NCBI GenBank assembly: GCA_029391995.1
Contig: CP113924.1
Location: 1,333,001 to 1,397,000 of the forward strand
DNA length: 64,000 nt
Reading direction: 5' to 3'
DNA from: Streptococcaceae bacterium ESL0729
Lineage (GTDB): Bacteria; Bacillota; Bacilli; Lactobacillales; Streptococcaceae
Shown: piece by piece, positions 1-64,000 of the stretch
Position numbering within the stretch: the first letter of the stretch is position 1
How the letters are laid out: every line of letters starts with the position of its first letter
Position numbers and translations under genes: made by a program
Notes under the pieces: model-generated
The model's database searches: none
What the model was told of the DNA's origin: nothing
The model's input: the letters and a program-made list of their open reading frames with translations, nothing else

Positions 1-1464
1 ATCAAAGAGAGCACCATTATTGTCAAAGGCGTGTGAGATTTCATGAGCAATAACAGCTCCAATCCCCCCGTAATTTTGACTACTGCTTTGACTTACACTA
101 TAGAAAGGTTCTTGGAGAATAGCTGCTGGGAAGACAATGGTATTACTGTCTGGACTAAAGTAGGCATTTACCATGTGAGCTGGCATATGCCATTCAGTCT
201 TGTCTACATCCTCAGAGTATTTTTCATAGTGCCTACGAGTGCGGATTTTGCTAAAGCCTTGAACATCCTCATAGATACTAGCGTCTCCTACCCTAAATTT
301 GTTGTAGATTTCAGGTAACTTGTCTGGATAGCCAATAAAAACTGTCATGGCATCAAGTTTTTCAATGGCCTTACCAATTGTTTCCTTAGACAACCAATTA
401 TTGTCACTTAGACGCTCCTGGTAGATTTTAATCATTTGAGCAGTCATACGTTTAACATCCTGCTTGGCCTCTTCACCAAAATACTTATGACCATAATAAA
501 GTCCAACTGCTTGAGAAAATTGCCCTGTCGCAAGGTCATAGGCATGTTTTTCCTGGCTACGGGCCTCAGAAATACCGCTTAGGAAACGACCAAAGGCTCC
601 ACCTAAAATTCGAAGATCATCTGATAGGTAACCTGTCGCAGATCTCGCTGCCATAACAAGCATGTATGACTTGATAAGTTCAAAATTTTCTTCATTTACA
701 AGGCTATTAAAGTTTTCAAAGAACCTTTTCTCATAAACAAGAACTCGGTCAGGAAGCTCCCCAATCAGCCCTCTCATTAAGCGGTCGAAATCAACTGTTG
801 TAAGCTTACCTACAAATTCGCCAATCTCTACTGGATTATAAAGATCTGCATATTTAGCCCACTCCTCACTTGTATTTACATAAGGAACCAAGAGAGAATC
901 AAACTTCAATGTATCATCAGCTAATTTTTCAGCCCTGTTCTGGTCATAGCCAAACTCCTTTAAAATATCAATGGTATTTTGACGGTAAAAGGCTAAAAGT
1001 TCATCTTTTCTAGGATGATTTTCTGCGTAATAGCTTGTATCAGGCAGGATGAGTCCAACACTTGAAAAATATAAGGCATTATGGATGGCATCCTTCATAT
1101 CAGGAGATACTGAAAGTCCAAAAGGCGGTGTTGTACTTGAATTTAAAATAAGATCTGCCAAATTTTCATCAAAATCAGCAAAGTCTTTAATTCCTTCAAT
1201 TCGGGCCAACTCAGCTTTTACAGGCTCCACTCCAAAATTCTTACGAGCTTCAAAATCTCCTGCTTTTTTATAAAATTTAATAAATTCATGCATTACAGGC
1301 TCTGCAAAATCAACAGGACCTGAAAAATCTTCCATGAGGGTTTTCTCATTATTAATCACCAGCTCATCAAAGGCAGACATTCTTGGTTTGTCACTTGGAA
1401 TCTCACTTTTTTCCAACCAATCCTTGTTAACTGCTTCAAATAAATCATCTTGTATACGAACCAT
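1..1464 (-). CDS. pepO: PepO-family M13 endopeptidase, C-terminus cut off by window edge
   Basis: Zinc metallo-endopeptidase of the neprilysin/PepO family, which cleaves oligopeptides inside the cell or at its surface. The reading frame is open from an ATG at 1464, preceded by AAAGGAGG, to the window edge, giving the first 488 residues of a protein that is about 630 aa in the family. The family motif NAYF lies near residue 433 and the zinc-binding helix HEISH at about 474-478, followed by AFDNNGALFD. No signal peptide or lipobox is seen, as in lactic-acid-bacterial PepO. The third zinc ligand (a downstream Glu) and the C-terminal part are outside the window. A TACAAT -10 element with an upstream TG lies just before the Shine-Dalgarno. 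Confidence 0.93.
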   Translation of the reverse strand, partial: MVRIQDDLFEAVNKDWLEKSEIPSDKPRMSAFDELVINNEKTLMEDFSGPVDFAEPVMHEFIKFYKKAGDFEARKNFGVEPVKAELARIEGIKDFADFDENLADLILNSSTTPPFGLSVSPDMKDAIHNALYFSSVGLILPDTSYYAENHPRKDELLAFYRQNTIDILKEFGYDQNRAEKLADDTLKFDSLLVPYVNTSEEWAKYADLYNPVEIGEFVGKLTTVDFDRLMRGLIGELPDRVLVYEKRFFENFNSLVNEENFELIKSYMLVMAARSATGYLSDDLRILGGAFGRFLSGISEARSQEKHAYDLATGQFSQAVGLYYGHKYFGEEAKQDVKRMTAQMIKIYQERLSDNNWLSKETIGKAIEKLDAMTVFIGYPDKLPEIYNKFRVGDASIYEDVQGFSKIRTRRHYEKYSEDVDKTEWHMPAHMVNAYFSPDSNTIVFPAAILQEPFYSVSQSSSQNYGGIGAVIAHEISHAFDNNGALFD

Positions 1465-1540
1465 ATCTTCCTCCTTTATTTTAATAGTATTGTATCAAAA
1501 ATTCTGAATAATTTCTAAACTTATAGAGACTATAGAAAAA

Positions 1541-1565
1541 AACACCCGTACTTTAAACGAGTGTT
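1541..1565 (-). terminator. Rho-independent terminator of the nrdD-nrdG operon
   Basis: Imperfect inverted repeat (AACACcCGT / ACGaGTGTT) directly after the nrdG stop; on the minus strand it is followed by a run of seven T. Confidence 0.7.
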
Positions 1566-1569
1566 CCTT

Positions 1570-2169
1570 TTATAATAATTTATTGCGGTCAACCTGCTCA
1601 AAGCTTGTACTACCATCCTTCAGTTTATCCCAAAGAATAAGGCGCCCTGCTTCAAGTGATTTTTTTACATCAATAATCCTTTGATTGCTTGATCCCCTAA
1701 ACTGAAGAAGAAGATTCTTTTTATTAATATCAAAACGACCATCGACCAAAATATCAATATTCTCCAGTAATTCAAGTTTATCCGTGCTATCAAGTGCGAG
1801 CTCCTCCCAGGTATAGCCTGTCCATGACCAAATATCCTTTTGAGGAAGCTCCCTTCTGATTCTTTTAACCAGTGGAAGAACTACGCCTGTGTTCAAAAAG
1901 GGTTCACCGCCAAGAAGGGTCAAGCCCTGAACATAAGATTCTCTCATGTCAGCCATAATCCTCTCCTCAATCTCCTTAGTATAGGGGCTACCGAAGCGGA
2001 AACTTTGAGCACTTGCATTATAACAGCCCTCACAGGCGAAAGGACAACCCGATACATAGAGACTATTTCTCACACCTTCGCCGTCAACAAAGTTAAAGGG
2101 CTTATAATCAGCTATGTAATTCTGGCTTAAATCTTCTGCTAGCCACTCTTTAGGCTTTGGATTCTTCAT
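1570..2169 (-). CDS. nrdG: Anaerobic ribonucleotide reductase activating enzyme (radical SAM)
   Basis: Radical-SAM activase that generates the glycyl radical on NrdD using S-adenosylmethionine and a [4Fe-4S] cluster. The 199-aa protein carries the CxxxCxxC cluster motif at Cys42, Cys46 and Cys49 (GCPFACEGC), followed by a glycine-rich LLGGEPF stretch for SAM binding. Length is usual for the family. Its start overlaps the end of the upstream 54-aa ORF by 20 bp, so it is probably translated by coupling. It is the last gene of an operon with nrdD. In many streptococci an acetyltransferase gene lies between the small ORF and nrdG; here it is absent. Confidence 0.96.
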   Translation of the reverse strand: MKNPKPKEWLAEDLSQNYIADYKPFNFVDGEGVRNSLYVSGCPFACEGCYNASAQSFRFGSPYTKEIEERIMADMRESYVQGLTLLGGEPFLNTGVVLPLVKRIRRELPQKDIWSWTGYTWEELALDSTDKLELLENIDILVDGRFDINKKNLLLQFRGSSNQRIIDVKKSLEAGRLILWDKLKDGSTSFEQVDRNKLL

Positions 2170-2314
2170 TAGCAGCTTGTCCTTTTTTACCAGCTAAAAA
2201 TTTAGCACGCATCTCTAAAATTCGAGCCTGCTTGTCTGATTTTACATTAGAATGTTTCTCGTGGAACTTTTGATTTTGAGCACGTCCCTTGTCATCTAAT
2301 TGATATTTTCCCAT
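2150..2314 (-). CDS. Small conserved protein between nrdD and nrdG (54 aa)
   Basis: A 54-codon ORF starting at an ATG with AAGGAGGTAGTT upstream. It begins MGKYQLDDKG and is rich in Lys, Gln and Ala, without membrane segments. From memory, streptococci carry a similar short highly charged protein between nrdD and nrdG. The conserved position and strong ribosome binding site support a real gene; its function is unknown to me. The last 20 bp overlap nrdG, which suggests translational coupling. A role tied to anaerobic ribonucleotide reduction is only inferred from position. Confidence 0.8.
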   Translation of the reverse strand: MGKYQLDDKGRAQNQKFHEKHSNVKSDKQARILEMRAKFLAGKKGQAANEESKA

Positions 2315-2403
2315 AACTACCTCCTTATCTTTTTTTAATACTTATTCCTAATTTTCTAAGGTTCTATTAATTAATGTTCTATTTTAGATAATTAACCAAC
2401 TAA

Positions 2404-4590
2404 TTAATCAGCTAAAATATGGCCAACTGAACCGTTCATATGCTTAACCCGGCTGCTGATTTCCTTGTGGCGACCATTCACCATTGGACGAGCCTGAGGA
2501 TTCCCCAGGTAACCGCAGGTTCTTTTAACCACATCAACTGTTGCAGGATTTGAATTACCGCAGTTAGGGCATTTAAAGCCTCGCTCAGTTGGTGCAAAAT
2601 CGCCCTCATAATGACATTCATAGCATTTGTCGATTGGAGTATTGGTACCAAGGTAGCCAACTCGGTCATAGGCATAGTCCCAAACAGCTTCTAAAGCCTT
2701 TGGATTCTGCTGGAGCATGGGGTATTCACAGTAGTGAATGAATCCGCCACTGGCATAGACTGGATAGTCTTTTTCAAAGTCCAGCTTCTCAAATGGGGTT
2801 GGGTTCTTTCTGACGTCATAGTGGAAACTATTTGTATAGTATTCCTTGTCTGTGATGTCTTCAATGACACCAAATTTTTCCGTATCAAGCTTGCAGAAGC
2901 GGTCAGTCAGTGACTCTGAAGGAGTTGAGTAGACTGAGAAATGGTAGTCATACTCGTCTGACCAGGCTTCAGCGGTCTGCTTCATTAATTTTAGGATGTC
3001 CAGGGTAAACTCTTTAGCCTCAGGATTCGACTCCCAGTTCCCCCCGTAGAAGACTGTCGCAACCTCATAAAGCCCAATGTATCCCATGGAAACTGTAGCC
3101 CTGCGATTTTTGAAGAGCTCATCAACTGAGTCTGTTTTAGCCAAGCGTCCTCCGAAGGCCCCATTTTGGTAAAGAATCGGAGCATTGGCTGGGCTTGCTT
3201 CTTTGACGCGTTCAATCCGGTAGACAAGGGCATCACGCAAGATGTCCAAACGTTCTCCAAAAATATCCCAGAAACGGTTCATGTCACCTTTTGATTCAAG
3301 AGCAATCCTTGGCAAGTTAAGGGTCACAACCCCCAGGTTCATGCGGCCTTCAACCTCATCTTCACCCTGGTCATTCTTCCAGCCCTGTAAGAATGACCTA
3401 CAACCCATTGGAACCTTGTAGCTGCCTGTGAGCTCAACAATCTTGTCATAGCTTAAGACATCTGGATACATGCGTTTTGTGGCACATTCAAGAGCTAGCT
3501 CTTTGATGTCATAATTGGGCTCGCCCTCATGTAGATTTAGCCCATCTTTTAAAGTAAAGATAAGTTTTGGGAAGATGGCTGTCCGTCCCTCGCGGCCAAG
3601 TCCCTTTAGTCTGATTTCTAAAATGGCCCTTTGAATCTCACGGGCAAACCAGTCTTCTCCCAGACCAAAACCTAAAGATGTAAATGGGGTTTGACCATTT
3701 GATGTAAAGAGGGTGTTAATCTCATACTCAAGAGACTGCATGGCATCATAGATGTCTTTTTTAGTCTTGGCATAGGCATACTCTTCCTGACGGTCTTCTG
3801 CTACCCACTCGCGGGCATCAGCCAAGTGTTTTTCAAAGTTCAATTTGGCGTAGGGAGCAAGTAGTTCGTCAACCCGGTTGGCTGAACAGCCCCCATACTG
3901 ACTTGAAGCAACATTTGCGATGATTTGGCTCATCTGAGCTGTTGCCGTTTGAATCGACTTGGGTGATACCACCTCAGCATTACCAATGTTAAAGCCGTCA
4001 CGAAGCATGCCCTTAAAGTCAATCAAACAACAGTTGGTCATGGGCGTATACGGATGGTAATCAAGGTCATGGTAGTGAATATCACCCTTTTGGTGGGCAT
4101 TGGCCACATGACTTGGCAAAAGACGCAGACCAATTGACTTACCAACAATCCCCGCCGTCAAATCCCTTTGGGTGTTAAAGACATCACTGTCCTTGTTGGC
4201 ATTTTCATTGACCACAGCCTGATCCTTATTTAAAAGTTTATCAATGGTAAAGTTAATGTCAGTTGCCTGCTTACGAGCCTCATCTTGTTTAATCCTATAG
4301 GTCCTATAGGATTCATACAGATTGAACTCTCCATTTTCTTTAAGAATTCTTTCAATGAGGTTTTGAATTTCAGAGACTTCAATTTGCTGACTAGAATTTG
4401 TGGCAAGATCTGATAAGATGCTATCAAGCAGCTGGCTGACTTTAGCTGATTCATCTCCACCTTCTATTTTACTAGCCTTAAGTAGGGAATTGTAGATTTT
4501 TTCAACTTCAAAATCAAGCACCCTACCATCACGCTTAATAACTTGAATTTCCATAATTTTTTCATCCTCTAATTTTTCAATTAAATCCAT
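2404..4590 (-). CDS. nrdD: Anaerobic ribonucleoside-triphosphate reductase
   Basis: Class III ribonucleotide reductase, which makes dNTPs without oxygen. The protein has an N-terminal ATP-cone (IQVIKRDGRV, about residues 15-105), the large catalytic barrel, a C-terminal zinc site (CYEC and CPNC, near residues 650-675) and the glycyl-radical loop RTCGYLG close to residue 700. The start at 4590 is chosen because AAGGAGAG precedes it with good spacing; an in-frame upstream start would add 17 residues without such a site. Length 728 aa is normal. A promoter (TTGAAA at 4636-4641, TATACT at 4614-4619, 16-bp spacer) and two NrdR boxes lie upstream. Confidence 0.97.
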   Translation of the reverse strand: MDLIEKLEDEKIMEIQVIKRDGRVLDFEVEKIYNSLLKASKIEGGDESAKVSQLLDSILSDLATNSSQQIEVSEIQNLIERILKENGEFNLYESYRTYRIKQDEARKQATDINFTIDKLLNKDQAVVNENANKDSDVFNTQRDLTAGIVGKSIGLRLLPSHVANAHQKGDIHYHDLDYHPYTPMTNCCLIDFKGMLRDGFNIGNAEVVSPKSIQTATAQMSQIIANVASSQYGGCSANRVDELLAPYAKLNFEKHLADAREWVAEDRQEEYAYAKTKKDIYDAMQSLEYEINTLFTSNGQTPFTSLGFGLGEDWFAREIQRAILEIRLKGLGREGRTAIFPKLIFTLKDGLNLHEGEPNYDIKELALECATKRMYPDVLSYDKIVELTGSYKVPMGCRSFLQGWKNDQGEDEVEGRMNLGVVTLNLPRIALESKGDMNRFWDIFGERLDILRDALVYRIERVKEASPANAPILYQNGAFGGRLAKTDSVDELFKNRRATVSMGYIGLYEVATVFYGGNWESNPEAKEFTLDILKLMKQTAEAWSDEYDYHFSVYSTPSESLTDRFCKLDTEKFGVIEDITDKEYYTNSFHYDVRKNPTPFEKLDFEKDYPVYASGGFIHYCEYPMLQQNPKALEAVWDYAYDRVGYLGTNTPIDKCYECHYEGDFAPTERGFKCPNCGNSNPATVDVVKRTCGYLGNPQARPMVNGRHKEISSRVKHMNGSVGHILAD

Positions 4591-4613
4591 TTGGCTCTCC
4601 TTGTATAGATTTA

Positions 4614-4641
4614 AGTATAACAAAATAATATTTAATTTCAA
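4614..4641 (-). promoter_or_regulatory. nrdD promoter
   Basis: Minus-strand -35 TTGAAA (4636-4641) and -10 TATACT (4614-4619) separated by 16 bp, directly downstream of the NrdR boxes and about 25 bp before the nrdD start. Confidence 0.65.
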
Positions 4642-4650
4642 TCTTGACTA

Positions 4651-4707
4651 CCACCATATATTGTGTTATTTCCGTCCTAAAACAACATCTAACACTATAT
4701 GTAGTAT
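4651..4707 (-). promoter_or_regulatory. Tandem NrdR boxes
   Basis: Two 16-bp sites fit the NrdR palindrome acaCwAtATaTwGtgt: 4651-4666 (minus strand ACACAATATATGGTGG) and 4692-4707 (plus strand ACACTATATGTAGTAT). Their starts are 41 bp apart, close to four helical turns, and they sit immediately upstream of the -35 element. Paired in-phase sites are the usual arrangement for this ribonucleotide-reductase repressor. The nrdR gene is not in the window. Confidence 0.75.
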
Positions 4708-4933
4708 CTATAAGACAAGATGCAAAAGTCTTAATTCATCAAAAAAACTTGTCCAAGCTTGATTATAACTTGATGGATTATCTGGCTTATAGGTCAATCG
4801 AAAGTGCATTGAGCTGATTTTTTAACCAGGAAAATCCAGGATTTCAAGATATGCTATGTCCCAGAAAAAACAGTGACACTTTAATATATGAGAAACTTAT
4901 GATAGAATGAACATGAATTTTAGGAGGTTAAAA
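4708..4933. other. Divergent intergenic region nrdD/pepA
   Basis: No ORF with a ribosome binding site. Besides the NrdR boxes and nrdD promoter on the left side, the right end should hold the pepA promoter; TATGAT and TAGAAT near 4898-4908 are possible -10 elements, but no clear -35 goes with them. Confidence 0.5.
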
Positions 4934-6013
4934 ATGAACATTAATGAAGAACAATTCTTATATGAACTAAGTAATGCCGACGGTATTGCTGGTCATGAGG
5001 GTGAAGTCCGTGAGATTTTCAAAAGGGAAGCTAAAAAATATACTTCTGATATTGAATTTGACGGTCTTGGAAGTGTTGTTGCACGCCTTGGTCAAGAAGG
5101 ACCGCGTGTCCTTATGGCAAGCCACATGGACGAGGTTGGTTTCATGGTAACAAAAATCACTGATAATGGTTTTATCGAATTCCAGACCATCGGTGGTTGG
5201 TGGGCACAAGTAATGCTTGCCCAACAGGTTACTATTACAACAAGAAAAGGGGACAAGATTCAAGGTGTTACTGGATCTAAGCCACCGCACGTTTTAAGCC
5301 CTGAGGTTCGTAACAAGGTTTATGACATTAAGGACATGTTTATCGATCTTGGTATGTCAAGCCGCGAAGAGGTTGAAGCCCTTGGGATTCGTCCTGGTGA
5401 CATGATTACACCAAGAATTGAGGCAACTCGTTTAAATGGTGGTAAATTCCTCCTTGGTAAGGCTTGGGATAACCGTATCGGAACTGCTATTGTCCTTAAG
5501 GTACTTGAAAACCTTAAAGGTGACGACACAGTCCACAACCAAATGTTCCTTGGAGCAGATGTTCAGGAAGAAGTTGGTCTAAGAGGAGCTCAAACCTTAA
5601 CCCACCTAGTTAACCCAGACATCGCCTTTGCTGTTGATACTGGTACAGCTGGTGATACTCCAGGGATGACTCCTAAGGAAGCTGATAGCGTGCTTGGTAA
5701 GGGGCCTCAAATCCTTATCTTTGACGCTTCAATGATTCCCCATCAAAAACTTTTAAACTTTGTAACTGATGTAGCTGACGAATTACACATTCCTTACCAG
5801 CTAACAGTAATCGCTGGTGGTGGGACTGATGCTGGTAAAATGCACCTAAGCCACAATGGTGTACCAAGCCTTGCGGTCACTGTTCCTGTGCGTTACCTCC
5901 ACAGTCACACTTCAATCATCCACGAAGATGATTACCTAAACACAGTTAAACTTCTAACTGAAGTAGCCCGTCGTTTGGATGACAAAACTGTAGCTGAAAT
6001 CAAAGCTTATTAA
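4934..6013 (+). CDS. pepA: Glutamyl aminopeptidase (M42 family)
   Basis: Cytosolic metallo-aminopeptidase that removes N-terminal Glu or Asp from peptides. The 359-aa protein shows the M42 dinuclear metal centre: MASHMDEVGF, AWDNRIGT, DVQEEVGLRGA, AVDTG and a C-terminal LHSHTSIIHEDD. The start at 4934 is taken because TAGGAGG lies 8 bp upstream and it gives the length of streptococcal and lactococcal PepA (about 355 aa); an upstream in-frame ATG would add nine residues. It is monocistronic and ends in a shared bidirectional terminator. Confidence 0.95.
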   Translation: MNINEEQFLYELSNADGIAGHEGEVREIFKREAKKYTSDIEFDGLGSVVARLGQEGPRVLMASHMDEVGFMVTKITDNGFIEFQTIGGWWAQVMLAQQVTITTRKGDKIQGVTGSKPPHVLSPEVRNKVYDIKDMFIDLGMSSREEVEALGIRPGDMITPRIEATRLNGGKFLLGKAWDNRIGTAIVLKVLENLKGDDTVHNQMFLGADVQEEVGLRGAQTLTHLVNPDIAFAVDTGTAGDTPGMTPKEADSVLGKGPQILIFDASMIPHQKLLNFVTDVADELHIPYQLTVIAGGGTDAGKMHLSHNGVPSLAVTVPVRYLHSHTSIIHEDDYLNTVKLLTEVARRLDDKTVAEIKAY

Positions 6014-6032
6014 AAGAAGGTAAGAAAAGTAA

Positions 6033-6060
6033 AAAAAATCCTACTCACGTAGGATTTTTT
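6033..6060. terminator. Bidirectional terminator between pepA and the convergent membrane gene
   Basis: Perfect hairpin AAAAAATCCTAC / GTAGGATTTTTT with a 4-nt loop; runs of A and T on both sides serve both strands. Confidence 0.85.
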
Positions 6061-7771
6061 AATTACTAAAATTTTCCGTATCTGCGGGCATCTCATCATC
6101 AGATATGATTAGACCACTTACATCAAGAACTTCTGAGCTACTTTCAGAAGCTGGCTCACTAGTTGCAGGTTCACTAGAAGATCTTGCGATTGCCTCATCA
6201 CTAAGTGCTTTTTCGTAAATACTATAACTTGGTGCATCAAATTTGACCGGTAGATAAGCTTCTTCTAAAATTCTAGCTATATTTTCTGGGACTTCCTTTT
6301 GGCTGTCAGCAATAATAAACTTAGGTGTTTTTTCATTAAAGCGTTGGTTATAATCAGTCATATATTTAGCTGGATAGTAGCTAGGGACTGGAACAGCACT
6401 AGCCACCCTCCTTGATAGATTATAAATATCCTTACCGTCGTCAAGAATAAGAATCTTATCATTTGCTTCACTGGCTGAGCTAATCATATTGGCAACCAGC
6501 ATCTCCTCCTGATAAGGCTCCATACTCTTTAAAAGCCCAAAGAGTGAGTAGGAACCAAGGGCCAAGATTCCCACTACAGGTAAGAACCAATTGAGCTTAA
6601 GATAGGTCAAGATACTAAGTTTTTGCCTAGGAATATCCTCAAACATCGATGGTATAAATGGAACCACCAAAGGAAGGATAATAATTAAAGAGGCAAAGGA
6701 ATTATTTGGTAGAAAGGCTAAAACTAGAATGGTAAGAAGGGCACTCATAAAGAGGCTTAGGAAGAAGGGCCTTCTAGCTCTTAAACCACCCACTAGTTTG
6801 GGACCAAATAAACTTAGGAAAATAAGAAGGTAGAGGCCTGCTGTTTTCAAACCTTCCATATCAAAGGCCATTCCCTTGAAAGGTAGGACAAACATCTGTT
6901 CATAGGCAAGGCCCAGATACTGATCCTTCAAAGGAAGGTAGCAGGCTGGATAGATGACAAGCATGGCTCCAAGAAGTAAAAGAATCAACTGATATAAAGT
7001 TTGACCAAATGCCTTTCTTGCAAGACCGCAAACCAGATAAGATAAAATCCCTACGACGGCAAAGATAAATACTACAGGCATTATAAGGATTCCCACAGTC
7101 AGGTAAAGACCTAAAAGGAAAAACTTACCATCAGAAACCTCTCCCTTGAAGTAATCAAGAAGAATATCGACTGAAGCTATCAGCGGTATGATAGCCATCT
7201 GAGCTGAAGAGTCTCCCCCTCCTGCCAGGATAAAAATTAGGACAAGGTTAAAAATACTAGAAATTCTCGCTAATTTATAGCTGCCGCCATTTTTAAGGAT
7301 AAGTCTGCCCAGCATGATTGATGAAACAATCAAGCATAAAAGCTCAATCCCCCATAAAATCCAAGTATCATTACTTAGATTCCCCAGCTGATTTATCAAA
7401 AAGAAGATAATCCCGTCATTTGAATAAAAATGCTCATAAGGATATTGACCGTGACTCATGGCAAGCCCAGAATAAAGATTTTCTGCAACCTTTTCTGCTG
7501 GACTAAAAGGGTTTAGGGGCATAGATTTAAAGCTAAAGGACACTAAAATAGCCAAAAGAATAATCAAGGGATAGGTCTTCAACTTTCTATAGCTTTCAGC
7601 ATATCCGCTGGTACTATGGGTAGGCTGATTTTCAATTGCCTCTTCTTCTAGGTATTCAAATGTTGACTCTAAGTCCTCATCATCCCTTAATGGTTCATCT
7701 ATGGGTTTACTGGGTTCATTATTGGCACGCCCATTTTTACTAAAACGGCGGGCATAGGTTTTTTTACTCAT
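6059..7771 (-). CDS. Large polytopic membrane protein, possibly GT-C glycosyltransferase-like
   Basis: 570 aa: a charged cytoplasmic N-terminus (about residues 1-65), roughly a dozen hydrophobic segments (about 68-410) and a soluble C-terminal domain (about 415-570) rich in Ser and Glu at its end. After the first membrane segment comes an extracellular loop with GQYPYEHFYSNDGIIFFLINQLG, resembling the first loop of GT-C-fold enzymes that use lipid-linked sugars. No diagnostic catalytic residues can be confirmed by eye, so the enzyme assignment is inference. The ATG at 7771 has GGAG upstream. It appears monocistronic. An O-antigen-ligase-like or otherwise unclassified membrane protein remains possible. 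Confidence 0.6.
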   Translation of the reverse strand: MSKKTYARRFSKNGRANNEPSKPIDEPLRDDEDLESTFEYLEEEAIENQPTHSTSGYAESYRKLKTYPLIILLAILVSFSFKSMPLNPFSPAEKVAENLYSGLAMSHGQYPYEHFYSNDGIIFFLINQLGNLSNDTWILWGIELLCLIVSSIMLGRLILKNGGSYKLARISSIFNLVLIFILAGGGDSSAQMAIIPLIASVDILLDYFKGEVSDGKFFLLGLYLTVGILIMPVVFIFAVVGILSYLVCGLARKAFGQTLYQLILLLLGAMLVIYPACYLPLKDQYLGLAYEQMFVLPFKGMAFDMEGLKTAGLYLLIFLSLFGPKLVGGLRARRPFFLSLFMSALLTILVLAFLPNNSFASLIIILPLVVPFIPSMFEDIPRQKLSILTYLKLNWFLPVVGILALGSYSLFGLLKSMEPYQEEMLVANMISSASEANDKILILDDGKDIYNLSRRVASAVPVPSYYPAKYMTDYNQRFNEKTPKFIIADSQKEVPENIARILEEAYLPVKFDAPSYSIYEKALSDEAIARSSSEPATSEPASESSSEVLDVSGLIISDDEMPADTENFSN

Positions 7772-7891
7772 CTTAACTCCATCTCCAAAATATTAAGTCA
7801 ATAATAGCAAAAAAAGGAAGTTTTCGCAATTAAGGTAAACAAGGGTCTCCTTGTCCTCCAATAAGCAGAGGCTTCAAAAGTAAAAAAAATC

Positions 7892-7907
7892 CTGGGATTA
7901 CTCCCAG
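7892..7907 (-). terminator. Terminator of the ireB-ruvX-DUF1292 operon
   Basis: Stem CTGGGA / TCCCAG with 4-nt loop; on the minus strand it is followed by eight T. Confidence 0.75.
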
Positions 7908-7914
7908 AACTTTT

Positions 7915-8235
7915 TTATTCTTCTGTTTCTTCAACAAATGAATTGAATACTTCTTCAATCATATTCCATTCTTCTTCAGCATCCTCAGCGATTGGTTGAA
8001 GTTCCCCTTCAACGCCATTTTCGTCTTGAGTATAAGCATAGGCTTGAATTTCAATCTCGCCATTTTCATCTTCCTCAACACCGCTTGGAACAACAAGAAT
8101 GTAGTTTTTACCAAATTCTTCTTGGCCATCAATGGTCAAAAGAATTTCATAAAGTGACTCATTTCCTGCTTCATCAATTAAAGTAATGAATTCTTGATTG
8201 TGGTCGTGATTGTGATCATGATTATGTTCTGTCAT
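7915..8235 (-). CDS. DUF1292 family protein (YrzB-like)
   Basis: 106-aa acidic cytosolic protein with a His/Asp-rich N-terminus (repeated HNHDH) followed by the DUF1292 core ([20 protein letters not shown] ... YILVVPSG). Its biochemical role is not established. It is the third gene of the widely conserved Firmicutes trio ireB - ruvX - DUF1292, 27 bp after ruvX. The His-rich head could bind metal ions, but this is inference. A terminator follows. Confidence 0.88.
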
Positions 8236-8262
8236 TGTCTTCTCTTTCCTATCTTTATTTTC

Positions 8263-8682
8263 TTATCTGTGGATTTCTAAATAGTTTTGCAGGATAATTA
8301 CCGCCGCTAACTTATCGATAACCTGCTTACGCTTACCACGGCTGGTATCATTTGAAATAAGCATCCGCTCAGCTTCTGCTGTTGATAAACGCTCGTCTTG
8401 GTAGTCAACTGGAAGACCATAACGCTCTTCAAGAAGAGCCCCGTACCTTTGGCTGGCCTCAGCCCTTGGGCCAAGTGTGTTGTTCATGTTCTTTGGTAGA
8501 CCCAGGACAAAACGACCTGGTTTTTGCTCTTTTACAAGCTCATCCATCCGTTCTAATCCAAAATCACCTGCTTCTTCGTCAATCCTTATGATTTCAAGAC
8601 CTTGGGCAGTAATTCCAAGGAGATCACTTACAGCAACTCCCACAGTCTTACTACCTACGTCTAGGCCTAAAATTCTTTCCAT
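8263..8682 (-). CDS. ruvX: RuvX/YqgF-type Holliday junction resolvase or pre-16S rRNA nuclease
   Basis: RNase H-fold nuclease of the YqgF family; in E. coli it matures the 16S rRNA 5' end, and a role in Holliday-junction processing has also been proposed. The 139-aa protein has the first catalytic Asp in [17 protein letters not shown] and the C-terminal [13 protein letters not shown] motif. The ATG at 8682 overlaps the ireB stop by one base (TGATG), so the genes are translationally coupled; an upstream in-frame TTG is less likely. Length is typical. Confidence 0.94.
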
Positions 8683-8948
8683 CAAATATCTGCACCTTGA
8701 TTCTTTAAATATGATTTGATTAACTCTTCAACGATATCATCACGATCAAAGCGACGAATCATGTTTCGAGCATCATTGTGACGAGGGATATATGCCGGGT
8801 CCCCTGATAAGACATAACCTACCATTTGATTAATCGGACTATAACCCTTTTCTTCAAGTGCCCTGTAAACAGAAAGAAGAGTCTCACTCATCTCTTTTTT
8901 ACTTGAATCATCAAATTCAAAGCGAACTGTTTCATCTGTGAATCCCAT
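8682..8948 (-). CDS. ireB: IreB family regulatory phosphoprotein
   Basis: Small DUF965 protein of 88 aa. In Enterococcus faecalis IreB is phosphorylated by the Ser/Thr kinase IreK and affects cephalosporin resistance. The N-terminus [10 protein letters not shown] carries the conserved threonine region that is phosphorylated in that homologue; the core [26 protein letters not shown] is diagnostic. It heads the ireB-ruvX-DUF1292 operon. The kinase gene is not in the window. Confidence 0.94.
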
Positions 8949-9052
8949 AATCTCACCTCTTTCTAACTATAGGTCTAATTATAAGGTATTTTGTGGATAT
9001 TTTCAAATTATCCTACCCGTATAAGAAAGGATATAAAGGTCACGCGGGCAAT

Positions 9053-9094
9053 AAAAAAATCGCAAGCGCTCGAGTTCGCTCTACGATTTTTTTG
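9053..9094 (-). terminator. Terminator after rpmH
   Basis: Inverted repeat with AAAATCG / CGATTTT at the base and an imperfect GC-containing upper stem, followed on the minus strand by a T run; lies 6 bp after the rpmH stop. Confidence 0.65.
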
Positions 9095-9099
9095 AACTA

Positions 9100-9234
9100 T
9101 TATGCAGAGATTACTGCACGTCCTTTACGACGACGTGACGCTAATACGCGACGTCCGTTTTTAGTAGCCATACGTTTACGGAAACCGTGTGTTTTTTGGC
9201 GTTTACGTTTACTTGGTTGGTAAGTACGTTTCAT
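9100..9234 (-). CDS. rpmH: Ribosomal protein bL34
   Basis: 44-residue basic protein starting [18 protein letters not shown] and ending GRAVISA, the invariant pattern of bL34 of the large ribosomal subunit. AGGAGG is placed upstream of the ATG at 9234. It lies downstream of rnpA-yidC-khpB, the streptococcal order; in B. subtilis rpmH lies upstream of rnpA. A terminator follows. It is too short for most ORF scans. Confidence 0.98.
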
Positions 9235-9388
9235 TTCTGGAACCCTCCTGTTTTATTCTATTTATGTCTAGCCTAGGCTTTACTTGTTCGAATACTAAAC
9301 ATACCAAACTATTTTAATATATTTAAGTCTAGTTTGTCAATAGCATCTTTTGTAATTTTATTCATTTGTTCATTAAGTAGTAAGGAAT

Positions 9389-10327
9389 CTACATGCCCTT
9401 TTCCCTATAAACAATAACAGACCTTTTTGAATCTTGTCCCTTAGAATAGCTTGTGATTCCTGCTTCTTCTGAAATAAGATTGTGAATGAACTTTCTCTCA
9501 TGGGACTGTAAATCCTCAAGTTCAACAACCTCGCCAGCTTGGGCTTTTTCAACGGATTTTCGAGCCAAGGACTTTAGGTAAAGCTCCCGTTTGACCAAAT
9601 AACCTGCAACATCAATGGTTATTTTAATGTAATCTTTGGCTAAAAGACTTGCATAGGCCTGGGTTAGGGCTTGCAGGCTTTGTAAAATTTTACCGTGCTT
9701 GCCAATCAAGAGGCCGCCTTGATCAGAGCTTAAATCAATTTTTATGAGGCCATGATTCTCCATATAAGAAGAGCTGATAGAGGCCTTAATCCCCATATTA
9801 AAAATTATCTCAAGCAGGTAGTTTTCAACCTGGATCAAAAGTTCATCTTTGGGCTCACTTACTTTTTCAAGTGATTTTTCTATATCAGGCAAATCTTCCT
9901 TACCTGTCTCTGAAATAAGCTTTTTAACCCCTAAATTATCGTCAAGGGCCAGATTAAAACTTTCCCTGGCCTCCTTCATGATCAACTCTTTTTCCAGATC
10001 ACTAAGGCCTGTTTGACTCTCTTTTTCAGCCAGGCGAACAGCCTTAACAACATGACTGAGCTCAAGGGTCAAATCCTTATTACTTTTAACTTTTTTTCGG
10101 TCAAAGCTCTTTATCCGGCTGCCCTTTAAAACTTCATAATCAGCCCTTCTTTGGGTTTCTTCATCAATTATTTCAATATCAACCCGGGCTCTTTTAACTC
10201 CAAAGCCCAAAAAACCCTTTTTCTCATGCTGAACAATACTTATATGAACTTTTTCACGGCCAACATTAAGACCTCTAAGACCTCTTTCAATTGCTTTTTC
10301 AACCGTTTCGCCAGTAAAAATAGTCAT
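9389..10327 (-). CDS. khpB: KhpB/Jag RNA-binding protein
   Basis: RNA-binding protein of the Jag/EloR/KhpB family, which works with KhpA and influences cell elongation in streptococci. The 312-aa protein has an N-terminal Jag_N domain (MTIFTGETVEKAIERGLRGL, about 1-50), a variable charged linker (about 55-160), a KH domain with GLLIGKHGKILQSLQAL (about 200-240) and a C-terminal R3H domain (HERKFIHNLI, about 275-310). GAAGGAGAAAT precedes the ATG. It lies 44 bp after yidC in the rnpA operon. Confidence 0.95.
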   Translation of the reverse strand: MTIFTGETVEKAIERGLRGLNVGREKVHISIVQHEKKGFLGFGVKRARVDIEIIDEETQRRADYEVLKGSRIKSFDRKKVKSNKDLTLELSHVVKAVRLAEKESQTGLSDLEKELIMKEARESFNLALDDNLGVKKLISETGKEDLPDIEKSLEKVSEPKDELLIQVENYLLEIIFNMGIKASISSSYMENHGLIKIDLSSDQGGLLIGKHGKILQSLQALTQAYASLLAKDYIKITIDVAGYLVKRELYLKSLARKSVEKAQAGEVVELEDLQSHERKFIHNLISEEAGITSYSKGQDSKRSVIVYREKGM

Positions 10328-10371
10328 ATTTCTCCTTCAAAATCACTTTCCGCTAAAATAAATTTTAGCTA

Positions 10372-11181
10372 TCATTTTTTCTTTGTCGCCTTTTTCAGGG
10401 CTTTTTCCTTGGCACGAATCTTGGCCTTTTCTGCTTCAAGGCTTGCTTCACGTTCCCTTTGAATCTTGAATGGATTATTTAAAAGCAAGGTCTGGAAGGC
10501 TTGGAAGGCATTTGATACCGTCCAGTAAAGGGTCACCCCACTTGCCATATTTAAGGACATAAAAAGAATCATTACAGGCAAAAGGTAGGTCATGCTTGTG
10601 GTCATATTGTTTTTTTCACTTGTAGCCTTCATGGTTAGCCATGAGCTTACAAAAGTAAAGAGGGCCGCAAGAATTGGAAGGATGTAGTAGGGATCCTTTT
10701 GGGAGATGTCAAGCCATAAAAAATGACCATCCCTTAGAAAATCAACACGGGTTAAGGCTTGATAGAGCCCCGTTAAAATTGGAAGTTGGATTAAAAGGGG
10801 GAGGCATCCAATCATGGGATTGGCATTATTTTCTGAATAAAGAATTTGCGTTTCTTCGCTTAAAAGCCTGCGGCTTTCAGGATCTTTACCAGGATACTTA
10901 GCCTGAAGGGCCTTAAGTTGTGGCTGAATCTCTTGTAGTCTTCTGCTTGATTTGATTTGAATATTCATCAAAGGCAAAAGAGCTGTCCTAATAATTAGGG
11001 TAAATAAAATAATACCAATACTAATTGAGCCACCAAAGGATAAGAATTTAATAATCTGAGCAAAGGCATAAACCAATTTTTCCCAAACTCCAGGTGTTGC
11101 TGCTGTAACATCACTTCTTCCACAGCCTGTAAGGACTAGAAGCATGACGAGGCTTAAAAGGCCCGCTAATCTTTTTTTCAC
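10372..11181 (-). CDS. yidC: YidC/OxaA membrane protein insertase (lipoprotein)
   Basis: Inserts and folds membrane proteins with or without SecYEG. The 269-aa precursor has a lipoprotein signal with lipobox LTGC (Cys20), five or so membrane segments, the amphipathic region [18 protein letters not shown] after the first transmembrane helix, which contains the conserved Arg, and a very basic C-terminal tail ([19 protein letters not shown]) for ribosome contact. The start is a GTG directly after the rnpA stop (TAAGTG), with GGAG inside rnpA, so coupling with rnpA is likely. Confidence 0.95.
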
Positions 11182-11529
11182 TTAATCTAAGTCTCCATCT
11201 CTATAAATATTTGCATGCTTTAAGGCATGTTTGAGGTTCTTTTTGAGGTCCACAAAGTCCAAATCCTCAGCACCCGCACGGGCGATAACCAAAAAATCAT
11301 AATCCTCAATACTTGGAGAAAATTCCATTAGGGCATGGCGAATGAGCCTTTTTACTCTGTTTCTACAAACAGCATTACCAAGCTTCTTGCCTACTGATAT
11401 TCCCACCCTGAAATTTTCCTTTTGGGCTTCATCCCTGTAGACAACAAATTTTTTATTGGCAAAACTATTCCTTTTTCCTAAGATTCTTTGAAAGTCTTGG
11501 GAGCTTTTGATTCGATATGATTTTTTCAT
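11182..11529 (-). CDS. rnpA: Ribonuclease P protein component
   Basis: Protein subunit of RNase P, which matures tRNA 5' ends with the catalytic RNA RnpB. The 115-aa basic protein begins MKKSYRIKSSQDFQRIL and contains the RNR signature (RNRVKRLIRHAL, about residues 58-69). GAGG lies 5 nt before the ATG. It is the first gene of rnpA-yidC-khpB. Confidence 0.97.
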   Translation of the reverse strand: MKKSYRIKSSQDFQRILGKRNSFANKKFVVYRDEAQKENFRVGISVGKKLGNAVCRNRVKRLIRHALMEFSPSIEDYDFLVIARAGAEDLDFVDLKKNLKHALKHANIYRDGDLD

Positions 11530-11583
11530 TGAATCCTCACTTTACTAAATTACATTCAATCTTCCCAATTATAACATAAAAGC

Positions 11584-11614
11584 CTAAAAACGTACATAAA
11601 CAGTACATTTTTAG
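11584..11614 (-). terminator. Putative terminator of argGH
   Basis: Imperfect hairpin CTAAAAAcGTAC / GTACaTTTTTAG with a 7-nt loop, 12 bp after the argH stop. The T run after it is short, so efficiency is uncertain. Confidence 0.5.
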
Positions 11615-11625
11615 ACCCTAATTTC

Positions 11626-13002
11626 TTAAAAATCTTCTTTTTTAGCTCTTCTTATCTGGTCTTTGACTGAATCAAATCCTGTTCCCCCATAAGAATTACG
11701 CCTAGCTACAGCAGTTTTTGACTCTAAATAATGGTAGATATCTCCATCAATCAAATCTGACAAACTTTGATAGTAATCAAGGGGTAAATCTTGCAGGTAA
11801 CAAGCCCTTTTAGTACACTCCAAGACTAGTTTACCCACAAGCTCATGGGCTTTTCTAAAGGGTAGACCCTTTGAAGCTAAGTAATCAGCGAGTTCAGTCG
11901 CATTTGAAAAATCTTTCTTGGTTGACTCTTCCATGACCTCCTTGTTTACTGTCATAGTCTCAAGCATCGAAGCCATAATATCAATGGATTTCATAATGGT
12001 ATCTGCTGTATCAAACATCCCCTCCTTATCTTCCTGTAAGTCCTTATTATAAGCCAGAGGAAGGGACTTCATGACGGTCAAAAGACCAATCAAATCGCCA
12101 TATACCCTCCCTGTTTTCCCCCTAATTAACTCCGCCATATCAGGATTTTTCTTCTGGGGCATGATACTTGAGCCGGTTGAAAATTTATCAGAAAGGCTTA
12201 TAAAATTAAATTCATGGCTGCACCAAAGGATTATCTCCTCACAAAAGCGACTCAGATGCATCATAAGGATACTTGCATTACTTAAAAATTCCAGGATAAA
12301 ATCCCTATCGCTGACAGCATCCAAGGAATTTTCATAGGGCTTTTCAAAGCCTAGTAAATCTGAAGTAAGCTTTCGGTCAATGGGAAATGTGGTCCCCGCA
12401 AGGGCTGCTGCCCCGAGAGGCGACAGGTCAGTGTGCTTTAGATTAAAGTTAAAGCGTTCAGTATCCCTTGTAAACATTTGATAATAGGCCAGAAGATGGT
12501 GACCAAAACTTATGGGCTGGGCGTGCTGCAAGTGGGTATAGCCTGGCATTATGGTCTCAGTATGCTCACTTGCAAGTTTTAATAGAACCTTTCGTAAATT
12601 TGTAAGTTTTTCATCGACCTTCAAAAGAACCTTCTTGAGATACAGGTGCATGTCTGTTGCAACCTGATCATTTCGGCTACGAGCCGTGTGAAGTTTCCCA
12701 GCCAAGGCTCCAATCTCTTTATGAAGCTTAACTTCCATATTCATATGGATATCTTCATTGGCTTTGTCAAATTCAAGCTCACCTGCTGCACATTTATCCT
12801 CAAGGGTCAAAAGACCACTCCTGATGATTTCAGCCTCTTCCTCATTTAAGACTCCTGTTTGAGCAAGCATGCTTAAATGAGCTAGACTTCCTGTTAAATC
12901 CTCTTGAGCCAGCTTTTGGTCAAAGTCAATCGACGCTCCAAATTCCTCCACCCAGTCATCAAGAGAAGCTTCAAAACGACCTCCCCAAAGTTTTTCTTCC
13001 AT
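11626..13002 (-). CDS. argH: Argininosuccinate lyase
   Basis: Last step of arginine synthesis: cleaves argininosuccinate to arginine and fumarate. The 458-aa protein has the fumarase/aspartase superfamily signature [12 protein letters not shown] (about residues 278-289), the N-terminal KLWGGRF and the [16 protein letters not shown] block. GGTAGGAAG precedes the ATG. It follows argG by 63 bp and should be co-transcribed and ArgR-controlled with it. Confidence 0.97.
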
Positions 13003-13065
13003 CTTCCTACCCCTATCTTTACTTTACTTATCTTTATTCAACCCATGTAATTTTATGCAGCTATT

Positions 13066-14301
13066 TTAGTGGGCCCCATTAGATTCTTTGACACCCTCAG
13101 CTTCCTTAAGGACCTTGGCCTGAACCTCGCTATTGACCTTTGTTGGTAGGCCCCAAAGCTTGATGAAACCAACGGCAGCATCCTGATCAAAGGTATCAGA
13201 ACTTGTATAGGTTGCAAGATTTTCATCATAAAGGGAATTAGGTGATTTTCTGCCGACAACCACAGCCATGCCCTTAAATAAACGAACCCGAGCCACTCCA
13301 TTGACTGGCTTTTGGGTCTCCTTAATGTAAGAAATCAAGCTATCAGTTGCTGGATTAAACCAAAGTCCATTATAGATTAGATTTGAAAATTCATTTTCAA
13401 TAATGGGTTTAAAATGTGCCATCTCCCTAACTGTTGTCAAATCTTCTAGCTCCTTGTGAGCAGCCAGTAAGGTCACAGCAGCAGGACATTCATAGATTTC
13501 ACGAGATTTAATCCCGACCAACCTATTTTCTACATGGTCAATCCGACCAATCCCGTGGTTACCAGAAAGGCCATTCAATTTCTCAATCAAATCAGCAAGC
13601 TTTAATTCCTCCCCATCTAAGGCTGTAGGAACTCCCTTTTCAAAGGTAATTTCAATATATTCTGGCTGATCAGGTGTGTCACTGATGGCCTTAGTGATAC
13701 CATAAGCATCTTCAGGAGCCTCAATCCAAGGATTTTCTAAAATACCACATTCATTGGCCCGCCCCCAAAGGTTTTGATCCACTGAATAAGGACTGTCTAA
13801 AACAGCAGGAACCGGGATACCGTGAGCCTTAGCGTAGTCAATCTCCTCCTCCCGGCTCCACTTCCATTCACGCACAGGAGCAATGACCTTAAGACTAGGA
13901 TCTAAGGCATTTATGGCAACCTCAAACCTGACCTGATCATTTCCCTTGCCCGTACAGCCGTGGGCAATGGTTGTTGCTCCGTACTCATGAGCCGCCTCTA
14001 CCAATTTTTTAGAAATCAAGGGGCGAGATAGGGCCGATACTAGGGGATACTTTTGTTCATAGTAAGCATGACCTTGCAGGGCATAGAGGACATAGTTCTC
14101 TGCAAACTCATCCTTCACATCAATCACCTTAGAGATGATAGCACCTGTTGCTAGAGCCTTATCATGGATAAAATCCAAATCCTTGCCCTCACCTAAATCA
14201 AGACACACAGCTATAACATCATAGTCCTCAGCAAGCCACTTAATGGCTACAGATGTATCAAGTCCCCCAGAATACGCCAAAATAATCTTTTCCTTCTCCA
14301 T
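13066..14301 (-). CDS. argG: Argininosuccinate synthase
   Basis: ATP-dependent ligation of citrulline and aspartate to argininosuccinate. The 411-aa protein starts with the PP-loop [11 protein letters not shown] and has the family blocks [14 protein letters not shown] and [14 protein letters not shown]. An ATG at 14301 is preferred over the GTG one codon earlier because it is 6 nt from AGGAG. The upstream 14302-14365 stretch holds two to three ARG-box-like sites. No carbamoyl-phosphate or ornithine genes are near, so only the last two steps are encoded here. Confidence 0.97.
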
Positions 14302-14317
14302 CACTTACTCCTTTTTA

Positions 14318-14362
14318 TGTATAATAATTCATTTGTACGTATAATAATACATAAATATGAAT
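14318..14362 (-). promoter_or_regulatory. Candidate ArgR/AhrC operator cluster before argG
   Basis: AT-rich weak palindromes resembling the ARG box (TGAATAATTATTCA-like): TGTATAATAATTCA (14318-14331), GTATAATAATACAT (14339-14352) and an overlapping ACATAAATATGAAT (14349-14362). The first two are 21 bp apart, two helical turns. TATAAT-like strings in the same place overlap a promoter, so some similarity may be promoter rather than operator. Confidence 0.5.
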
Positions 14363-14444
14363 CAGTCAAGTATTTTGTTAATTTTTATTTACTTTCGAGA
14401 TAATATTTTAATTATTTATAATCAAAAATTCATTAAATATAAAA

Positions 14445-14468
14445 AGCACCCATCAATCAAAGGGTGCT
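14445..14468 (-). terminator. Terminator of the 55-aa membrane protein gene
   Basis: Stem AGCACCC / GGGTGCT with a 10-nt loop, followed on the minus strand by TTTTTATA. Confidence 0.75.
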
Positions 14469-14475
14469 AGAAGTG

Positions 14476-14643
14476 CTAGTTAACCGAATCAATATGGCTA
14501 TAAATAAATCCCATCAAAAGAGCAAAGATTATTGTTAGAGGACCCTTGATAAAATGTCCTCCTAATAAACCACATACCCCTAAGTAAAACAATTGCAAGC
14601 AGCAGATTAGTAGTATTACCTTCTTAATTCTTCCCTTGCTCAT
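14476..14643 (-). CDS. Small hydrophobic membrane protein, unrecognised
   Basis: 55-aa ORF starting MSKGRIKKVILL, with two predicted membrane helices (about residues 8-25 and 31-48) separated by GGHFIKGP, and a short polar tail. I do not recognise a family. Its ATG overlaps the stop of an 18-codon upstream ORF (ATGA), which has a much better Shine-Dalgarno, so translation is probably coupled. An in-frame TTG 12 codons upstream is an alternative start (67 aa). A promoter and terminator bracket this short unit, supporting expression. Function unknown. Confidence 0.55.
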   Translation of the reverse strand: MSKGRIKKVILLICCLQLFYLGVCGLLGGHFIKGPLTIIFALLMGFIYSHIDSVN

Positions 14644-14696
14644 AGGGCAATCATTGTTGGAAGCCATGCAGCTATCCAAATCATCCTAATAAACAT
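14640..14696 (-). CDS. 18-aa leader peptide ORF upstream of small membrane protein
   Basis: ATG preceded by GGGAGG at 5-nt spacing, encoding MFIRMIWIAAWLPTMIAL, then TGA overlapping the next ATG. The peptide is hydrophobic with two Trp and looks like a short membrane peptide or a coupling leader. The promoter is TTGTTC (14744-14749) and TACAAT (14720-14725) with an 18-bp spacer. It could alternatively be a remnant N-terminus separated by a frameshift from the 55-aa ORF. Confidence 0.45.
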   Translation of the reverse strand: MFIRMIWIAAWLPTMIAL

Positions 14697-14979
14697 AAAA
14701 TCCTCCCAATAATGTGCTTATTGTATCATGGTTTTTTCCCAGAGAACAAGGCTCTTCCTGCTCATATTCCTAGTAAGTTTTCTAAAGGGGAAACTGATTG
14801 GCTAGCAGATTCTGATAACAAAAGGACAGACAAATTAGACGTAAACAATTCCTGAGGGACTCAGACCCAAAGGCCCTCTAAGTTATAAGTTGACCATGCG
14901 ACAAGTTTAAATTTGAGTAAGACCAGGGCTTATGTTACATTTAGGTTGTCGCCGAACCATCTTATTATAAGGAGAATTT

Positions 14980-15300
14980 ATGAAAAAGAAAATTTTAACT
15001 CTAGCCTGTCTACTTGGGCTTACAGGTCTTGCAGGCTTCCAATTTTTAGGAAACACCAAGACAGCAAGTGCCAATGACTTACAAACAGTAAGCTCCCAGC
15101 AAGTAAATCTTGTGACGACTGACCTTCTGGCTAAGTCAGATCAGGATAAGAAAGAGGATAAAAAAGAGCACGGATACCACTGGAAATGTTGGACTTGCGG
15201 TTATTCTAGCCACAAACACATCTTTGCATCCACAGCTGTTAGTGCAGCAAATCTTCATTACATAAAATATGAACACAGGACTTCCGTTATTCCAAACTAA
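14980..15300 (+). CDS. Small secreted Cys/His protein, unrecognised
   Basis: 106-aa precursor with a clear signal peptide (MKKKILTLACLLGLTGLAGF, cleavage probably after TASA or nearby at about residue 31), a Gln/Ser and Lys/Asp/Glu-rich linker, then a C-terminal region WKCWTCGYSSHKH (about 68-80) and LHYIKYEHR (about 92-100). The spacing C-x2-C-x19-H-x5-H resembles a loose zinc-finger; two Cys could instead form a disulphide. ATAAGGAGA lies before the ATG and a terminator follows, so it is an isolated gene. A bacteriocin-like or signalling role is possible but unsupported; no immunity or export genes are adjacent. Confidence 0.65.
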   Translation: MKKKILTLACLLGLTGLAGFQFLGNTKTASANDLQTVSSQQVNLVTTDLLAKSDQDKKEDKKEHGYHWKCWTCGYSSHKHIFASTAVSAANLHYIKYEHRTSVIPN

Positions 15301-15317
15301 ATTATAAAAGGGCTATC

Positions 15318-15341
15318 AAGGAGCAGGTTTGCTCCTTTTTT
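15318..15341 (+). terminator. Terminator of the small secreted protein gene
   Basis: Stem AAGGAGCA / TGCTCCTT with 4-nt loop and a T run. Confidence 0.85.
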
Positions 15342-15473
15342 GTATCTGATGAAGTTTATAGGCTTTAGGAGATATGTTAGGAAAATTTAACCACCTTTTT
15401 AGCATAGCCCATAAAGCTACTTGCTAAAAATCCCTTAAGCTTAGCCAAATTTACTAAAATTTCAAAATTAATC

Positions 15474-15502
15474 TTGTCAAAGTAGGTTACTAATGTTATA
15501 CT
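15474..15502 (+). promoter_or_regulatory. tRNA-Leu promoter
   Basis: TTGTCA (15474-15479) and TATACT (15497-15502) with a 17-bp spacer, ending 12 bp before the tRNA. Confidence 0.8.
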
Positions 15503-15514
15503 AGTAGGGTACTA

Positions 15515-15600
15515 GCGGAGATGGCGGAATTGGCAGACGCGCAAGACTAAGGATCTTGTGACCGTTTTAGGTCGTGAGGGTTCAAGTCCCTTTCTCCGCA
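15515..15600 (+). tRNA. tRNA-Leu (anticodon AAG)
   Basis: 86-nt class II tRNA. Acceptor GCGGAGA pairs with TCTCCGC plus discriminator A; anticodon stem CAAGA/TCTTG encloses loop CTAAGGA with anticodon AAG (15549-15551), reading CUU. A long variable arm and GGTTCAAGTCC T-loop are present. The CCA end is not encoded. It has its own promoter and terminator, so it is a single-gene unit. Confidence 0.95.
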
Positions 15601-15610
15601 TTGAGTATGT

Positions 15611-15634
15611 AGAGTCCTAAGGGGCTCTTTTTTT
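15611..15634 (+). terminator. tRNA-Leu terminator
   Basis: GAGTCC / GGGCTC stem (one G-T pair), 4-nt loop, then seven or more T. Confidence 0.8.
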
Positions 15635-15724
15635 ATCCTTTTGTTTATCTCCTAACTGGGCTTAAGGGTCACTAGAGGACGATTAAAACTTATATTATAG
15701 ACATTTGCGTAAATACAGGCATAC

Positions 15725-15751
15725 AAAAAGCAATCATCTCGATTGCTTTTT
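15725..15751 (-). terminator. Hairpin terminator downstream of the DUF1648 gene
   Basis: AAAAAGCAATC / GATTGCTTTTT with 5-nt loop, about 70 bp after the stop of the minus-strand gene; symmetrical enough to act in both directions. Confidence 0.65.
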
Positions 15752-15820
15752 AATTATTCCACAGACTTGCAAGCATTTTGAAATCTGATTTTCCTGTCGC
15801 TTTCCTACTCAAAAAAGTAA

Positions 15821-16237
15821 CTATTTAATCACTCTTTTATGATAAATAGATTTTATACAAGAAACAACTAGCACTGATAGGTAGATAAGATTAAGCATAA
15901 ATAGAATAACCACAAGGTTAATACCAAAGCTTGAAGAGATGATCATAATCAGTAAGGTCAAGAAAAGTAAGGGATAATACAATGTTAAAAATGATATTGT
16001 CCTTGTATCAAATATCGCTCTCATCATTAAACTTGATTTAATCCATGATGTTAGAAAAATGGTGCCAACTACATCACCTATCGAAAAAAACAAAAGGACT
16101 AAGTATTTGTTGTGCCTTGATGTAGAATCCCCCAAGCCAGCAAAATGGGAAGCAATATTTTCCGGCAAAAAGGGTAGGGATAGGAGGAATAAAACAAGTG
16201 TAACTATTAGCACTAAAAGTAAACTTTTGGATTTCAT
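15821..16237 (-). CDS. DUF1648-domain membrane protein
   Basis: 138-aa integral membrane protein with about four hydrophobic segments. The stretch LPENIASHFAGLGDSTSRHNKYLVLLF (about residues 21-47) matches the DUF1648 pattern found at the N-terminus of SdpI-like immunity proteins. The second, SdpI-type domain is not evident. ATG at 16237 follows GAAGGAAAG; an upstream in-frame TTG would add seven residues. Function unknown; relation to immunity is only by domain. Confidence 0.65.
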   Translation of the reverse strand: MKSKSLLLVLIVTLVLFLLSLPFLPENIASHFAGLGDSTSRHNKYLVLLFFSIGDVVGTIFLTSWIKSSLMMRAIFDTRTISFLTLYYPLLFLTLLIMIISSSFGINLVVILFMLNLIYLSVLVVSCIKSIYHKRVIK

Positions 16238-16385
16238 CTTACTACTTTCCTTCTTCAATCTAAAAATTAAGGTAGATTATGCCAAGTTTTTCTCTATTTT
16301 ACGACTTTCATAAGCCTTATACAATAAGCATAGGTTAATTAACAACATCTAATCAAGATATGGGCCTTTTAACAAGCCATATCCC

Positions 16386-16913
16386 TTAAACTTTTTTCTT
16401 AAAATGAAGTTCGACCATCTCACCCATGACCGTTGAATCAAGGAAATCAAGCCGGTAGTTATAATCACCCTCCTCAAACAATCGCTTACCCCTTCCAAGT
16501 AAAACAGGGGCAATCTGCACCCAATATTCATCAATTAAATTTTCCTCCAAAAGGGGCTTTAAAATACCGCCACCACCAACAATCCAAATGGCTCCGCCTG
16601 TTTTTACCTGTTGGGCCTTAATGATATCAAGGACGTCACCCTCAACAAAGGTCGTATTGGGATGCTTGCCCGTCTTTTGATGTGAAAAAACAAGCTTTTC
16701 CTTACCAGGATAGAGCTCAGCCTCCCCAAGCATCTTTTTGGTCTCCTCATAGGTCTTTCTACCCATCACAAAGGTTTCGACAGCCGCTTCAAATTTTTCA
16801 TAGGTTGAAACATTGTTTAAATCAGTCTGTAAGAGCCAGTCCAAATTATCATTTTCATCAGCTAAAAAACCATCCAAACTTATGGCCCCATAAAATACAA
16901 TTTTCCTCATCAT
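16386..16913 (-). CDS. DHFR/RibD C-terminal domain reductase-like protein (YyaP-like)
   Basis: 175-aa protein of the dihydrofolate-reductase-like RibD_C superfamily: N-terminal RKIVFYGAISLDGFLADENDNLDWL, FVMGRKTYEE and the NADPH-binding IWIVGGGGILKPLLEENLIDEYWVQIAPVLLGRGKRLF. These stand-alone proteins are common in Firmicutes and lack a proven substrate; they are not the housekeeping folate enzyme. GGGGAGGAAG precedes two adjacent ATG codons; the first is used. No operon partner. Confidence 0.85.
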   Translation of the reverse strand: MMRKIVFYGAISLDGFLADENDNLDWLLQTDLNNVSTYEKFEAAVETFVMGRKTYEETKKMLGEAELYPGKEKLVFSHQKTGKHPNTTFVEGDVLDIIKAQQVKTGGAIWIVGGGGILKPLLEENLIDEYWVQIAPVLLGRGKRLFEEGDYNYRLDFLDSTVMGEMVELHFKKKV

Positions 16914-17104
16914 CTTCCTCCCCGCAAGTTTCTAATATCTTCATAGGAATGATAATATAAATTTATCTATAAAACAATTTAAAGCTCACAAAATCATAGA
17001 TAGCCCTAAAATCCCTAGTTTGAACCCTAATATTTTCGCCCTATGCTATAATAATGTTAAGATAAGAATCAAGCTTCATAGAAAAAGAGAGAAAAAGGAG
17101 GATT

Positions 17105-17770
17105 ATGAAAAAACTACTCACCCCAAGAAATGTGATTGTTGCTACAAGCTTATTGATTTCAGCCATTATCCTATATAAAATAATTTTAGAATATCTACCA
17201 GATTTAAAACTCCTTGTTAATCCAGCAGGCAACAAGGAATTATTTGTTGAACAATTTAGGTCCCACGGCAATAATGTCATCTTTTTTTTAATTATTCTTA
17301 TTACCATTATTAATGCCACACCAGGCCTATCATCTGCCTTTATCTGCATTCTTTCAGGGCTGACTTTTGGGCCCCTACTAGGTAGCCTTGTTAACATCGT
17401 AGGTAGCCTACTTGGCAACCTGCTTTCCATTGTTGTCATGGGAAAATTTACTACCCTGGCAGAGAAGGCCAGATCCAAAAAATGGGTTAAAAAGATTGAA
17501 CACGCTAAAAATCCCAGCCTAGAACTTGTAATCGCCTATATCATTCCTATAATTCCCGTTTTTTTGGTCAACTACACCCTAAGTATCTTCAAATTTTCCC
17601 TGGCCAAAAAAATATTCATCATCCTCCTAGGTGTCCTCCCTACCTCAATTATTTATGCCTACGGGGGAAATTCCATCCTTGAAGGTCATATTAAGGGAAT
17701 CATCATCTTTGTAGCCATTACTCTAGTTATCGTCTTTTTTACCTATTTGCTTAAAAAAAGTGATGACTAG
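17105..17770 (+). CDS. VTT-domain (TVP38/TMEM64, DedA-superfamily) membrane protein
   Basis: 221-aa membrane protein with about six hydrophobic segments and the VTT core GLTFGPLLGSLVNIVGSLLGNLLSIVVMGKF (about residues 78-108) plus a later IPVFLVNYTLSIFKFSLAKKIF block. Related DedA/TVP38 proteins include lipid flippases/scramblases. AAAGGAGGA precedes the ATG; an extended -10 (TGCTATAAT, 17044-17052) lies upstream. It precedes lrgAB by 92 bp and may be co-transcribed. Confidence 0.85.
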   Translation: MKKLLTPRNVIVATSLLISAIILYKIILEYLPDLKLLVNPAGNKELFVEQFRSHGNNVIFFLIILITIINATPGLSSAFICILSGLTFGPLLGSLVNIVGSLLGNLLSIVVMGKFTTLAEKARSKKWVKKIEHAKNPSLELVIAYIIPIIPVFLVNYTLSIFKFSLAKKIFIILLGVLPTSIIYAYGGNSILEGHIKGIIIFVAITLVIVFFTYLLKKSDD

Positions 17771-17862
17771 TTGAATAAACTTCAATCCACCCTTAAAAGA
17801 ATTGAATTTTACAGGTCAAAGGACTATCATAGATGTGAACTTTAAATATCTAGGAGATTTCC

Positions 17863-18261
17863 ATGAAAATATACTTTCAACTACTAATCATCTTCGGCCT
17901 ATCCTTCATTGGGGACAGCCTATCAAACTTCTTCAACCTGCCCGTTCCAGGAAGCATTATTGGCATGATTATCCTCTTTCTTTGCCTGCAATTCAAACTT
18001 CTTGACCTTGAAAAAATTGAAGAGGTCGGTGATTTTTTGATCAACAATATGACCATCCTCTTTCTTCCAGCAGGGGTTGGAATTATGGCCAAGTGGTCGA
18101 TGATTTCTGCCTACTGGTGGCAAATAAGCCTCATTATCCTTTTGATGATGATTATCAATATTTTTATTTTGGGCCGGGTGGTACAGTTTGTTAAAAACAA
18201 ATACGAAGGAGATTATCCAGGACTTGTAGACCTTACAGAAGACAAGGGGGACGCAAAATGA
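17863..18261 (+). CDS. lrgA: LrgA/CidA family holin-like protein
   Basis: 132 aa with four membrane helices; MKIYFQLLIIFGLSFIGDSLSNFFNLPVPGSIIGMIILFLCL is the family signature. Members resemble holins; in B. subtilis and streptococci the LrgAB/CidAB-type pair has been linked to pyruvate transport and autolysis control. AGGAGAT lies before the ATG. Stop overlaps the lrgB start (ATGA). A two-component LytSR pair, the usual regulator, is not in the window. Confidence 0.92.
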   Translation: MKIYFQLLIIFGLSFIGDSLSNFFNLPVPGSIIGMIILFLCLQFKLLDLEKIEEVGDFLINNMTILFLPAGVGIMAKWSMISAYWWQISLIILLMMIINIFILGRVVQFVKNKYEGDYPGLVDLTEDKGDAK

Positions 18262-18956
18262 TGCAACTTACTCAGTCGCCCCTCTTTGGTCTAACCCTAA
18301 CCATCTTAATCTTTACCCTCTCTTCAAAGGTCAATGAAAATGTACCTAGAGCCTGGACCAATCCCCTCCTTCTTTCAACCCTTGCCATTATTGGATTTTT
18401 ACTTGTTTTTAAAATTCCCTATGATAATTACTACAAGGGAGGCGAAATTTTAAATGATTTAATTGGCCCATCAACAGTCGCCCTGGGTATCCCCCTTTAT
18501 AAGACCTTCCATCTAATGAAGCATCATATTAGGTCAATCACCATAAGTATTGGGCTTGCGGCCCTTGTAAATACTACAATCACAGCCCTTTTAGTAAAAT
18601 TTTTGGGCCTACCAAAACTTGCTCAATTGTCCCTCTTTCCTAAATCAGTAACGACTGCCATGGCCATGGGAATTACAGATAAAATCCACGGGGTCGTCAC
18701 CATAACAATTGTAGTGGTTGTAGCAACAGGTATCCTAACAAGTGCCCTGGGTATCCCCCTTTTAAAATTATTTAAAATAGATGATCCAGTAGCTCAAGGC
18801 ATTGCCCTAGGTGGCACAGGACATGCCGTTGGTACAGGATCAGCCATCATGCTTGGAAAAACCCAAGCTGCTATGGCAGCTCTTTCAATTGGGATGACTG
18901 GTATCATGTATGTTATCTTTGTGCCCCTTGCAGCCCACATCATCTTAGGCTATTAG
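18258..18956 (+). CDS. lrgB: LrgB family protein
   Basis: 232-aa partner of LrgA with about six or seven membrane segments and the signature SLFPKSVTTAMAMGITDKIHGVV and ALGGTGHAVGTGSAIMLG. Translation is coupled to lrgA through a 4-bp overlap. A bidirectional terminator follows. Adjacency to a PDH operon elsewhere in the window is too distant to imply shared control. Confidence 0.93.
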   Translation: MMQLTQSPLFGLTLTILIFTLSSKVNENVPRAWTNPLLLSTLAIIGFLLVFKIPYDNYYKGGEILNDLIGPSTVALGIPLYKTFHLMKHHIRSITISIGLAALVNTTITALLVKFLGLPKLAQLSLFPKSVTTAMAMGITDKIHGVVTITIVVVVATGILTSALGIPLLKLFKIDDPVAQGIALGGTGHAVGTGSAIMLGKTQAAMAALSIGMTGIMYVIFVPLAAHIILGY

Positions 18957-18970
18957 ACTGAAAGAAAAAG

Positions 18971-19026
18971 AAAAAAGAACCCGCCTTATCCTTATTGAAC
19001 TATTAGGTAAGGCTAGGTTCTTTTTT
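18971..19026. terminator. Bidirectional terminator between lrgB and glpF
   Basis: Long hairpin with AAAAGAACC / GGTTCTTTT base and GCCTTA / TAAGGC upper stem, flanked by A and T runs. Confidence 0.8.
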
Positions 19027-19029
19027 ATT

Positions 19030-19737
19030 TTAAAGGGGAAGGACTGAAAAGACTAAAGCAGCAAGCACTGCCCCAACAATTGGTCCAAAGATTGGCACCC
19101 ATGAATAGGCCCAGTCAGAGTCACCCTTGCCCTTGATGGGAAGGATTTGATGGGCTAAACGAGGGCCCAAATCCCGAGCTGGATTTAAGGCGTAACCTGT
19201 AGGGCCTCCAAGTGATAGCCCAAGGGCTAGGATTAGGCCACCGACTGCAAAGATATTAACGCCACCTGCAAAATCCTGCATGCCAAACGATAGGATTCCA
19301 AAGAGGAGGACAAAGGTTCCAATTGCTTCTGTGACGAAGTTTGCTGCATAATTCCTTACAGCAGGCCCTGTCGCAAAGGTTCCCAAAATTGCATCCTGAT
19401 TCTTAGTTTGATCCCAGTGGGGCAAGTAGGCAAGCCAGACCAAGATAGCCCCCAAGAAAGCTCCTGCCAGCTGGGCTAGAATAAAGGGGATAACCTGCGA
19501 ATAAGGTGTAGCTCCATTGATGGCCATGGCGATGGTCACAGCTGGATTAAGATGGGCTGGGCCCAAGTAACTTGACATGAAGGCCGCCATGGTAACAGCC
19601 ATACTCCAACCAAAGGCTATGGCAAGCCAACCTGCTCCTTCTGCCTTTGACTTCTTAAGATTTACAGCAGCACAGACACCATCTCCCAAGAGGACAAGAA
19701 AGAGGGTTCCGATAAATTCTCCTAAAACTGGTGCCAT
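19030..19737 (-). CDS. glpF: Glycerol facilitator (aquaglyceroporin)
   Basis: MIP-family channel of 235 aa for glycerol uptake. The two channel-forming loops are HLNPAVT and ALNPARDLGPR; the Asp after the second NPAR box is typical of glycerol-conducting members rather than strict aquaporins. Six membrane helices are evident. ATG at 19737 follows GGAGATATG, 1 bp beyond the glpO stop; the upstream alternative is not favoured. Third gene of glpK-glpO-glpF. Confidence 0.95.
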   Translation of the reverse strand: MAPVLGEFIGTLFLVLLGDGVCAAVNLKKSKAEGAGWLAIAFGWSMAVTMAAFMSSYLGPAHLNPAVTIAMAINGATPYSQVIPFILAQLAGAFLGAILVWLAYLPHWDQTKNQDAILGTFATGPAVRNYAANFVTEAIGTFVLLFGILSFGMQDFAGGVNIFAVGGLILALGLSLGGPTGYALNPARDLGPRLAHQILPIKGKGDSDWAYSWVPIFGPIVGAVLAALVFSVLPL

Positions 19738-19738
19738 T

Positions 19739-21576
19739 TTACATATCTCCATTCTTTAAGTAGGCAAGGTCTGACTCAGCAACAACCTCCTTAAGCTTAT
19801 CTAAGGCAAGCTCCTTCTTAGACTCATCCCAGGCCAGATAGTCAGCCATTGCTTCAACAACAGGACTTATTAGATCATCAAGGCTGTCCCTTTCAAAAAG
19901 AATATGATTAGTTCTTCTCATTAGATAATCACTAGGCCACAAGGTCATCTCTTCACTAAGGGCATAGAGGAGGCGAGCTGATTCAGCCAGGCTAAGGCCA
20001 GGATAGGCTTCCATGTCACGAGCTAAATCAAATATTTTAAGGGAGTTCATGCCATAAAAATCAGCTATGTACCTTGCCTCTTCTTCAGAAAGACCTGCCA
20101 GAAGACCTGCCTTCATATTTTTTTCAACCGTCTCTTCAACCTTAGTATTGTCAAAGTCTCCACCTGACACTGGATATTCCTTGGAATCAACTTCTTTAAA
20201 CTTTTGTCCGTACTTACTTTCCAGTAAATCACGAATTAAATCAAGGGCCCCTTGAGCCATCTTACGGTAGTCAGTAATTTTACCACCAGCTAAGGTAATC
20301 AAGCCATCGTCTTCTACATCAAGGTAAGAGCCACGAGATACCTGTGAGGGAGAAAGCTCTTTTTCAGCTCGGCTGCTTTCAAGATTATTAAGGACTTCCT
20401 CCACATCTTCTTTGGTGGCCTTCTTGTCCTTATAATCAAGGACGATATCAATAACCTGCTCAAAACTCTTGTCTGATACACTTCCATTATCGCCCCCATT
20501 GTAGTCAGAGCCAGAATTCCCACCTAAAAGAGGTCGAAGGCCTGCCCAACTTGATTCAATATCAGAAAGCTTGATATCTGCTTGAGGGTATCTGTAGTTA
20601 ATGACCTCTAGGAGGTAGTCAACATCCTCCTGGGTAACCTTGGGGTCAAGATAATCTCCCTTATAGTCAGTATCAGTTGTTCCAAAATAAGTCTTATCCT
20701 CTCTTGGAATGGCAAAGACCATTCGACCATCGTGCTTTCCAGTATCAAAGTAGGTAGGTTGAGGTACAGGAAGTTTTTTGGCATCAACCACCAAATGAAC
20801 TCCCTTGGTTGGTCGCATCATAGCTTTTACAGGGCGGGTAAAATTAAGGCTTCTTACCTTATCAACCCAGGGACCACCAGTATTAATCACAAGCTTGGCC
20901 TTAATTTCAATTACTTGATCACCTTCAAGATCACGAGCCTTAACGCCATTTATTTTTTGCTGGTCATCATAGGTAAAACCTACAACTTTCATCCGACTGA
21001 TGGCATAGGCTCCGTCTTCAACGGCCTTTTTAATATTTTCAATTACAAGCCTTGCATCGTTATTTCTAAAATCAAGGTAGACCCCAGCCCCCTCTAAGCC
21101 GTCCTTTTTAATATAAGGCTCACGCTCTAAAACCTGCTCAGGTGTTAGGGTGTAGTTTTCATATTTTGTACCAGTAACATTAGCCAGTCTATCATATAAG
21201 TCCATAGCCACCTTGACTGAAAACATATCAAAGGTTGTTGGCCCTTCGTCATTATAAATCGGTAAAAGCATGGGGTCTGGCTTAGGAATATGGGGAGCAA
21301 TCCTTTGTACGACTGCCCTTTCTCCTACTGTATCAGCCACAACTTCCACATCAAAATTCTTAAGGTAACGAATGCCTCCGTGGACTAGCTTGGTTGACCT
21401 TGATGAGGTTCCTTCAGCAAAGTCCTGCATTTCAATAATTCCTGTTTTCATGCCAGCCGCTGCTGCTTGAAGGGCTACACCAGCCCCTGTGATACCTCCA
21501 CCAATGACTAATAAGTCAAGCTCACCCTCTTGAATTTTTTCTATTGATTTTTCCCTCGAATACTTCGAAAACTCCA

Positions 21577-21577
<1 letters not shown>
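19739..21577 (-). CDS. glpO: Alpha-glycerophosphate oxidase
   Basis: FAD enzyme oxidising sn-glycerol-3-phosphate to dihydroxyacetone phosphate with O2, releasing H2O2. The 612-aa protein has the N-terminal Rossmann motif LLVIGGGITGAGVALQAAAAG (about 20-40) and the GTSSRSTKLVHGGIRYL block. Length and the extra segment near residues 350-410, rich in Asp and Lys, fit the lactic-acid-bacterial oxidase rather than respiratory GlpD (about 500 aa). Start overlaps the glpK stop by one base (TAATG). Confidence 0.95.
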
Positions 21578-23121
<1,544 letters not shown>

Positions 23122-23214
23122 TAAAGCTATAATATCCTTTTTTTAAAAACTTTTACCATCAAAATATCACATGATTTCATCAATTTTTGACAGTTTTTTC
23201 TAAAAAACCTTATT

Positions 23215-24717
23215 TTATATGCCTTCAGAAAGATTATTTGAAATCTTAATTTCTTCGATTAAGGCTTCAATCTGCCTTAAATCATAATTACTTTCATATT
23301 CAGACAGACGATACAACTTGCAATTTTTATTGACCTTGATTGACTGCCGGCAGGTTATTAGAAGATCATAATCCTGCTTGGGATTATAGCTTTCAATATT
23401 GATCCCCTCCTGACCCATTCTTAAATTTTGATAAAGATAGTGACTATAATTTAGGGCAAATATGGGCAGACTTTCTTGGTCGATGGCAATATTGACTAAA
23501 CCTGTACTATTAAAGTCAATGAAGGAGAGGATATTGATATAGCTTACCAGCAGGTAATTTTTGACCCCGCAGGCAGGTTCCTCCTTCTTATAGTTCTTAA
23601 GCTCCTTGAGGGCAATAGCCTGTAATTTACTAGCCAGCCTAAACAAATCCCTACTTATGAGATTTTTTTGCCTCCTTAAAAGATTAGTCCAGTCATACCT
23701 TTCTAGGGAACCATCAAAGAAAAAAAGGCGATTACTACTTTTAGCCAAATAAAAGCCAACCTGCTTTTCAAGCTTAAGCGATATCCTCCTAGTCGGATAG
23801 TGCTTCAAAATATACTCCCTAATATAGACATCAAGCATGGCTGTCGGAAGCCTCTTACTCCGCAAAAGCTCATAGCCATACTGCCTCTTCTCATCAAGAA
23901 GACCCAAGGAGTTGACAAAGGCATAGAGGGCCAGACTTTCAAAGTCAACATTCTTAGAATGAAGCTTCCTAGCATAGACCTCAACAAAGGGCCTAATATC
24001 CTGGTAGAGTTGGTCCACCTGAAAAATTTTATTAGCCCGTCTTAAGGGAATTTTTTTATCACCCAGTAAACGAATCCGCAAGCGACTGATTTCCAGCCAA
24101 ATTAAGAGCCTGGCCTCAAGGTCTGAGCTGACCTTATCAAGGGAAAATTCAGCCAACAAATCTCTTGCTACCTGCCTCACCTGCTTCTTTGAAAAATATT
24201 CACCAAAGAAGCTGGTAGAATTTTGGTACATGTATTCAAAAATAAGGAAGTAAAAATAGCGAATCTGGATTTCTTCCCCTTCCATACTGCCATTTTTGAT
24301 GAAAAGACCGAATTCTTTTAGTAATAGATTAAGTTTTTTTATCCTGCGAAAGATTGACGATTCACTGATCGAAAATTTTTGGGCCAGGTAAACAATCGAT
24401 AGCTTCTGCTCAACCATAAGCTCCCTTAAAAAAAGGAACTCAAGACTATCCTTGAGATAAAAGGCTGTAATTCGGTCAAGATTAAGGCCAGGCCTAAGGC
24501 TTAGGCTTACAAAAGTTTGGCTAAGCTTGAAGCTAATCCCACAACTACCCATAAGCTCAAGCTCACAAAGCTCCTTCATATAGAGTTTTAGCGTATTGAT
24601 TGATAGATTAAGGTGATGACCAAGCTCACTTAAACTAACCTCATCATTTAAGATTAAATAACGCAAGAGCTCAATCTTTAAGGACTCTCTTTTATCAAGT
24701 AGTGCTTCTATTCTCAT
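23215..24717 (-). CDS. Mga-like transcriptional regulator
   Basis: 500-aa regulator with two N-terminal helix-turn-helix regions (about 10-60: LLDKRESLKIELLRYL ... VSLSELGHHLNLSINTLKLYM; about 100-150: LSIVYLAQKFSISESSIFRRIKKLN), the layout of the Mga/AtxA group, and a long central PRD-like region. The C-terminal part is EIIB-like in length. ATG at 24717 has GGAGAAGG upstream; a GTG 26 codons earlier lacks one. Next to the glp operon but transcribed toward it, so glp control is possible yet unproven. Targets unknown. Confidence 0.75.
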   Translation of the reverse strand: MRIEALLDKRESLKIELLRYLILNDEVSLSELGHHLNLSINTLKLYMKELCELELMGSCGISFKLSQTFVSLSLRPGLNLDRITAFYLKDSLEFLFLRELMVEQKLSIVYLAQKFSISESSIFRRIKKLNLLLKEFGLFIKNGSMEGEEIQIRYFYFLIFEYMYQNSTSFFGEYFSKKQVRQVARDLLAEFSLDKVSSDLEARLLIWLEISRLRIRLLGDKKIPLRRANKIFQVDQLYQDIRPFVEVYARKLHSKNVDFESLALYAFVNSLGLLDEKRQYGYELLRSKRLPTAMLDVYIREYILKHYPTRRISLKLEKQVGFYLAKSSNRLFFFDGSLERYDWTNLLRRQKNLISRDLFRLASKLQAIALKELKNYKKEEPACGVKNYLLVSYINILSFIDFNSTGLVNIAIDQESLPIFALNYSHYLYQNLRMGQEGINIESYNPKQDYDLLITCRQSIKVNKNCKLYRLSEYESNYDLRQIEALIEEIKISNNLSEGI

Positions 24718-24814
24718 ACCTTCTCCAAATCTTATAAAGTCATCATTATCTACCTCAAGAATATAATCATTTGGAAACACTGTCAAAAATTTCACCCATT
24801 TAAAAGAAAAAAAC

Positions 24815-24830
24815 CAGGACTTTAGTCCTG
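24815..24830 (-). terminator. Terminator of the DtxR-family regulator gene
   Basis: CAGGAC / GTCCTG stem overlapping the gene's last codons, followed on the minus strand by GGTTTTTTTC. Confidence 0.7.
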
Positions 24831-25487
24831 ATTTTCTGGATTTTTAAGGGCATAAATTTTATGGGCAAAGTCAGGACTTATAGCTATCTTGGCTCCAGGA
24901 AGAATAAGTGAGATCTCATCGCCTTCCTTAAGGAGTTCAGTTTCCTGATCAAGCTTTAAGCCACTTTTTTCAACAAAGTCTAAAAGCTCAGTTGAGTCAT
25001 CAAATCGTTTAATAAGGATTTTATCGCCATCTTCAAAGTCAAGAAGGGATTCCCCGTACTCTTCATGGATAATCTCACCCTGCTTAATTAGGCTACCGTG
25101 AGGGCAGGTAGTTGGCTGGCCTAGAAAATTATACAGGCGGTAGAAAAAATCTGGGTCCTTAACATGCTCAAGCTCTTCTGCCAAGTCATGGACCTCCCTT
25201 AGGGAGTAACCCAGCTTATCGTACAGGAATCGCTCAAAAATTCGATGGTTGTTGATTATTCTTGCCGTATCATAAGCCCCCTTATCACTAAGAATTGCTC
25301 CCTTGTAGGGGGTATAGCTTATATAGCCCTTCTCTGCCAACTTCAAAAGCATTTCAGAGACCGATGGAGGTGAGACCTTGAGTTTTTGGGACAGCACCTT
25401 ATTGGACACATGATTGTTGAGCCCTCCATTTTGATATATAGCTTTTAGGTAATCTTCTTGGTTAGCATTATTGACATGTTTCTTCAT
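24822..25487 (-). CDS. DtxR-family metal-dependent repressor (MntR/ScaR/SloR-like)
   Basis: 221-aa regulator: N-terminal winged helix (about 1-70, with LSQKLKVSPPSVSEMLLKLAEKGYI), a metal-binding dimerisation domain (HRIFERFL, LEHVKDPDF, Cys in TTCPHGS, about 75-140) and a C-terminal SH3-like FeoA domain (about 150-215). This arrangement fits the Mn/Fe-responsive repressors of streptococci. It lies near the metal ABC transporter operon whose promoter holds two matching palindromes, so it probably represses it. The metal (Mn versus Fe) cannot be told from the sequence. The WxL gene in between is unusual. Confidence 0.88.
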   Translation of the reverse strand: MKKHVNNANQEDYLKAIYQNGGLNNHVSNKVLSQKLKVSPPSVSEMLLKLAEKGYISYTPYKGAILSDKGAYDTARIINNHRIFERFLYDKLGYSLREVHDLAEELEHVKDPDFFYRLYNFLGQPTTCPHGSLIKQGEIIHEEYGESLLDFEDGDKILIKRFDDSTELLDFVEKSGLKLDQETELLKEGDEISLILPGAKIAISPDFAHKIYALKNPENQD

Positions 25488-25534
25488 CTGACCGTCCTCT
25501 CTTTCCTTAATTCTACCATTATTTTTTAATAAAA

Positions 25535-25561
25535 AAACCTATATGTAATATATAGGTTTTC
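25535..25561 (-). terminator. Terminator of the 209-aa WxL-like gene
   Basis: AAAACCTATAT / ATATAGGTTTT hairpin with a short loop, T run on the minus strand, directly after the stop. Confidence 0.8.
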
Positions 25562-25565
25562 TTGT

Positions 25566-26195
25566 TTAGAATGTAGATGTTAGTTCTGCTGTGTATTTGA
25601 TTGTCGCCACTACCATATCACCAGGGCTAACGCGTAGATCTTTTCCAACGAGATTTGATTCTACTGAAATGCTTTTAAGTTCCTTAGTAGAATATCCAGC
25701 CTTAGGACCAAGTTCATCATACGCGAATACTTTTGTACTTACGCCTGGGCTAAGTTTGACTGTTGGGTTACTAGAAGATTTAAAAACAATAGTTGCTAAT
25801 TTAGCAGGAATTCTAGCTAACTCTTTCCCACCTCGGTCAGTCTGTATTATATCGTTTGCCAAGGTTGCCGATACTGCCCATTTAGTCTTACTATTGGAAC
25901 TAAAAACTTCTATCTTATCATTAGCAATATCCTTGTACTCAATTGTAAAATTAGTGTCAGTCAGGACTATTGTACTTGCAGTATTATCAGTCGAGATTGA
26001 TTTAAGCTTTACAGTATCACCACCTTCTACAAATGATGCCTTAATATTTTGATCCTTTGTATCCGTAATTGTAGGCTCTGCTGGCGGGTTTGTTGGCGGG
26101 TTTGTTCCATCAGCGTGGACCAGGTTAGTCCCGCCAAGGGCAACTGTGGCTAAGAATACTGTAGCCAGTGCTAGTAACTTCTTAAATGAATTCAT
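25566..26195 (-). CDS. Secreted WxL-type surface protein (divergent)
   Basis: 209-aa precursor with signal peptide (MNSFKKLLALATVFLATVALG, cleavage near VHADG at about 28-30), a Pro/Thr linker (TNPPTNPPAEPT) and a beta-rich region. KTKWAVSATLAND (about 108-120) sits where the first W-x-L motif of WxL domains is expected, with Val replacing Leu, and the protein ends in IKYTAELTSTF, a degenerate form of the second motif. WxL domains bind peptidoglycan noncovalently. AGAAGGAGTAG precedes the ATG. It has its own promoter and a structured leader. Assignment rests on layout and similarity to the other WxL genes in the window. Confidence 0.65.
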   Translation of the reverse strand: MNSFKKLLALATVFLATVALGGTNLVHADGTNPPTNPPAEPTITDTKDQNIKASFVEGGDTVKLKSISTDNTASTIVLTDTNFTIEYKDIANDKIEVFSSNSKTKWAVSATLANDIIQTDRGGKELARIPAKLATIVFKSSSNPTVKLSPGVSTKVFAYDELGPKAGYSTKELKSISVESNLVGKDLRVSPGDMVVATIKYTAELTSTF

Positions 26196-26221
26196 GTCAC
26201 TACTCCTTCTATTTTTAAAAG

Positions 26222-26286
26222 GGCCAGGTAGAAAGAATAATTTTATAAATAATCAATAATTTCGGTTGTGGGTTTTCTACCTGACC
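26222..26286 (-). promoter_or_regulatory. Large hairpin in the leader of the 209-aa WxL-like gene
   Basis: 13-bp inverted repeat (26222-26234 with 26274-26286, one G-T pair) enclosing 39 nt and ending 27 nt before the ATG. No T run follows, so it is more likely an mRNA stability or control element than a terminator. Confidence 0.55.
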
Positions 26287-26294
26287 TTAGGTAC

Positions 26295-26315
26295 AATATT
26301 ACTAGAGGTAATATT
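26295..26315. promoter_or_regulatory. Palindrome downstream of the WxL-like promoter
   Basis: AATATTAC (26295-26302) and GTAATATT (26308-26315) with a 5-bp centre, placed just after the predicted transcription start. Could be a repressor operator or a small hairpin. Confidence 0.4.
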
Positions 26316-26329
26316 TGGGCAACAGGATA

Positions 26330-26358
26330 CAGTATAACATACATGTATATATACCACA
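26330..26358 (-). promoter_or_regulatory. Promoter of the 209-aa WxL-like gene
   Basis: Minus-strand TTGTGG and TATACT separated by 17 bp, about 140 bp before the start codon. Confidence 0.5.
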
Positions 26359-26388
26359 ATATTTTGTATTTTTATGCATAAAAAATAA

Positions 26389-26414
26389 AAAACTCACAAA
26401 ATAGCGTGAGTTTT
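26389..26414 (-). terminator. Terminator of the metal ABC transporter operon
   Basis: AAAACTCAC / GTGAGTTTT with 8-nt loop, flanked by A/T runs, 37 bp after the lipoprotein stop. Confidence 0.8.
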
Positions 26415-26450
26415 ATTAAGAAAATATTAATTTTTAAAAGTACTAAAATT

Positions 26451-27368
26451 TTATTTTAGACCTTGGTAAATATTATTTATGTTCCACTCCATCATTTGAT
26501 AGTAACTATCACCTTCCTCACCTTCCTTGGCTAAAGAATCTGTAAAGAGCTTGGAAGCAATCTTGCGACCAGTGTTTCTTGCCACAGCTTCCATGGTTTT
26601 AGGTGAAACGCTTGTTTCAACAAAGAGGGCCGGAACATCACGCTCCTTAACAATATCATCAATCCTTACCATCTGCTCAGGTGTACCTTGATTATCGGTG
26701 TTAATTTCCCAGATGTATTCAGCATCCATGGCGTAGCGTTTAGCAAAATACTTAAAGGCACCCTCACTGGTTACAAGAACCCGTCTTTCTTCAGGAATTT
26801 CAAGTAATTTTTTGGCCCCTTCTTCATCTAATCTTTGCAGTTTAGCAATATAGCTTGCGGCATTTTTTTCATAGACATCCTTGTTTTTAGCATCGTATGA
26901 AACCAGCTGATCCTTGATATTTTCCACGTATTTTATTCCGTTTTGAATATTAAGCCAGGCATGGGGATCTTCTGTCTTTTCACTTGAATCTTCCGTCAAA
27001 TAAAGGGGAGTCACACCTTTTGTAAGCTCATAGGCATGGTCTTCCTTTCTTGAGTTAACAAGCATCTTTTCAAACCAACCCTTGGCTGTCTCAAGATTAA
27101 AGCCATTATAAAAAACCAAATCAGCCTTATCCATCTTCTTACTATCCTCAGGCGTTGGCTCATAGGAGTGGGGGTCAACTCCAACAGGTACAATATTATT
27201 AACTGAAACCTTATCACCACCTACATTTTTAACCATGTCTCCGATGATTGAGTAGGAAGCAACAACATTTATCTTATCACTATCTGCATCTTGACTCTTT
27301 TTAGAACAAGCAGCTAAGGCCACAAAAGAGGCAAGCATTAAGACTAGATAAGTTAATTTTTTACGCAT
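26451..27368 (-). CDS. Metal ABC transporter substrate-binding lipoprotein (PsaA/MntC/MtsA-like)
   Basis: 305-aa lipoprotein of cluster A-I. Signal peptide ends in lipobox LAAC (Cys21). Metal-ligand regions of the PsaA family are visible: His in VGVDPHSYEPTPED (about 72), His in TEDPHAWLN (about 140), a Glu in VTSEGAFKYFAKRY (about 205) and an Asp near the C-terminus. The absence of a His-rich loop fits Mn/Fe rather than Zn. Last gene of ATPase - permease - lipoprotein, 2 bp after the permease stop. Confidence 0.92.
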   Translation of the reverse strand: MRKKLTYLVLMLASFVALAACSKKSQDADSDKINVVASYSIIGDMVKNVGGDKVSVNNIVPVGVDPHSYEPTPEDSKKMDKADLVFYNGFNLETAKGWFEKMLVNSRKEDHAYELTKGVTPLYLTEDSSEKTEDPHAWLNIQNGIKYVENIKDQLVSYDAKNKDVYEKNAASYIAKLQRLDEEGAKKLLEIPEERRVLVTSEGAFKYFAKRYAMDAEYIWEINTDNQGTPEQMVRIDDIVKERDVPALFVETSVSPKTMEAVARNTGRKIASKLFTDSLAKEGEEGDSYYQMMEWNINNIYQGLK

Positions 27369-27370
27369 TA

Positions 27371-28225
27371 TTATTTACTCCTTTTATATTTAGTAAAATT
27401 GATAAAATTATTTTTCGGTGAAAGAACAAATGAAATCATGAAAACAAGGGATCCAATCAAAACAATGGTTGCACTTGTTGGCAGATTATAGTGAAAGCTG
27501 ATAAAAACTCCCACCAGGCCATAGAGAACACCCAAAAGGCTTGAGCTTAAAATCATCTTAGACAGATGCTTTGTCCACAAGTAGGCCGTGGACGAAGGAA
27601 TAACCAGCATGGCAACGACAAGGACAATCCCAACCTCTGAAAGAGAGGATACTGTAAAAATCGTCAAAAGAAACATGAGAAGATAGTGGTAAAAATCATT
27701 TTTTAGGCCGTAGGCCTTAGAAATAACCGGATCAAAACTTGTAATCAAAAGCTCCTTGTAAAAGAGGCAGATGATAAAAATTACCACAAACATCAGGATG
27801 ACTGACTGAAAAATCTCCTGGGGCGTGACCGCCAAAATATTTCCAAAGAGGACATGATTCAAATCAACTCCACTCTTAAGATTACTAATTAGGACAATTC
27901 CTAGGGCAAAAAATGAAGATAAAACAATCCCAATTGCCGTGTCAGCCTTGAGTTTACTTTTCTTGCTGATAAATTCAATCAGCATGGCCGCAAGGATTCC
28001 AAAGATACTGGCACCTATTAAGGCATTGATTCCAAGCATGTAAGATACCGCAACACCAGGTAAAACTGCATGTGAGAGGGCATCGCCCATGAGTGACAGC
28101 TGCCTTAAAACGATAAAACTTCCAAGAATGCCAGACACTATTCCCAAGGTCACTGATATAAGGAGGGCATTGGTCATACTCACTGGAAGATTTAAAAAAT
28201 CAGCCAACCAAAATAAAATATCCAT
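27371..28225 (-). CDS. Metal ABC transporter permease
   Basis: 284-aa ABC-3 family permease with about eight membrane helices; LMGDALSHAVLPGVAVSYMLG and ALLVA-like VVAMLVIPSSTAYLWTK are family marks. ATG overlaps the ATPase stop by one base (TAATG). Forms the channel of the Mn/Fe uptake system with its neighbours. Confidence 0.93.
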   Translation of the reverse strand: MDILFWLADFLNLPVSMTNALLISVTLGIVSGILGSFIVLRQLSLMGDALSHAVLPGVAVSYMLGINALIGASIFGILAAMLIEFISKKSKLKADTAIGIVLSSFFALGIVLISNLKSGVDLNHVLFGNILAVTPQEIFQSVILMFVVIFIICLFYKELLITSFDPVISKAYGLKNDFYHYLLMFLLTIFTVSSLSEVGIVLVVAMLVIPSSTAYLWTKHLSKMILSSSLLGVLYGLVGVFISFHYNLPTSATIVLIGSLVFMISFVLSPKNNFINFTKYKRSK

Positions 28226-28962
28226 TAATTTTTTACCCCCTTTAAATCAAGATCAAACAAGGTCTGTCCGTAAGCCCGCCCAATCATATCTCTAGTGAAA
28301 ATTTCAGCTACTGGGCCAGCTCCCACTAGTTCCTTGTTGATAATAATTAGGTTATCAAAATAGTCCGTTACCTTATTAAGATCATGATGGACAGTCAGAA
28401 TGGTCTTCCCCTGGGCCTTCAAATTATCAATAATATCAATGATTATTCTTTCACTCACCATATCGATTCCAACAAAGGGCTCATCTAAAAAGTAATAGTC
28501 AGCTTCTTGAGCCAGGGCACGTGCAATAAAAACCCTTTGAAGCTGTCCACCTGAAAGGCTCGATAAGGGAGCATTCTTATAATCCTCTAAACCCACCTCT
28601 TCTAAGGCCTTAAGAGCAAGCCCCCTTTCCCAAACGCCAGGTCTTTTAAAAAGTGGTAATTTGGGATAGGTTCCCGTCAAGATTACCTCAAAAACTGTAA
28701 TCGGAAAGGACAAATCAATCTCACTTCTTTGGGGAACATAGGCAATCCTCCTCTTCAAAGATTGGATAGTTCGGTCATTAAAATAACCGTCTCCCCCTGC
28801 CTTTTTTATCAAGCCCAAAAGGGACTTTAAAAAAGTTGATTTACCAGCCCCATTGGGGCCAATTATTCCAATTGAACTTCCTAGGGCATCGATTTCAAAA
28901 TTGATATCCTTTAGGGCCTCACGCCCCCCGTAGGAAACACTTAATTCCTTTACTTTAAACAT
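28225..28962 (-). CDS. Metal ABC transporter ATP-binding protein
   Basis: 245-aa ATPase with Walker A GPNGAGKST (about 35-43), signature LSGGQLQRVFIARALAQ (about 135) and Walker B YYFLDEPFVGID (about 157). First gene of the operon; AGAGGTTTCT precedes the ATG. Upstream lie two DtxR-type palindromes that overlap the promoter. Confidence 0.94.
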   Translation of the reverse strand: MFKVKELSVSYGGREALKDINFEIDALGSSIGIIGPNGAGKSTFLKSLLGLIKKAGGDGYFNDRTIQSLKRRIAYVPQRSEIDLSFPITVFEVILTGTYPKLPLFKRPGVWERGLALKALEEVGLEDYKNAPLSSLSGGQLQRVFIARALAQEADYYFLDEPFVGIDMVSERIIIDIIDNLKAQGKTILTVHHDLNKVTDYFDNLIIINKELVGAGPVAEIFTRDMIGRAYGQTLFDLDLKGVKN

Positions 28963-29012
28963 AGAAACCTCTTATTTTTTGATTTTAAATATTTTATAAT
29001 AATTACTTTGTT

Positions 29013-29032
29013 AATTTAGTTTAACCTAAATT
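29013..29032. promoter_or_regulatory. DtxR-family operator 1 upstream of metal transporter
   Basis: AATTTAGTTTAACCTAAATT, a 20-bp palindrome with one mismatched pair, overlapping the likely -35 (TTAAAC, with TATTAT 17 bp downstream). Confidence 0.65.
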
Positions 29033-29038
29033 TTATTT

Positions 29039-29053
29039 TTAGGCAAGCCTTAA
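29039..29053. promoter_or_regulatory. DtxR-family operator 2 upstream of metal transporter
   Basis: TTAGGCAAGCCTTAA, resembling half-sites of DtxR-type repressors, centred about 23 bp from operator 1. Confidence 0.55.
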
Positions 29054-29070
29054 TTATTTATTAATAAAAA

Positions 29071-29097
29071 AAGTAATGGGTAAGATGCCCATTACTT
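29071..29097 (-). terminator. Terminator of the lplA-PDH operon
   Basis: AAGTAATGGG / CCCATTACTT with 7-nt loop, followed by TTTTTT on the minus strand. Confidence 0.88.
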
Positions 29098-29103
29098 GAT
29101 TTT

Positions 29104-30516
29104 TTAAATATGGATTGGTAGACCATCAGCAAGTTCACTTGTATCCATGATTGCTTCACCCAAGGTTGGATGGGGATGGATGGTCATTGAAATATCTTCG
29201 CTGGTTAGACCATTTTCAATGGCTAAGGAGAATTCACTGATCAAATCACTAGCTCCAGGGCCTGCAATTTGAGCTCCAATGATGACATGTTCCTTCTTGT
29301 CGCTTACAATTCGGACAAAACCATTTGTTTCATTCATGGTGATGGCACGCCCATTGGCTGCAAATGGGAATTTTGAAACTATAACATCAAGTCCCTTCTC
29401 TTTGGCACTCTCAGGAGTTTCTCCCATGGTTGCAAGCTCAGGATCACAGTAGGCAACAGCTGGAATGGCTACTGCACAGTTGGTGAAGTCTTCTCCTGCA
29501 ACTACTGCTGCAGCAACTTTTGCTTCGTAACTTGCCTTATGGGCAAGCATTGGTCCCTCAACAATGTCACCAATGGCATAGATATGAGGTACACTTGATT
29601 GCTGGCGATTATTGACAACAATCTGACCGCGGTCAGTAAGTTTAACATCTGTGTTATTAAGCCCAACCTCATCAGTATTAGGACGGCGACCAACAGAAAC
29701 TAGACAGTAGTCAGCTTCAATTGTCTCTTCCTTCCCATCAACCTCATAGGTAACCTTAACAGAATTTTCATCCTGTTCAGATTTTTTAGCCATGGCATTA
29801 GTTATGACCTTAATTCCCTTTTTAGTAAACTGCTTAAGGGCTACATCAATCATCTCTTGGTCAAAACCATTTAAAATATGTGGCAGTCCTTCAAGAATTA
29901 TAACCTCAGACCCCAGATTGGCATATGCACCTGCAAGTTCTGAACCAATAACCCCACCACCGATAATAATAAATCTTTTTGGAACCTCTGGAAGAGAGAG
30001 GGCACCAGTTGAATTTACTACTCGTCCTTCAAATTTGAAGTTAGGAATTTCAATGGGACGGCTTCCTGTCGCCACGATACATGACTTAAATTCAAGCAGA
30101 TGAGACTCATCACCTGAGATAACATTTAAGACTTGATTGTCGTTAAAACGAGCTTCTCCTCTAAGGATTTCCACCTTATTCTTTTTAAGGAGCATCTCAA
30201 CTCCTCCAGTCAGGGTTTTAACAACCTTATCATTCTTCCATTTCTGAGTTTCTTCCCAATCAAGGGTTGCTCCCTTAGAATGAACTCCCATGATTTTTTT
30301 CTCATCATGGATTTGGTCATAGTAAGCATGACCTGCATTAATTAGAGCCTTTGATGGGATACAGCCCACATTAAGACAGACTCCACCAATGTTATCACGC
30401 TCAACAATAACGACCTTTTGTCCTAACTCAGCTGCACGGATGGCCGCAACATAACCTCCAGGACCACTTCCAATAACAACTAAATCAACACTTTTTGCCT
30501 GAGAACCTACAACCAT
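29104..30516 (-). CDS. pdhD: Dihydrolipoamide dehydrogenase (PDH E3)
   Basis: Reoxidises E2-bound dihydrolipoamide with FAD and NAD+. The 470-aa protein has the FAD site VVIGSGPGGYVAAIRAAELG (about 11-30), the redox disulphide GGVCLNVGCIPSKAL (about 43-57), an NAD site IIIGGGVIGSELAGAYANLG and the C-terminal HPHPTLGEA active-site His/Glu. No N-terminal lipoyl domain. GGAGG is 8 nt before the ATG. Last gene of the operon, 3 bp after E2. Confidence 0.96.
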   Translation of the reverse strand: MVVGSQAKSVDLVVIGSGPGGYVAAIRAAELGQKVVIVERDNIGGVCLNVGCIPSKALINAGHAYYDQIHDEKKIMGVHSKGATLDWEETQKWKNDKVVKTLTGGVEMLLKKNKVEILRGEARFNDNQVLNVISGDESHLLEFKSCIVATGSRPIEIPNFKFEGRVVNSTGALSLPEVPKRFIIIGGGVIGSELAGAYANLGSEVIILEGLPHILNGFDQEMIDVALKQFTKKGIKVITNAMAKKSEQDENSVKVTYEVDGKEETIEADYCLVSVGRRPNTDEVGLNNTDVKLTDRGQIVVNNRQQSSVPHIYAIGDIVEGPMLAHKASYEAKVAAAVVAGEDFTNCAVAIPAVAYCDPELATMGETPESAKEKGLDVIVSKFPFAANGRAITMNETNGFVRIVSDKKEHVIIGAQIAGPGASDLISEFSLAIENGLTSEDISMTIHPHPTLGEAIMDTSELADGLPIHI

Positions 30517-30519
30517 TTA

Positions 30520-31845
30520 TTAAACCTCCATCAGCATGTAGTTAGGATCAGCAAGTAATTTTTTCAAATAATTTATAGCTGATTGGGCTAACATTCCATC
30601 AATTAACCTATGGTCAAATGAAAGAGATAGTTTCATCATGTTACCAACAACAATCTCACCCTCTTCATTGACAACTGGCTCTTTAGCAATTGTTCCAAGC
30701 CCTAGGATTACTGATTCATTAACGTTAATAACCGGAGTAAACCAATTTCCACGGGCAGAACCAATATTTGAGATGGTGATAGTTGATCCACTTGATACAT
30801 CAGGTGTCAATTTACCGTCCCGTGCCCTAGTTGCAAGGTCTGCAATTTCACTTGCAATAGCCAAAATAGACTTGCTGTCAGCATTTTTCACTACTGGGAC
30901 AAAGAGACCACTTGGGGTGTCAACAGCAATTCCCACATTAATAGCTTCAGGGTAAACAATCTCAGACTTGGCCATATCGACATGGGCATTTAGATCTGGG
31001 AATTTTTTAGCCATGGCTGATAAAGCCTTAGCCACATAAGCTAGATAGGTTAATTTTACTCCATCTTTTGCTGCAATATCCTTGAAGTTAGCTCTATGTT
31101 CCATAAGCTTTGTAACTTCAACTTCTTCAAAGAGGGTTACATGTGGAATTTCTTGCTTTTGGCTAACCATGTTTCTTGCAATAGCCTTCCTGATTGGACT
31201 CATCGGAACGCGACCTTCTTTAACAGGAGCTTGTGGTGCTGATTTTTGGCTTACTGGGCTAGCTTCTACTTGAGGAGTAACCTCTTGAGCTTGTGGTGCT
31301 GCTTGAGCCTGTGGACTTGCTTGTCCTGCGTCCTTGAAGTTCTTAACATCTTGTAGGGTAACTTGACCGTGACGGCCTGTTGCTGGAACCTTGGTCAAAT
31401 CAACGCCGCTAATTCGAGCGAGCCTTCTAACCGATGGCATAGCCCTAATTTTTCCGTCAATAATCGGAGCTCCAATTTTTTGAACGGGAGCCTCTTCGAC
31501 TGGAGGGGTTGGTTGGACTGGTGCTGGTTGAGCTGGTGTTTCTGCTGGAGCAGGGCTTGGTGCCTCACTTGCTGCTGGACTTGCTTGACCAGCTGCAGCA
31601 CCACTTCCATCTCCATCAAATTCTACCAAGGGAGCTCCAACTTCAACAACAGTACCCGCTTCAACGAATAATTTTGTTACTGTACCACTGTAAGGTGAAA
31701 GAATTTCCTGAAGTAATTTATCATTTTGTACTTCTGCTAGGGTATCATCTTCCTTGACCTTGTCACCAACCTTTACAGACCATGATGCAATCTCACCCTC
31801 ATGCATTCCCTCACCGACATCGGGCATTTTAAAAATCTCAGTCAT
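30520..31845 (-). CDS. pdhC: Dihydrolipoamide acetyltransferase (PDH E2)
   Basis: Core of the PDH complex; transfers the acetyl group from lipoate to CoA. The 441-aa protein has one lipoyl domain (about 1-76, lipoyl Lys in NDKLLQE), an Ala/Pro/Gln linker, an E3-binding domain ([19 protein letters not shown], about 135-170), a second linker and the catalytic domain (about 215-441) with DHRLIDG near the C-terminus. ATG at 31845 lies inside the end of pdhB (8-bp overlap) with AAGGAG upstream. Confidence 0.95.
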
Positions 31846-32818
31846 ATTCCACAATCTCCTTAACTTTTGCTACAACATCATCCACTTGCGGTAACCAGTC
31901 GTTTTCTGCCATTGAGAATGGGTACACACTATCTGGTGCTGAAACACGACCGATTGGTGCCTTTAGACTTAAGATGAAACGTTCACTGATTTCTGCCATA
32001 ATGCTACTTGCAATACCAGCTTGTCTTTGTGCTTCTTGGGCAACTACCACGCGACCAGTTTTTTCAACACTCTTACCAATTGTTTCAACATCAATTGGAG
32101 ATACTGTTCTAAGGTCAATGACCTCAACTGAAATTCCTTCTTTCTCAAGGTTTTCAGCTGCCTTCAAACAGTTGCCAACCATTCCACCATAGCTAACGAT
32201 AGTTATATCGCTTCCCTCACGGGCAACAGCTGCCTTATCTAGGGGTGTTGTGTAATATCCTTCTGGTACTTCTGCCTTGACTGAACGATAAAGTTTTAGG
32301 TTTTCAAGATAGATGACTGGATCATTTGATTCAATGGCTGCCAGTAAAAGACCCTTGGCATCAGCTGGATTACTTGGCATGACCACCCTTAATCCAGGAG
32401 TTTGGGCCATTAAGCCCTCCAAATTATCCGCGTGCATCTCAGGCGTATGAGTTCCACCACCATAAGGCGAGCGGACAACAATTGGGAATTGCTTGGTTGC
32501 ACTAAAACGGAAGCGATTCCTTGCCATTTGAGCTGCAATGGAATCCATTACCTCAAAGATGAAACCAAAGAATTGAATCTCCATGACTGGGCGAAAATCT
32601 TCTGTTGTAAGACCTATAGCCATTCCACCAATGGCACTTTCTGCTAGAGGAGTATTGAAGACTCGGTCTTTTCCATATTTGGCATTAAGGCCTTCTGTAG
32701 CCCTAAAAACTCCACCATTTTCACCAACGTCCTCACCAAAAACAAGGACATTTTCATCCCTTTCAAGGGCAAGATCAAGTGCTTCTGTGATAGCTGCAAT
32801 ATAAGTTTTTACTGCCAT
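31838..32818 (-). CDS. pdhB: Pyruvate dehydrogenase E1 beta subunit
   Basis: Beta subunit of the TPP-dependent decarboxylase. 326 aa with the N-terminal [30 protein letters not shown] and the Glu of the cofactor site in VMEIQFFGF. Start directly follows the pdhA stop without a gap; overlaps pdhC. An acetoin or branched-chain E1 is less likely given the neighbours and glucose-fermenting relatives, but substrate choice is by homology. Confidence 0.93.
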
Positions 32819-33928
32819 TTATTTTCCCTCCCCTTCAAACTTCTTAATTTGCTCTTCCATGATAAATCCTGGTTGTTCAAAGGTATTTTTGATGAAATCT
32901 GATACCTTTTGTTTAGGTACATTATCAGCCTGTTTGACTGCATCATCGATTTCACTGTTGACTTCTGCCATGTATTTTTCCTCAATATCAGTAGACCATA
33001 GGCCTTTACCTTCAAGGAATATACGCATCCTGATTAGTGGATCTTTTTTATACCAAGCTTCAATGTCTTCTTTAGTCCTATAACGAAGGGGATCGTCTCC
33101 ACTCATTGAGTGTGGCTCCAAGCGGTCACAAAGGGTCTCAATCAAGACCGGACCATTACCTGAAACTGCCCATTCACGTGCCTTTTTAGCAGCGATATAG
33201 CAGGCCAAAGCATCCATTCCATCAACAACAATACTTGGAATACCAGCACCCCAACCCTTAGAAGCCAAGTGTGGTGCAGAACTTTGAAGATTACGCGGAG
33301 TTGAGATGGCAAAACCATTATTTTGAATGAAGAAAACGGCATTAGCCTTATAAGCTCCTGCAGTATTCATTCCTTCATAGGTATCCCCTTGAGAAGAACC
33401 ACCATCGCCTGTATAAGTATAAGCGACTGACTTCTTGCCCCTCATCTTCATTCCAAGGGCGATTCCTGCTGCTTGAACAAACTGAGCTCCAATAATAATC
33501 TGTGGGAACCAAGTTTTTACATCACCCATTTGGTTCCCAATTTGATGACCACGGCTCCACAAGAAAGCCTTGTAAATAGGAAAGCCCTTGTTAATCATTT
33601 GCGGAATATCACGGTAACCTGGCATCAAGAAATCATCATCAGTAAAGGCATAACTTGTCGCAGATTGACTGGCTTCTTGACCACGAGTTGGAGCAACAAA
33701 GCCCAAGCGTCCCTGTTTAGCAAGTTTTGTGCTTCGCTCATTGAGGACATACTGCCTAATCATAAGCTTCATAATATTGACCAAGTCGTCATCACTGATA
33801 CCTGCTTCATCAAAAAGCTCCTGATCAACTAACTTCCCATCATTATCTAAAACTTCCAGTGTTGGAAATTCTAAATCTTGGGCTTCCATTTGTTTCTTAA
33901 AATCTAAAATTTCAAGACCTTTTGTCAT
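32819..33928 (-). CDS. pdhA: Pyruvate dehydrogenase E1 alpha subunit
   Basis: 369-aa alpha subunit with the TPP/Mg2+ motif GDGGSSQGDTYEGMNTAGAYKANAVFFIQNN (about residues 167-197) and the phosphoserine-loop-like region EPHSMSGDDPLRYR. GGAGG is 8 nt before the ATG. Second gene of the lplA-pdhA-pdhB-pdhC-pdhD unit. Confidence 0.94.
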   Translation of the reverse strand: MTKGLEILDFKKQMEAQDLEFPTLEVLDNDGKLVDQELFDEAGISDDDLVNIMKLMIRQYVLNERSTKLAKQGRLGFVAPTRGQEASQSATSYAFTDDDFLMPGYRDIPQMINKGFPIYKAFLWSRGHQIGNQMGDVKTWFPQIIIGAQFVQAAGIALGMKMRGKKSVAYTYTGDGGSSQGDTYEGMNTAGAYKANAVFFIQNNGFAISTPRNLQSSAPHLASKGWGAGIPSIVVDGMDALACYIAAKKAREWAVSGNGPVLIETLCDRLEPHSMSGDDPLRYRTKEDIEAWYKKDPLIRMRIFLEGKGLWSTDIEEKYMAEVNSEIDDAVKQADNVPKQKVSDFIKNTFEQPGFIMEEQIKKFEGEGK

Positions 33929-33931
33929 ATA

Positions 33932-34927
33932 CTAAACCTCCTTAGCACTTTCAAACAAACTTGCAACTTCTTCAGGGGTAATTGTTCCAAAATATTTCTT
34001 AGATTCATATTTTTTAAGTAAATCAAGAATTTTCTCTTCATCAAAAGGTAGGCCAACAAACTTAGGAACAATGTTGTCAACGTCTTCCACATCAAGGAAG
34101 TCCCCTTCAAATGTTATTGATTGGATAATACCCTTTTCAACCTGAGCCTTAATATCAATGATTCCACCTGTGAATTTTTCATGGGCATGATAATTGAATT
34201 TTGGACTTTGGCCGTAATTCCAATCCCAACTTGAAAACTTATCCTTGGCAGCCTTTTTAATCTCAGCCAGTTGGTCTTCATTTAAAACAATCTCTGCATC
34301 CTTATCATGGTCAGATAATTCATACCTTACAGCTTCATGGAATTCTTCAAAGGTAAGTTCTGGTACCACATCATGGATATTTCCTACCCTGCTACGCACG
34401 CTTTTCACAGCTTTTGAAATGAATTTTTCATCACTTACATTAAGAGCTCTGACAAGAGTTTCAACATTACTGTTAAAAAGTAGGGTTCCGTGGTGCATGA
34501 GGTAGCCGTTGGCATAACGCTGGGCATTACCACTTATCTTCTTACCATCTACCATAAGATCATTACGACCGCTAGCAACAGCTGGAATTCCAAGTTTATT
34601 TAGGGCCCGAAGCATGGGTTCCACAAACTTCTTCCAATCAACCTTGTCAGGATGATCCAAAGGAATAATGAAGGTAAAATTAAGGTTACCTAGGTCATGA
34701 TAGACTGCTCCCCCACCTGTAACTCGCCTAACAACCTCAATTTCATGCTCCTTAATAAAGGGTGCATTAATCTCTTCAAAGGTGTTTTGGTGTTTTCCAA
34801 CAATCACGGCATTTTTATTTTGCCAAAGGGCAAACACGGGCTCACTGGGCTTCAATTTAGTTAGTAACCACTCATCCATGGCAATGTTAAATGGAGCCGT
34901 TTTATTATTATTAATGATATATCTCAA
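33932..34927 (-). CDS. lplA: Lipoate-protein ligase
   Basis: Attaches free lipoate to the E2 lipoyl domain through lipoyl-AMP. 331 aa with the family motif RRVTGGGAVYHDLGNLNF (about 70-87), the conserved Lys in DGKKISGNAQ and a C-terminal accessory domain (about 250-331). The start is taken as TTG at 34927 because AAGGAG is 6 nt upstream and the product then begins (M)RYIINNNKTAPFN like known LplA; a longer frame has no site. It leads the PDH operon, so lipoylation and the target are co-expressed. No lipoate synthase in the window. Confidence 0.93.
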   Translation of the reverse strand: MRYIINNNKTAPFNIAMDEWLLTKLKPSEPVFALWQNKNAVIVGKHQNTFEEINAPFIKEHEIEVVRRVTGGGAVYHDLGNLNFTFIIPLDHPDKVDWKKFVEPMLRALNKLGIPAVASGRNDLMVDGKKISGNAQRYANGYLMHHGTLLFNSNVETLVRALNVSDEKFISKAVKSVRSRVGNIHDVVPELTFEEFHEAVRYELSDHDKDAEIVLNEDQLAEIKKAAKDKFSSWDWNYGQSPKFNYHAHEKFTGGIIDIKAQVEKGIIQSITFEGDFLDVEDVDNIVPKFVGLPFDEEKILDLLKKYESKKYFGTITPEEVASLFESAKEV

Positions 34928-35155
34928 GTGCTTCTCCTTTTCTCTAATCGCCACATATAGCAGCAATCCTAGCAATCGCTTACAATTTTCATTGTAAGTT
35001 ATTTTGTGATTTTTTACAAATTATTAGGTTTTTTCTTCTATAATAGGGCTTTAAAAGCAATAATTTAGCCAACTTAAGTCAAATAGCTTGTTAGTAGATG
35101 ATTTTTCTGTTATGTTTATACTTACGCTATAAATAAAGACGAAATGAGGTAGAAA

Positions 35156-35863
35156 ATGGCTATAATTGGTATTGCAGGAACAACCTTTAATGAGACAGAG
35201 GAGCTTCCCTTTCATGGTAACAAGGTAATTTACACCAGAAAAGGATTCACCGATGTTATCCAGGATTTAGGGCACACTCCTATTATTATCCCCCAAGACC
35301 AACCTGAAAAGGCTGCGACCTATATGAAGCTTGTTGACAGACTCCTTCTAACTGGTGGCGAGGACGTAAGCCCTCGTTTTTACGGGGAAGAAGCTTCTAC
35401 AAAGCTTGGGAAGACTGACTCTAGTCGAGATTTGTTCGAATTCGCCCTGATTGATGAAGCTGTAAAAGCCAACAAACCTATTTTAGGTATTTGCCGAGGC
35501 TTGCAGGTTCTCAATGTTAAATTTGGCGGTAGTCTCTACCAAGACATTTCCCTTTCAGGCAGCCAGATAAAACACCTGCAAATTCCTACCAAGCAAATTT
35601 TCTCAACCCATCCTGTCAAACTAAAAGACGGGGGCATCCTTGACTTTTTAGGCAAGGAGCACTGGGTTAATTCCTTCCACCACCAGGCTGTTAAGGAACT
35701 TGCTCCAGGATTTGACGATATCGCTTACGCAAGTGATGGCTTGATTGAAGCCATTCATAACAAGGAAAATAGGGCCCTAGGTATCCAGTGGCATCCTGAA
35801 GCTACCTGGGATTTATCAGCTGGTGACAAGCAAATTTTCTCCTACTTTCTCAATCAACTTTAA
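35156..35863 (+). CDS. Class I glutamine amidotransferase-like hydrolase (peptidase C26, PuuD-like)
   Basis: 235-aa gamma-glutamyl-gamma-aminobutyrate hydrolase family protein. The nucleophile is in GICRGLQVLNV (Cys about 108), with His and Glu in GIQWHPEA (about 213-220). Members cleave gamma-glutamyl amides. Without polyamine or folate genes nearby the real substrate is unknown. GAGG precedes the ATG. Monocistronic, ending in a bidirectional hairpin. Confidence 0.88.
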   Translation: MAIIGIAGTTFNETEELPFHGNKVIYTRKGFTDVIQDLGHTPIIIPQDQPEKAATYMKLVDRLLLTGGEDVSPRFYGEEASTKLGKTDSSRDLFEFALIDEAVKANKPILGICRGLQVLNVKFGGSLYQDISLSGSQIKHLQIPTKQIFSTHPVKLKDGGILDFLGKEHWVNSFHHQAVKELAPGFDDIAYASDGLIEAIHNKENRALGIQWHPEATWDLSAGDKQIFSYFLNQL

Positions 35864-35866
35864 AAT

Positions 35867-35901
35867 AAAAAAAGCAAGATGACTCACATCTTGCTTTTTT
35901 T
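35867..35901. terminator. Bidirectional terminator between the C26 hydrolase and gltX
   Basis: AAAAAAAGCAAGATG / CATCTTGCTTTTTTT hairpin with 5-nt loop. Confidence 0.9.
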
Positions 35902-35904
35902 ATT

Positions 35905-37365
35905 TTATTTAAGGCTGTCTTCAAGGTGCTTAACAGCTTTTTCTTTTCCAAGAAGGTAGATTGTGTCAGGAAGTTCTGGACCGTGCATCTCACCAGATAC
36001 CGCAATACGGATTGGCATGAAGAGGTTTTTCCCTTTGATTCCTGTTTCCTTTTGGACTTCCTTGATTAGTGGGAAGATGTTTTCCTTCTTGTAGTCAACG
36101 TCAGGAAGGTTTACAAGTTTGTTCTTGAAGGCCTCAATAACGACTGGGCTAGTTTCAAGTTCAAGGATTTCGCGGGCTTCGTCAGATAGCTGAGGGAAGT
36201 CGCCGTAGAAAAGGTCAGTAAGTTCGATGATTTCTTCACCGTACTTAAGTTGAGGCTTGTAAAGGTCAACAAGGTAAGGTGATTTCTCGTCAAGACGTCC
36301 TGCTGCTTCAAGGAAAGGTTTTGCAAGTTCAAAAACAGTTTCTGAATCAGCTTCCTTGATGTACTGGTTGTCCATCCACTCAAGTTTCTTCTGATCGAAG
36401 GCTGCTGGTGACTTGCTTAGACGACGCTCATCAAAAAGCTTAACCAACTCTTCCTGTGAGAAGATCTCTTGCTCACCACCTGGGTTCCATCCAAGAAGGG
36501 CGATGAAGTTGAAGATCGCTTGGCTCATGAAGCCTTTCTTGCGGTAGTCTTCGATGAATTGGAGGGTATTTGTGTCACGTTTAGAAAGTTTCTTACCTGT
36601 TTCGCTGTTGATGATAAGAGTCATGTGACCAAATTGTGGTGCCTCCCAGTTAAGGGCTTCATAGACCATCAGCTGTTTAGGTGTGTTTGCGATGTGGTCG
36701 TCCCCACGGATAACGTGTGAGATGTCCATTAGGTGGTCGTCAACTACTACTGCGAAGTTGTAAGTTGGGTAACCGTCGCGTTTTTGGATGACCCAGTCAC
36801 CACCGATGTTTTTACCTTCAAATTCGATTTCACCCTTTACCATGTCGTCCCACTTGTAGATTGAATCTTCAGGTACTTTTAGGCGAACAGTCGGTACGAT
36901 TCCAGCTGCTTCGCGGTCTGCGATGTAGGCAGCTTTTTCTTCTTGGTTCATACCAGTGAATTCAGAGATGTAAACTGGTGGAAGACCTTTTGCTTCAAGA
37001 GCTTCGCGGTCAGCCGCAATCTCTTCTTCAGTCTTGTAAGACTTGTAGGCACGCCCACTTGCTAGAAGTTCTTCGACATATTTTTGGTAGATGTCAAGAC
37101 GCTCAGACTGGCGGTAGGGCCCGTATTTTTCGTTAGGATTTTGTGGGCTTTCGTCCCAGTCCATTCCTAGCCAAGCAAGGTTTTCAAGCTGGCTGCGTTC
37201 TCCGTCTTCAACGTGACGTTTCCTGTCAGTGTCCTCGATACGGATGATGAAGTCTCCTCCGTAGTGGCGGGCAAATAGGTAGTTGAAAAGGGCTGTACGG
37301 GCATTACCGATATGTAGTAGTCCTGTTGGTGATGGTGCATAACGCACGCGAATTTTTTCTGACAT
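35905..37365 (-). CDS. gltX: Glutamyl-tRNA synthetase
   Basis: Class I synthetase charging tRNA-Glu (and, in Gram-positives, tRNA-Gln for later amidation). 486 aa with the HIGH-type motif [20 protein letters not shown] (about 12-31) and the KMSKS-type motif GKKLSKRD (about 255-262). GGAGGAAAC precedes the ATG. Codon usage is markedly cleaner than in neighbouring genes, as for highly expressed genes. Confidence 0.97.
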
Positions 37366-37469
37366 GTTTCCTCCAATTATACAGATTAAAAGGGCAAGCC
37401 AAGGCCACCCTCAAAGGTCAATGACCTTTACTTATAGATAAGTATAACACAAATGTTTTTACAAACAAA

Positions 37470-37949
37470 TTAAGATTTTTCAATTAAAACAACGGCCTCA
37501 CAGGCCATACCCTCACGCCGGCCAACAAAGCCAAGTTTCTCTGTCGTTGTGGCCTTGATGTTGATATTTTCTACTTCCGTATGAAGGATTCTTGCAATAT
37601 TCTCCTTCATTTTGTAAAGGTGGGGCTTCATCTTAGGTGCCTCAGCAAGAATTGTTGCATCAACATTTCCAATTGTAAAACCAAGAGAGACCATTTTTTC
37701 ATAGGTATCTGAAAGAATCTTTGTTGAAGCTATCCCCTTGATTTCTGGGTCAGTATCTGGAAAGGCATGGCCAATGTCACCAAGGCCCAAGGCCCCAATA
37801 ATTGCATCAGTAATAGCATGAAGGAGGACATCAGCATCACTGTGGCCCAAAAGACCATAGGGATGATCAAGTTCAACCCCACCAATAATCAACTTTCTAC
37901 CTTCAACAAGCTCATGGACATCATAGCCCTGACCAATTTTAATCTTCAT
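37470..37949 (-). CDS. ispF: 2-C-methyl-D-erythritol 2,4-cyclodiphosphate synthase
   Basis: MEP-pathway enzyme of isoprenoid synthesis. 159 aa with GQGYDVHEL and GHSDADVLLHAITDAIIGALGLGDIG (zinc Asp/His). Overlaps ispD by 11 bp. The rest of the MEP pathway is not in the window. Many streptococci use only the mevalonate route, so the MEP pair is informative about lineage. Confidence 0.96.
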   Translation of the reverse strand: MKIKIGQGYDVHELVEGRKLIIGGVELDHPYGLLGHSDADVLLHAITDAIIGALGLGDIGHAFPDTDPEIKGIASTKILSDTYEKMVSLGFTIGNVDATILAEAPKMKPHLYKMKENIARILHTEVENINIKATTTEKLGFVGRREGMACEAVVLIEKS

Positions 37950-38604
37950 CTTCCCTCCTTAAAATAAGCTCAGCCATAAAAAGATCATCGGGGGTTGTAA
38001 TCTTTATGTTGCTATAAGACCCTTCGACAAGCTCAACCTTAGAAGTCGAAAATTCTTCCAGAAGGCTAGCATCATCTGTCCCTAAAAAGCCCAAATCATG
38101 AGCTTTCATATGAGCCCTTCTGATTTCTTCAGTCTCAAAAAATTGAGGAGTTTGGGCGGCATACAAGCGTGCCCTGACAGGGGTCTTCTCAATGTGTCTA
38201 CCATCATCTGACATAAGCTTGATGGTATCCTTAACAGCTACGGCAAGGATTGAATTAGGATGATTCATGAGAAGTAAAAGCTTATTCTTAGAAACAAAGG
38301 GGCGGGCTCCATCATGGATCATAACATAGGGTGAACTTACAAGTTCTAAGGCATTCCTCACACTATCCTGGCGTTCCTTACCACCTTCGACAAAGTAAAC
38401 CTCATCACCCACATAGGATTCAAAAATTTCCCGTTCAGCTTTTTTTCCAACTAAAAAAATTCTATGGCAATTTTCGTCTGCCTTAAAAAGGTCCAAGGAA
38501 TACTCAAAGATTGGCTTACCCTTTAATTTGAGAAAAACCTTATTCTCCTTAGCTTCCATCCTACGACCTGATCCAGCCGCTAAAATTATTGCATCATATT
38601 TCAT
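37939..38604 (-). CDS. ispD: 2-C-methyl-D-erythritol 4-phosphate cytidylyltransferase
   Basis: Adds CMP to methylerythritol phosphate. 221 aa with nucleotide-binding AIILAAGSGRRMEAKENKVFLKLKGKP (about 5-31) and the later YVMIHDGARPFVS. Overlap with ispF means coupled translation. ispD and ispF are often joined or fused. A ribitol-phosphate cytidylyltransferase (TarI) is related, but the ispF partner argues for IspD. Confidence 0.94.
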   Translation of the reverse strand: MKYDAIILAAGSGRRMEAKENKVFLKLKGKPIFEYSLDLFKADENCHRIFLVGKKAEREIFESYVGDEVYFVEGGKERQDSVRNALELVSSPYVMIHDGARPFVSKNKLLLLMNHPNSILAVAVKDTIKLMSDDGRHIEKTPVRARLYAAQTPQFFETEEIRRAHMKAHDLGFLGTDDASLLEEFSTSKVELVEGSYSNIKITTPDDLFMAELILRREDED

Positions 38605-38640
38605 CTTACTTATTTTATCTATCTTTTCTTTTTAATTATT

Positions 38641-39720
38641 TTATGCTTCAACCAACTTGGCAAAAATCATACGACCTGCATTTGTTTGGATGGAGCTTGT
38701 GACCTCAGCCCTTACCATGTCATCAATCTTGTCATCAGTATCTTCAACAACAATCATAGTACCATCTGGCATGTAGCCAATCCCCTGGTGACGCTCAGTT
38801 CCCTTTTTAATGATAATAACATCAAGCTCTTCTCCTGTTACAACCTGAGGCTTAACAGCATTGGCAAGCTCATTGATATTAAGAACCTGAATCCCTTGAA
38901 TTTCAGCTACCTTATTAAGATTGTAGTCATTGGTAATCAAACTTGCCTTAATCTCACTTGCCAGCTTCAAAAGCTTGGTATCGACCTCATGAATATCCTC
39001 ATAATCCTTATCACTTGTTTCAACATGAATATTTTTAAGCCCTCGAATGGCATTTACAAGGTCTAAACCTCGCCTACCTTTTGCCCTCTTAAGCTTATCA
39101 TTACTGTCAGCAATCAACTGGAGCTCAAAAATTACAAAATTAGGAATTAGAATGGTACCGCTGATAAAACCAGTTTTTAAAACATCAATAATCCGCCCAT
39201 CAATGATCGAGCTTGTGTCAAGAAGCTTACTATCGTGGTAAGGAGAATTTACCTTTACCTGGTCACCTGCCTTGTCATCTACTTGAAAATTTTTCTTCTT
39301 AGAAAACATAGACGAAATCTCACTACCTCGGCTAGAAAAAATCCTAAAACCAACATAGGCAAAACCAATCATCAGAGCAAGGGGCCCAATGCTACTAACA
39401 TAGGGTAAATCTAAGGCCCAAAAACCAACACTGGCAATAGTTCCAGCTATAAGTCCCAAAAGACTTCCAATTGAATTTAAGGCAAGCTTTTGCAGGTTCA
39501 AGTGACTAATATACTCATCAAGCTTTGCAAGACCCCTTAAAATTGGCTTATCAACAACAAATGATAAAAATAAAAAAATAATTGCACCAATAACGCTATT
39601 GATAAAGTCACTGTTTTCAAGAGCTGGCTGCCTTAAAAACGACCACAGATGAGGTAAAAAGGCTTCTCCAACACTAACCCCAATAACGACTATTAAAATT
39701 TGAACTATTAACTTTCTCAT
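38641..39720 (-). CDS. PIN/TRAM-domain membrane protein (YacL family)
   Basis: 359 aa: four membrane helices (about 5-125), a cytoplasmic PIN nuclease-like domain starting LLDTSSIIDGRIIDVLKTGFI (about 168-290) with conserved Asp residues, and a C-terminal TRAM RNA-binding domain (about 295-355). ATG at 39720 with AAGGAGG upstream. Lies in the usual radA - yacL - ispD/gltX neighbourhood. The family's target RNA is not established. Confidence 0.92.
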   Translation of the reverse strand: MRKLIVQILIVVIGVSVGEAFLPHLWSFLRQPALENSDFINSVIGAIIFLFLSFVVDKPILRGLAKLDEYISHLNLQKLALNSIGSLLGLIAGTIASVGFWALDLPYVSSIGPLALMIGFAYVGFRIFSSRGSEISSMFSKKKNFQVDDKAGDQVKVNSPYHDSKLLDTSSIIDGRIIDVLKTGFISGTILIPNFVIFELQLIADSNDKLKRAKGRRGLDLVNAIRGLKNIHVETSDKDYEDIHEVDTKLLKLASEIKASLITNDYNLNKVAEIQGIQVLNINELANAVKPQVVTGEELDVIIIKKGTERHQGIGYMPDGTMIVVEDTDDKIDDMVRAEVTSSIQTNAGRMIFAKLVEA

Positions 39721-39894
39721 ATACACCTCCTTGTATCTATATCTACCCTTCTACTGTTATTCTACCATAATACCACTTAAATCTAAGATTTAAAGTAGTT
39801 TATCAGTTTATTTTTACAAAAAAAGATTAAAGATAAATAAAGATATCAAACGGGTCAGTATTAATATGAGCTACTAGGCTTGTAAGACTAGATG

Positions 39895-41259
39895 TTAGCC
39901 AAATACTACCTTTAAGACTTCGTTGACTGTCGTAAGTCCAATGGCTTCAATTCCTTGCGGAATAACCAAGCCTTGCAGGCTATTTTTAGGCAGGTAAACC
40001 TTCTTAAAGCCTAATTTTGCTGCCTCATTGATCCTACTTTCAATCCTGTTGACCCGTCTAATTTCACCAGTTAGGCCAATCTCTCCGATGAAGCAAACAT
40101 CAGCTGGAGTTGGAAGCTCCTTATAACTTGAGGCAATGGCTACTGCAACAGCCAAATCAATGGCTGGTTCATCAAGTTTTACTCCGCCTGCTGATTTTAG
40201 AAAGGCATCCTGATTTTGCAGGAGGAGGCCTGATCTTTTTTCAAGAACAGCCATAATCAAGCTGACCCTGTTAAAATCAAGGCCTGTTGTCGTCCTTTTG
40301 GCATTACCAAACACAGTCGGTGTTACAAGGGCCTGAATCTCAACCAAAATTGGTCTCGTTCCTTCCATGGACACGACAATAGCACTTCCAGTAGCTCCAG
40401 CAAGACGCTCCTCTAAAAAGACTTCTGAAGGATTTGTTACCTCAACCAAACCAACTGACTGCATCTCAAAGATACCAATCTCATTGGTTGATCCAAAACG
40501 ATTTTTAACAGCCCTTAGTATCCTAAAAGTGTGCTGGCGTTCTCCTTCAAAATAAAGGACAGTATCCACCATATGTTCAAGCATTCGAGGTCCAGCAAGA
40601 CTTCCTTCCTTGGTCACATGACCCACAATAAAAATGGCAATGTTATTAGTTTTTCCAAGTTGCATGAGTTCTGCTGTAACCTCCTTAATCTGAGATACAG
40701 ACCCTTGAACACTAGTAATTTCAGGACTCATGACTGTTTGAATGGAGTCAATTATTACAAAATCAGGCTGCAATTTTTCAATTTCTGCCCTGATATTTGC
40801 CATATTGGTCTCAGCATACAGGTAAAAATCGCTATTCACATCTCCCAGACGCTCGGCCCTAAGCTTTATCTGCTGGGCACTCTCTTCCCCTGAAACATAA
40901 AGGACACGCCCCCTATTAGCAAGCTGGGTTGATACCTGTAGAAGAAGGGTTGATTTTCCAATTCCTGGGTCCCCTCCAATCAGAACAAGGCTACCTGGAA
41001 CAACTCCTCCGCCCAAGACACGATTAAATTCATCAAGATCAGTTTCAACCCTTAAGGTTTCCTGACTTTCAACCTCCTCAAGCTTCATGGGACGGCTCTT
41101 CTCACCACTTAGGCTTACCCTGGCATTTTTTACAGGGCCTGCTTCAACCTCTTCAACAAAGCTCCCCCAAGCTCCACAGTTGGGACAGCGTCCCAGATAT
41201 TTAGGCGAATGATAGCCACAATTTTGACAGATAAATGTTGATTTTGCTTTCTTGGCCAA
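39895..41259 (-). CDS. radA: DNA repair protein RadA
   Basis: RecA-like branch-migration helicase in recombination and, in streptococci, natural transformation. 454 aa: C4 zinc finger [21 protein letters not shown] (about 10-30), Walker [13 protein letters not shown] (about 94-105), KNRFG motif (about 254-258) and a C-terminal Lon-protease-like domain. The start is TTG at 41259 with AGGAGG 5 nt upstream. Follows dut by 24 bp. Confidence 0.96.
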
Positions 41260-41283
41260 GGTGACCTCCTAATCTTTTAAACT

Positions 41284-41730
41284 TTATTTTCCAGTGCTTC
41301 CAAAACCGCCAGTTCGCTCACCAGTTGCCAAATCTCCATCAGCTACCAAATAAGGCATAAAAACGCCTTGAGCTATTCGTTCACCCTTCTCAATAAGGAC
41401 ATCCTGATCAGTAATATTTTTCATTTGGACAAAAATTTCACCCTCATTATTGGGATTATTATAATAATCCTTGTCGATGACACCGACTGAATTGATGAGG
41501 ACAATTCCCTTCTTTCGTGGGTTACTGCTTCGGTCATAAAGGTAAAGGACCTCCTCATCCTGCATGTAGGCCTTAAGACCCGTTGGTACTAGGCCAATTT
41601 CAGAAGCCTTTATAACAAATTTATCGGAAGCTTCTATGTCATATCCAGCAGCATGCTTGGTTGAACGTTTGGGTAAATTAACTCCCTTATCTTCATAAGC
41701 ACTTACGACTTCAAATCCACGAATTTTCAT
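41284..41730 (-). CDS. dut: dUTP diphosphatase
   Basis: Trimeric dUTPase hydrolysing dUTP to dUMP. 148 aa with motifs HAAGYDIEASD, YDRSSNPRKKG, NSVGVIDKDYYNNPNNEG, KGERIAQGVF and C-terminal RTGGFGSTGK. The Asn-rich insertion after VIDKDYY resembles lactococcal and phage dUTPases more than the E. coli form. The flanking dut-radA order is chromosomal and there are no phage genes around. Confidence 0.95.
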   Translation of the reverse strand: MKIRGFEVVSAYEDKGVNLPKRSTKHAAGYDIEASDKFVIKASEIGLVPTGLKAYMQDEEVLYLYDRSSNPRKKGIVLINSVGVIDKDYYNNPNNEGEIFVQMKNITDQDVLIEKGERIAQGVFMPYLVADGDLATGERTGGFGSTGK

Positions 41731-41777
41731 TATATCTCCAATACTATATACGTTTTCTTTCTTAATTATAACAAAAA

Positions 41778-41799
41778 ATACCTACAAGTTTGTAGGTAT
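41778..41799 (-). terminator. Terminator of the DUF975 gene
   Basis: Perfect ATACCTACAA / TTGTAGGTAT palindrome followed by six T on the minus strand, between the DUF975 stop and dut. Confidence 0.8.
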
Positions 41800-41804
41800 G
41801 ATTT

Positions 41805-42563
41805 TTAATATAGGTCAAGGCCTTCTTTTTCAGGGGCAAGTTTAAGGTAGAAGTTTTGCAGGCTGGTCCTATAATATGGTAGGACGTAGAAGATAGCTAG
41901 TCCTAGGGTCAATCCCACCAAAATAAACCATAAAATAAAGCTCAGGTTAAAAAGAAAGAATTTGAAGCGGTGTCCTGCCATAAGATTTTTACTCTTACTG
42001 ATGCTCTCTCTGGCCGAGATTTTTATACCCTGGTCTATATAATCCTTGTAGATATTTGTTGCCTGAGCATATGAGTAACTTTTAGCTATGACAAAAATAG
42101 TCCCAAATATTCCTAGTAGAATAGGAAGGAGGTAAAAAATTGGCTCCAAGCCCTTGTAAGAAAAGGCCATCAGAAGAATGGTTATAAGGGCCGCAAACAA
42201 GACAATCAAAAGGGCCAAATAGATGCTAACTAAGATATTAATTATAACAACAGGGAAAAAATACTTCTTTTGTAAAATCTCTGACTGTTGATCAAGGGGA
42301 CGACCGCTCGGACGACCTAGACGCAAGTTATCAAGGGTGACATAGTCAGCACTATTTGATGTAATAAACATGGCCACAGTGATTAAAAAGGACAGGATGC
42401 TTGGAAAACTTATATAAAAATTATCGTAGCTAACGTCAACCTGGGAACCAAGGCTTGCACTCATGATTGAAAGGATTATTGTAATCGACCATAAAATCAG
42501 GCTGTACTTCAGATTTCCATTAACAAAAGCCTTAGCCTCCTTCTTAATTGATTTAAAATTCAT
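41805..42563 (-). CDS. DUF975 family membrane protein
   Basis: 252-aa integral membrane protein with about six helices. The C-terminal ISKSKNLMAGHRFKFFLFNLSFILWFILVGLTLGLAIFYVLPYYRTSLQNFYLKL block is the DUF975 hallmark. Function unknown. AAAGGAGT before the ATG. It stands alone, with terminators on both sides. Confidence 0.88.
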   Translation of the reverse strand: MNFKSIKKEAKAFVNGNLKYSLILWSITIILSIMSASLGSQVDVSYDNFYISFPSILSFLITVAMFITSNSADYVTLDNLRLGRPSGRPLDQQSEILQKKYFFPVVIINILVSIYLALLIVLFAALITILLMAFSYKGLEPIFYLLPILLGIFGTIFVIAKSYSYAQATNIYKDYIDQGIKISARESISKSKNLMAGHRFKFFLFNLSFILWFILVGLTLGLAIFYVLPYYRTSLQNFYLKLAPEKEGLDLY

Positions 42564-42990
42564 AAAAAACTCCTTTATACTTTTTTATTATGAAACTTTT
42601 ATTTATTATAATAGTTTTCAGGCCAATATACAAACTAAACCCATAACCAAAGTGCTAAATTTACCAAATAAAAGGCAGCATAGGCCCCCACCTATGCTGC
42701 CTTCCACATGACTAGTCCTGAAAAATGCCCTTATTTCTAAAACTAGCTGTGAAACCTATCCTTTTCTTTCCCAAAAAAGCTCCATACAGGCTCGTCCAAC
42801 TTGAATTATCAGCTATAATCTTTTCTTTTTCATGTAAAATAAATTCAGTATGTCAAATACCTGCTAAAACTCCGTAACCTATTTTTCCTATCAAAATAGG
42901 TTAAATCGGATACCGTATATCCACTAGTATAATACCATAAAATTTTTTTAAAATAAACGCTTACCTATCTTTAGGGTAAGCATTAACCAG
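42564..42990. other. 427-bp intergenic region with several hairpins
   Basis: No convincing protein gene. On the minus strand there are, in order, a TATTAT -10-like element (about 42930-42935), hairpins at 42908-42922 (GGATA/TATCC) and 42876-42902 (AACCTATTTT/AAATAGGTT), a 150-nt stretch without clear structure, and the strong GC-rich hairpin at 42672-42703. The arrangement suits either a long 3' tail of the rhomboid operon or a separate small RNA. Confidence 0.45.
42672..42703 (-). terminator. GC-rich hairpin, probable terminator
   Basis: AAGGCAGCATAGG / CCTATGCTGCCTT (13 bp, 6-nt loop), followed on the minus strand by TTTATTT. Confidence 0.7.
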
Positions 42991-43677
42991 CTAAAATCCG
43001 AATTTTAAAAAGGGTATAGCAATGAGAATTACAAGAATGGTAATAAAGATAAGGACTGCTAGGAACCTAACTGACCTACTTGTTCTAACCCTATAAGTCG
43101 GAAGATTGACCGAAAATACCAGAATTAGGCCACCCAAGGCTCCACCCACATGACCCAGAAGGCTAATGCTTGGATCAAAGAGATTAAAGGCCAGATTAAA
43201 GAGAATCAAGGCCAAATATCCCTTAGAAAACTCCTTTAGGGCCTGAATTTTACTAATGTAGCCGAGGCCTACAACAGCTGCAAAAATTCCAAAAAGAGAG
43301 GTTGACGCACCTGCTGAAAGAGAAAAGGTGTCAAAGCAAAAGACAAAGGCATTTCCGAAGATACCAGAACAAAGGTAGAGGATTAGATAATTAAAAGAGC
43401 CAAAAATCTCCTCCAAATCCCTACCAATGAAATAGATGATAAAGGTATTAGATAAAAAGTGCATGAGTCCAATATGAACAAAAATCGGACTAACTAGCCG
43501 CCATAGATGGCTGGGATGTTCAAGAATATCTGGGCCCCACAAGGCCCCAGAGGCTAAAAGATTCCTTGGGCTTGTCATATTTGAGCCATATCTCACATAC
43601 ATGCAGACAAAAACAAGGCTTGTAAGAGCCGTCAAAAGATAGGTCACCCTATGTTTTTTATTATAGGTAAAATTCAC
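42991..43677 (-). CDS. Rhomboid family intramembrane serine protease
   Basis: 228 aa with six or seven membrane helices. The catalytic Ser is in GASTSLFGIFAAVVG (about 120) and the His in LLGHVGGALGG (about 176); HIGLMHFLSNTFIIYFIG carries the upstream conserved His/Asn. Start is a GTG at 43677 overlapping the previous stop (GTGA), with GAGG 7 nt upstream. Paired with 5-formyl-THF cyclo-ligase as in streptococci. Confidence 0.93.
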   Translation of the reverse strand: MNFTYNKKHRVTYLLTALTSLVFVCMYVRYGSNMTSPRNLLASGALWGPDILEHPSHLWRLVSPIFVHIGLMHFLSNTFIIYFIGRDLEEIFGSFNYLILYLCSGIFGNAFVFCFDTFSLSAGASTSLFGIFAAVVGLGYISKIQALKEFSKGYLALILFNLAFNLFDPSISLLGHVGGALGGLILVFSVNLPTYRVRTSRSVRFLAVLIFITILVILIAIPFLKFGF

Positions 43678-44219
43678 TTGTCTTCCTCGCTTCCTTCATA
43701 GAAAAAGATCTCATCAACCCTTTCATCATAAACTTCCGCCTGAATCTTATCCCTTTGAAAATCAAAGGCAAGACTTAGGGTAGAACCCTTAAAATGACTA
43801 AGATAGCGGTCATAAAAACCGCCCCCATAACCTATGCGGTAGCCACTTTCCCCGTCAAAAACAAGGCCTGGCACCAAAAGCAAATCAGGCACACCTTCTT
43901 GGCTAACTCTTGGTTCCAAGATACCAAATTTCGATCTAATTAACTTATCTGGCTCATAGGGGAAAAAGGCCATTTTACCGGGACCCATAACTCTTGGAAT
44001 AAAAATATCCTTACCCCTAGCCCTTAGCTCCTTGATGAGGTAGGAAGTGTCAAATTCAAAGGGCATGCTCATAAAAAGGCCAATTTTTTGGGCCTTAAAA
44101 ACCTGCTCATGCTCTAAAAATTTTGAGCTGAGATAGGCTTCCTGCTTCTTCTTCTCTAAGCTATTTTGTTTTTTTAAATGCTCAAGCATTGCTTGACGAC
44201 TTATTTCTTTTCTTTTCAT
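43674..44219 (-). CDS. 5-formyltetrahydrofolate cyclo-ligase
   Basis: ATP-dependent conversion of 5-formyl-THF to methenyl-THF. 181 aa; DLLLVPGLVFDGESGYRIGYGGGFYDRYLS (about 128-157) is diagnostic. The upstream region lacks a good Shine-Dalgarno, so the transcript may start very near the ATG. Coupled to the rhomboid gene by a 4-bp overlap. Confidence 0.93.
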   Translation of the reverse strand: MKRKEISRQAMLEHLKKQNSLEKKKQEAYLSSKFLEHEQVFKAQKIGLFMSMPFEFDTSYLIKELRARGKDIFIPRVMGPGKMAFFPYEPDKLIRSKFGILEPRVSQEGVPDLLLVPGLVFDGESGYRIGYGGGFYDRYLSHFKGSTLSLAFDFQRDKIQAEVYDERVDEIFFYEGSEEDK

Positions 44220-44356
44220 ATTATCTATGATATACTAAATTTGTATTTTAGTTAAGAATTAAATCAGTGCTTGTTCCATTCTGTAAAAGGATTCAAATGT
44301 TACACACTTTTAAGGCTAAAAGAAGATACAAATAAATTTTAGGAGTGTGTAATATT

Positions 44357-44557
44357 ATGGCACAAGGTACTGTTAAATGGTTTAACCCAGAAAAAGGATT
44401 TGGTTTCATCACTGCTGAAGATGGTAAAGATGTATTCGTACATTTCTCTGCTATCCAAACTGATGGATTCAAAACTCTTGAAGAAGGTCAAGCAGTTGAA
44501 TTCGACGTTGAAGATGGTCAACGTGGACCTCAAGCGGTTAACGTTACAAAAGCTTAA
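44357..44557 (+). CDS. Cold-shock protein (CspA family)
   Basis: 66-aa single OB-fold protein: [19 protein letters not shown] with RNP1-like KGFGFI and RNP2 [12 protein letters not shown] chaperone. The ATG at 44357 is used (AGGAG 12 nt upstream). About 130 nt of untranslated DNA precede it, as usual for cold-shock mRNAs with long leaders. Terminator follows. Confidence 0.96.
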
Positions 44558-44575
44558 TTTCGATTAAGTAAGAAA

Positions 44576-44599
44576 GTCAGCCTAGGCTGGCTTTTTTTT
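44576..44599 (+). terminator. Terminator of the cold-shock gene
   Basis: GTCAGCC / GGCTGGC stem, 2-nt loop, then eight T. Confidence 0.85.
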
Positions 44600-44641
44600 G
44601 TAGCATTTTTTATAGTTTTTCCCTAAATTTTACGACTACAC

Positions 44642-44670
44642 TTGTAAACGATGATAGCTTTTGTTATAAT
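44642..44670 (+). promoter_or_regulatory. adcA promoter
   Basis: TTGTAA (44642-44647) and TATAAT (44665-44670) with a 17-bp spacer. No TTAACyrGTTAA AdcR box is seen between 44600 and 44725. Confidence 0.65.
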
Positions 44671-44725
44671 TTGACCTTACCCTATGCTTATATATTATAA
44701 AAACAATCATAAATAGGAGAGTCAG

Positions 44726-46282
44726 ATGAAAAAAGAAGCAAAAACAGGAATTTCAAGAGTTAGATACAAGGCCATCCTTTGGGGAAGCATTCTCCTGGCC
44801 TGTAGCCTACAAGTCCTAGCTGCCTGTAGCCCAGCAAAATCTTCAAAAGATGGAGATAGACTAGAAATTATTGCAAGTTTTTATCCAGTCTATGCCTTTA
44901 CTAAGGAAATAGTCGGAGATACAGGAGAGGTTAAGCTTCTTGTACCAGCAGGTAGTGAAGCTCATGACTATGAACCATCTGCCAGAGACCTTGCAAATAT
45001 TAGTAAGTCAGATGCCTTTGTCTACCATAATGACAATATGGAAACCTGGGTCAAAAAAGCCCAAGAAAATTGGCAGAAAAGTGACCTTAAGCTTATAAAT
45101 GCTACTAAGGATATCCTACTTCTACCAGATGATGGCACGAGTCACGATCACGACCACACTGGTAGCGACCACAAGCACGAATATGACCCCCATACTTGGA
45201 CCTCACCTTATATGGCCATTAAGGAGGTCAAAAGTATTGAGCAACAACTAATCACCCTCTATCCTGATTTGGCAGATAAATTTAGGGAAAATGCTAGTAA
45301 GTATCTGGAAAAACTAGAAGCCCTTGATAGTGAGTTTACAGAAAAGTTAGGCCAGGCCCAGCAAAAGAACTTTGTCACCCAGCACTCAGCCTTTCGCTAC
45401 CTTGCCCTTGACTACGGCCTAAATCAAGTCCCCATTTCTGGCTTAAATCCTGACAAGGAGCCATCAGCTGCCCGCCTTGCGGAGCTTAAAAAATATGTGG
45501 CAGAAAATGACATTAAATATATCTACTTCGAAGATAACACCAGCGACAAATTTGCCAAAACCTTAGCCAAGGAAGCAAAAATTCAAGTAGCTTCACTTAA
45601 TCCCCTTGAAAGCCTAACGGATAAGGACCTAAAGGACGGGAAAGACTATATTTCTGTCATGAAGGAGAACCTTGCTTCCCTGATGAAGACAACTAGCCTT
45701 AAAGGTACAGATATAAAGGCAGAAAATCCATCTGAGACTACAAAAACTGTAGCAAATGGCTATTTTTCAGATAGTGATGTCAAGGACCGCAGCCTAAGCG
45801 ACTACAAGGGAGACTGGCAATCCGTTTATCCCCTCCTTCAAGCAGGAGATCTTGATCAAGTTTTTGACTACAAGGCAAAAATTAAAAAAGACATGACCGC
45901 TCAAGCCTACAAGGAATACTACCAAAAGGGTTACGCAAGTGATGTCAATCAAATTAAAATCACAAATGACAGCATGACCTTCATCCAAAATAGTGCCAGC
46001 TCAAGCTATAAATACAAGTATGTCGGCTATAAAATTTTGACCTACAAAAAAGGAAACAAGGGAGTCCGCTACCTCTTTGAAACAGATGATCCTAATGCTG
46101 GTCAATTTAAGTACATTCAGTTTAGCGACCATAATATAGGACCTGTAAAAAGTAGTCATTTCCATATCTTTTACGGAGGTGAAAGCCAGGATAAACTTTT
46201 AGAAGAAATAGACAACTGGCCTACCTATTACCCGCAAGACATGTCTTCTTTTGAAATTGCTGAAGAAATGTTAGCCCATTAA
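44726..46282 (+). CDS. adcA: Zinc-binding lipoprotein AdcA with ZinT domain
   Basis: High-affinity Zn2+ receptor, two modules fused. Signal with lipobox LAAC (Cys33), then a ZnuA-type domain (about 45-320) with His ligands in AGSEAHDYEPSA, DPHTWTSP and TQHSAFRYL and a His/Asp-rich loop HDHDHTGSDHKHEYD (about 140-154), then a C-terminal ZinT/YodA domain (about 335-518) ending in SSHFHIFYGG. 518 aa matches streptococcal AdcA. AdcB/AdcC permease and ATPase and AdcR are not here, so it depends on a transporter encoded elsewhere. AGGAGAG precedes the ATG. Confidence 0.95.
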   Translation: MKKEAKTGISRVRYKAILWGSILLACSLQVLAACSPAKSSKDGDRLEIIASFYPVYAFTKEIVGDTGEVKLLVPAGSEAHDYEPSARDLANISKSDAFVYHNDNMETWVKKAQENWQKSDLKLINATKDILLLPDDGTSHDHDHTGSDHKHEYDPHTWTSPYMAIKEVKSIEQQLITLYPDLADKFRENASKYLEKLEALDSEFTEKLGQAQQKNFVTQHSAFRYLALDYGLNQVPISGLNPDKEPSAARLAELKKYVAENDIKYIYFEDNTSDKFAKTLAKEAKIQVASLNPLESLTDKDLKDGKDYISVMKENLASLMKTTSLKGTDIKAENPSETTKTVANGYFSDSDVKDRSLSDYKGDWQSVYPLLQAGDLDQVFDYKAKIKKDMTAQAYKEYYQKGYASDVNQIKITNDSMTFIQNSASSSYKYKYVGYKILTYKKGNKGVRYLFETDDPNAGQFKYIQFSDHNIGPVKSSHFHIFYGGESQDKLLEEIDNWPTYYPQDMSSFEIAEEMLAH

Positions 46283-46309
46283 AAAAGACTGCCTAAGGCA
46301 GCCTTTTTT
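46281..46309. terminator. Bidirectional terminator between adcA and dapL
   Basis: AAAAAAGaCTGCC / GGCAGcCTTTTTT hairpin with 3-nt loop. Confidence 0.88.
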
Positions 46310-47459
46310 ATTTAGCAGTTCTAACTTTTAAGTAGTCACTGATTTCCTTAACAGCAAAGGCCAGAGCATCCTCGTCCGGTGTCATCTTAGGATGGTGGAG
46401 GGCATAAGGACTATCAACTCCCAACCAGAACATAACTCCAGGTGTCTTATGAAGGAGGTAACCAAAATCTTCTCCGGTCATACTTGGGCCAACCTCTCTA
46501 AAGTCAACAGAGTCCTTGTCCTCAAAATAATTCATTAGCTTAAGGGCCAGGTCTGGATTATTTTCTACCGGTAGGTAACCCTTTTGATCCAAGATAACAT
46601 GAGCTTCCACCCCGTAAGATAAGGCAATCCCTTCAGCCATCTCCCTGACCCTTTTTTGGGTTAAAAGATTCATTTCAGTGGTAAGAGTTCTAACTGTTCC
46701 CCTGACTGTTGCTTCTTCCGAGATTACATTGTCTGTATTTCCTGAATTGAAGGATCCAATTGTCACAACAGCTCCCTCAACGGGGTTTACATTTCTACTG
46801 ACAACTGACTGCACTTGGGTTACAAAGGCTGCAGCTGCAACCAAGGAATCTCTGGTATTATGCGGAAAGGCTGCGTGTCCTCCCACTCCTTTAAAGGTGA
46901 TGTTCAAACTACAAGTTCCTGCAAAAAGAGTTCCTGCATTGGTTGCAATTGTTCCAACAGGTAGATCAGGATTTACATGAAGACCATAAAATTCATCAGG
47001 TAGCCAGTCACCAAAGGCACCAGCTTCGTACATAAGCATGCCCCCAGCCTCATTTTCTTCAGCTGGTTGGAAGAGAAAGAGCATGTTATTTTCAGGTTGC
47101 TCAATAAGCATCTCCTCTAAAAGTCCAAGGGCAATGGTCATGTGAAAATCATGACCACAGGCATGCATGCGACCTTCATGAGTTGACTCAAAATCAAATC
47201 CAGTCTGCTCAACGATTGGAAGACCATCAATGTCTGTTCGCCAACCAATTGTCTTTTGCGGATTTTTACCTTCAAGCATGACTAAAATTCCAGTCTGCCA
47301 GGTTTTAATCTTAACAAAATCCTTACTAGCTGCAAGCTCCTTGATTTTATCCATCAAGTAGCTGTGAGTTTTAAACTCACACAGACCAATCTCGGGAATT
47401 TGGTGGAGGTCTCGTCTAACTTCTACTAAATTAAGTGAATTAACTTTTTTATTATCCAT
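46308..47459 (-). CDS. dapL: N-acetyldiaminopimelate deacetylase
   Basis: M20-family hydrolase of the acetylase branch of lysine/diaminopimelate synthesis. 383 aa with [28 protein letters not shown] and PAEENEAGG. The pairing with dapD just upstream supports this over a general amidohydrolase. Start ambiguous: ATG 47459 is used, with GGTG nearby; GTG codons four positions upstream are alternatives. Confidence 0.9.
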
Positions 47460-47477
47460 ATTATTCACCACTAGTAA

Positions 47478-48185
47478 TTACAAGGTTCTTAAAGCTTCTT
47501 CAAGGGCTGTTTTAGCTTCTGTTTGAGCATCAATTTCCTTGATGACGCGGGCTGGAACGCCGGCCACAACTACACCTTCTGGAACATCTTGAGTTACGAT
47601 TGCTCCTGCTGCTACAACTGAATTTGATCCTACTTGAACTCCTTCAATAATAACGGCATTTGCTCCCACAAGAACATTATCACCCACACGAACAGGATCA
47701 GCACTGGCTGGCTCAATCACACCAGCAAGGACGGCTCCAGCCCCAATGTGGCTATTTTTCCCAACAGTTGCACGCCCACCAAGGACAGCCCCCATGTCAA
47801 TCATGGTTGATTCACCAATGACTGCTCCAATATTAATGACTGCACCCATCATGATGACAGCATTATCACCAATCTCAACCTGGTCACGGATAATGGCACC
47901 TGGTTCAATCCTTGCCTTAATCTCCTTCATATCAAGTAGGGGTACAGCAGTATTACGACTATCATTTTCAATCACATAATCAGCCTCTGCTAAATCACTT
48001 AATAAAGGTTTAATCTCCTCCCAGTCTCCAAAAAGAAGACCAAAGCTCTTGTCAGCTGCCTTAAATTCCTTAACTGTTGCAGGCACCTGACCAATCTCAC
48101 CCTTGTAAGTCACCTTGACTGGTGTCTTTTTCTCAGCTTGTGCAATAAATTGAATAATTTCTTGAGCATTCATTTTTGAAGTCAT
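47478..48185 (-). CDS. dapD: Tetrahydrodipicolinate N-acetyltransferase
   Basis: Acetyl-CoA-dependent acylation of tetrahydrodipicolinate (DapD/DapH type). 235 aa: N-terminal DapH domain (about 1-90), then a left-handed beta-helix of hexapeptide repeats ([21 protein letters not shown] ... [22 protein letters not shown], about 110-205). GGGAGAG precedes the ATG. 54 bp after ecfT; co-transcription with the ECF genes is possible, as no terminator is evident between them. Confidence 0.95.
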
Positions 48186-48239
48186 TTTTTCTCTCCCATA
48201 ACTATAATAAAGTAAATTACCTACAAATTTCCTAAAATA

Positions 48240-49040
48240 TTACTTGTAAATATTCCAAGTATATAATATTACAACCAATGCTACAAATGATAAGACAAGT
48301 CCCGTATCACAAAGCTTCCACTTGAGGATACGATACTTGCTTCTTCCTTCACCACCGCGAAAACCCCGGCTTTCCATGGCAATGGCCAAGTCGTCTGCCC
48401 GCTTAAAGCTTGACACAAAGAGCGGTATTAAGATGGGAATGACGCTCTTGATCTTCTGCATGAGATTACCCTCGCCAAAGTCCATCCCCCTCGATCTTTG
48501 GGCGTTCATGATTCTTGTGGTGTCATCCATAAGAGTCGGAATAAAACGCAGGCTAATCGAGAGCATGAGACCAATATCATAGACAGGCACCCCCAATTTT
48601 TTAAGGGGAGAAAGGCCTGTCGCCACCCCGTCAGCCAGGGTCAAAGGTGCTGTTGTAAGAGTCATAACCGTACTTAGAACCACAATTAAGATAAGCCTTA
48701 GGGCCATGTAGAAGGCATTAAGTAAGGCTCCTGCTGTAATCTTTAAAAACCAAATCTCAAATAAAAGCTCGCCCGACTGGGTAAAAAGAATCTGAAAGAG
48801 AGCTGTAAATAAGATAAGACCAATCATGGGTTTTAAACCTGTGTAATAGTAGGAAAGCTTAATCTTAGATAGGAGAACGGCTAGTAAGGTATAGACTGAG
48901 AGAATCAGGTAACCTACTAGGTCAGTCGCCATAAAAATCACTACAACAAAGGCAAACATGACTAAAAGTTTGCTCCGAGGGTCCATGCGGTGAACAATTG
49001 AGTTGCCTGGAAGATAGCGGCCCATTATTATTTTATCCAT
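48240..49040 (-). CDS. ecfT: ECF transporter transmembrane component
   Basis: EcfT/CbiQ-type coupling protein, 266 aa, about five to six membrane helices and the two ATPase-contacting motifs ARG-like ([11 protein letters not shown] and MESRGFRGG, about 180-245). It links the ATPases to interchangeable substrate-binding S-components encoded elsewhere. Overlaps ecfA2 by 8 bp. Confidence 0.95.
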
Positions 49041-49887
49041 GAAGCTTATCCTCCAACATATCAGCCAACTCCCCTCTAGTCACAGGTAGATGGTCAAAAA
49101 TCATGCCCCGCTCCCTAAGTTTTAGGGCAAAATCAGTGGCCTTAGGCACACCCAGCTGATTTTCCTTCATAAAGTCAACATCCTGGAAAATCTGACCAGG
49201 CTGACCTTCCTTGGCCAAGTGTCCCTTATCAAGAATGTAGACGTAATCAGCATAGTCTGCCACATCATCCATCAAATGGGTTACAAGGACAGTCGTAAGC
49301 TTGTGCTTGTGGTGGAGGTCATAAAAAAGCTCCATCATCTGGATTCTAGCCTTGGGATCAAGACCTGCAGTCGGCTCATCAAGGACCAAGACCTCAGGAT
49401 TCATGGCAAGGATTCCAGCGATAGCAACCCGCCTCATCTGACCACCTGAAAGTTCAAAGGGTGAACGGCTAAAGAGGTCCTCACTAATACCCACAAGGGT
49501 TAGTTTTTCACGGGCCAACTCTTCTGCCTCCTTCTCTGAAACTCCAAAATTCTTAGGGCCAAAGGCCACGTCCTTTAAGACAGTCTCTTCAAAAAGTTGG
49601 GCTTCAGGAAATTGGAAGACCACGCCCACCTTTTTCCTAATTTTTTTGAGGTCCTTATTTTTACTGTCCTTAGTAATCTCTGTGTCAAAGACACAAATCT
49701 TACCCTGACTAGGTTTCACAAGACCATTTAAATGCTGGAGCAGGGTTGACTTTCCAGACCCCGTATGACCAATAAGGGCCGTATACGAGCCCGTTTTTAT
49801 ATTCATATTTATATCAAAGAGAGCCTGACTCTCAAAGGGAGTCTTCTCCTGGTAGACATAAGCTACTTTTTCAAATGTAATTGCCAT
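49033..49887 (-). CDS. ecfA2: ECF transporter ATPase EcfA2
   Basis: 284-aa ATPase: Walker [11 protein letters not shown] (about 39-48), signature [20 protein letters not shown] (about 145) and Walker [14 protein letters not shown]. Energises vitamin and metal S-components with EcfA1 and EcfT. Overlaps ecfA1 by 25 bp, so translation is coupled. Confidence 0.95.
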
Positions 49888-50702
49888 AAATAATCAACAA
49901 GCTCCTCTTCATCCATGTATCCATCAGGAAGCTCAAAGCCCCTATCTTTCAAATCAGCCTTGAGATTTGAAGTAAAGGGAACATCAAGTCCGATGGCTAC
50001 CATATCCTCTTCCCCTTCAAAAATCTCCTCAGGCCTTGCAATCTTAAGAACCTGACCATCACCCATGACGATAATTCGATCAGAATTTACTGCCTCATCC
50101 AGGTCATGAGTTATGGAGATAACGGTCAAACCGTACTGATTCTTTAAATCCTTGACAACCTTCATGAGCTTGTCACGTCCGCTAGGATCAAGCATGCTTG
50201 TTGCCTCATCAAGAATGACAAGGTCAGGCCTTAGGGCAATAACGCCTGCGATTGCTACCCGCTGCTTTTGACCACCTGAAAGTCTAGCAGGCTCCTTGTC
50301 CTTAAAGGCCGACATACCGACTAAATCAAGGACCTGATCTACCCTAGCTCCCATCTCTTCATGGCTTAAAGCCTGATTTTCCATGCCAAAGGCTATATCA
50401 TCTTCAACAGTCGCCCCGACAAATTGATTGTCTGGATTTTGAAAAACCATGCCAATTTTTTGGCGGATGTCCCAGACATTATCTTCCGTCAAAAGGCTTC
50501 CTGCGACCTTGATTTTTCCATCAAGCACAGGCATTAACCCATCAATCAAACGTGCAGTTGTTGATTTGCCCGAACCATTTCGGCCAATGATGCTTACCCA
50601 TTCCCCCCTATAAACATCAAAACTCACACCTGATAAGTTAAGCCTATCACTATCTTCTTCATACTTATAACTTATGTTTTCAATTTCAAGAATTTTTTCC
50701 AT
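49863..50702 (-). CDS. ecfA1: ECF transporter ATPase EcfA1
   Basis: 279-aa ATPase: Walker [11 protein letters not shown] (about 38-47), signature [17 protein letters not shown], Walker [14 protein letters not shown]. First gene of the module. There is no Shine-Dalgarno: an extended -10 (TGATATAAT) ends 6 nt before the ATG, implying leaderless mRNA. Confidence 0.95.
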
Positions 50703-50708
50703 TCTATA

Positions 50709-50717
50709 ATTATATCA
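50709..50717 (-). promoter_or_regulatory. Extended -10 promoter of ecfA1
   Basis: TGATATAAT on the minus strand, with the -10 hexamer at 50709-50714 and the ATG starting at 50702, the expected +1. Confidence 0.6.
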
Positions 50718-50781
50718 TGCAAGGAGCTTCTTTGCATAGCCAGGGCCTGGGCTGGCTTAAGGGTTCTTATATAAATAAAAA

Positions 50782-50801
50782 AAGAAGGGATATCCCTTCT
50801 T
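50782..50801 (-). terminator. Terminator of the 198-aa WxL gene
   Basis: AAGAAGGGATATCCCTTCTT, a perfect palindrome followed by TTTTTATTTATAT on the minus strand; separates the WxL locus from ecfA1. Confidence 0.85.
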
Positions 50802-50807
50802 GAAAAC

Positions 50808-51404
50808 TTATGTTTTAGGTACCTGGTACAAGTCATAGCTAATCTTGCCTGAAATACTATCACCAAATTTGAGCTTGTTACGTGAATCTTCAAATGAAAT
50901 CCTAATATCTTTAAAAAATTGTGTAATAAATCCAGTATTCTCCCACGTATTTTCTTGCTCCGATTTAGCGATAATAAAATCATGGCCTGTAGTAGCTCCA
51001 CTTGCGACATTCCCAAAACTTGTAATCTTATAGGAGGCCTTACTCTTAACTTCCGTCAGATGATTTTCGGGAATACTTGCCTTCAGATACCAGCTCCTAC
51101 TACTTTGATCATTAAAAATCTCAATTTGATTTTTTGACTTGGGTATCTTACTGGTAAGATTTTGCCTCCTTTGGTCAAAGTAATTTTCAAACATATAGGT
51201 GTCTGGTATATAGGTCATGGAGAGTTGGTCTGAGAGCGGTAAATCCCCACCACTTTCATAAAAATCAGCCATACTAACAGGTGATTTGCCATCCTCAATG
51301 ATTATGGCAACAGGTGTTGAATCAAGCATTTCATTTGCTCTAGCAAGAATCCCTCCCGTAAAAAGGCCCGTAAAGCTCAACAAAATTAAAAAAAATCTTA
51401 ACAT
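50808..51404 (-). CDS. WxL-type surface protein, 198 aa
   Basis: Signal peptide (MLRFFLILLSFTGLFTGGILARA, cleavage at about 23), then a beta-rich region similar in plan to the 241-aa neighbour: FNDQSSRSWYLKASIPENHLT (about 100-120) holds the W-x-L motif, TSFGNVASG and IRISFEDSRNKLKFGDSISG follow, and it ends ISYDLYQVPKT. Likely secreted and wall-associated. AGGAGG is 13 nt before the ATG, wider than normal. Its promoter is TGAAAA/TATAAT (-10 at 51465-51470). Smaller and less Gly-rich than the 241-aa copy. Confidence 0.78.
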   Translation of the reverse strand: MLRFFLILLSFTGLFTGGILARANEMLDSTPVAIIIEDGKSPVSMADFYESGGDLPLSDQLSMTYIPDTYMFENYFDQRRQNLTSKIPKSKNQIEIFNDQSSRSWYLKASIPENHLTEVKSKASYKITSFGNVASGATTGHDFIIAKSEQENTWENTGFITQFFKDIRISFEDSRNKLKFGDSISGKISYDLYQVPKT

Positions 51405-51464
51405 CTAAGACTTGTGTCCTCCTAATAATTTCTTGGTTGAATAAATCTATCCAACCACCTTAGT

Positions 51465-51493
51465 ATTATACACAAATTTCGTGAAATTTTTCA
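51465..51493 (-). promoter_or_regulatory. Promoter of the 198-aa WxL gene
   Basis: TATAAT (51465-51470) with TGAAAA 17 bp upstream; the spacer contains the repeat AAATTTcacgAAATTT. Confidence 0.5.
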
Positions 51494-51530
51494 TAAATTT
51501 TTTGAGATTCAAGATATTTTGCAACAAAAA

Positions 51531-51552
51531 AAGAAGAACCGAAGTTCTTCTT
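51531..51552 (-). terminator. Terminator of the 241-aa WxL gene
   Basis: AAGAAGAAC / GTTCTTCTT with 4-nt loop, followed by seven T on the minus strand. Confidence 0.85.
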
Positions 51553-51571
51553 AATGACTTGAGCTAAAAAA

Positions 51572-52297
51572 TTAGCTTGGGTCTGTAACCATGTAAAGTT
51601 GGTAATCGATAGTACCGTTGACTTGGTCACCAGCTTTAAGTTGGTTCTTGCTGTCTGTAAAGTTGATAGAAACTGCTGTAACTTGGGTTGAGATAGTACC
51701 AGTGTTGTTTGCTGATGAAGGTGAAGCAGCACTCTTAGCTACAACTCCGTTGTAACCTGTAGTTGCAACGTTAGTTGCAGTACCGTTACCGTTAGCTCCA
51801 TTAGTTGTAATGTTGAACTGTGTTACAGGAAGATCTGCATCAGGTGTTCCAGGTGTTCCTGGGTTTACTGCACCAAGAGTAAGAGCTTGTCCACGTACTT
51901 CAGCTTTAACATTCCATACACGGCTTCCACGGTCATTGAAGACTGTAATAGCATCAGTACCATCACCAGGTGTACCACTACCGATAGTCCCTGAAGCAAT
52001 TGAGTAAGTACCATTAGATACCTTTTGTGAAAACTCGTACTTAGTTGGTACATGCTCTAGAGTCAAGCTAGTTTGTCCAGGAGCAACTGGTGATGTTGGA
52101 TCTGTTGGAACAGGTGGGTTGATTGGGTCAGGATTTGGGTGAACAGTGTCATCATCTAGAATTGTGATGTTAAACTGTGAATTGTTTGTTTGTCCTGTAA
52201 CCACGTGATTTTCATCAGCAGCGAAGGCTGTAGCAGCTCCAGATCCAACAAGAACAGCACCAGCAAGACCAAGTCCTAGTAATTTCTTTGCATTCAT
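51572..52297 (-). CDS. WxL-domain surface protein, 241 aa
   Basis: Signal peptide ending VGSGAATAFA at residue 26-27, linker with repeated Pro (PNPDPINPPVPTDPT, about 53-67), then the WxL domain: LTLEHVPTKYEFSQ, FNDRGSRVWNVKAEVRGQ (W-x-V form, about 126-143) and TAVSINFTDSKNQLKAGDQVNGTIDYQLYMVTDP at the end. Typical size for single-domain WxL proteins that coat the wall noncovalently. AGGAGG lies 9 nt before the ATG. The roughly 300-nt leader is strongly structured. Gly/Thr/Asn-rich codon choice suggests high expression. Confidence 0.88.
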   Translation of the reverse strand: MNAKKLLGLGLAGAVLVGSGAATAFAADENHVVTGQTNNSQFNITILDDDTVHPNPDPINPPVPTDPTSPVAPGQTSLTLEHVPTKYEFSQKVSNGTYSIASGTIGSGTPGDGTDAITVFNDRGSRVWNVKAEVRGQALTLGAVNPGTPGTPDADLPVTQFNITTNGANGNGTATNVATTGYNGVVAKSAASPSSANNTGTISTQVTAVSINFTDSKNQLKAGDQVNGTIDYQLYMVTDPS

Positions 52298-52607
52298 TAA
52301 AGAATACCTCCTAAATATAATGTACTAAGGTTCATAGGTAAACCTGAGTAGTGATGATTGTATACCTATAATCAAGCACTGCGCTGTCTTATAGTCTCCG
52401 GTAATCGTGCTTAATCTGATTATCCGGTCTATCAGTATCCTTTTAAAGGGGGAAAGATACTCATAGACCAGATAAGCAAAGTAAGTCATAAACCACCGAA
52501 GGTATATACTTGCCTAAGTAAAACTTTGATTCCGATAAGGTAGCTAGTGAATATGATTCAAAGCACACCTATCTTATTTGTTGTGAATATAGTAACAGAT
52601 AACTTAG
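52298..52607 (-). promoter_or_regulatory. Long structured 5' leader of the 241-aa WxL gene
   Basis: From a TATAAT (52608-52613) to the start codon runs about 300 nt with no ORF. Visible stems: 52420-52439 with 52456-52475 (18 bp, two 1x1 mismatches, enclosing CCTTTTAAAGG); AAGCAC 52374-52379 with GTGCTT 52407-52412; ATAGGTA 52334-52340 with TACCTAT 52363-52369; and GGTT/AACC at 52329-52344, which competes with the last. No known riboswitch signature recognised. Confidence 0.55.
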
Positions 52608-52613
52608 ATTATA

Positions 52614-52732
52614 AAGAAGCTATTTAACCATGTTTCATCCATATACTACTACAATATTATATTACCATTAGACTTATTATTTTTCCACTAATTTGTATTA
52701 AATAACATACTTTTTTGCAAGTTACTTAATCA
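52614..52732. other. AT-rich upstream region of the structured leader
   Basis: Between the 772-aa gene stop and the leader promoter; no ORF and no strong terminator hairpin. A second TATAAT-like element and the motif TACTACAATATT (52647-52658) are present. Confidence 0.4.
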
Positions 52733-55051
52733 CTAGGGAGCATTAACAAGGGTCCAGGTAATACCTAGCGAGCTATAGCTATTTATGGGAATGTAGTCGT
52801 CACTTTTTAGAAGGACGCCCTCAGTCTCAAGCCAAGACTTGTTGTAAGTAATGCTTCCATTACCATCAGTCGAGGTGGTTGTACCCGTAGTCATAGTACC
52901 ATTTGACGCCTTACCAAAGACCGCATTATTATTAAGGGCACTTGCAGTATCAGATGGATTTTTCTTCCAAACCAGGCTAAAAGGTGCACTTCCTTGGACA
53001 GTAGCTACCAAATTCCAGCCAGGAGTTGTGTTAATGCGTGAGTCTTTGACGCTAAAGGCCATACTGTTACCACTATCCCTATTGAGGATACCCTTGGTAT
53101 TTACCATGTATCTGCCAGTCCAGTTAAGTTGTGACGGAACACTCTTTAGGGCTACCATGCCATCAACACTAACGTTCATAGCTAAGACAGCGTTTACATT
53201 GGTATTTGCTGTACTTTTAACAGGTGTTAGATTGCCATCAAGAGTTTTTCTAAAGGCCTTGATAAGGAATTGTCTGTTATTAAGCTTAACAGGTAGATTA
53301 GCTGAAGGGATGGTAAAGTTAACTTGTGCAAAAGTCGCATCACCAGGGGTTGAAGCAATATTTGCTATATCAGCTCCCACCTGAGTATTGGTAACTGAAT
53401 CCCATAATTGGAAGACCAGGTTGTTAAAGCGTCCTGGATCATTCCAGTAGAAGGAACCTGTATAGTTAGCCGCATTATCTGTTGCCGTAGTAAGTGAGAT
53501 ATTTTTGGTGCTAGTATCACTTCCATCACTTGACCAAGCAAGACTGACTGGGGTATTTCTAACAAAGGACATGAAAGTCGTCTGTGTCAAACTTTGTGTC
53601 TGACTTGGTGAACCTGTCGTAAAAGCAGGACCTCCAGTCCTTGTATAAACATCATTGATACCAGTCCAGGTACCAGGATTATCCTGGCTAACAAAGCTCT
53701 GATAGTTACTATTGGTAGGCGTATTGATGTAGGAATTATAACCCAAGGTATTAGCTCCAAAGGTATTGAAGTTAATATTTACATTACCTCCGACTGGCTG
53801 ACCATTATTTGGAGATAATCCACCTTCAATCAAAAGTCTAGCTGCATCATTAATATTGAAGTTACCTTGACCATTTATACTCATGGCATCTCCATTGGCT
53901 GATGAGAAGACAGCACTAGAATTTTTAGGCATGTTTACTGTGATATTTTGAAACATAGATGTATTAATTGAGTGGATATCTAGGTTGGCACCTTCAGCCA
54001 AGGTAAAATTTGGTGTGAAGCCGGTCTGATTTATAAATCGACCTGTTCCCAAAACAGGCGTCACTTGTTTTGCATAAAAAGTACCATTCTTACCAATATT
54101 AACATTTACCTGACTAGCACCACTATAGATTATATCGTGCCTAGTTGTTGGGACAATAAAGCTTGCATTTTCTCCAATTGTTATATTAACAGGTGCAGTA
54201 GTAGTAGCTGAGTATATAAAACCCAAATTATACTGATTATTATCATTAACTGTCGTTGTACTATTGTCTTCGAAAACAAAGTTAGAACCCTCTGCAAATT
54301 CTTGTGAATACGGGCCACCCATCATATTGAAAGTATTAGTCCCCCGAAAAACAACCTTATTAGTTCCACCAGTCAAATAAATAGGCTGCGAACCATAGTC
54401 AGAAAAATAGCTAAGGTTCTCGACAATCAAAGTATTGCCAGTTTGTGAATCTGAGCCTGCTGGAGCAATCCCATAATAATTTCCGGCATTCATTGTGTTG
54501 TTAGATCCTAAAAGACTTGCTTTCCCAAAAGAAATATTCTTGTAGTATATCGTTATGTTATTACCACTAAAGTACAGTCCCTGTTGCATATTTCCACCAC
54601 CATATGTGATAGCCCATTTTCCCTGACCATCAACCGTGATATTACGCTTAACTGGATAGCTATTAGTACCAAATGATAAATCAGCGGTCAAAATGATATT
54701 ACTAATATTGGAGTTTCCAAGTGCAGTTGTTAAATCCGTAAGGCTCCCAACATAGGCAGTCGATGCATCCATGGTTGATACAGCAGCCAAGGGGCCAATA
54801 GACCTAGCTGCTGGACTAGCTGGAACCTCAGAAGTCGAGCTGCTATCAGAAGACGTAGAAGCTACAGATGATTCGCTGGCGTTTGAAAGAATTTGGCTAG
54901 ATGAAAGAGACGAACTCACTTGTTCAGAAATTGAAGACGTTCCTGAAGGTTCTGAACCAACTCCTTCCGCAAAAATTGAACCGCCTTTTAGTAAACCTAC
55001 AGACAAACAAGATAAAAGCATGGCTCCTTTAAAAAAAACTCGATATCTCAA
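52733..55051 (-). CDS. Large WxL surface protein with pectate-lyase-like adhesive region (772 aa)
   Basis: Signal peptide (about 1-29, ending IFAEG), Ser-rich linker (about 30-85), a beta-helix-like region (about 100-450) starting YVGSLTDLTTALGNSNISNIILTADL and rich in N-I-T and G-N-N-x-I turns, as in pectate-lyase-like adhesive domains of enterococci and lactococci, an Ig-like region (about 490-640), and a C-terminal WxL domain (about 640-772) with GWNLVATVQG and the final ITWTLVNAP (WxLxxxP). No LPXTG. Start TTG at 55051 with AGGAGG 6 nt upstream. Probably an adhesin; no lyase catalytic residues claimed. Paralogue of the next gene. Confidence 0.8.
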   Translation of the reverse strand: MRYRVFFKGAMLLSCLSVGLLKGGSIFAEGVGSEPSGTSSISEQVSSSLSSSQILSNASESSVASTSSDSSSTSEVPASPAARSIGPLAAVSTMDASTAYVGSLTDLTTALGNSNISNIILTADLSFGTNSYPVKRNITVDGQGKWAITYGGGNMQQGLYFSGNNITIYYKNISFGKASLLGSNNTMNAGNYYGIAPAGSDSQTGNTLIVENLSYFSDYGSQPIYLTGGTNKVVFRGTNTFNMMGGPYSQEFAEGSNFVFEDNSTTTVNDNNQYNLGFIYSATTTAPVNITIGENASFIVPTTRHDIIYSGASQVNVNIGKNGTFYAKQVTPVLGTGRFINQTGFTPNFTLAEGANLDIHSINTSMFQNITVNMPKNSSAVFSSANGDAMSINGQGNFNINDAARLLIEGGLSPNNGQPVGGNVNINFNTFGANTLGYNSYINTPTNSNYQSFVSQDNPGTWTGINDVYTRTGGPAFTTGSPSQTQSLTQTTFMSFVRNTPVSLAWSSDGSDTSTKNISLTTATDNAANYTGSFYWNDPGRFNNLVFQLWDSVTNTQVGADIANIASTPGDATFAQVNFTIPSANLPVKLNNRQFLIKAFRKTLDGNLTPVKSTANTNVNAVLAMNVSVDGMVALKSVPSQLNWTGRYMVNTKGILNRDSGNSMAFSVKDSRINTTPGWNLVATVQGSAPFSLVWKKNPSDTASALNNNAVFGKASNGTMTTGTTTSTDGNGSITYNKSWLETEGVLLKSDDYIPINSYSSLGITWTLVNAP

Positions 55052-55330
55052 TTTGTCCCTCCTGTACTTCTATCCATCAAAACAGCAAACTCTAACCGCT
55101 TTAATGAAGTTATTTTAATAAATTAATGTATACATATCATATCGTGAATTGGATATGTGAACAAAAATACAACAATATTATTGGTAATTTATAAATTCAT
55201 GTGTATATCTTACTTTATTGTTATGGATATGATATCACAGCTTTTATAAAAAATCTATCTTTTTGATTGGTTTTTTTACAAAAAAATTACAAAAAAAGAG
55301 GACTAAGTCCTCTCAATAAATTCAGTTATT
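55052..55330. other. 279-bp AT-rich spacer between the two large WxL genes
   Basis: Holds the upstream region of the 772-aa gene (motif TACAACAATATT at 55168-55179) and the terminator of the 752-aa gene at 55297-55313. No ORF. Confidence 0.5.
55297..55313 (-). terminator. Terminator of the 752-aa WxL gene
   Basis: AGAGGAC / GTCCTCT with 3-nt loop and a T run on the minus strand. Confidence 0.82.
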
Positions 55331-57589
55331 TTATGGGGTTACAGCTAGAAGCCAAGTGATGGTAACATTACTGTAACTTCCAATACTTAGATAATCACCA
55401 GTGTAAGCCAAGACCCCCACATCCTCAGCCCAGGTCTTAGTATAGTTGTTACTGCCATCCCGACTGACATCATTGTTTGTGAAAACTGTCTGATAGTCAA
55501 GGTCAACAGGACTACTACCACTGTCTGCCTTCCAAAGAAGAGCATACTCATCAAATCCACTTACAAGAGTCTTTAAAACCCAGTGCTGGGGGGTGGGTCT
55601 TACATCATTAACTGTGACTGAGATGGTATTACCCGTATCCCTTGTAAGAATTCCCATTGATTGTGACATGGTACGATTGGTCCAGGAAAGATTGGTCGGG
55701 GCTGATACAAGAACTAGGGGCGGATCTGTTACGGTTAAGTTAAGGGTCAAAGGTGGCCCCGTAGTATCCTCTACCTTCTGACCATTCGAGGTGGTCTTAT
55801 AAACCCTGATGGTAAAGGTGTATGACCCGACTGGAATATTAGCTGACAATATATAGTAGGTAAATGAATGGTAGTTGGTCGTTCCATCAGTGGTGGCTCC
55901 TGTGAAATCTGGTCCCACCTGATTGTTTGAGCTATCAAAAATCCTAAAGGTCAAATTGCGATTTGCCCCCTGGTCTCGCCAGTAGAGGTGGTCCCCAAAG
56001 TCACCAATAGCTGTAGTGACTGATTTGGAAGAGACAATACTTCCGTCAGCCCAGGACAAGAGAACGGGGGTTCTCCGCTCAAGGACAAGCTTGGTTGCCC
56101 CGTTTAGGGCAGTAACTTCAGCTGGTGCAAAGTTAGTCGTATTTCTGGTAAAGTTCCCTCCTGATGCGACCGTCCAGTAATTGGTGTTGGTCTGAGTAAG
56201 AAGAGGATTAGGGTTACTGCCGACAAAGGCATCATAGCCCGTTGTTCCATTACTAAAGGTTGAAAAATTAATCCTTAGGTTATTTCCAGCAACCTTACCT
56301 GATGTTCCTTGAAAACTAAGCCTTGAAGCATTATTGATATTAAAGGTCAAAAGATAGGAGTTGGTTTGGGTAGTAATGGCCTGACCAGACGCTGAGCTCC
56401 AATAGACCTCGGAATCCCGTCCCTGGTTGACCGTCATATTTTGAAAGACCGATGTTAAAGCGGTCTGAGCACTAAATTTACTACCAACACCCAAGGTTAT
56501 AGTAGGACTAAGACCATCCTGATAAATGAGTCTTCCATTACTATTACCTGATTTTGGGGTAGTAGTAGTAAAATTCAAGACACCTCCATCTGCAATATTT
56601 ATAACTGGATTATAACCTGAATAAATAAAATCATGTTTAGATGAAATATTAACAGTGGCACCTGCCCCTACCTGCATGTTTAAGCCCGTATTATACGCCC
56701 AAATAAAACCTGAATTCTCAGTATTAGTATCTGTTATATTGGTGGTACTTCCTGCAGAAAAAGTGATATTACATGTTTCTGCAAACTCCTGAGATCCTGA
56801 TCCTCCGCCCATGATAAAGGTGTTGTTTCCGCTCAGGGTTAAAGAATCAGAAATTGCTGGTAGGTAGAAGGGCTGGGCTCCGTAATCTGAATAGTAGCCA
56901 ATATTTTGAGCGATTATAGCCCTTCCACTTCCTGTACCTCCAGGTGCAATAATACCATAGTTATTATTGGCATTGGTCTGGCTATTACTACCAAGAGCTG
57001 CTTGAACACCAAAATTTACATTCATAAGAGTAATAGTTAGATTATTGGCCCCAAAAACTAGGCCTAGATTGGGAGACCCAGAACTTCCCGGCTGACCATA
57101 GGTTATGGTCCAGCGACCACCCATACCATCATTCTTATCCCCATTGATGGTCAGATTCCTTGGAATTGAGTAAGCTCCAGCCCCCAGGTTAATATTATTT
57201 GTAAGATTAATGGTATCAACAGTCGGTAGGGCTAGGGCAATAACTAAATCTGCTACACTCCCCACAGAGTAGCTAATCCTAGGTGACACCATGGTTGATG
57301 ATTGGTCGTCATTAAGACTAGCTTCAGGCTCTTCTGATGAGGCCTGTCCAATAGAGCTTGAATTATCTGACATGGATGAAGTGTCTTGGCTGACCCATGA
57401 ATTTGATGAGCTTTGATCTAAGGAGCTCGTAGAAGCTTCTGACTGAGAGCTTTCAACTATTGACTGATTGATGGAACCAGGCTCCACCGAATTTGAGCTC
57501 TCAAGGGCTTGGATACTTAAGGAATTAAATCCACAAAAAAGAAAAACTACCAAGACTAAAAAATTTTTCTTCAAAAAATTATTTTTCAA
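55331..57589 (-). CDS. Large WxL surface protein with pectate-lyase-like adhesive region, paralogue (752 aa)
   Basis: Same plan as the 772-aa protein: signal peptide (about 1-28), Ser/Gln/Glu linker (about 30-100), beta-helix-like part starting YSVGSVADLVIALALPTVDTINL (about 105-440), an Ig-like part with TPVLLSWADGS (about 485-620) and a C-terminal WxL domain with HWVLKTLVSG and the ending ITWLLAVTP. The second W-x-L is WLL. Start is TTG at 57589 with GAGGT 8 nt before. The two genes share order and motifs, implying tandem duplication followed by divergence. No sortase signal. Confidence 0.8.
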   Translation of the reverse strand: MKNNFLKKNFLVLVVFLFCGFNSLSIQALESSNSVEPGSINQSIVESSQSEASTSSLDQSSSNSWVSQDTSSMSDNSSSIGQASSEEPEASLNDDQSSTMVSPRISYSVGSVADLVIALALPTVDTINLTNNINLGAGAYSIPRNLTINGDKNDGMGGRWTITYGQPGSSGSPNLGLVFGANNLTITLMNVNFGVQAALGSNSQTNANNNYGIIAPGGTGSGRAIIAQNIGYYSDYGAQPFYLPAISDSLTLSGNNTFIMGGGSGSQEFAETCNITFSAGSTTNITDTNTENSGFIWAYNTGLNMQVGAGATVNISSKHDFIYSGYNPVINIADGGVLNFTTTTPKSGNSNGRLIYQDGLSPTITLGVGSKFSAQTALTSVFQNMTVNQGRDSEVYWSSASGQAITTQTNSYLLTFNINNASRLSFQGTSGKVAGNNLRINFSTFSNGTTGYDAFVGSNPNPLLTQTNTNYWTVASGGNFTRNTTNFAPAEVTALNGATKLVLERRTPVLLSWADGSIVSSKSVTTAIGDFGDHLYWRDQGANRNLTFRIFDSSNNQVGPDFTGATTDGTTNYHSFTYYILSANIPVGSYTFTIRVYKTTSNGQKVEDTTGPPLTLNLTVTDPPLVLVSAPTNLSWTNRTMSQSMGILTRDTGNTISVTVNDVRPTPQHWVLKTLVSGFDEYALLWKADSGSSPVDLDYQTVFTNNDVSRDGSNNYTKTWAEDVGVLAYTGDYLSIGSYSNVTITWLLAVTP

Positions 57590-57953
57590 TTGTAATACCT
57601 CGCTTACCGCTCAAACCTTTAATTTATTTATATAAGTTACATAATTAAAGCACATATTTCACTAATTATGTAAAATAAATTACATGATATTATAAAATAA
57701 TGTACCCTAAATATACATAATTAAATGACGAATCCACTAAAAATCTTAAAAATATCCTTATTTTTAAGTATTATTCGCTATTTTATGAAAAATAAACCTA
57801 TAATATTGGAAAAATAATAATATTTTGTTATAAAATATTTGGTCTAAATTTCACTAATACAAAACAAATATTAACACAATAAAAAGTAAAAATCTAATTT
57901 AAGGTAGACTTTGCAAGCTTTTTTCGCAAAAAAAAATAGACAGCTTGTGCTGT
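57590..57953. other. 364-bp very AT-rich intergenic region
   Basis: No ORF. Contains an 11-bp inverted repeat (TTACATAATTA 57637-57647, TAATTATGTAA 57663-57673), a further TTACAT half-site, and the pgsA terminator (57936-57957). Between 57680 and 57900 I see only A/T-rich tracts. Confidence 0.55.
57637..57673. repeat. Inverted repeat upstream of the 752-aa WxL gene
   Basis: Perfect 11-bp arms with a 15-bp centre, 48-84 bp before the start codon; operator or leader hairpin. Confidence 0.5.
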
Positions 57954-57957
57954 CTAT
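57936..57957 (-). terminator. Terminator of pgsA
   Basis: ATAGACAGC / GCTGTCTAT with 4-nt loop overlapping the pgsA stop, followed by TTTTTT and GCG on the minus strand. Confidence 0.82.
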
Positions 57958-58505
57958 TTAACATCCTTGAAAACTTTGGTATTTTTGGCAAAATAATCAT
58001 AGCCTGAATAGATTGTAAAGAAGAGGCAGATGTATAAGGTAATATTACCCAGGGTCTTCATTCCAAGAAGGAGGAAGATGATGGCAAGCATCTGACTTGC
58101 AGTCTTTATTTTCCCAGGCATGGCGGCAGCCAAGACTGCACCTCCATTTTCGACTAATAAAAGGCGAAGACCTGTAACTGCAAGCTCCCTACAGATGATT
58201 ACAGCAACCACCCAGGCAGGAGCAAAGCCCAAGGCTACTAGCATGATGAAGGCTGCCATGACAAGCATCTTATCAGCCAAGGGATCGGCAAATTTACCAA
58301 AGTTTGTTACTAGATTGTCCCGTCTTGCGATATAGCCGTCAAGCCAGTCAGTAGCACTTGCAAAGGCAAAGATAATTGCTGCTAGAAGGTGGGTTAGGGG
58401 GATACCAAAGACCATTAGAGATCCTGGTAGGGATAAGATTATAATGAATACTGGAATCAAGATGATTCGTAGAAGGGTTAGTTTGTTGGGTAGATTCATC
58501 TCCAT
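57954..58505 (-). CDS. pgsA: CDP-diacylglycerol-glycerol-3-phosphate 3-phosphatidyltransferase
   Basis: Makes phosphatidylglycerol phosphate, first step to PG and cardiolipin. 183 aa, about five membrane helices, with the CDP-alcohol phosphotransferase motif DWLDGYIARRDNLVTNFGKFADPLADKML (about 48-76). 18 bp after rodZ. Two start ATGs two codons apart; the first is used. Confidence 0.95.
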   Translation of the reverse strand: MEMNLPNKLTLLRIILIPVFIIILSLPGSLMVFGIPLTHLLAAIIFAFASATDWLDGYIARRDNLVTNFGKFADPLADKMLVMAAFIMLVALGFAPAWVVAVIICRELAVTGLRLLLVENGGAVLAAAMPGKIKTASQMLAIIFLLLGMKTLGNITLYICLFFTIYSGYDYFAKNTKVFKDVK

Positions 58506-58523
58506 GAAAGGGAGCTCGCTTTC

Positions 58524-59453
58524 TTAATTTTGGTAGGTAATGTTAAGGGTTATTGTGCCTGTTGTGGCCGTAAGGTTTGCTAGGTCAAGATTTTGACCAT
58601 TAATCTTGATGCTTACACCTTGCACAACACCCAGAGTTATAATACTAGTAGTTGTTCGGTCAGTAAGTTTGGTTTGAGCTGACTTATTTGTAGGACTTAG
58701 GATAAGACCTGTGGCCAAATCTGAGTTGGTCACAGAAATCCATGAGCTGACATTATCTGCTACAGTAAGCTCGATACTTACAGGATTACTTGCATCAGTA
58801 ACCTGAGCTGTTATGGCAGCCCCTGTGCCTGTAAGCGTGATTTGTTCCGCCTTTTTAGGAGCTTCCTTACTGGTTTCATCCTTACTTGTGCTTGTACTTG
58901 ACTGGTCCTTATTTTCAGAGGTTTTTTGCTGATTGTCTTGTTCACTACTTATGTGACTACTTGTTTGACTGCTGGTCTGGCTTATTTTGTCACCAGTTGG
59001 CAGCAAGGCCTTGGGACGATTTAGAAAAACAACCAAAAAGACACCAACCAGGATTAAAAGGGCTGCACCTGAAAGTAAAATTAAGGGCAAGCGTGCCTTA
59101 AGTTTTTCATGAAAACTTTTTCTTTCCCTCTCCTGCTCCCTCTCATCTATTTCAAAATCGGCTAGACTGGCCTTGAAATCATCTGTATATGAATCAAGTA
59201 CCTCCTCTTCTCCGATTTTTTGACCACTTTCATAGTAGTTGATTAAGGGACCATAATCAATACCCAGACGGTCTGAGTACTGCTTGATATAAGCACGCAC
59301 ATAGAAGCTTCCTGGAATAAGCTTATAGTCATCTGCTTCAAGGGCTAAGATATACTTTCTCTTGATTCGTGTCGTCTCCACAGCTTCATCAACAGTCCAA
59401 CCCTTCTCTCGCCGCATATGGGCCAGGAATTCTCCAGCTGTTTTAGCTTTCAT
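58524..59453 (-). CDS. rodZ: RodZ-family cell-shape protein
   Basis: 309 aa: cytoplasmic helix-turn-helix (about 1-80, GEFLAHMRREKGWTVDEAVETTRIKRKYILALE ... FYVRAYIKQYSDRLGID), one membrane helix (about 125-147), a Ser/Thr/Gln/Lys linker (about 150-200) and an extracellular DUF4115 beta domain. Connects the elongation machinery to the membrane in rods and ovococci. Between the M16 genes and pgsA, the streptococcal order. Confidence 0.92.
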   Translation of the reverse strand: MKAKTAGEFLAHMRREKGWTVDEAVETTRIKRKYILALEADDYKLIPGSFYVRAYIKQYSDRLGIDYGPLINYYESGQKIGEEEVLDSYTDDFKASLADFEIDEREQERERKSFHEKLKARLPLILLSGAALLILVGVFLVVFLNRPKALLPTGDKISQTSSQTSSHISSEQDNQQKTSENKDQSSTSTSKDETSKEAPKKAEQITLTGTGAAITAQVTDASNPVSIELTVADNVSSWISVTNSDLATGLILSPTNKSAQTKLTDRTTTSIITLGVVQGVSIKINGQNLDLANLTATTGTITLNITYQN

Positions 59454-59536
59454 ACTACCTCCTTTCTCAATCTTTCTTTCTTAATTATTTGTTACAAGTA
59501 TACAATTATTTTAATCATTTTTAAAGGTCTAAGTAC

Positions 59537-60832
59537 CTAGCCCTCTAGTCGCTTCTTAATACAAAAGACACTTTTTTGCAGGGAAGCTAGGAATTTTCTT
59601 CCATTGTCTCTTACAAGTTCCAAGTTAATTTTTTCTAAAACCTGCGGATAATCAAAGAAGGTAAGTCCTTCGTAGATATTTGATGCAAATTGATTGGCAA
59701 TAAATTCAAGAGAATTCATGCTCTTAAAGTAGTTGCCCAAGTAATCCTTCTTGATGAGCCTTAGATGATCTTCAGTAAAATCAGGGTCAAGCTCAAAATT
59801 ATTTAAGGCAGCCGTAAGCTCTTCTTCTAGGAACTTTATGTCCTCGCTGTCGCAGGTAAAGCTTGCCATATGAAAACGCTCATGAAGCTCAAAGTTGTAG
59901 TCAAAGGAGTCGTCGATTACCCCTTCATTGTAGAGCCTTTCGTACCTTTTGCTGGTCGAACCAAAGAGCATGGTCAAAAGGAAGAAGTTGGACATCCTAT
60001 AGGTTAGAAGTTCCTTGCCATCTTGCGGCAAGAGATCTCCTCCCCTAAAGCCTAGGGCAAATTTGCTGTTTACAAGATCCATCTCTATCTGCCTATAGGC
60101 TAGGGAATCCTCAGCTTCAAACTCCCTTCTTTTGATTTGTCGGGCTTGTGGCAAGGTCTTTTGGGCCTGATTATTGCGGACGAAATCCGCCATCTGTTTG
60201 ATATCAAAGGGACCTGTGATGAAAAGACTCATATTTTTTGGCTGATAGAAGGTCTTATAATTTTCGTAAAGGTCACAAGCTGTAATGTCACTAATACTCT
60301 TGGGACTACCAGCTATATCAGCAGCAAGAGGGGATCCTGGATAGAGATTTTCTAGGAGACCAAAGTAAAGCCTCCAGTCAGGGTCATCTTGATACATCTG
60401 AATCTCCTGGGTGATGATCCCCTGCTCACTTGCCACACCCTCCTCGGTAAAGTAAGGCTCCTGAACAAAATCCAAAAGTAGACCTAGACTCTCATAAACC
60501 TCTTCACTTGTCGAAAAGAGGTAGCTGGTTCTTTCAAAGCTTGTAAAGGCATTACTGGCTGCTCCAAGTCTTGCAAAGTCTTGAAAGACATCGCCAGATT
60601 CTTTTTCAAAAAGTTTATGCTCCAAAAAATGGGCAATTCCTTCTGGATAAGTCTTGAAAGAATCTCCGTCATAGGGAGTAAATGATGTATCTAAAGAGCC
60701 AAACTTAGTGGTAAAAAGGGCATAGGTCTTATTGTAGGAAGGCATAGGCAGATAATAGACCCTTAGGCCATTTGCTAAATCTTCCTGGTAGAGGGCCTCT
60801 TCTACCGCCTGGTATTCAATCTTCTTAAGCAT
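59537..60832 (-). CDS. M16-family zinc protease (YfmH-like)
   Basis: 431 aa with the inverted zinc motif HFLEH (about 65-69, GIAHFLEHKLFEKE) and the downstream Glu region EQGIITQEIQMY. Catalytic partner of the adjacent inactive subunit. ATG at 60832 overlaps the upstream stop by 8 bp. Substrate unknown; the pair is conserved near rodZ-pgsA. Confidence 0.9.
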   Translation of the reverse strand: MLKKIEYQAVEEALYQEDLANGLRVYYLPMPSYNKTYALFTTKFGSLDTSFTPYDGDSFKTYPEGIAHFLEHKLFEKESGDVFQDFARLGAASNAFTSFERTSYLFSTSEEVYESLGLLLDFVQEPYFTEEGVASEQGIITQEIQMYQDDPDWRLYFGLLENLYPGSPLAADIAGSPKSISDITACDLYENYKTFYQPKNMSLFITGPFDIKQMADFVRNNQAQKTLPQARQIKRREFEAEDSLAYRQIEMDLVNSKFALGFRGGDLLPQDGKELLTYRMSNFFLLTMLFGSTSKRYERLYNEGVIDDSFDYNFELHERFHMASFTCDSEDIKFLEEELTAALNNFELDPDFTEDHLRLIKKDYLGNYFKSMNSLEFIANQFASNIYEGLTFFDYPQVLEKINLELVRDNGRKFLASLQKSVFCIKKRLEG

Positions 60833-62117
60833 CCTGGTCATCTCCCTTCAAAAAATAAATGGTCTCTAGGCTTACAAGCTGTGCAACCCTTACAACATCT
60901 TCTGAACTAACCTCAAAAAGGGCTTCAAGCCAGCTTTCCTGATCCTTATAAAGATTTGGAAACTCAGCTTGAATAAAGGCCTGCTCAATCAAGTTAGCTG
61001 GAGAATCTTGTGCTAGCTTATAAGAAGTTTCAAGCATTTTTTTGGTTTGTTCAAGGTCTTCCTGGCTAAAATCACCAAGCCTCATGGCTTCAACTTCTTG
61101 GCCGACAAGAAAAATAACCCTGTCTTTTTTAGCAGCTTCAATCCCTGCTCTAATCCTTAAGAATCCTCGGTAAGAATCAAGGGAGCTTGAAGCATAGTAA
61201 GCAAGCCCCTCCTTCTCCCTAACATTCATAAATAGCTTGGAGTGAGCAAAGCCACCTAAAATCCCATTGTAGACCAAGAGAGCCATATAAAGACTATCTC
61301 CAAAGTAGACAGGAAGATTGTAGGCAAATTCAATAATCGACTGATTGGCTGGCTTATCTTCTTCAACAAGCTCAAACTCCTTGAGCTCTTGCCTGTAAAA
61401 GTAGTCGGTAGGTTTTGGAGACAAGGTATCATTTGCTCGGTCTGTAAAAGCAAATTTTTTAAAGCTTTCCTCAATAAAAGCTTCAGTCTGGTCATCAAAA
61501 TCCCCCAGAACAAATAGGTCAATCTCATCTTCCTTAAGCATTTTTTGGTAATACTTATAGGTGGTAAAACGGTCCTCAGCCCTAACGAGATCAGCTGTGG
61601 CACTACTTGGAAGCTTCATGTCACTATCCGTGAAATAAAGGCTGGTCAACCTCTGACTGGCGTAGTAGGACCTGTCTTCAACGCTTGCTTCCAAATACTT
61701 TATGAGATTTTTTTGCTCCCTCAAATAGGTCTCACGGTCAAAGGACAGCTGCCCCCCGCTTGTACTAAGAAGGGGATTAAAAATCACATCACCTAGGAAG
61801 GTCAAAGCCTCCTGTAAAAGGCCTGGATCCTTTACCAAATTAGGATTAACAAGGGATAGATTAATGGTTAGAAGGTGCTTTTTACCCTTTTTGGCCACCC
61901 TGGTTGAAAAAGTAGCCCCGTACATGTCTGAAAGCTTCAAGTCAAGATCTCTGTTACTGGTAAGATTTTTATTGCTGGTCTCCCACAGGTTTGAGATTAA
62001 AATCCTGTTGGCTAAAATTTGAGCCTTAAAATCAGCCTTAAAACGAATGACAAAACTTACAGTCTTGAATTTCTTCTCCTTTATTATAGTCAGATTAACA
62101 CCTTTTTTTAGCTGCAT
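60825..62117 (-). CDS. M16-family protease-like protein lacking the zinc motif (YfmF-like)
   Basis: 430-aa M16 homologue without HxxEH in the N-terminal domain, hence the probable non-catalytic subunit of a heterodimer with the next gene. MQLKKGVNLTIIKEKKFKT start with GGGCGG upstream; a start 12 codons earlier is possible. First gene of the rodZ-pgsA direction. Confidence 0.88.
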   Translation of the reverse strand: MQLKKGVNLTIIKEKKFKTVSFVIRFKADFKAQILANRILISNLWETSNKNLTSNRDLDLKLSDMYGATFSTRVAKKGKKHLLTINLSLVNPNLVKDPGLLQEALTFLGDVIFNPLLSTSGGQLSFDRETYLREQKNLIKYLEASVEDRSYYASQRLTSLYFTDSDMKLPSSATADLVRAEDRFTTYKYYQKMLKEDEIDLFVLGDFDDQTEAFIEESFKKFAFTDRANDTLSPKPTDYFYRQELKEFELVEEDKPANQSIIEFAYNLPVYFGDSLYMALLVYNGILGGFAHSKLFMNVREKEGLAYYASSSLDSYRGFLRIRAGIEAAKKDRVIFLVGQEVEAMRLGDFSQEDLEQTKKMLETSYKLAQDSPANLIEQAFIQAEFPNLYKDQESWLEALFEVSSEDVVRVAQLVSLETIYFLKGDDQDA

Positions 62118-62236
62118 ATTCCGCCCTTTCTTCTCCTTGAATGATGTTTTCATTATAACAGATTTAGCAGGAAAAATTGCTAATCTTTATTTGGATTTGA
62201 TCTCATGGGAAAGATTAATTTACAGGCTAAGATTAT

Positions 62237-62256
62237 CTACCATTTTATGGTAGAAT
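62237..62256 (+). promoter_or_regulatory. yaaA-recF promoter with palindrome
   Basis: Perfect repeat CTACCAT-TTT-ATGGTAG (62237-62253) overlapping an extended -10 (TGGTAGAAT, hexamer 62251-62256). The ATG is 6 nt further, at the predicted +1. Confidence 0.6.
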
Positions 62257-62262
62257 AGGGGC

Positions 62263-62613
62263 ATGAATTATATACTATTTGATGAATTTATCACCCTTGG
62301 CAAACTGCTCAAGGAGATTGATATGATAAGTAGCGGTGGGGCCGCTAAGGCCTTCCTCGCTGAGAACACTATTATTATGAACGGGGAATTTGAGAACCGT
62401 CGCGGAAGAAAATTACGGGTGGGTGACCGCCTTGAATTTCCAGATTTTAACCTAGTCATCGAGATTTCTGCCCCAAGCGAGGAGGAAAGGGCTGAATTCC
62501 TAGAAGAAAAGGAAGAAAAAGAGCGAGTTAAGGAAATCGTTGCAAGACTTAATAAGGAAAATAAAAAAACAACCAAAAAACCTGCCAAACCTCGCTTTCC
62601 TGGAGTAAAATAA
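62263..62613 (+). CDS. yaaA: S4-domain RNA-binding protein YaaA
   Basis: 116 aa: S4 fold (about 8-70; ITLGKLLKEIDMISSGGAAKAFLAE, NGEFENRRGRKLRVGDRLEF) plus a charged C-terminal tail of Lys/Glu. Sits directly before recF (stop TAA then ATG), as in B. subtilis and streptococci. Probably leaderless. Role in ribosome assembly has been suggested for the family. Confidence 0.92.
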   Translation: MNYILFDEFITLGKLLKEIDMISSGGAAKAFLAENTIIMNGEFENRRGRKLRVGDRLEFPDFNLVIEISAPSEEERAEFLEEKEEKERVKEIVARLNKENKKTTKKPAKPRFPGVK

Positions 62614-63741
62614 ATGAAGCTAGAAAATATCTCTCTTAGAAATTTCAGGAATTATGATAGTTTGGACCTTGACTTCCATCCCAATTTGAATATCTTCCTG
62701 GGGCAAAATGCCCAAGGTAAGACCAACATCTTAGAGAGTATTTACTTCCTAGCCCTCACCAAAAGTCACAGGACTTCAAGTGACAAGGATCTCATCAAGT
62801 GGGAGAGTAGTCAGATGAAGGTGGCTGGCAGCCTTAAAAAAAATCACACCAAGTTACCTCTTGAAATCAACTCGGGTAAGGAGGGGCGAAAGACCAAGGT
62901 CAATCACCTAATCCAGCAAAAATTAGCTGACTATATCGGTCAGATGAAGGTTATCATGTTTGCTCCAGAGGACTTATCAATCATTAAAGGTAGTCCCAGT
63001 CTAAGAAGGCGTTTTATCGACATGGAAATCAGCCAGCTTAGATCCATCTATCTCTATGATTCCATCTACTACAATAAAATCCTCAAGGAACGCAATGCCT
63101 ACCTTAAGTTTGATGGTAAAAAGATTGATGAAACCTATCTAAGCGTCCTTGATGACCAATTGATTGATTATGGTAGTAAAATTATCGAGCACAGGATAAG
63201 TTTCATCAGACATTTAGAAAATTTAGCCCAAAAACTTCACTTTAAGTTGAGCCATGGTCTTGAGGATTTAACTATCAGCTATAAGTCTAATGTTAAGCTA
63301 AGTAATGACCAGCCCACCCTTTCAACTATCAGGGAAGACTTTAAGAATCAAATCCACAAAAATAGGGAAAAGGAGCTCATCCGCCACCAGACCTTGGTTG
63401 GGCCTCATAGGGATGACTTAGAGTTTTTTATCAATGGCATTAATGTGGCCGACTTTGGCTCCCAGGGCCAGCAAAGAACGACAGCCCTATCTGTCAGGCT
63501 GGCTGAAATTGATTTAATCTTTGAGGAAAGTGGTGACTATCCCATCCTCCTTCTTGATGATGTCATGAGTGAGCTTGATAATATGAGACAGCTTGATCTA
63601 CTTGAGACCATTCTTGGGAAGACTCAAACCTTTATTACCACAACAACCCTTGATCATCTTAAAAATCTACCAGCCAACATGGAGGTCTTCCAGGTGGAAA
63701 AAGGTAGTATTTCCCCTCAAGATAAACTAGCCGAAATATAG
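62614..63741 (+). CDS. recF: DNA replication and repair protein RecF
   Basis: 375-aa ABC-type ATPase with Walker A FLGQNAQGKTNIL (about 28-40), signature FGSQGQQRTTALSVRLAE (about 286-303) and Walker B PILLLDDVMSELD (about 310-322). Loads RecA at gaps. Immediately after yaaA without gap; likely one transcript. Terminated by a bidirectional hairpin. Confidence 0.97.
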   Translation: MKLENISLRNFRNYDSLDLDFHPNLNIFLGQNAQGKTNILESIYFLALTKSHRTSSDKDLIKWESSQMKVAGSLKKNHTKLPLEINSGKEGRKTKVNHLIQQKLADYIGQMKVIMFAPEDLSIIKGSPSLRRRFIDMEISQLRSIYLYDSIYYNKILKERNAYLKFDGKKIDETYLSVLDDQLIDYGSKIIEHRISFIRHLENLAQKLHFKLSHGLEDLTISYKSNVKLSNDQPTLSTIREDFKNQIHKNREKELIRHQTLVGPHRDDLEFFINGINVADFGSQGQQRTTALSVRLAEIDLIFEESGDYPILLLDDVMSELDNMRQLDLLETILGKTQTFITTTTLDHLKNLPANMEVFQVEKGSISPQDKLAEI

Positions 63742-63748
63742 AAGACAC

Positions 63749-63774
63749 AAAAAAAGAGGCCAAGCCTCTTTTTT
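63749..63774. terminator. Bidirectional terminator between recF and ezrA
   Basis: AAAAAAGAGGC / GCCTCTTTTTT with 3-nt loop. Confidence 0.9.
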
Positions 63775-63775
63775 C

Positions 63776-64000
63776 TTATCTAATTTCCCTGTAATCAGGA
63801 ATTTCTTTGTTGTTAAAGTAGAAGTTACTGATACGGTCAACTGCTCCAGGTTCAACAGATTCAAGAGCATCTGAGATATCCTCACGGGCCTTATCATATT
63901 CCCATTCATTATCGAAAATATCTACTGCACGGTTGAAGGCTTTTGCTACCTCACCATCAGTTGTCTTATAGCGATTTGAATACTGGATTAATTGCTCTGA
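63776..64000 (-). CDS. ezrA: Septation ring regulator EzrA, C-terminal end (partial)
   Basis: The last 74 residues are encoded before the window ends: EQLIQYSNRYKTTDGEVAKAF, NEWEYDKAREDISDALESVEPGAVDRISNFY and DYREIR at the end. The pattern of an alpha-helical stretch ending with LExVEPGxxxR matches the EzrA C-terminus, which controls FtsZ ring placement. The frame stays open to the window edge. Assignment is from the C-terminal motif; the N-terminal membrane helix is outside. Confidence 0.75.
   Translation of the reverse strand, partial: SEQLIQYSNRYKTTDGEVAKAFNRAVDIFDNEWEYDKAREDISDALESVEPGAVDRISNFYFNNKEIPDYREIR

Follow-up and report, generated by a model that had tools for sequence, protein, structure and literature searches.

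Gene clusters for WxL surface proteins have been described by Hassan and colleagues (PMC10599100, PMC9772566), and these, together with the Swp/Lwp/Duf loci of E. faecium and the csc clusters of L. plantarum, formed the set with which we compared the locus described here. In such clusters, large proteins combine adhesive domains with a C-terminal WxL domain of two motifs (published spacing about 68), small proteins consist of a signal peptide and a WxL-like domain, and a WxLIP (DUF916/DUF3324) gene is present in the genome; the genome analyzed here shares all of these features.

The locus lies in a window of 64,000 nucleotides, the whole stretch of DNA that was analyzed (table 1). As the first-pass annotation had stated, genes of 198, 241, 772, and 752 aa occupy a single strand between two border genes, which we take to be pgsA and ecfA1 from that annotation and from general knowledge of the families. 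In transcription order (pgsA, 752, 772, 241, 198, ecfA1), the spacers measure 364, 279, 435, 167, and 105 nt. In total, seven terminator-like sites were found, with no excess over the 6.2 of shuffled sequences; thus, the argument for terminators rests on their placement and not on their number. The annotated arrangement in independent units was confirmed for most of the cluster, since stems follow pgsA and the 752, 241, and 198 aa genes, but no such stem lies directly 3' of the 772 aa gene.

Table 1. Features of the four-gene locus and its borders (window coordinates)
Feature	Position	Strand	Evidence
pgsA, upstream border	57954..58505	-	ORF
Terminator-like stem 3' of pgsA	57934..57959	-	Terminator scan
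Large WxL-type adhesin, 752 aa	55331..57589	-	ORF; no Pfam match above cut-off
Terminator-like stem 3' of 752 aa gene	55296..55314	-	Terminator scan
Large WxL-type adhesin, 772 aa	52733..55051	-	ORF; Pfam PF20585 31.1 bits, cut-off 24.3
Predicted structured RNA leader of 241 aa gene	52298..52518 (core 52298-52482)	-	z-score, consensus fold, pair counts, covariance model, conservation
Small YxL protein, 241 aa	51572..52297	-	ORF; motifs; profile comparison; codon usage
Terminator-like stem 3' of 241 aa gene	51531..51552	-	Terminator scan
Small YxL protein, 198 aa	50808..51404	-	ORF; motifs; ordinary codon usage
Terminator-like stem 3' of 198 aa gene	50782..50801	-	Terminator scan
ecfA1, downstream border	49863..50702	-	ORF

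We addressed the family assignment with the Pfam WxL model (PF13731). None of the four window proteins matched at E<=1, and the only match in the same genome, to a gene outside the window, scored 24 bits, just short of the cut-off (25). The WxL label of the first-pass annotation failed in this respect, but it was supported by the C-terminal double motifs of the two large proteins and by profile links; the four products are best read as WxL-type surface proteins, as annotated, although those of 241 and 198 aa represent a YxL variant and not plain WxL. Both large proteins contain a signal peptide, a serine-rich tract, a beta-helix region, a middle region, and, at the C terminus, a domain that bears a pair of WxL motifs, WVL (670) and WLL (746) in the 752 aa protein and WNL (679) and WTL (766) in the 772 aa protein. 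Such a C-terminal pair was reached by only 9 and 3 of 20000 shuffles, respectively, and the motifs are spaced by 76 and 87. The large-protein profile aligned both motifs with canonical WxL (E 1.9e-4, probability 48%), more weakly than the small proteins did. The beta-helix of the 772 aa protein (residues about 92-414) is of the Pectate_lyase_5 type (PF20585) and resembles that of serine-rich repeat proteins (SRRPs); six of the eight paralogues matched PF20585 at E<=1, and the 752 aa protein did not match. In VIA-align, the 772 aa model aligned with 5ny0 at Z 19.5 (rmsd 3.7, 271 aligned), and the SRRP-like helix scored Z 19.5 and 17.6, compared with 12.3 for the next row. Foldseek with the same model returned nothing at E<=0.001 (best 0.16), and the sequence search of solved structures gave three rows at chance level for the large proteins. 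Residues 502-633 of the 772 aa protein yielded a weak set of CBM6-like rows (Z about 5), on which we make no claim. The LP.T[GA] (LPXTG) motif was absent from all 19 proteins scanned, and plasmid relatives of the adhesin covered at most 35% of the protein. Taken together, the motifs and the model suggest that the 752 and 772 aa proteins are remote large WxL proteins with a predicted beta-helix adhesin domain, modelled for the latter, and a double-WxL C-terminal domain.

The small proteins lack a double WxL and instead carry a W.L or W.V motif followed by Y.L: WNV (128) and YQL (232) in the 241 aa protein, and WYL (105) and YDL (190) in the 198 aa protein, whose domain is shortened. The tyrosine of the second motif was present in both and in all 10 rows of the YxL-group alignment, whereas in canonical WxL the tryptophan was invariant (27/27 rows). 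Comparison with canonical small WxL profiles by hhalign gave E 1.7e-9 and 6.9e-10 (probability 96-97%) over the first half only, up to the first motif, and three of the seven small paralogues matched PF13731 at E<=1. The search of solved structures returned no sequence match at E<=1 for the small proteins, and AlphaFold gave no reliable model of the 241 aa protein, for which the 198 aa protein was the sole alignment partner (mean pLDDT 33). A viral origin was considered and dropped, as no relative was confirmed in viral contigs. Judged by motifs and profiles, the two proteins probably belong to a sister group of small WxL proteins with a YxL second motif. Neither such a branch nor a leader like the one presented below was described in the literature that we searched, which mostly comprised journals other than subscription ones.

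The usual WxL partners had been annotated as missing. Indeed, the junction carries no WxLIP gene, either in the window genome or in its sister species (G002); however, the genome contains one sortase match and a single detected WxLIP gene, which lies 260 kb from the window cluster in a second locus together with a 231 aa YxL protein and a 770 aa adhesin. This WxLIP of 345 aa matched PF06030 (1.5e-38) and PF11797 (9e-36), and six WxL/YxL proteins were counted in the window genome and nine intact ones in the sister species. Given the unlinked WxLIP and the sortase match, we see no sign that the WxL domains are the sole means of wall attachment, a possibility raised in the first-pass annotation. 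In distant genomes, YxL and WxLIP genes stood together in 10/10 retrieved loci that strongly matched the C-terminal domain of the adhesin and then in 7/7 further testable loci, that is, in 17/17; this sample leaves out one strong match (G352:C44) with too little sequence on the small-gene side. Where the C-terminal match was weaker (E 5e-13 to 1e-9), a YxL gene was present in 0/6 loci and a WxLIP gene in 4/6, so that the rule holds only for strong matches, a limit set after the result had been seen. The pairing also occurred on E. gilvus pCR1A and on an E. faecalis plasmid, and in one genome of another family (G449) the only WxLIP likewise lies apart from the adhesin and YxL genes. Since YxL and WxLIP genes stand together in all 17 strong-match loci, we regarded the window cluster as a WxLIP-less satellite. 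A self-sufficient cluster, whose WxL and YxL domains bind peptidoglycan unaided, would fit the absence of WxLIP from both junctions and the binding of WxL proteins to bacterial surfaces in trans, through non-covalent attachment to peptidoglycan, reported in a review (PMC5817068); nevertheless, we considered it unlikely, because the YxL class has a WxLIP neighbor elsewhere and the genome retains a WxLIP gene whose codon adaptation is fairly high (0.433, exceeding that of 42 of the 49 window ORFs).

Adjacency of pgsA and ecfA1 in streptococci, stated in the first-pass annotation, was borne out: the two matches were 9-18 nt apart in 22/22 Streptococcus loci, several of which are close relatives, among the 80 loci kept of 560. 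In the 56 other loci, some of them on contigs that end early, ecfA1 was not seen downstream of pgsA. The comparison proposed in that annotation indicated that, within the genus as sampled, the cluster is not an ancestral trait: in the flower species F. tropicus and F. penangensis, the junction holds an inserted LytTR two-component system, and in the sister species an expanded version of the cluster. The source organism is a small-genome relative of Floricoccus and probably a symbiont of the stingless-bee gut; the small genome and the position are what point to this host. The trees did not settle the direction of gene movement between G449 and Floricoccus. The LytTR system at the junction of the flower species resembles the GHKL/LytTR pair next to the cluster of E. 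gilvus only at the level of common domains (23% over 199 residues, 31% over 74), and we rejected a connection between the two. A coat that targets plant polysaccharides (pollen, cellulose, xylan, pectin) rather than host tissue would suit the association of Floricoccus with flowers (PMC10128065), the binding of cellulose or xylan by L. brevis WxL proteins (PMC9026416), and the binding of polygalacturonic acid by SRRP53608-BR at acidic pH (PMC6973325). The two flower species, however, gave neither a PF13731 nor an adhesin match, which makes this reading quite unlikely; it overlaps with our own, as pectin may be the ligand inside the bee gut.

The first-pass annotation mentioned neither a leader RNA nor codon bias for the 241 aa gene. 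At 0.673, this gene has the highest codon adaptation of the 49 window ORFs (next 0.560) and falls within the range of ribosomal genes (0.626-0.793); with such ribosomal-protein-like codon use, it looks very strongly expressed. It is preceded by a leader of about 185 nt, as are both homologues at the junction of the sister species. The predicted fold comprises three conserved hairpins, and a segment further upstream may pair with the Shine-Dalgarno sequence; folding z-scores were -4.30 for the 241 aa gene and -5.39 and -6.50 for the other two. In the consensus, 97.1% of 170 cells were paired, compared with 39-45% when it was slid, and five pairs were changed on both sides, compared with 1-2. 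The leader was better conserved than the flanking spacers: between the window genome and G002-235, identity was 81% in the leader, 55% in the spacer above it, and 66% in the coding sequence, while the other two comparisons showed little excess over coding sequence (67 vs 62% and 75 vs 74%); only three sequences, two of them paralogues, are compared here. Rfam 15 at E<=1 over 50600-58600 returned only mir-4716 (E 0.11), which at 25 bits fell far below its cut-off of 76, a search with the leader itself returned nothing at E<=0.1, and blastn found no match on plasmids. The leader is therefore best described, from its predicted fold and conservation, as a putative conserved folded RNA outside the catalogued families. 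Were the palindrome instead a DNA element, such as an operator or a mobile-element remnant, its main hairpin would match the opposite strand too, which it does, as would any palindrome; we nevertheless considered this improbable, because there are three hairpins rather than one, pair changes fall in all three, the start-codon-proximal part is best kept, and the covariance model found copies in 249307 bases only upstream of the three junction YxL genes and none below E 0.8 in 25 further loci. Because a 223 aa gene in the second locus of the sister species reaches 0.587 without a structured leader, the leader is not required for high codon adaptation.

Tandem duplicates that decay or drift with little present function are very improbable. 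Codon adaptation of the 198 aa gene is indeed low (0.288), its domain is shortened, and one adhesin copy of the sister species is broken into two ORFs; however, each species retains both types of adhesin (tree support 100/99), all four window frames are open in the ORF listing, and no other window ORF matches the codon bias of the 241 aa gene. On balance, we favored the explanation that the four-gene cluster is a satellite, specific to this lineage, of a WxL surface system of the YxL class, with docking in trans and a role for the leader. Given the domain relationships, the one WxLIP with its usual YxL linkage elsewhere, the codon bias, and the fold and conservation of the leader, all read from the sequence, the cluster most likely represents an expansion for adhesion in the gut that a single WxLIP serves in trans. 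The large proteins would be secreted and docked on the wall via the C-terminal WxL domain, with the SRRP-like beta-helix held outward to bind host or plant-wall glycans in the presumed stingless-bee host. The small YxL proteins, chiefly the presumably abundant one of 241 aa, would line the wall as a platform, and the single WxLIP from the unlinked second locus would clamp the window proteins in trans. The leader RNA may stabilize or control the 241 aa mRNA, so that platform and adhesins would be made in different amounts. More tentatively, the leader could represent a new class of cis-regulatory RNA in which the Shine-Dalgarno sequence pairs upstream to set the amount of the YxL coat protein, and the bee-associated lineage could have a modular surface on which one WxLIP serves many dispersed WxL/YxL proteins, so that adhesins can be duplicated or swapped without their clamp.

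These results show that a WxLIP gene may lie far from the genes of the WxL-type proteins that it presumably holds, and that such proteins can outnumber it. Among small WxL proteins, they define a YxL branch missed by the Pfam and NCBIfam models that we applied. They also provide a compact and testable RNA and offer a candidate for the attachment of a Floricoccus-like symbiont in the ileum of stingless bees, which lacks the usual bee symbionts. Unlike the known WxL clusters, the window cluster has a YxL second motif in its small proteins, lacks a WxLIP, consists mostly of separate units (two large genes and two small ones), and includes a predicted structured leader. It shares the adhesin C-terminal domain and the YxL small protein with YxL-class clusters of Enterococcus-like genomes, whereas on E. 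gilvus pCR1A an LRR adhesin accompanies the YxL protein; the records label the genes of these clusters hypothetical or WxL domain. There, however, the WxLIP gene is directly next, another small protein (about 200 aa) is often present, and no leader copy was found. Similar to the binding region of L. reuteri SRRP (5ny0, 5nxk), the adhesin head is a pectate-lyase-type beta-solenoid in the model, but identity is 14%, the serine-rich tract is short (about 60-75 residues) in place of long repeats, and a WxL domain is found where the SRRP has LPXTG. According to a report on honeybee Firm-4 lactobacilli (PMC4449606), these also carry WxL and DUF916/DUF3324 genes, with one WxL gene of L. mellifer outside the cluster; there, a contiguous region contains six DUF916/DUF3324 genes, compared with one unlinked gene here.

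The interval between pgsA and ecfA1 holds four minus-strand ORFs of 752, 772, 241, and 198 aa, as the first-pass annotation had described, and each protein starts with a signal-peptide-like stretch, as read by eye. From pgsA to ecfA1, the spacers in transcription order are 364, 279, 435, 167, and 105 nt. The GC content of the cluster is close to that of its surroundings in the window and thus gives no sign of a recent foreign island. The description of these genes as independent units, most of them with their own terminator, was borne out in part: terminator-like stems lie directly 3' of four of the five genes in the pgsA-to-198 stretch, including the 752, 241, and 198 aa genes but not the 772 aa gene, and the total number of such sites is no higher than expected by chance. 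The genus set comprised four genomes: that of the window (a single contig of 1448317 bases), its sister species (G002; 1465505 bases, pgsA 94% identical), F. tropicus DF1, and F. penangensis HibF3. The junction genes of the two flower species, which we take to be a GHKL-type kinase, a LytTR-type regulator, and a 65-aa helix-turn-helix-like protein, differ from those of the window, and on the sequences compared this junction varies within the genus.

The assignment of all four proteins to the WxL family was supported in part. None matched the Pfam WxL model (PF13731), and no NCBIfam match came close to any cut-off. The 752 and 772 aa adhesins each end in a pair of W-x-L motifs, spaced by 76 and 87 residues, respectively; only 9 and 3 of 20000 shuffles reached such a layout. 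In hhalign, eight large paralogues aligned with 27 canonical small WxL proteins at both motifs (E 1.9e-4, probability 48%), and seven small paralogues matched the canonical profile over the first half only (E 1.7e-9). Ten YxL proteins, as we call the small WxL-like proteins, also matched this profile (E 6.9e-10); all ten have Y-x-L as the second motif, where W is invariant across the 27 canonical rows. Among 73 Streptococcaceae segments matching canonical WxL, 10 weakly cross-matched the YxL model and ended in W-x-L or alike. The LRR protein of E. gilvus ends in a YxL domain, which suggests that large proteins, too, can be anchored at the C-terminus by this domain.

The DUF916/DUF3324 partner (WxLIP), thought to be missing, is present once in the genome, in an unlinked second locus 260 kb from the cluster, with DUF-containing neighbours, a WxLIP of 345 aa, a YxL protein of 231 aa, and an adhesin of 770 aa; presumably, feoB-like genes border it on one side and an iron-uptake set on the other. 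Both loci are present in the sister species. Its junction (13.7 kb) carries three intact adhesin genes, a further copy broken into two ORFs, and three small genes; its second locus encodes a WxLIP, a YxL protein of 223 aa, and two adhesins (757 and 860 aa). F. penangensis and F. tropicus had no adhesin match and no PF13731 match (40 of 295 Streptococcaceae genomes surveyed had one); WxLIP was unmatched in F. penangensis and matched once in F. tropicus, below the cut-off and inside a 1761-aa frame. In the tree of the beta-helix part, the 752 aa adhesin grouped with the 758 aa and split copies of the sister species, and the 772 aa adhesin with its 768 and 798 aa copies (support 100/99 each), indicating that both types already occupied the junction by the time the two species diverged and that the sister species acquired one extra copy of each.

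Across the order, the adhesin profile matched in 103 of 395 genomes. Twenty loci were fetched, and the 18 distant ones were analysed (10 C-terminal and 8 beta-helix matches). A YxL gene adjoined the adhesin in 10/10 C-terminal-match loci versus 0/8 beta-helix-match loci, and WxLIP adjoined the YxL gene in all ten. Among 14 further C-terminal matches, seven strong ones had both genes, six weak ones lacked the YxL gene, and one strong match was unjudged; YxL and WxLIP thus occurred together in 17/17 testable strong matches, the strong/weak limit having been drawn after the result was seen. G449, a 1.3-Mb genome from a different family, encodes an adhesin relative of almost full length (552 bits) and a YxL protein. 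Its only WxLIP lies on a separate contig, with no WxL genes within about 7-8 kb; judged from its contigs, this is a second case of WxLIP separated from the adhesin and YxL genes. The 193-aa secreted protein between its adhesin and YxL genes resembles the further small protein of enterococcal clusters.

Positions of the leader and of related loci in the fetched DNA segments
Segment	Source	Positions	Strand	Feature
Window	ESL0729	52298-52482	-	Core of folded leader RNA upstream of the 241 aa gene
L018	G002	13246-15482		Split adhesin ORFs (456 + 253 aa) matching adjoining adhesin parts
L020	F. penangensis	3464-5918		pgsA-ecfA1 junction with genes other than WxL-type
L021	F. tropicus	3311-5725		pgsA-ecfA1 junction with genes other than WxL-type
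L155; L160	G449	9580-13184; 8063-9085		Adhesin gene and YxL gene; the single WxLIP of this genome lies elsewhere
L163	E. gilvus pCR1A	4482-6026		LRR surface protein with C-terminal YxL domain
L164	E. faecalis plasmid LR962590	6845-9192		YxL gene adjoining large WxL and WxLIP genes; vanW prediction just downstream (low identity, 33%)
L165	Melissococcus plutonius pMEPL_178 (honeybee pathogen plasmid)	4587-8307		760-aa protein with related beta-helix (34% over 222 aa); small secreted-looking proteins come next
L179-L182, L184	Enterococcal-type			Some YxL loci with second WxLIP or canonical W-x-L small protein nearby

Fold strength was unusual in the 435-nt spacer preceding the 241 aa gene (z -4.30) and in the sister-species spacers preceding the 235 and 245 aa genes (z -5.39 and -6.50); spacers before the 772 and 752 aa genes were intermediate (z -1.92 and -2.18), and those of the second locus showed no unusual folding (z +0.64 and +0.15). 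In the three-sequence consensus, 97.1% of cells were paired versus 39-45% when slid, with five two-sided changes, a number reached in 2 of 500 shuffles. The core leader was 81% identical to that of the 235 aa gene, compared with 55% for the spacer above it, 45-54% for other spacers, 66% for the coding sequence, and 82% for pgsA. Its identity to the leader of the 245 aa gene was 67% (coding 62%), and the leaders of the 235 and 245 aa genes shared 75% (coding 74%). Besides antisense palindrome matches, the covariance model found sites only before these three genes (249307 bases), and one match (E 0.8) over related loci (176964 bases); the leader was unmatched in Rfam. The Shine-Dalgarno sequence and a stretch upstream of the hairpins could form eight pairs, with one-sided changes only, a possible candidate switch. 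Measured against 22 ribosomal genes, the codon adaptation of the 241 aa gene (0.673) was the highest among 49 non-overlapping window ORFs (next 0.560), and it ranked first again with enolase as the sole reference; values were 0.378, 0.295, 0.288, and 0.433 for the 772, 752, 198, and WxLIP genes, and 0.655, 0.538, and 0.587 for the 235, 245, and 223 aa genes of the sister species. The YxL platform protein would be strongly expressed and the adhesins more weakly, and the single WxLIP would act in trans on the surface proteins.

PMC12157432 places such a bacterium in the Melipona ileum. The genome of the window and that of the sister species are probably from isolates of the stingless-bee gut. 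We explain the data most simply by an enlarged set of adhesion genes in a host-restricted lineage; binding to the wall, docking in trans, the ligand, and the host are what we infer. The 772 aa protein contains a Pectate_lyase_5 domain (Pfam), matched at E<=1 by six of eight large paralogues. Its AlphaFold model has a mean pLDDT of 51, with much of residues 96-410 at 60-94; Foldseek alone returned nothing significant for it. The predicted beta-helix resembles the binding regions of L. reuteri SRRP (Z 19.5 and 17.6, against 12.3 for the next row). WxL surface proteins are already known as a kind of system; the new elements here are the YxL branch and its constant association with WxLIP, the satellite cluster that lacks WxLIP, and the leader.
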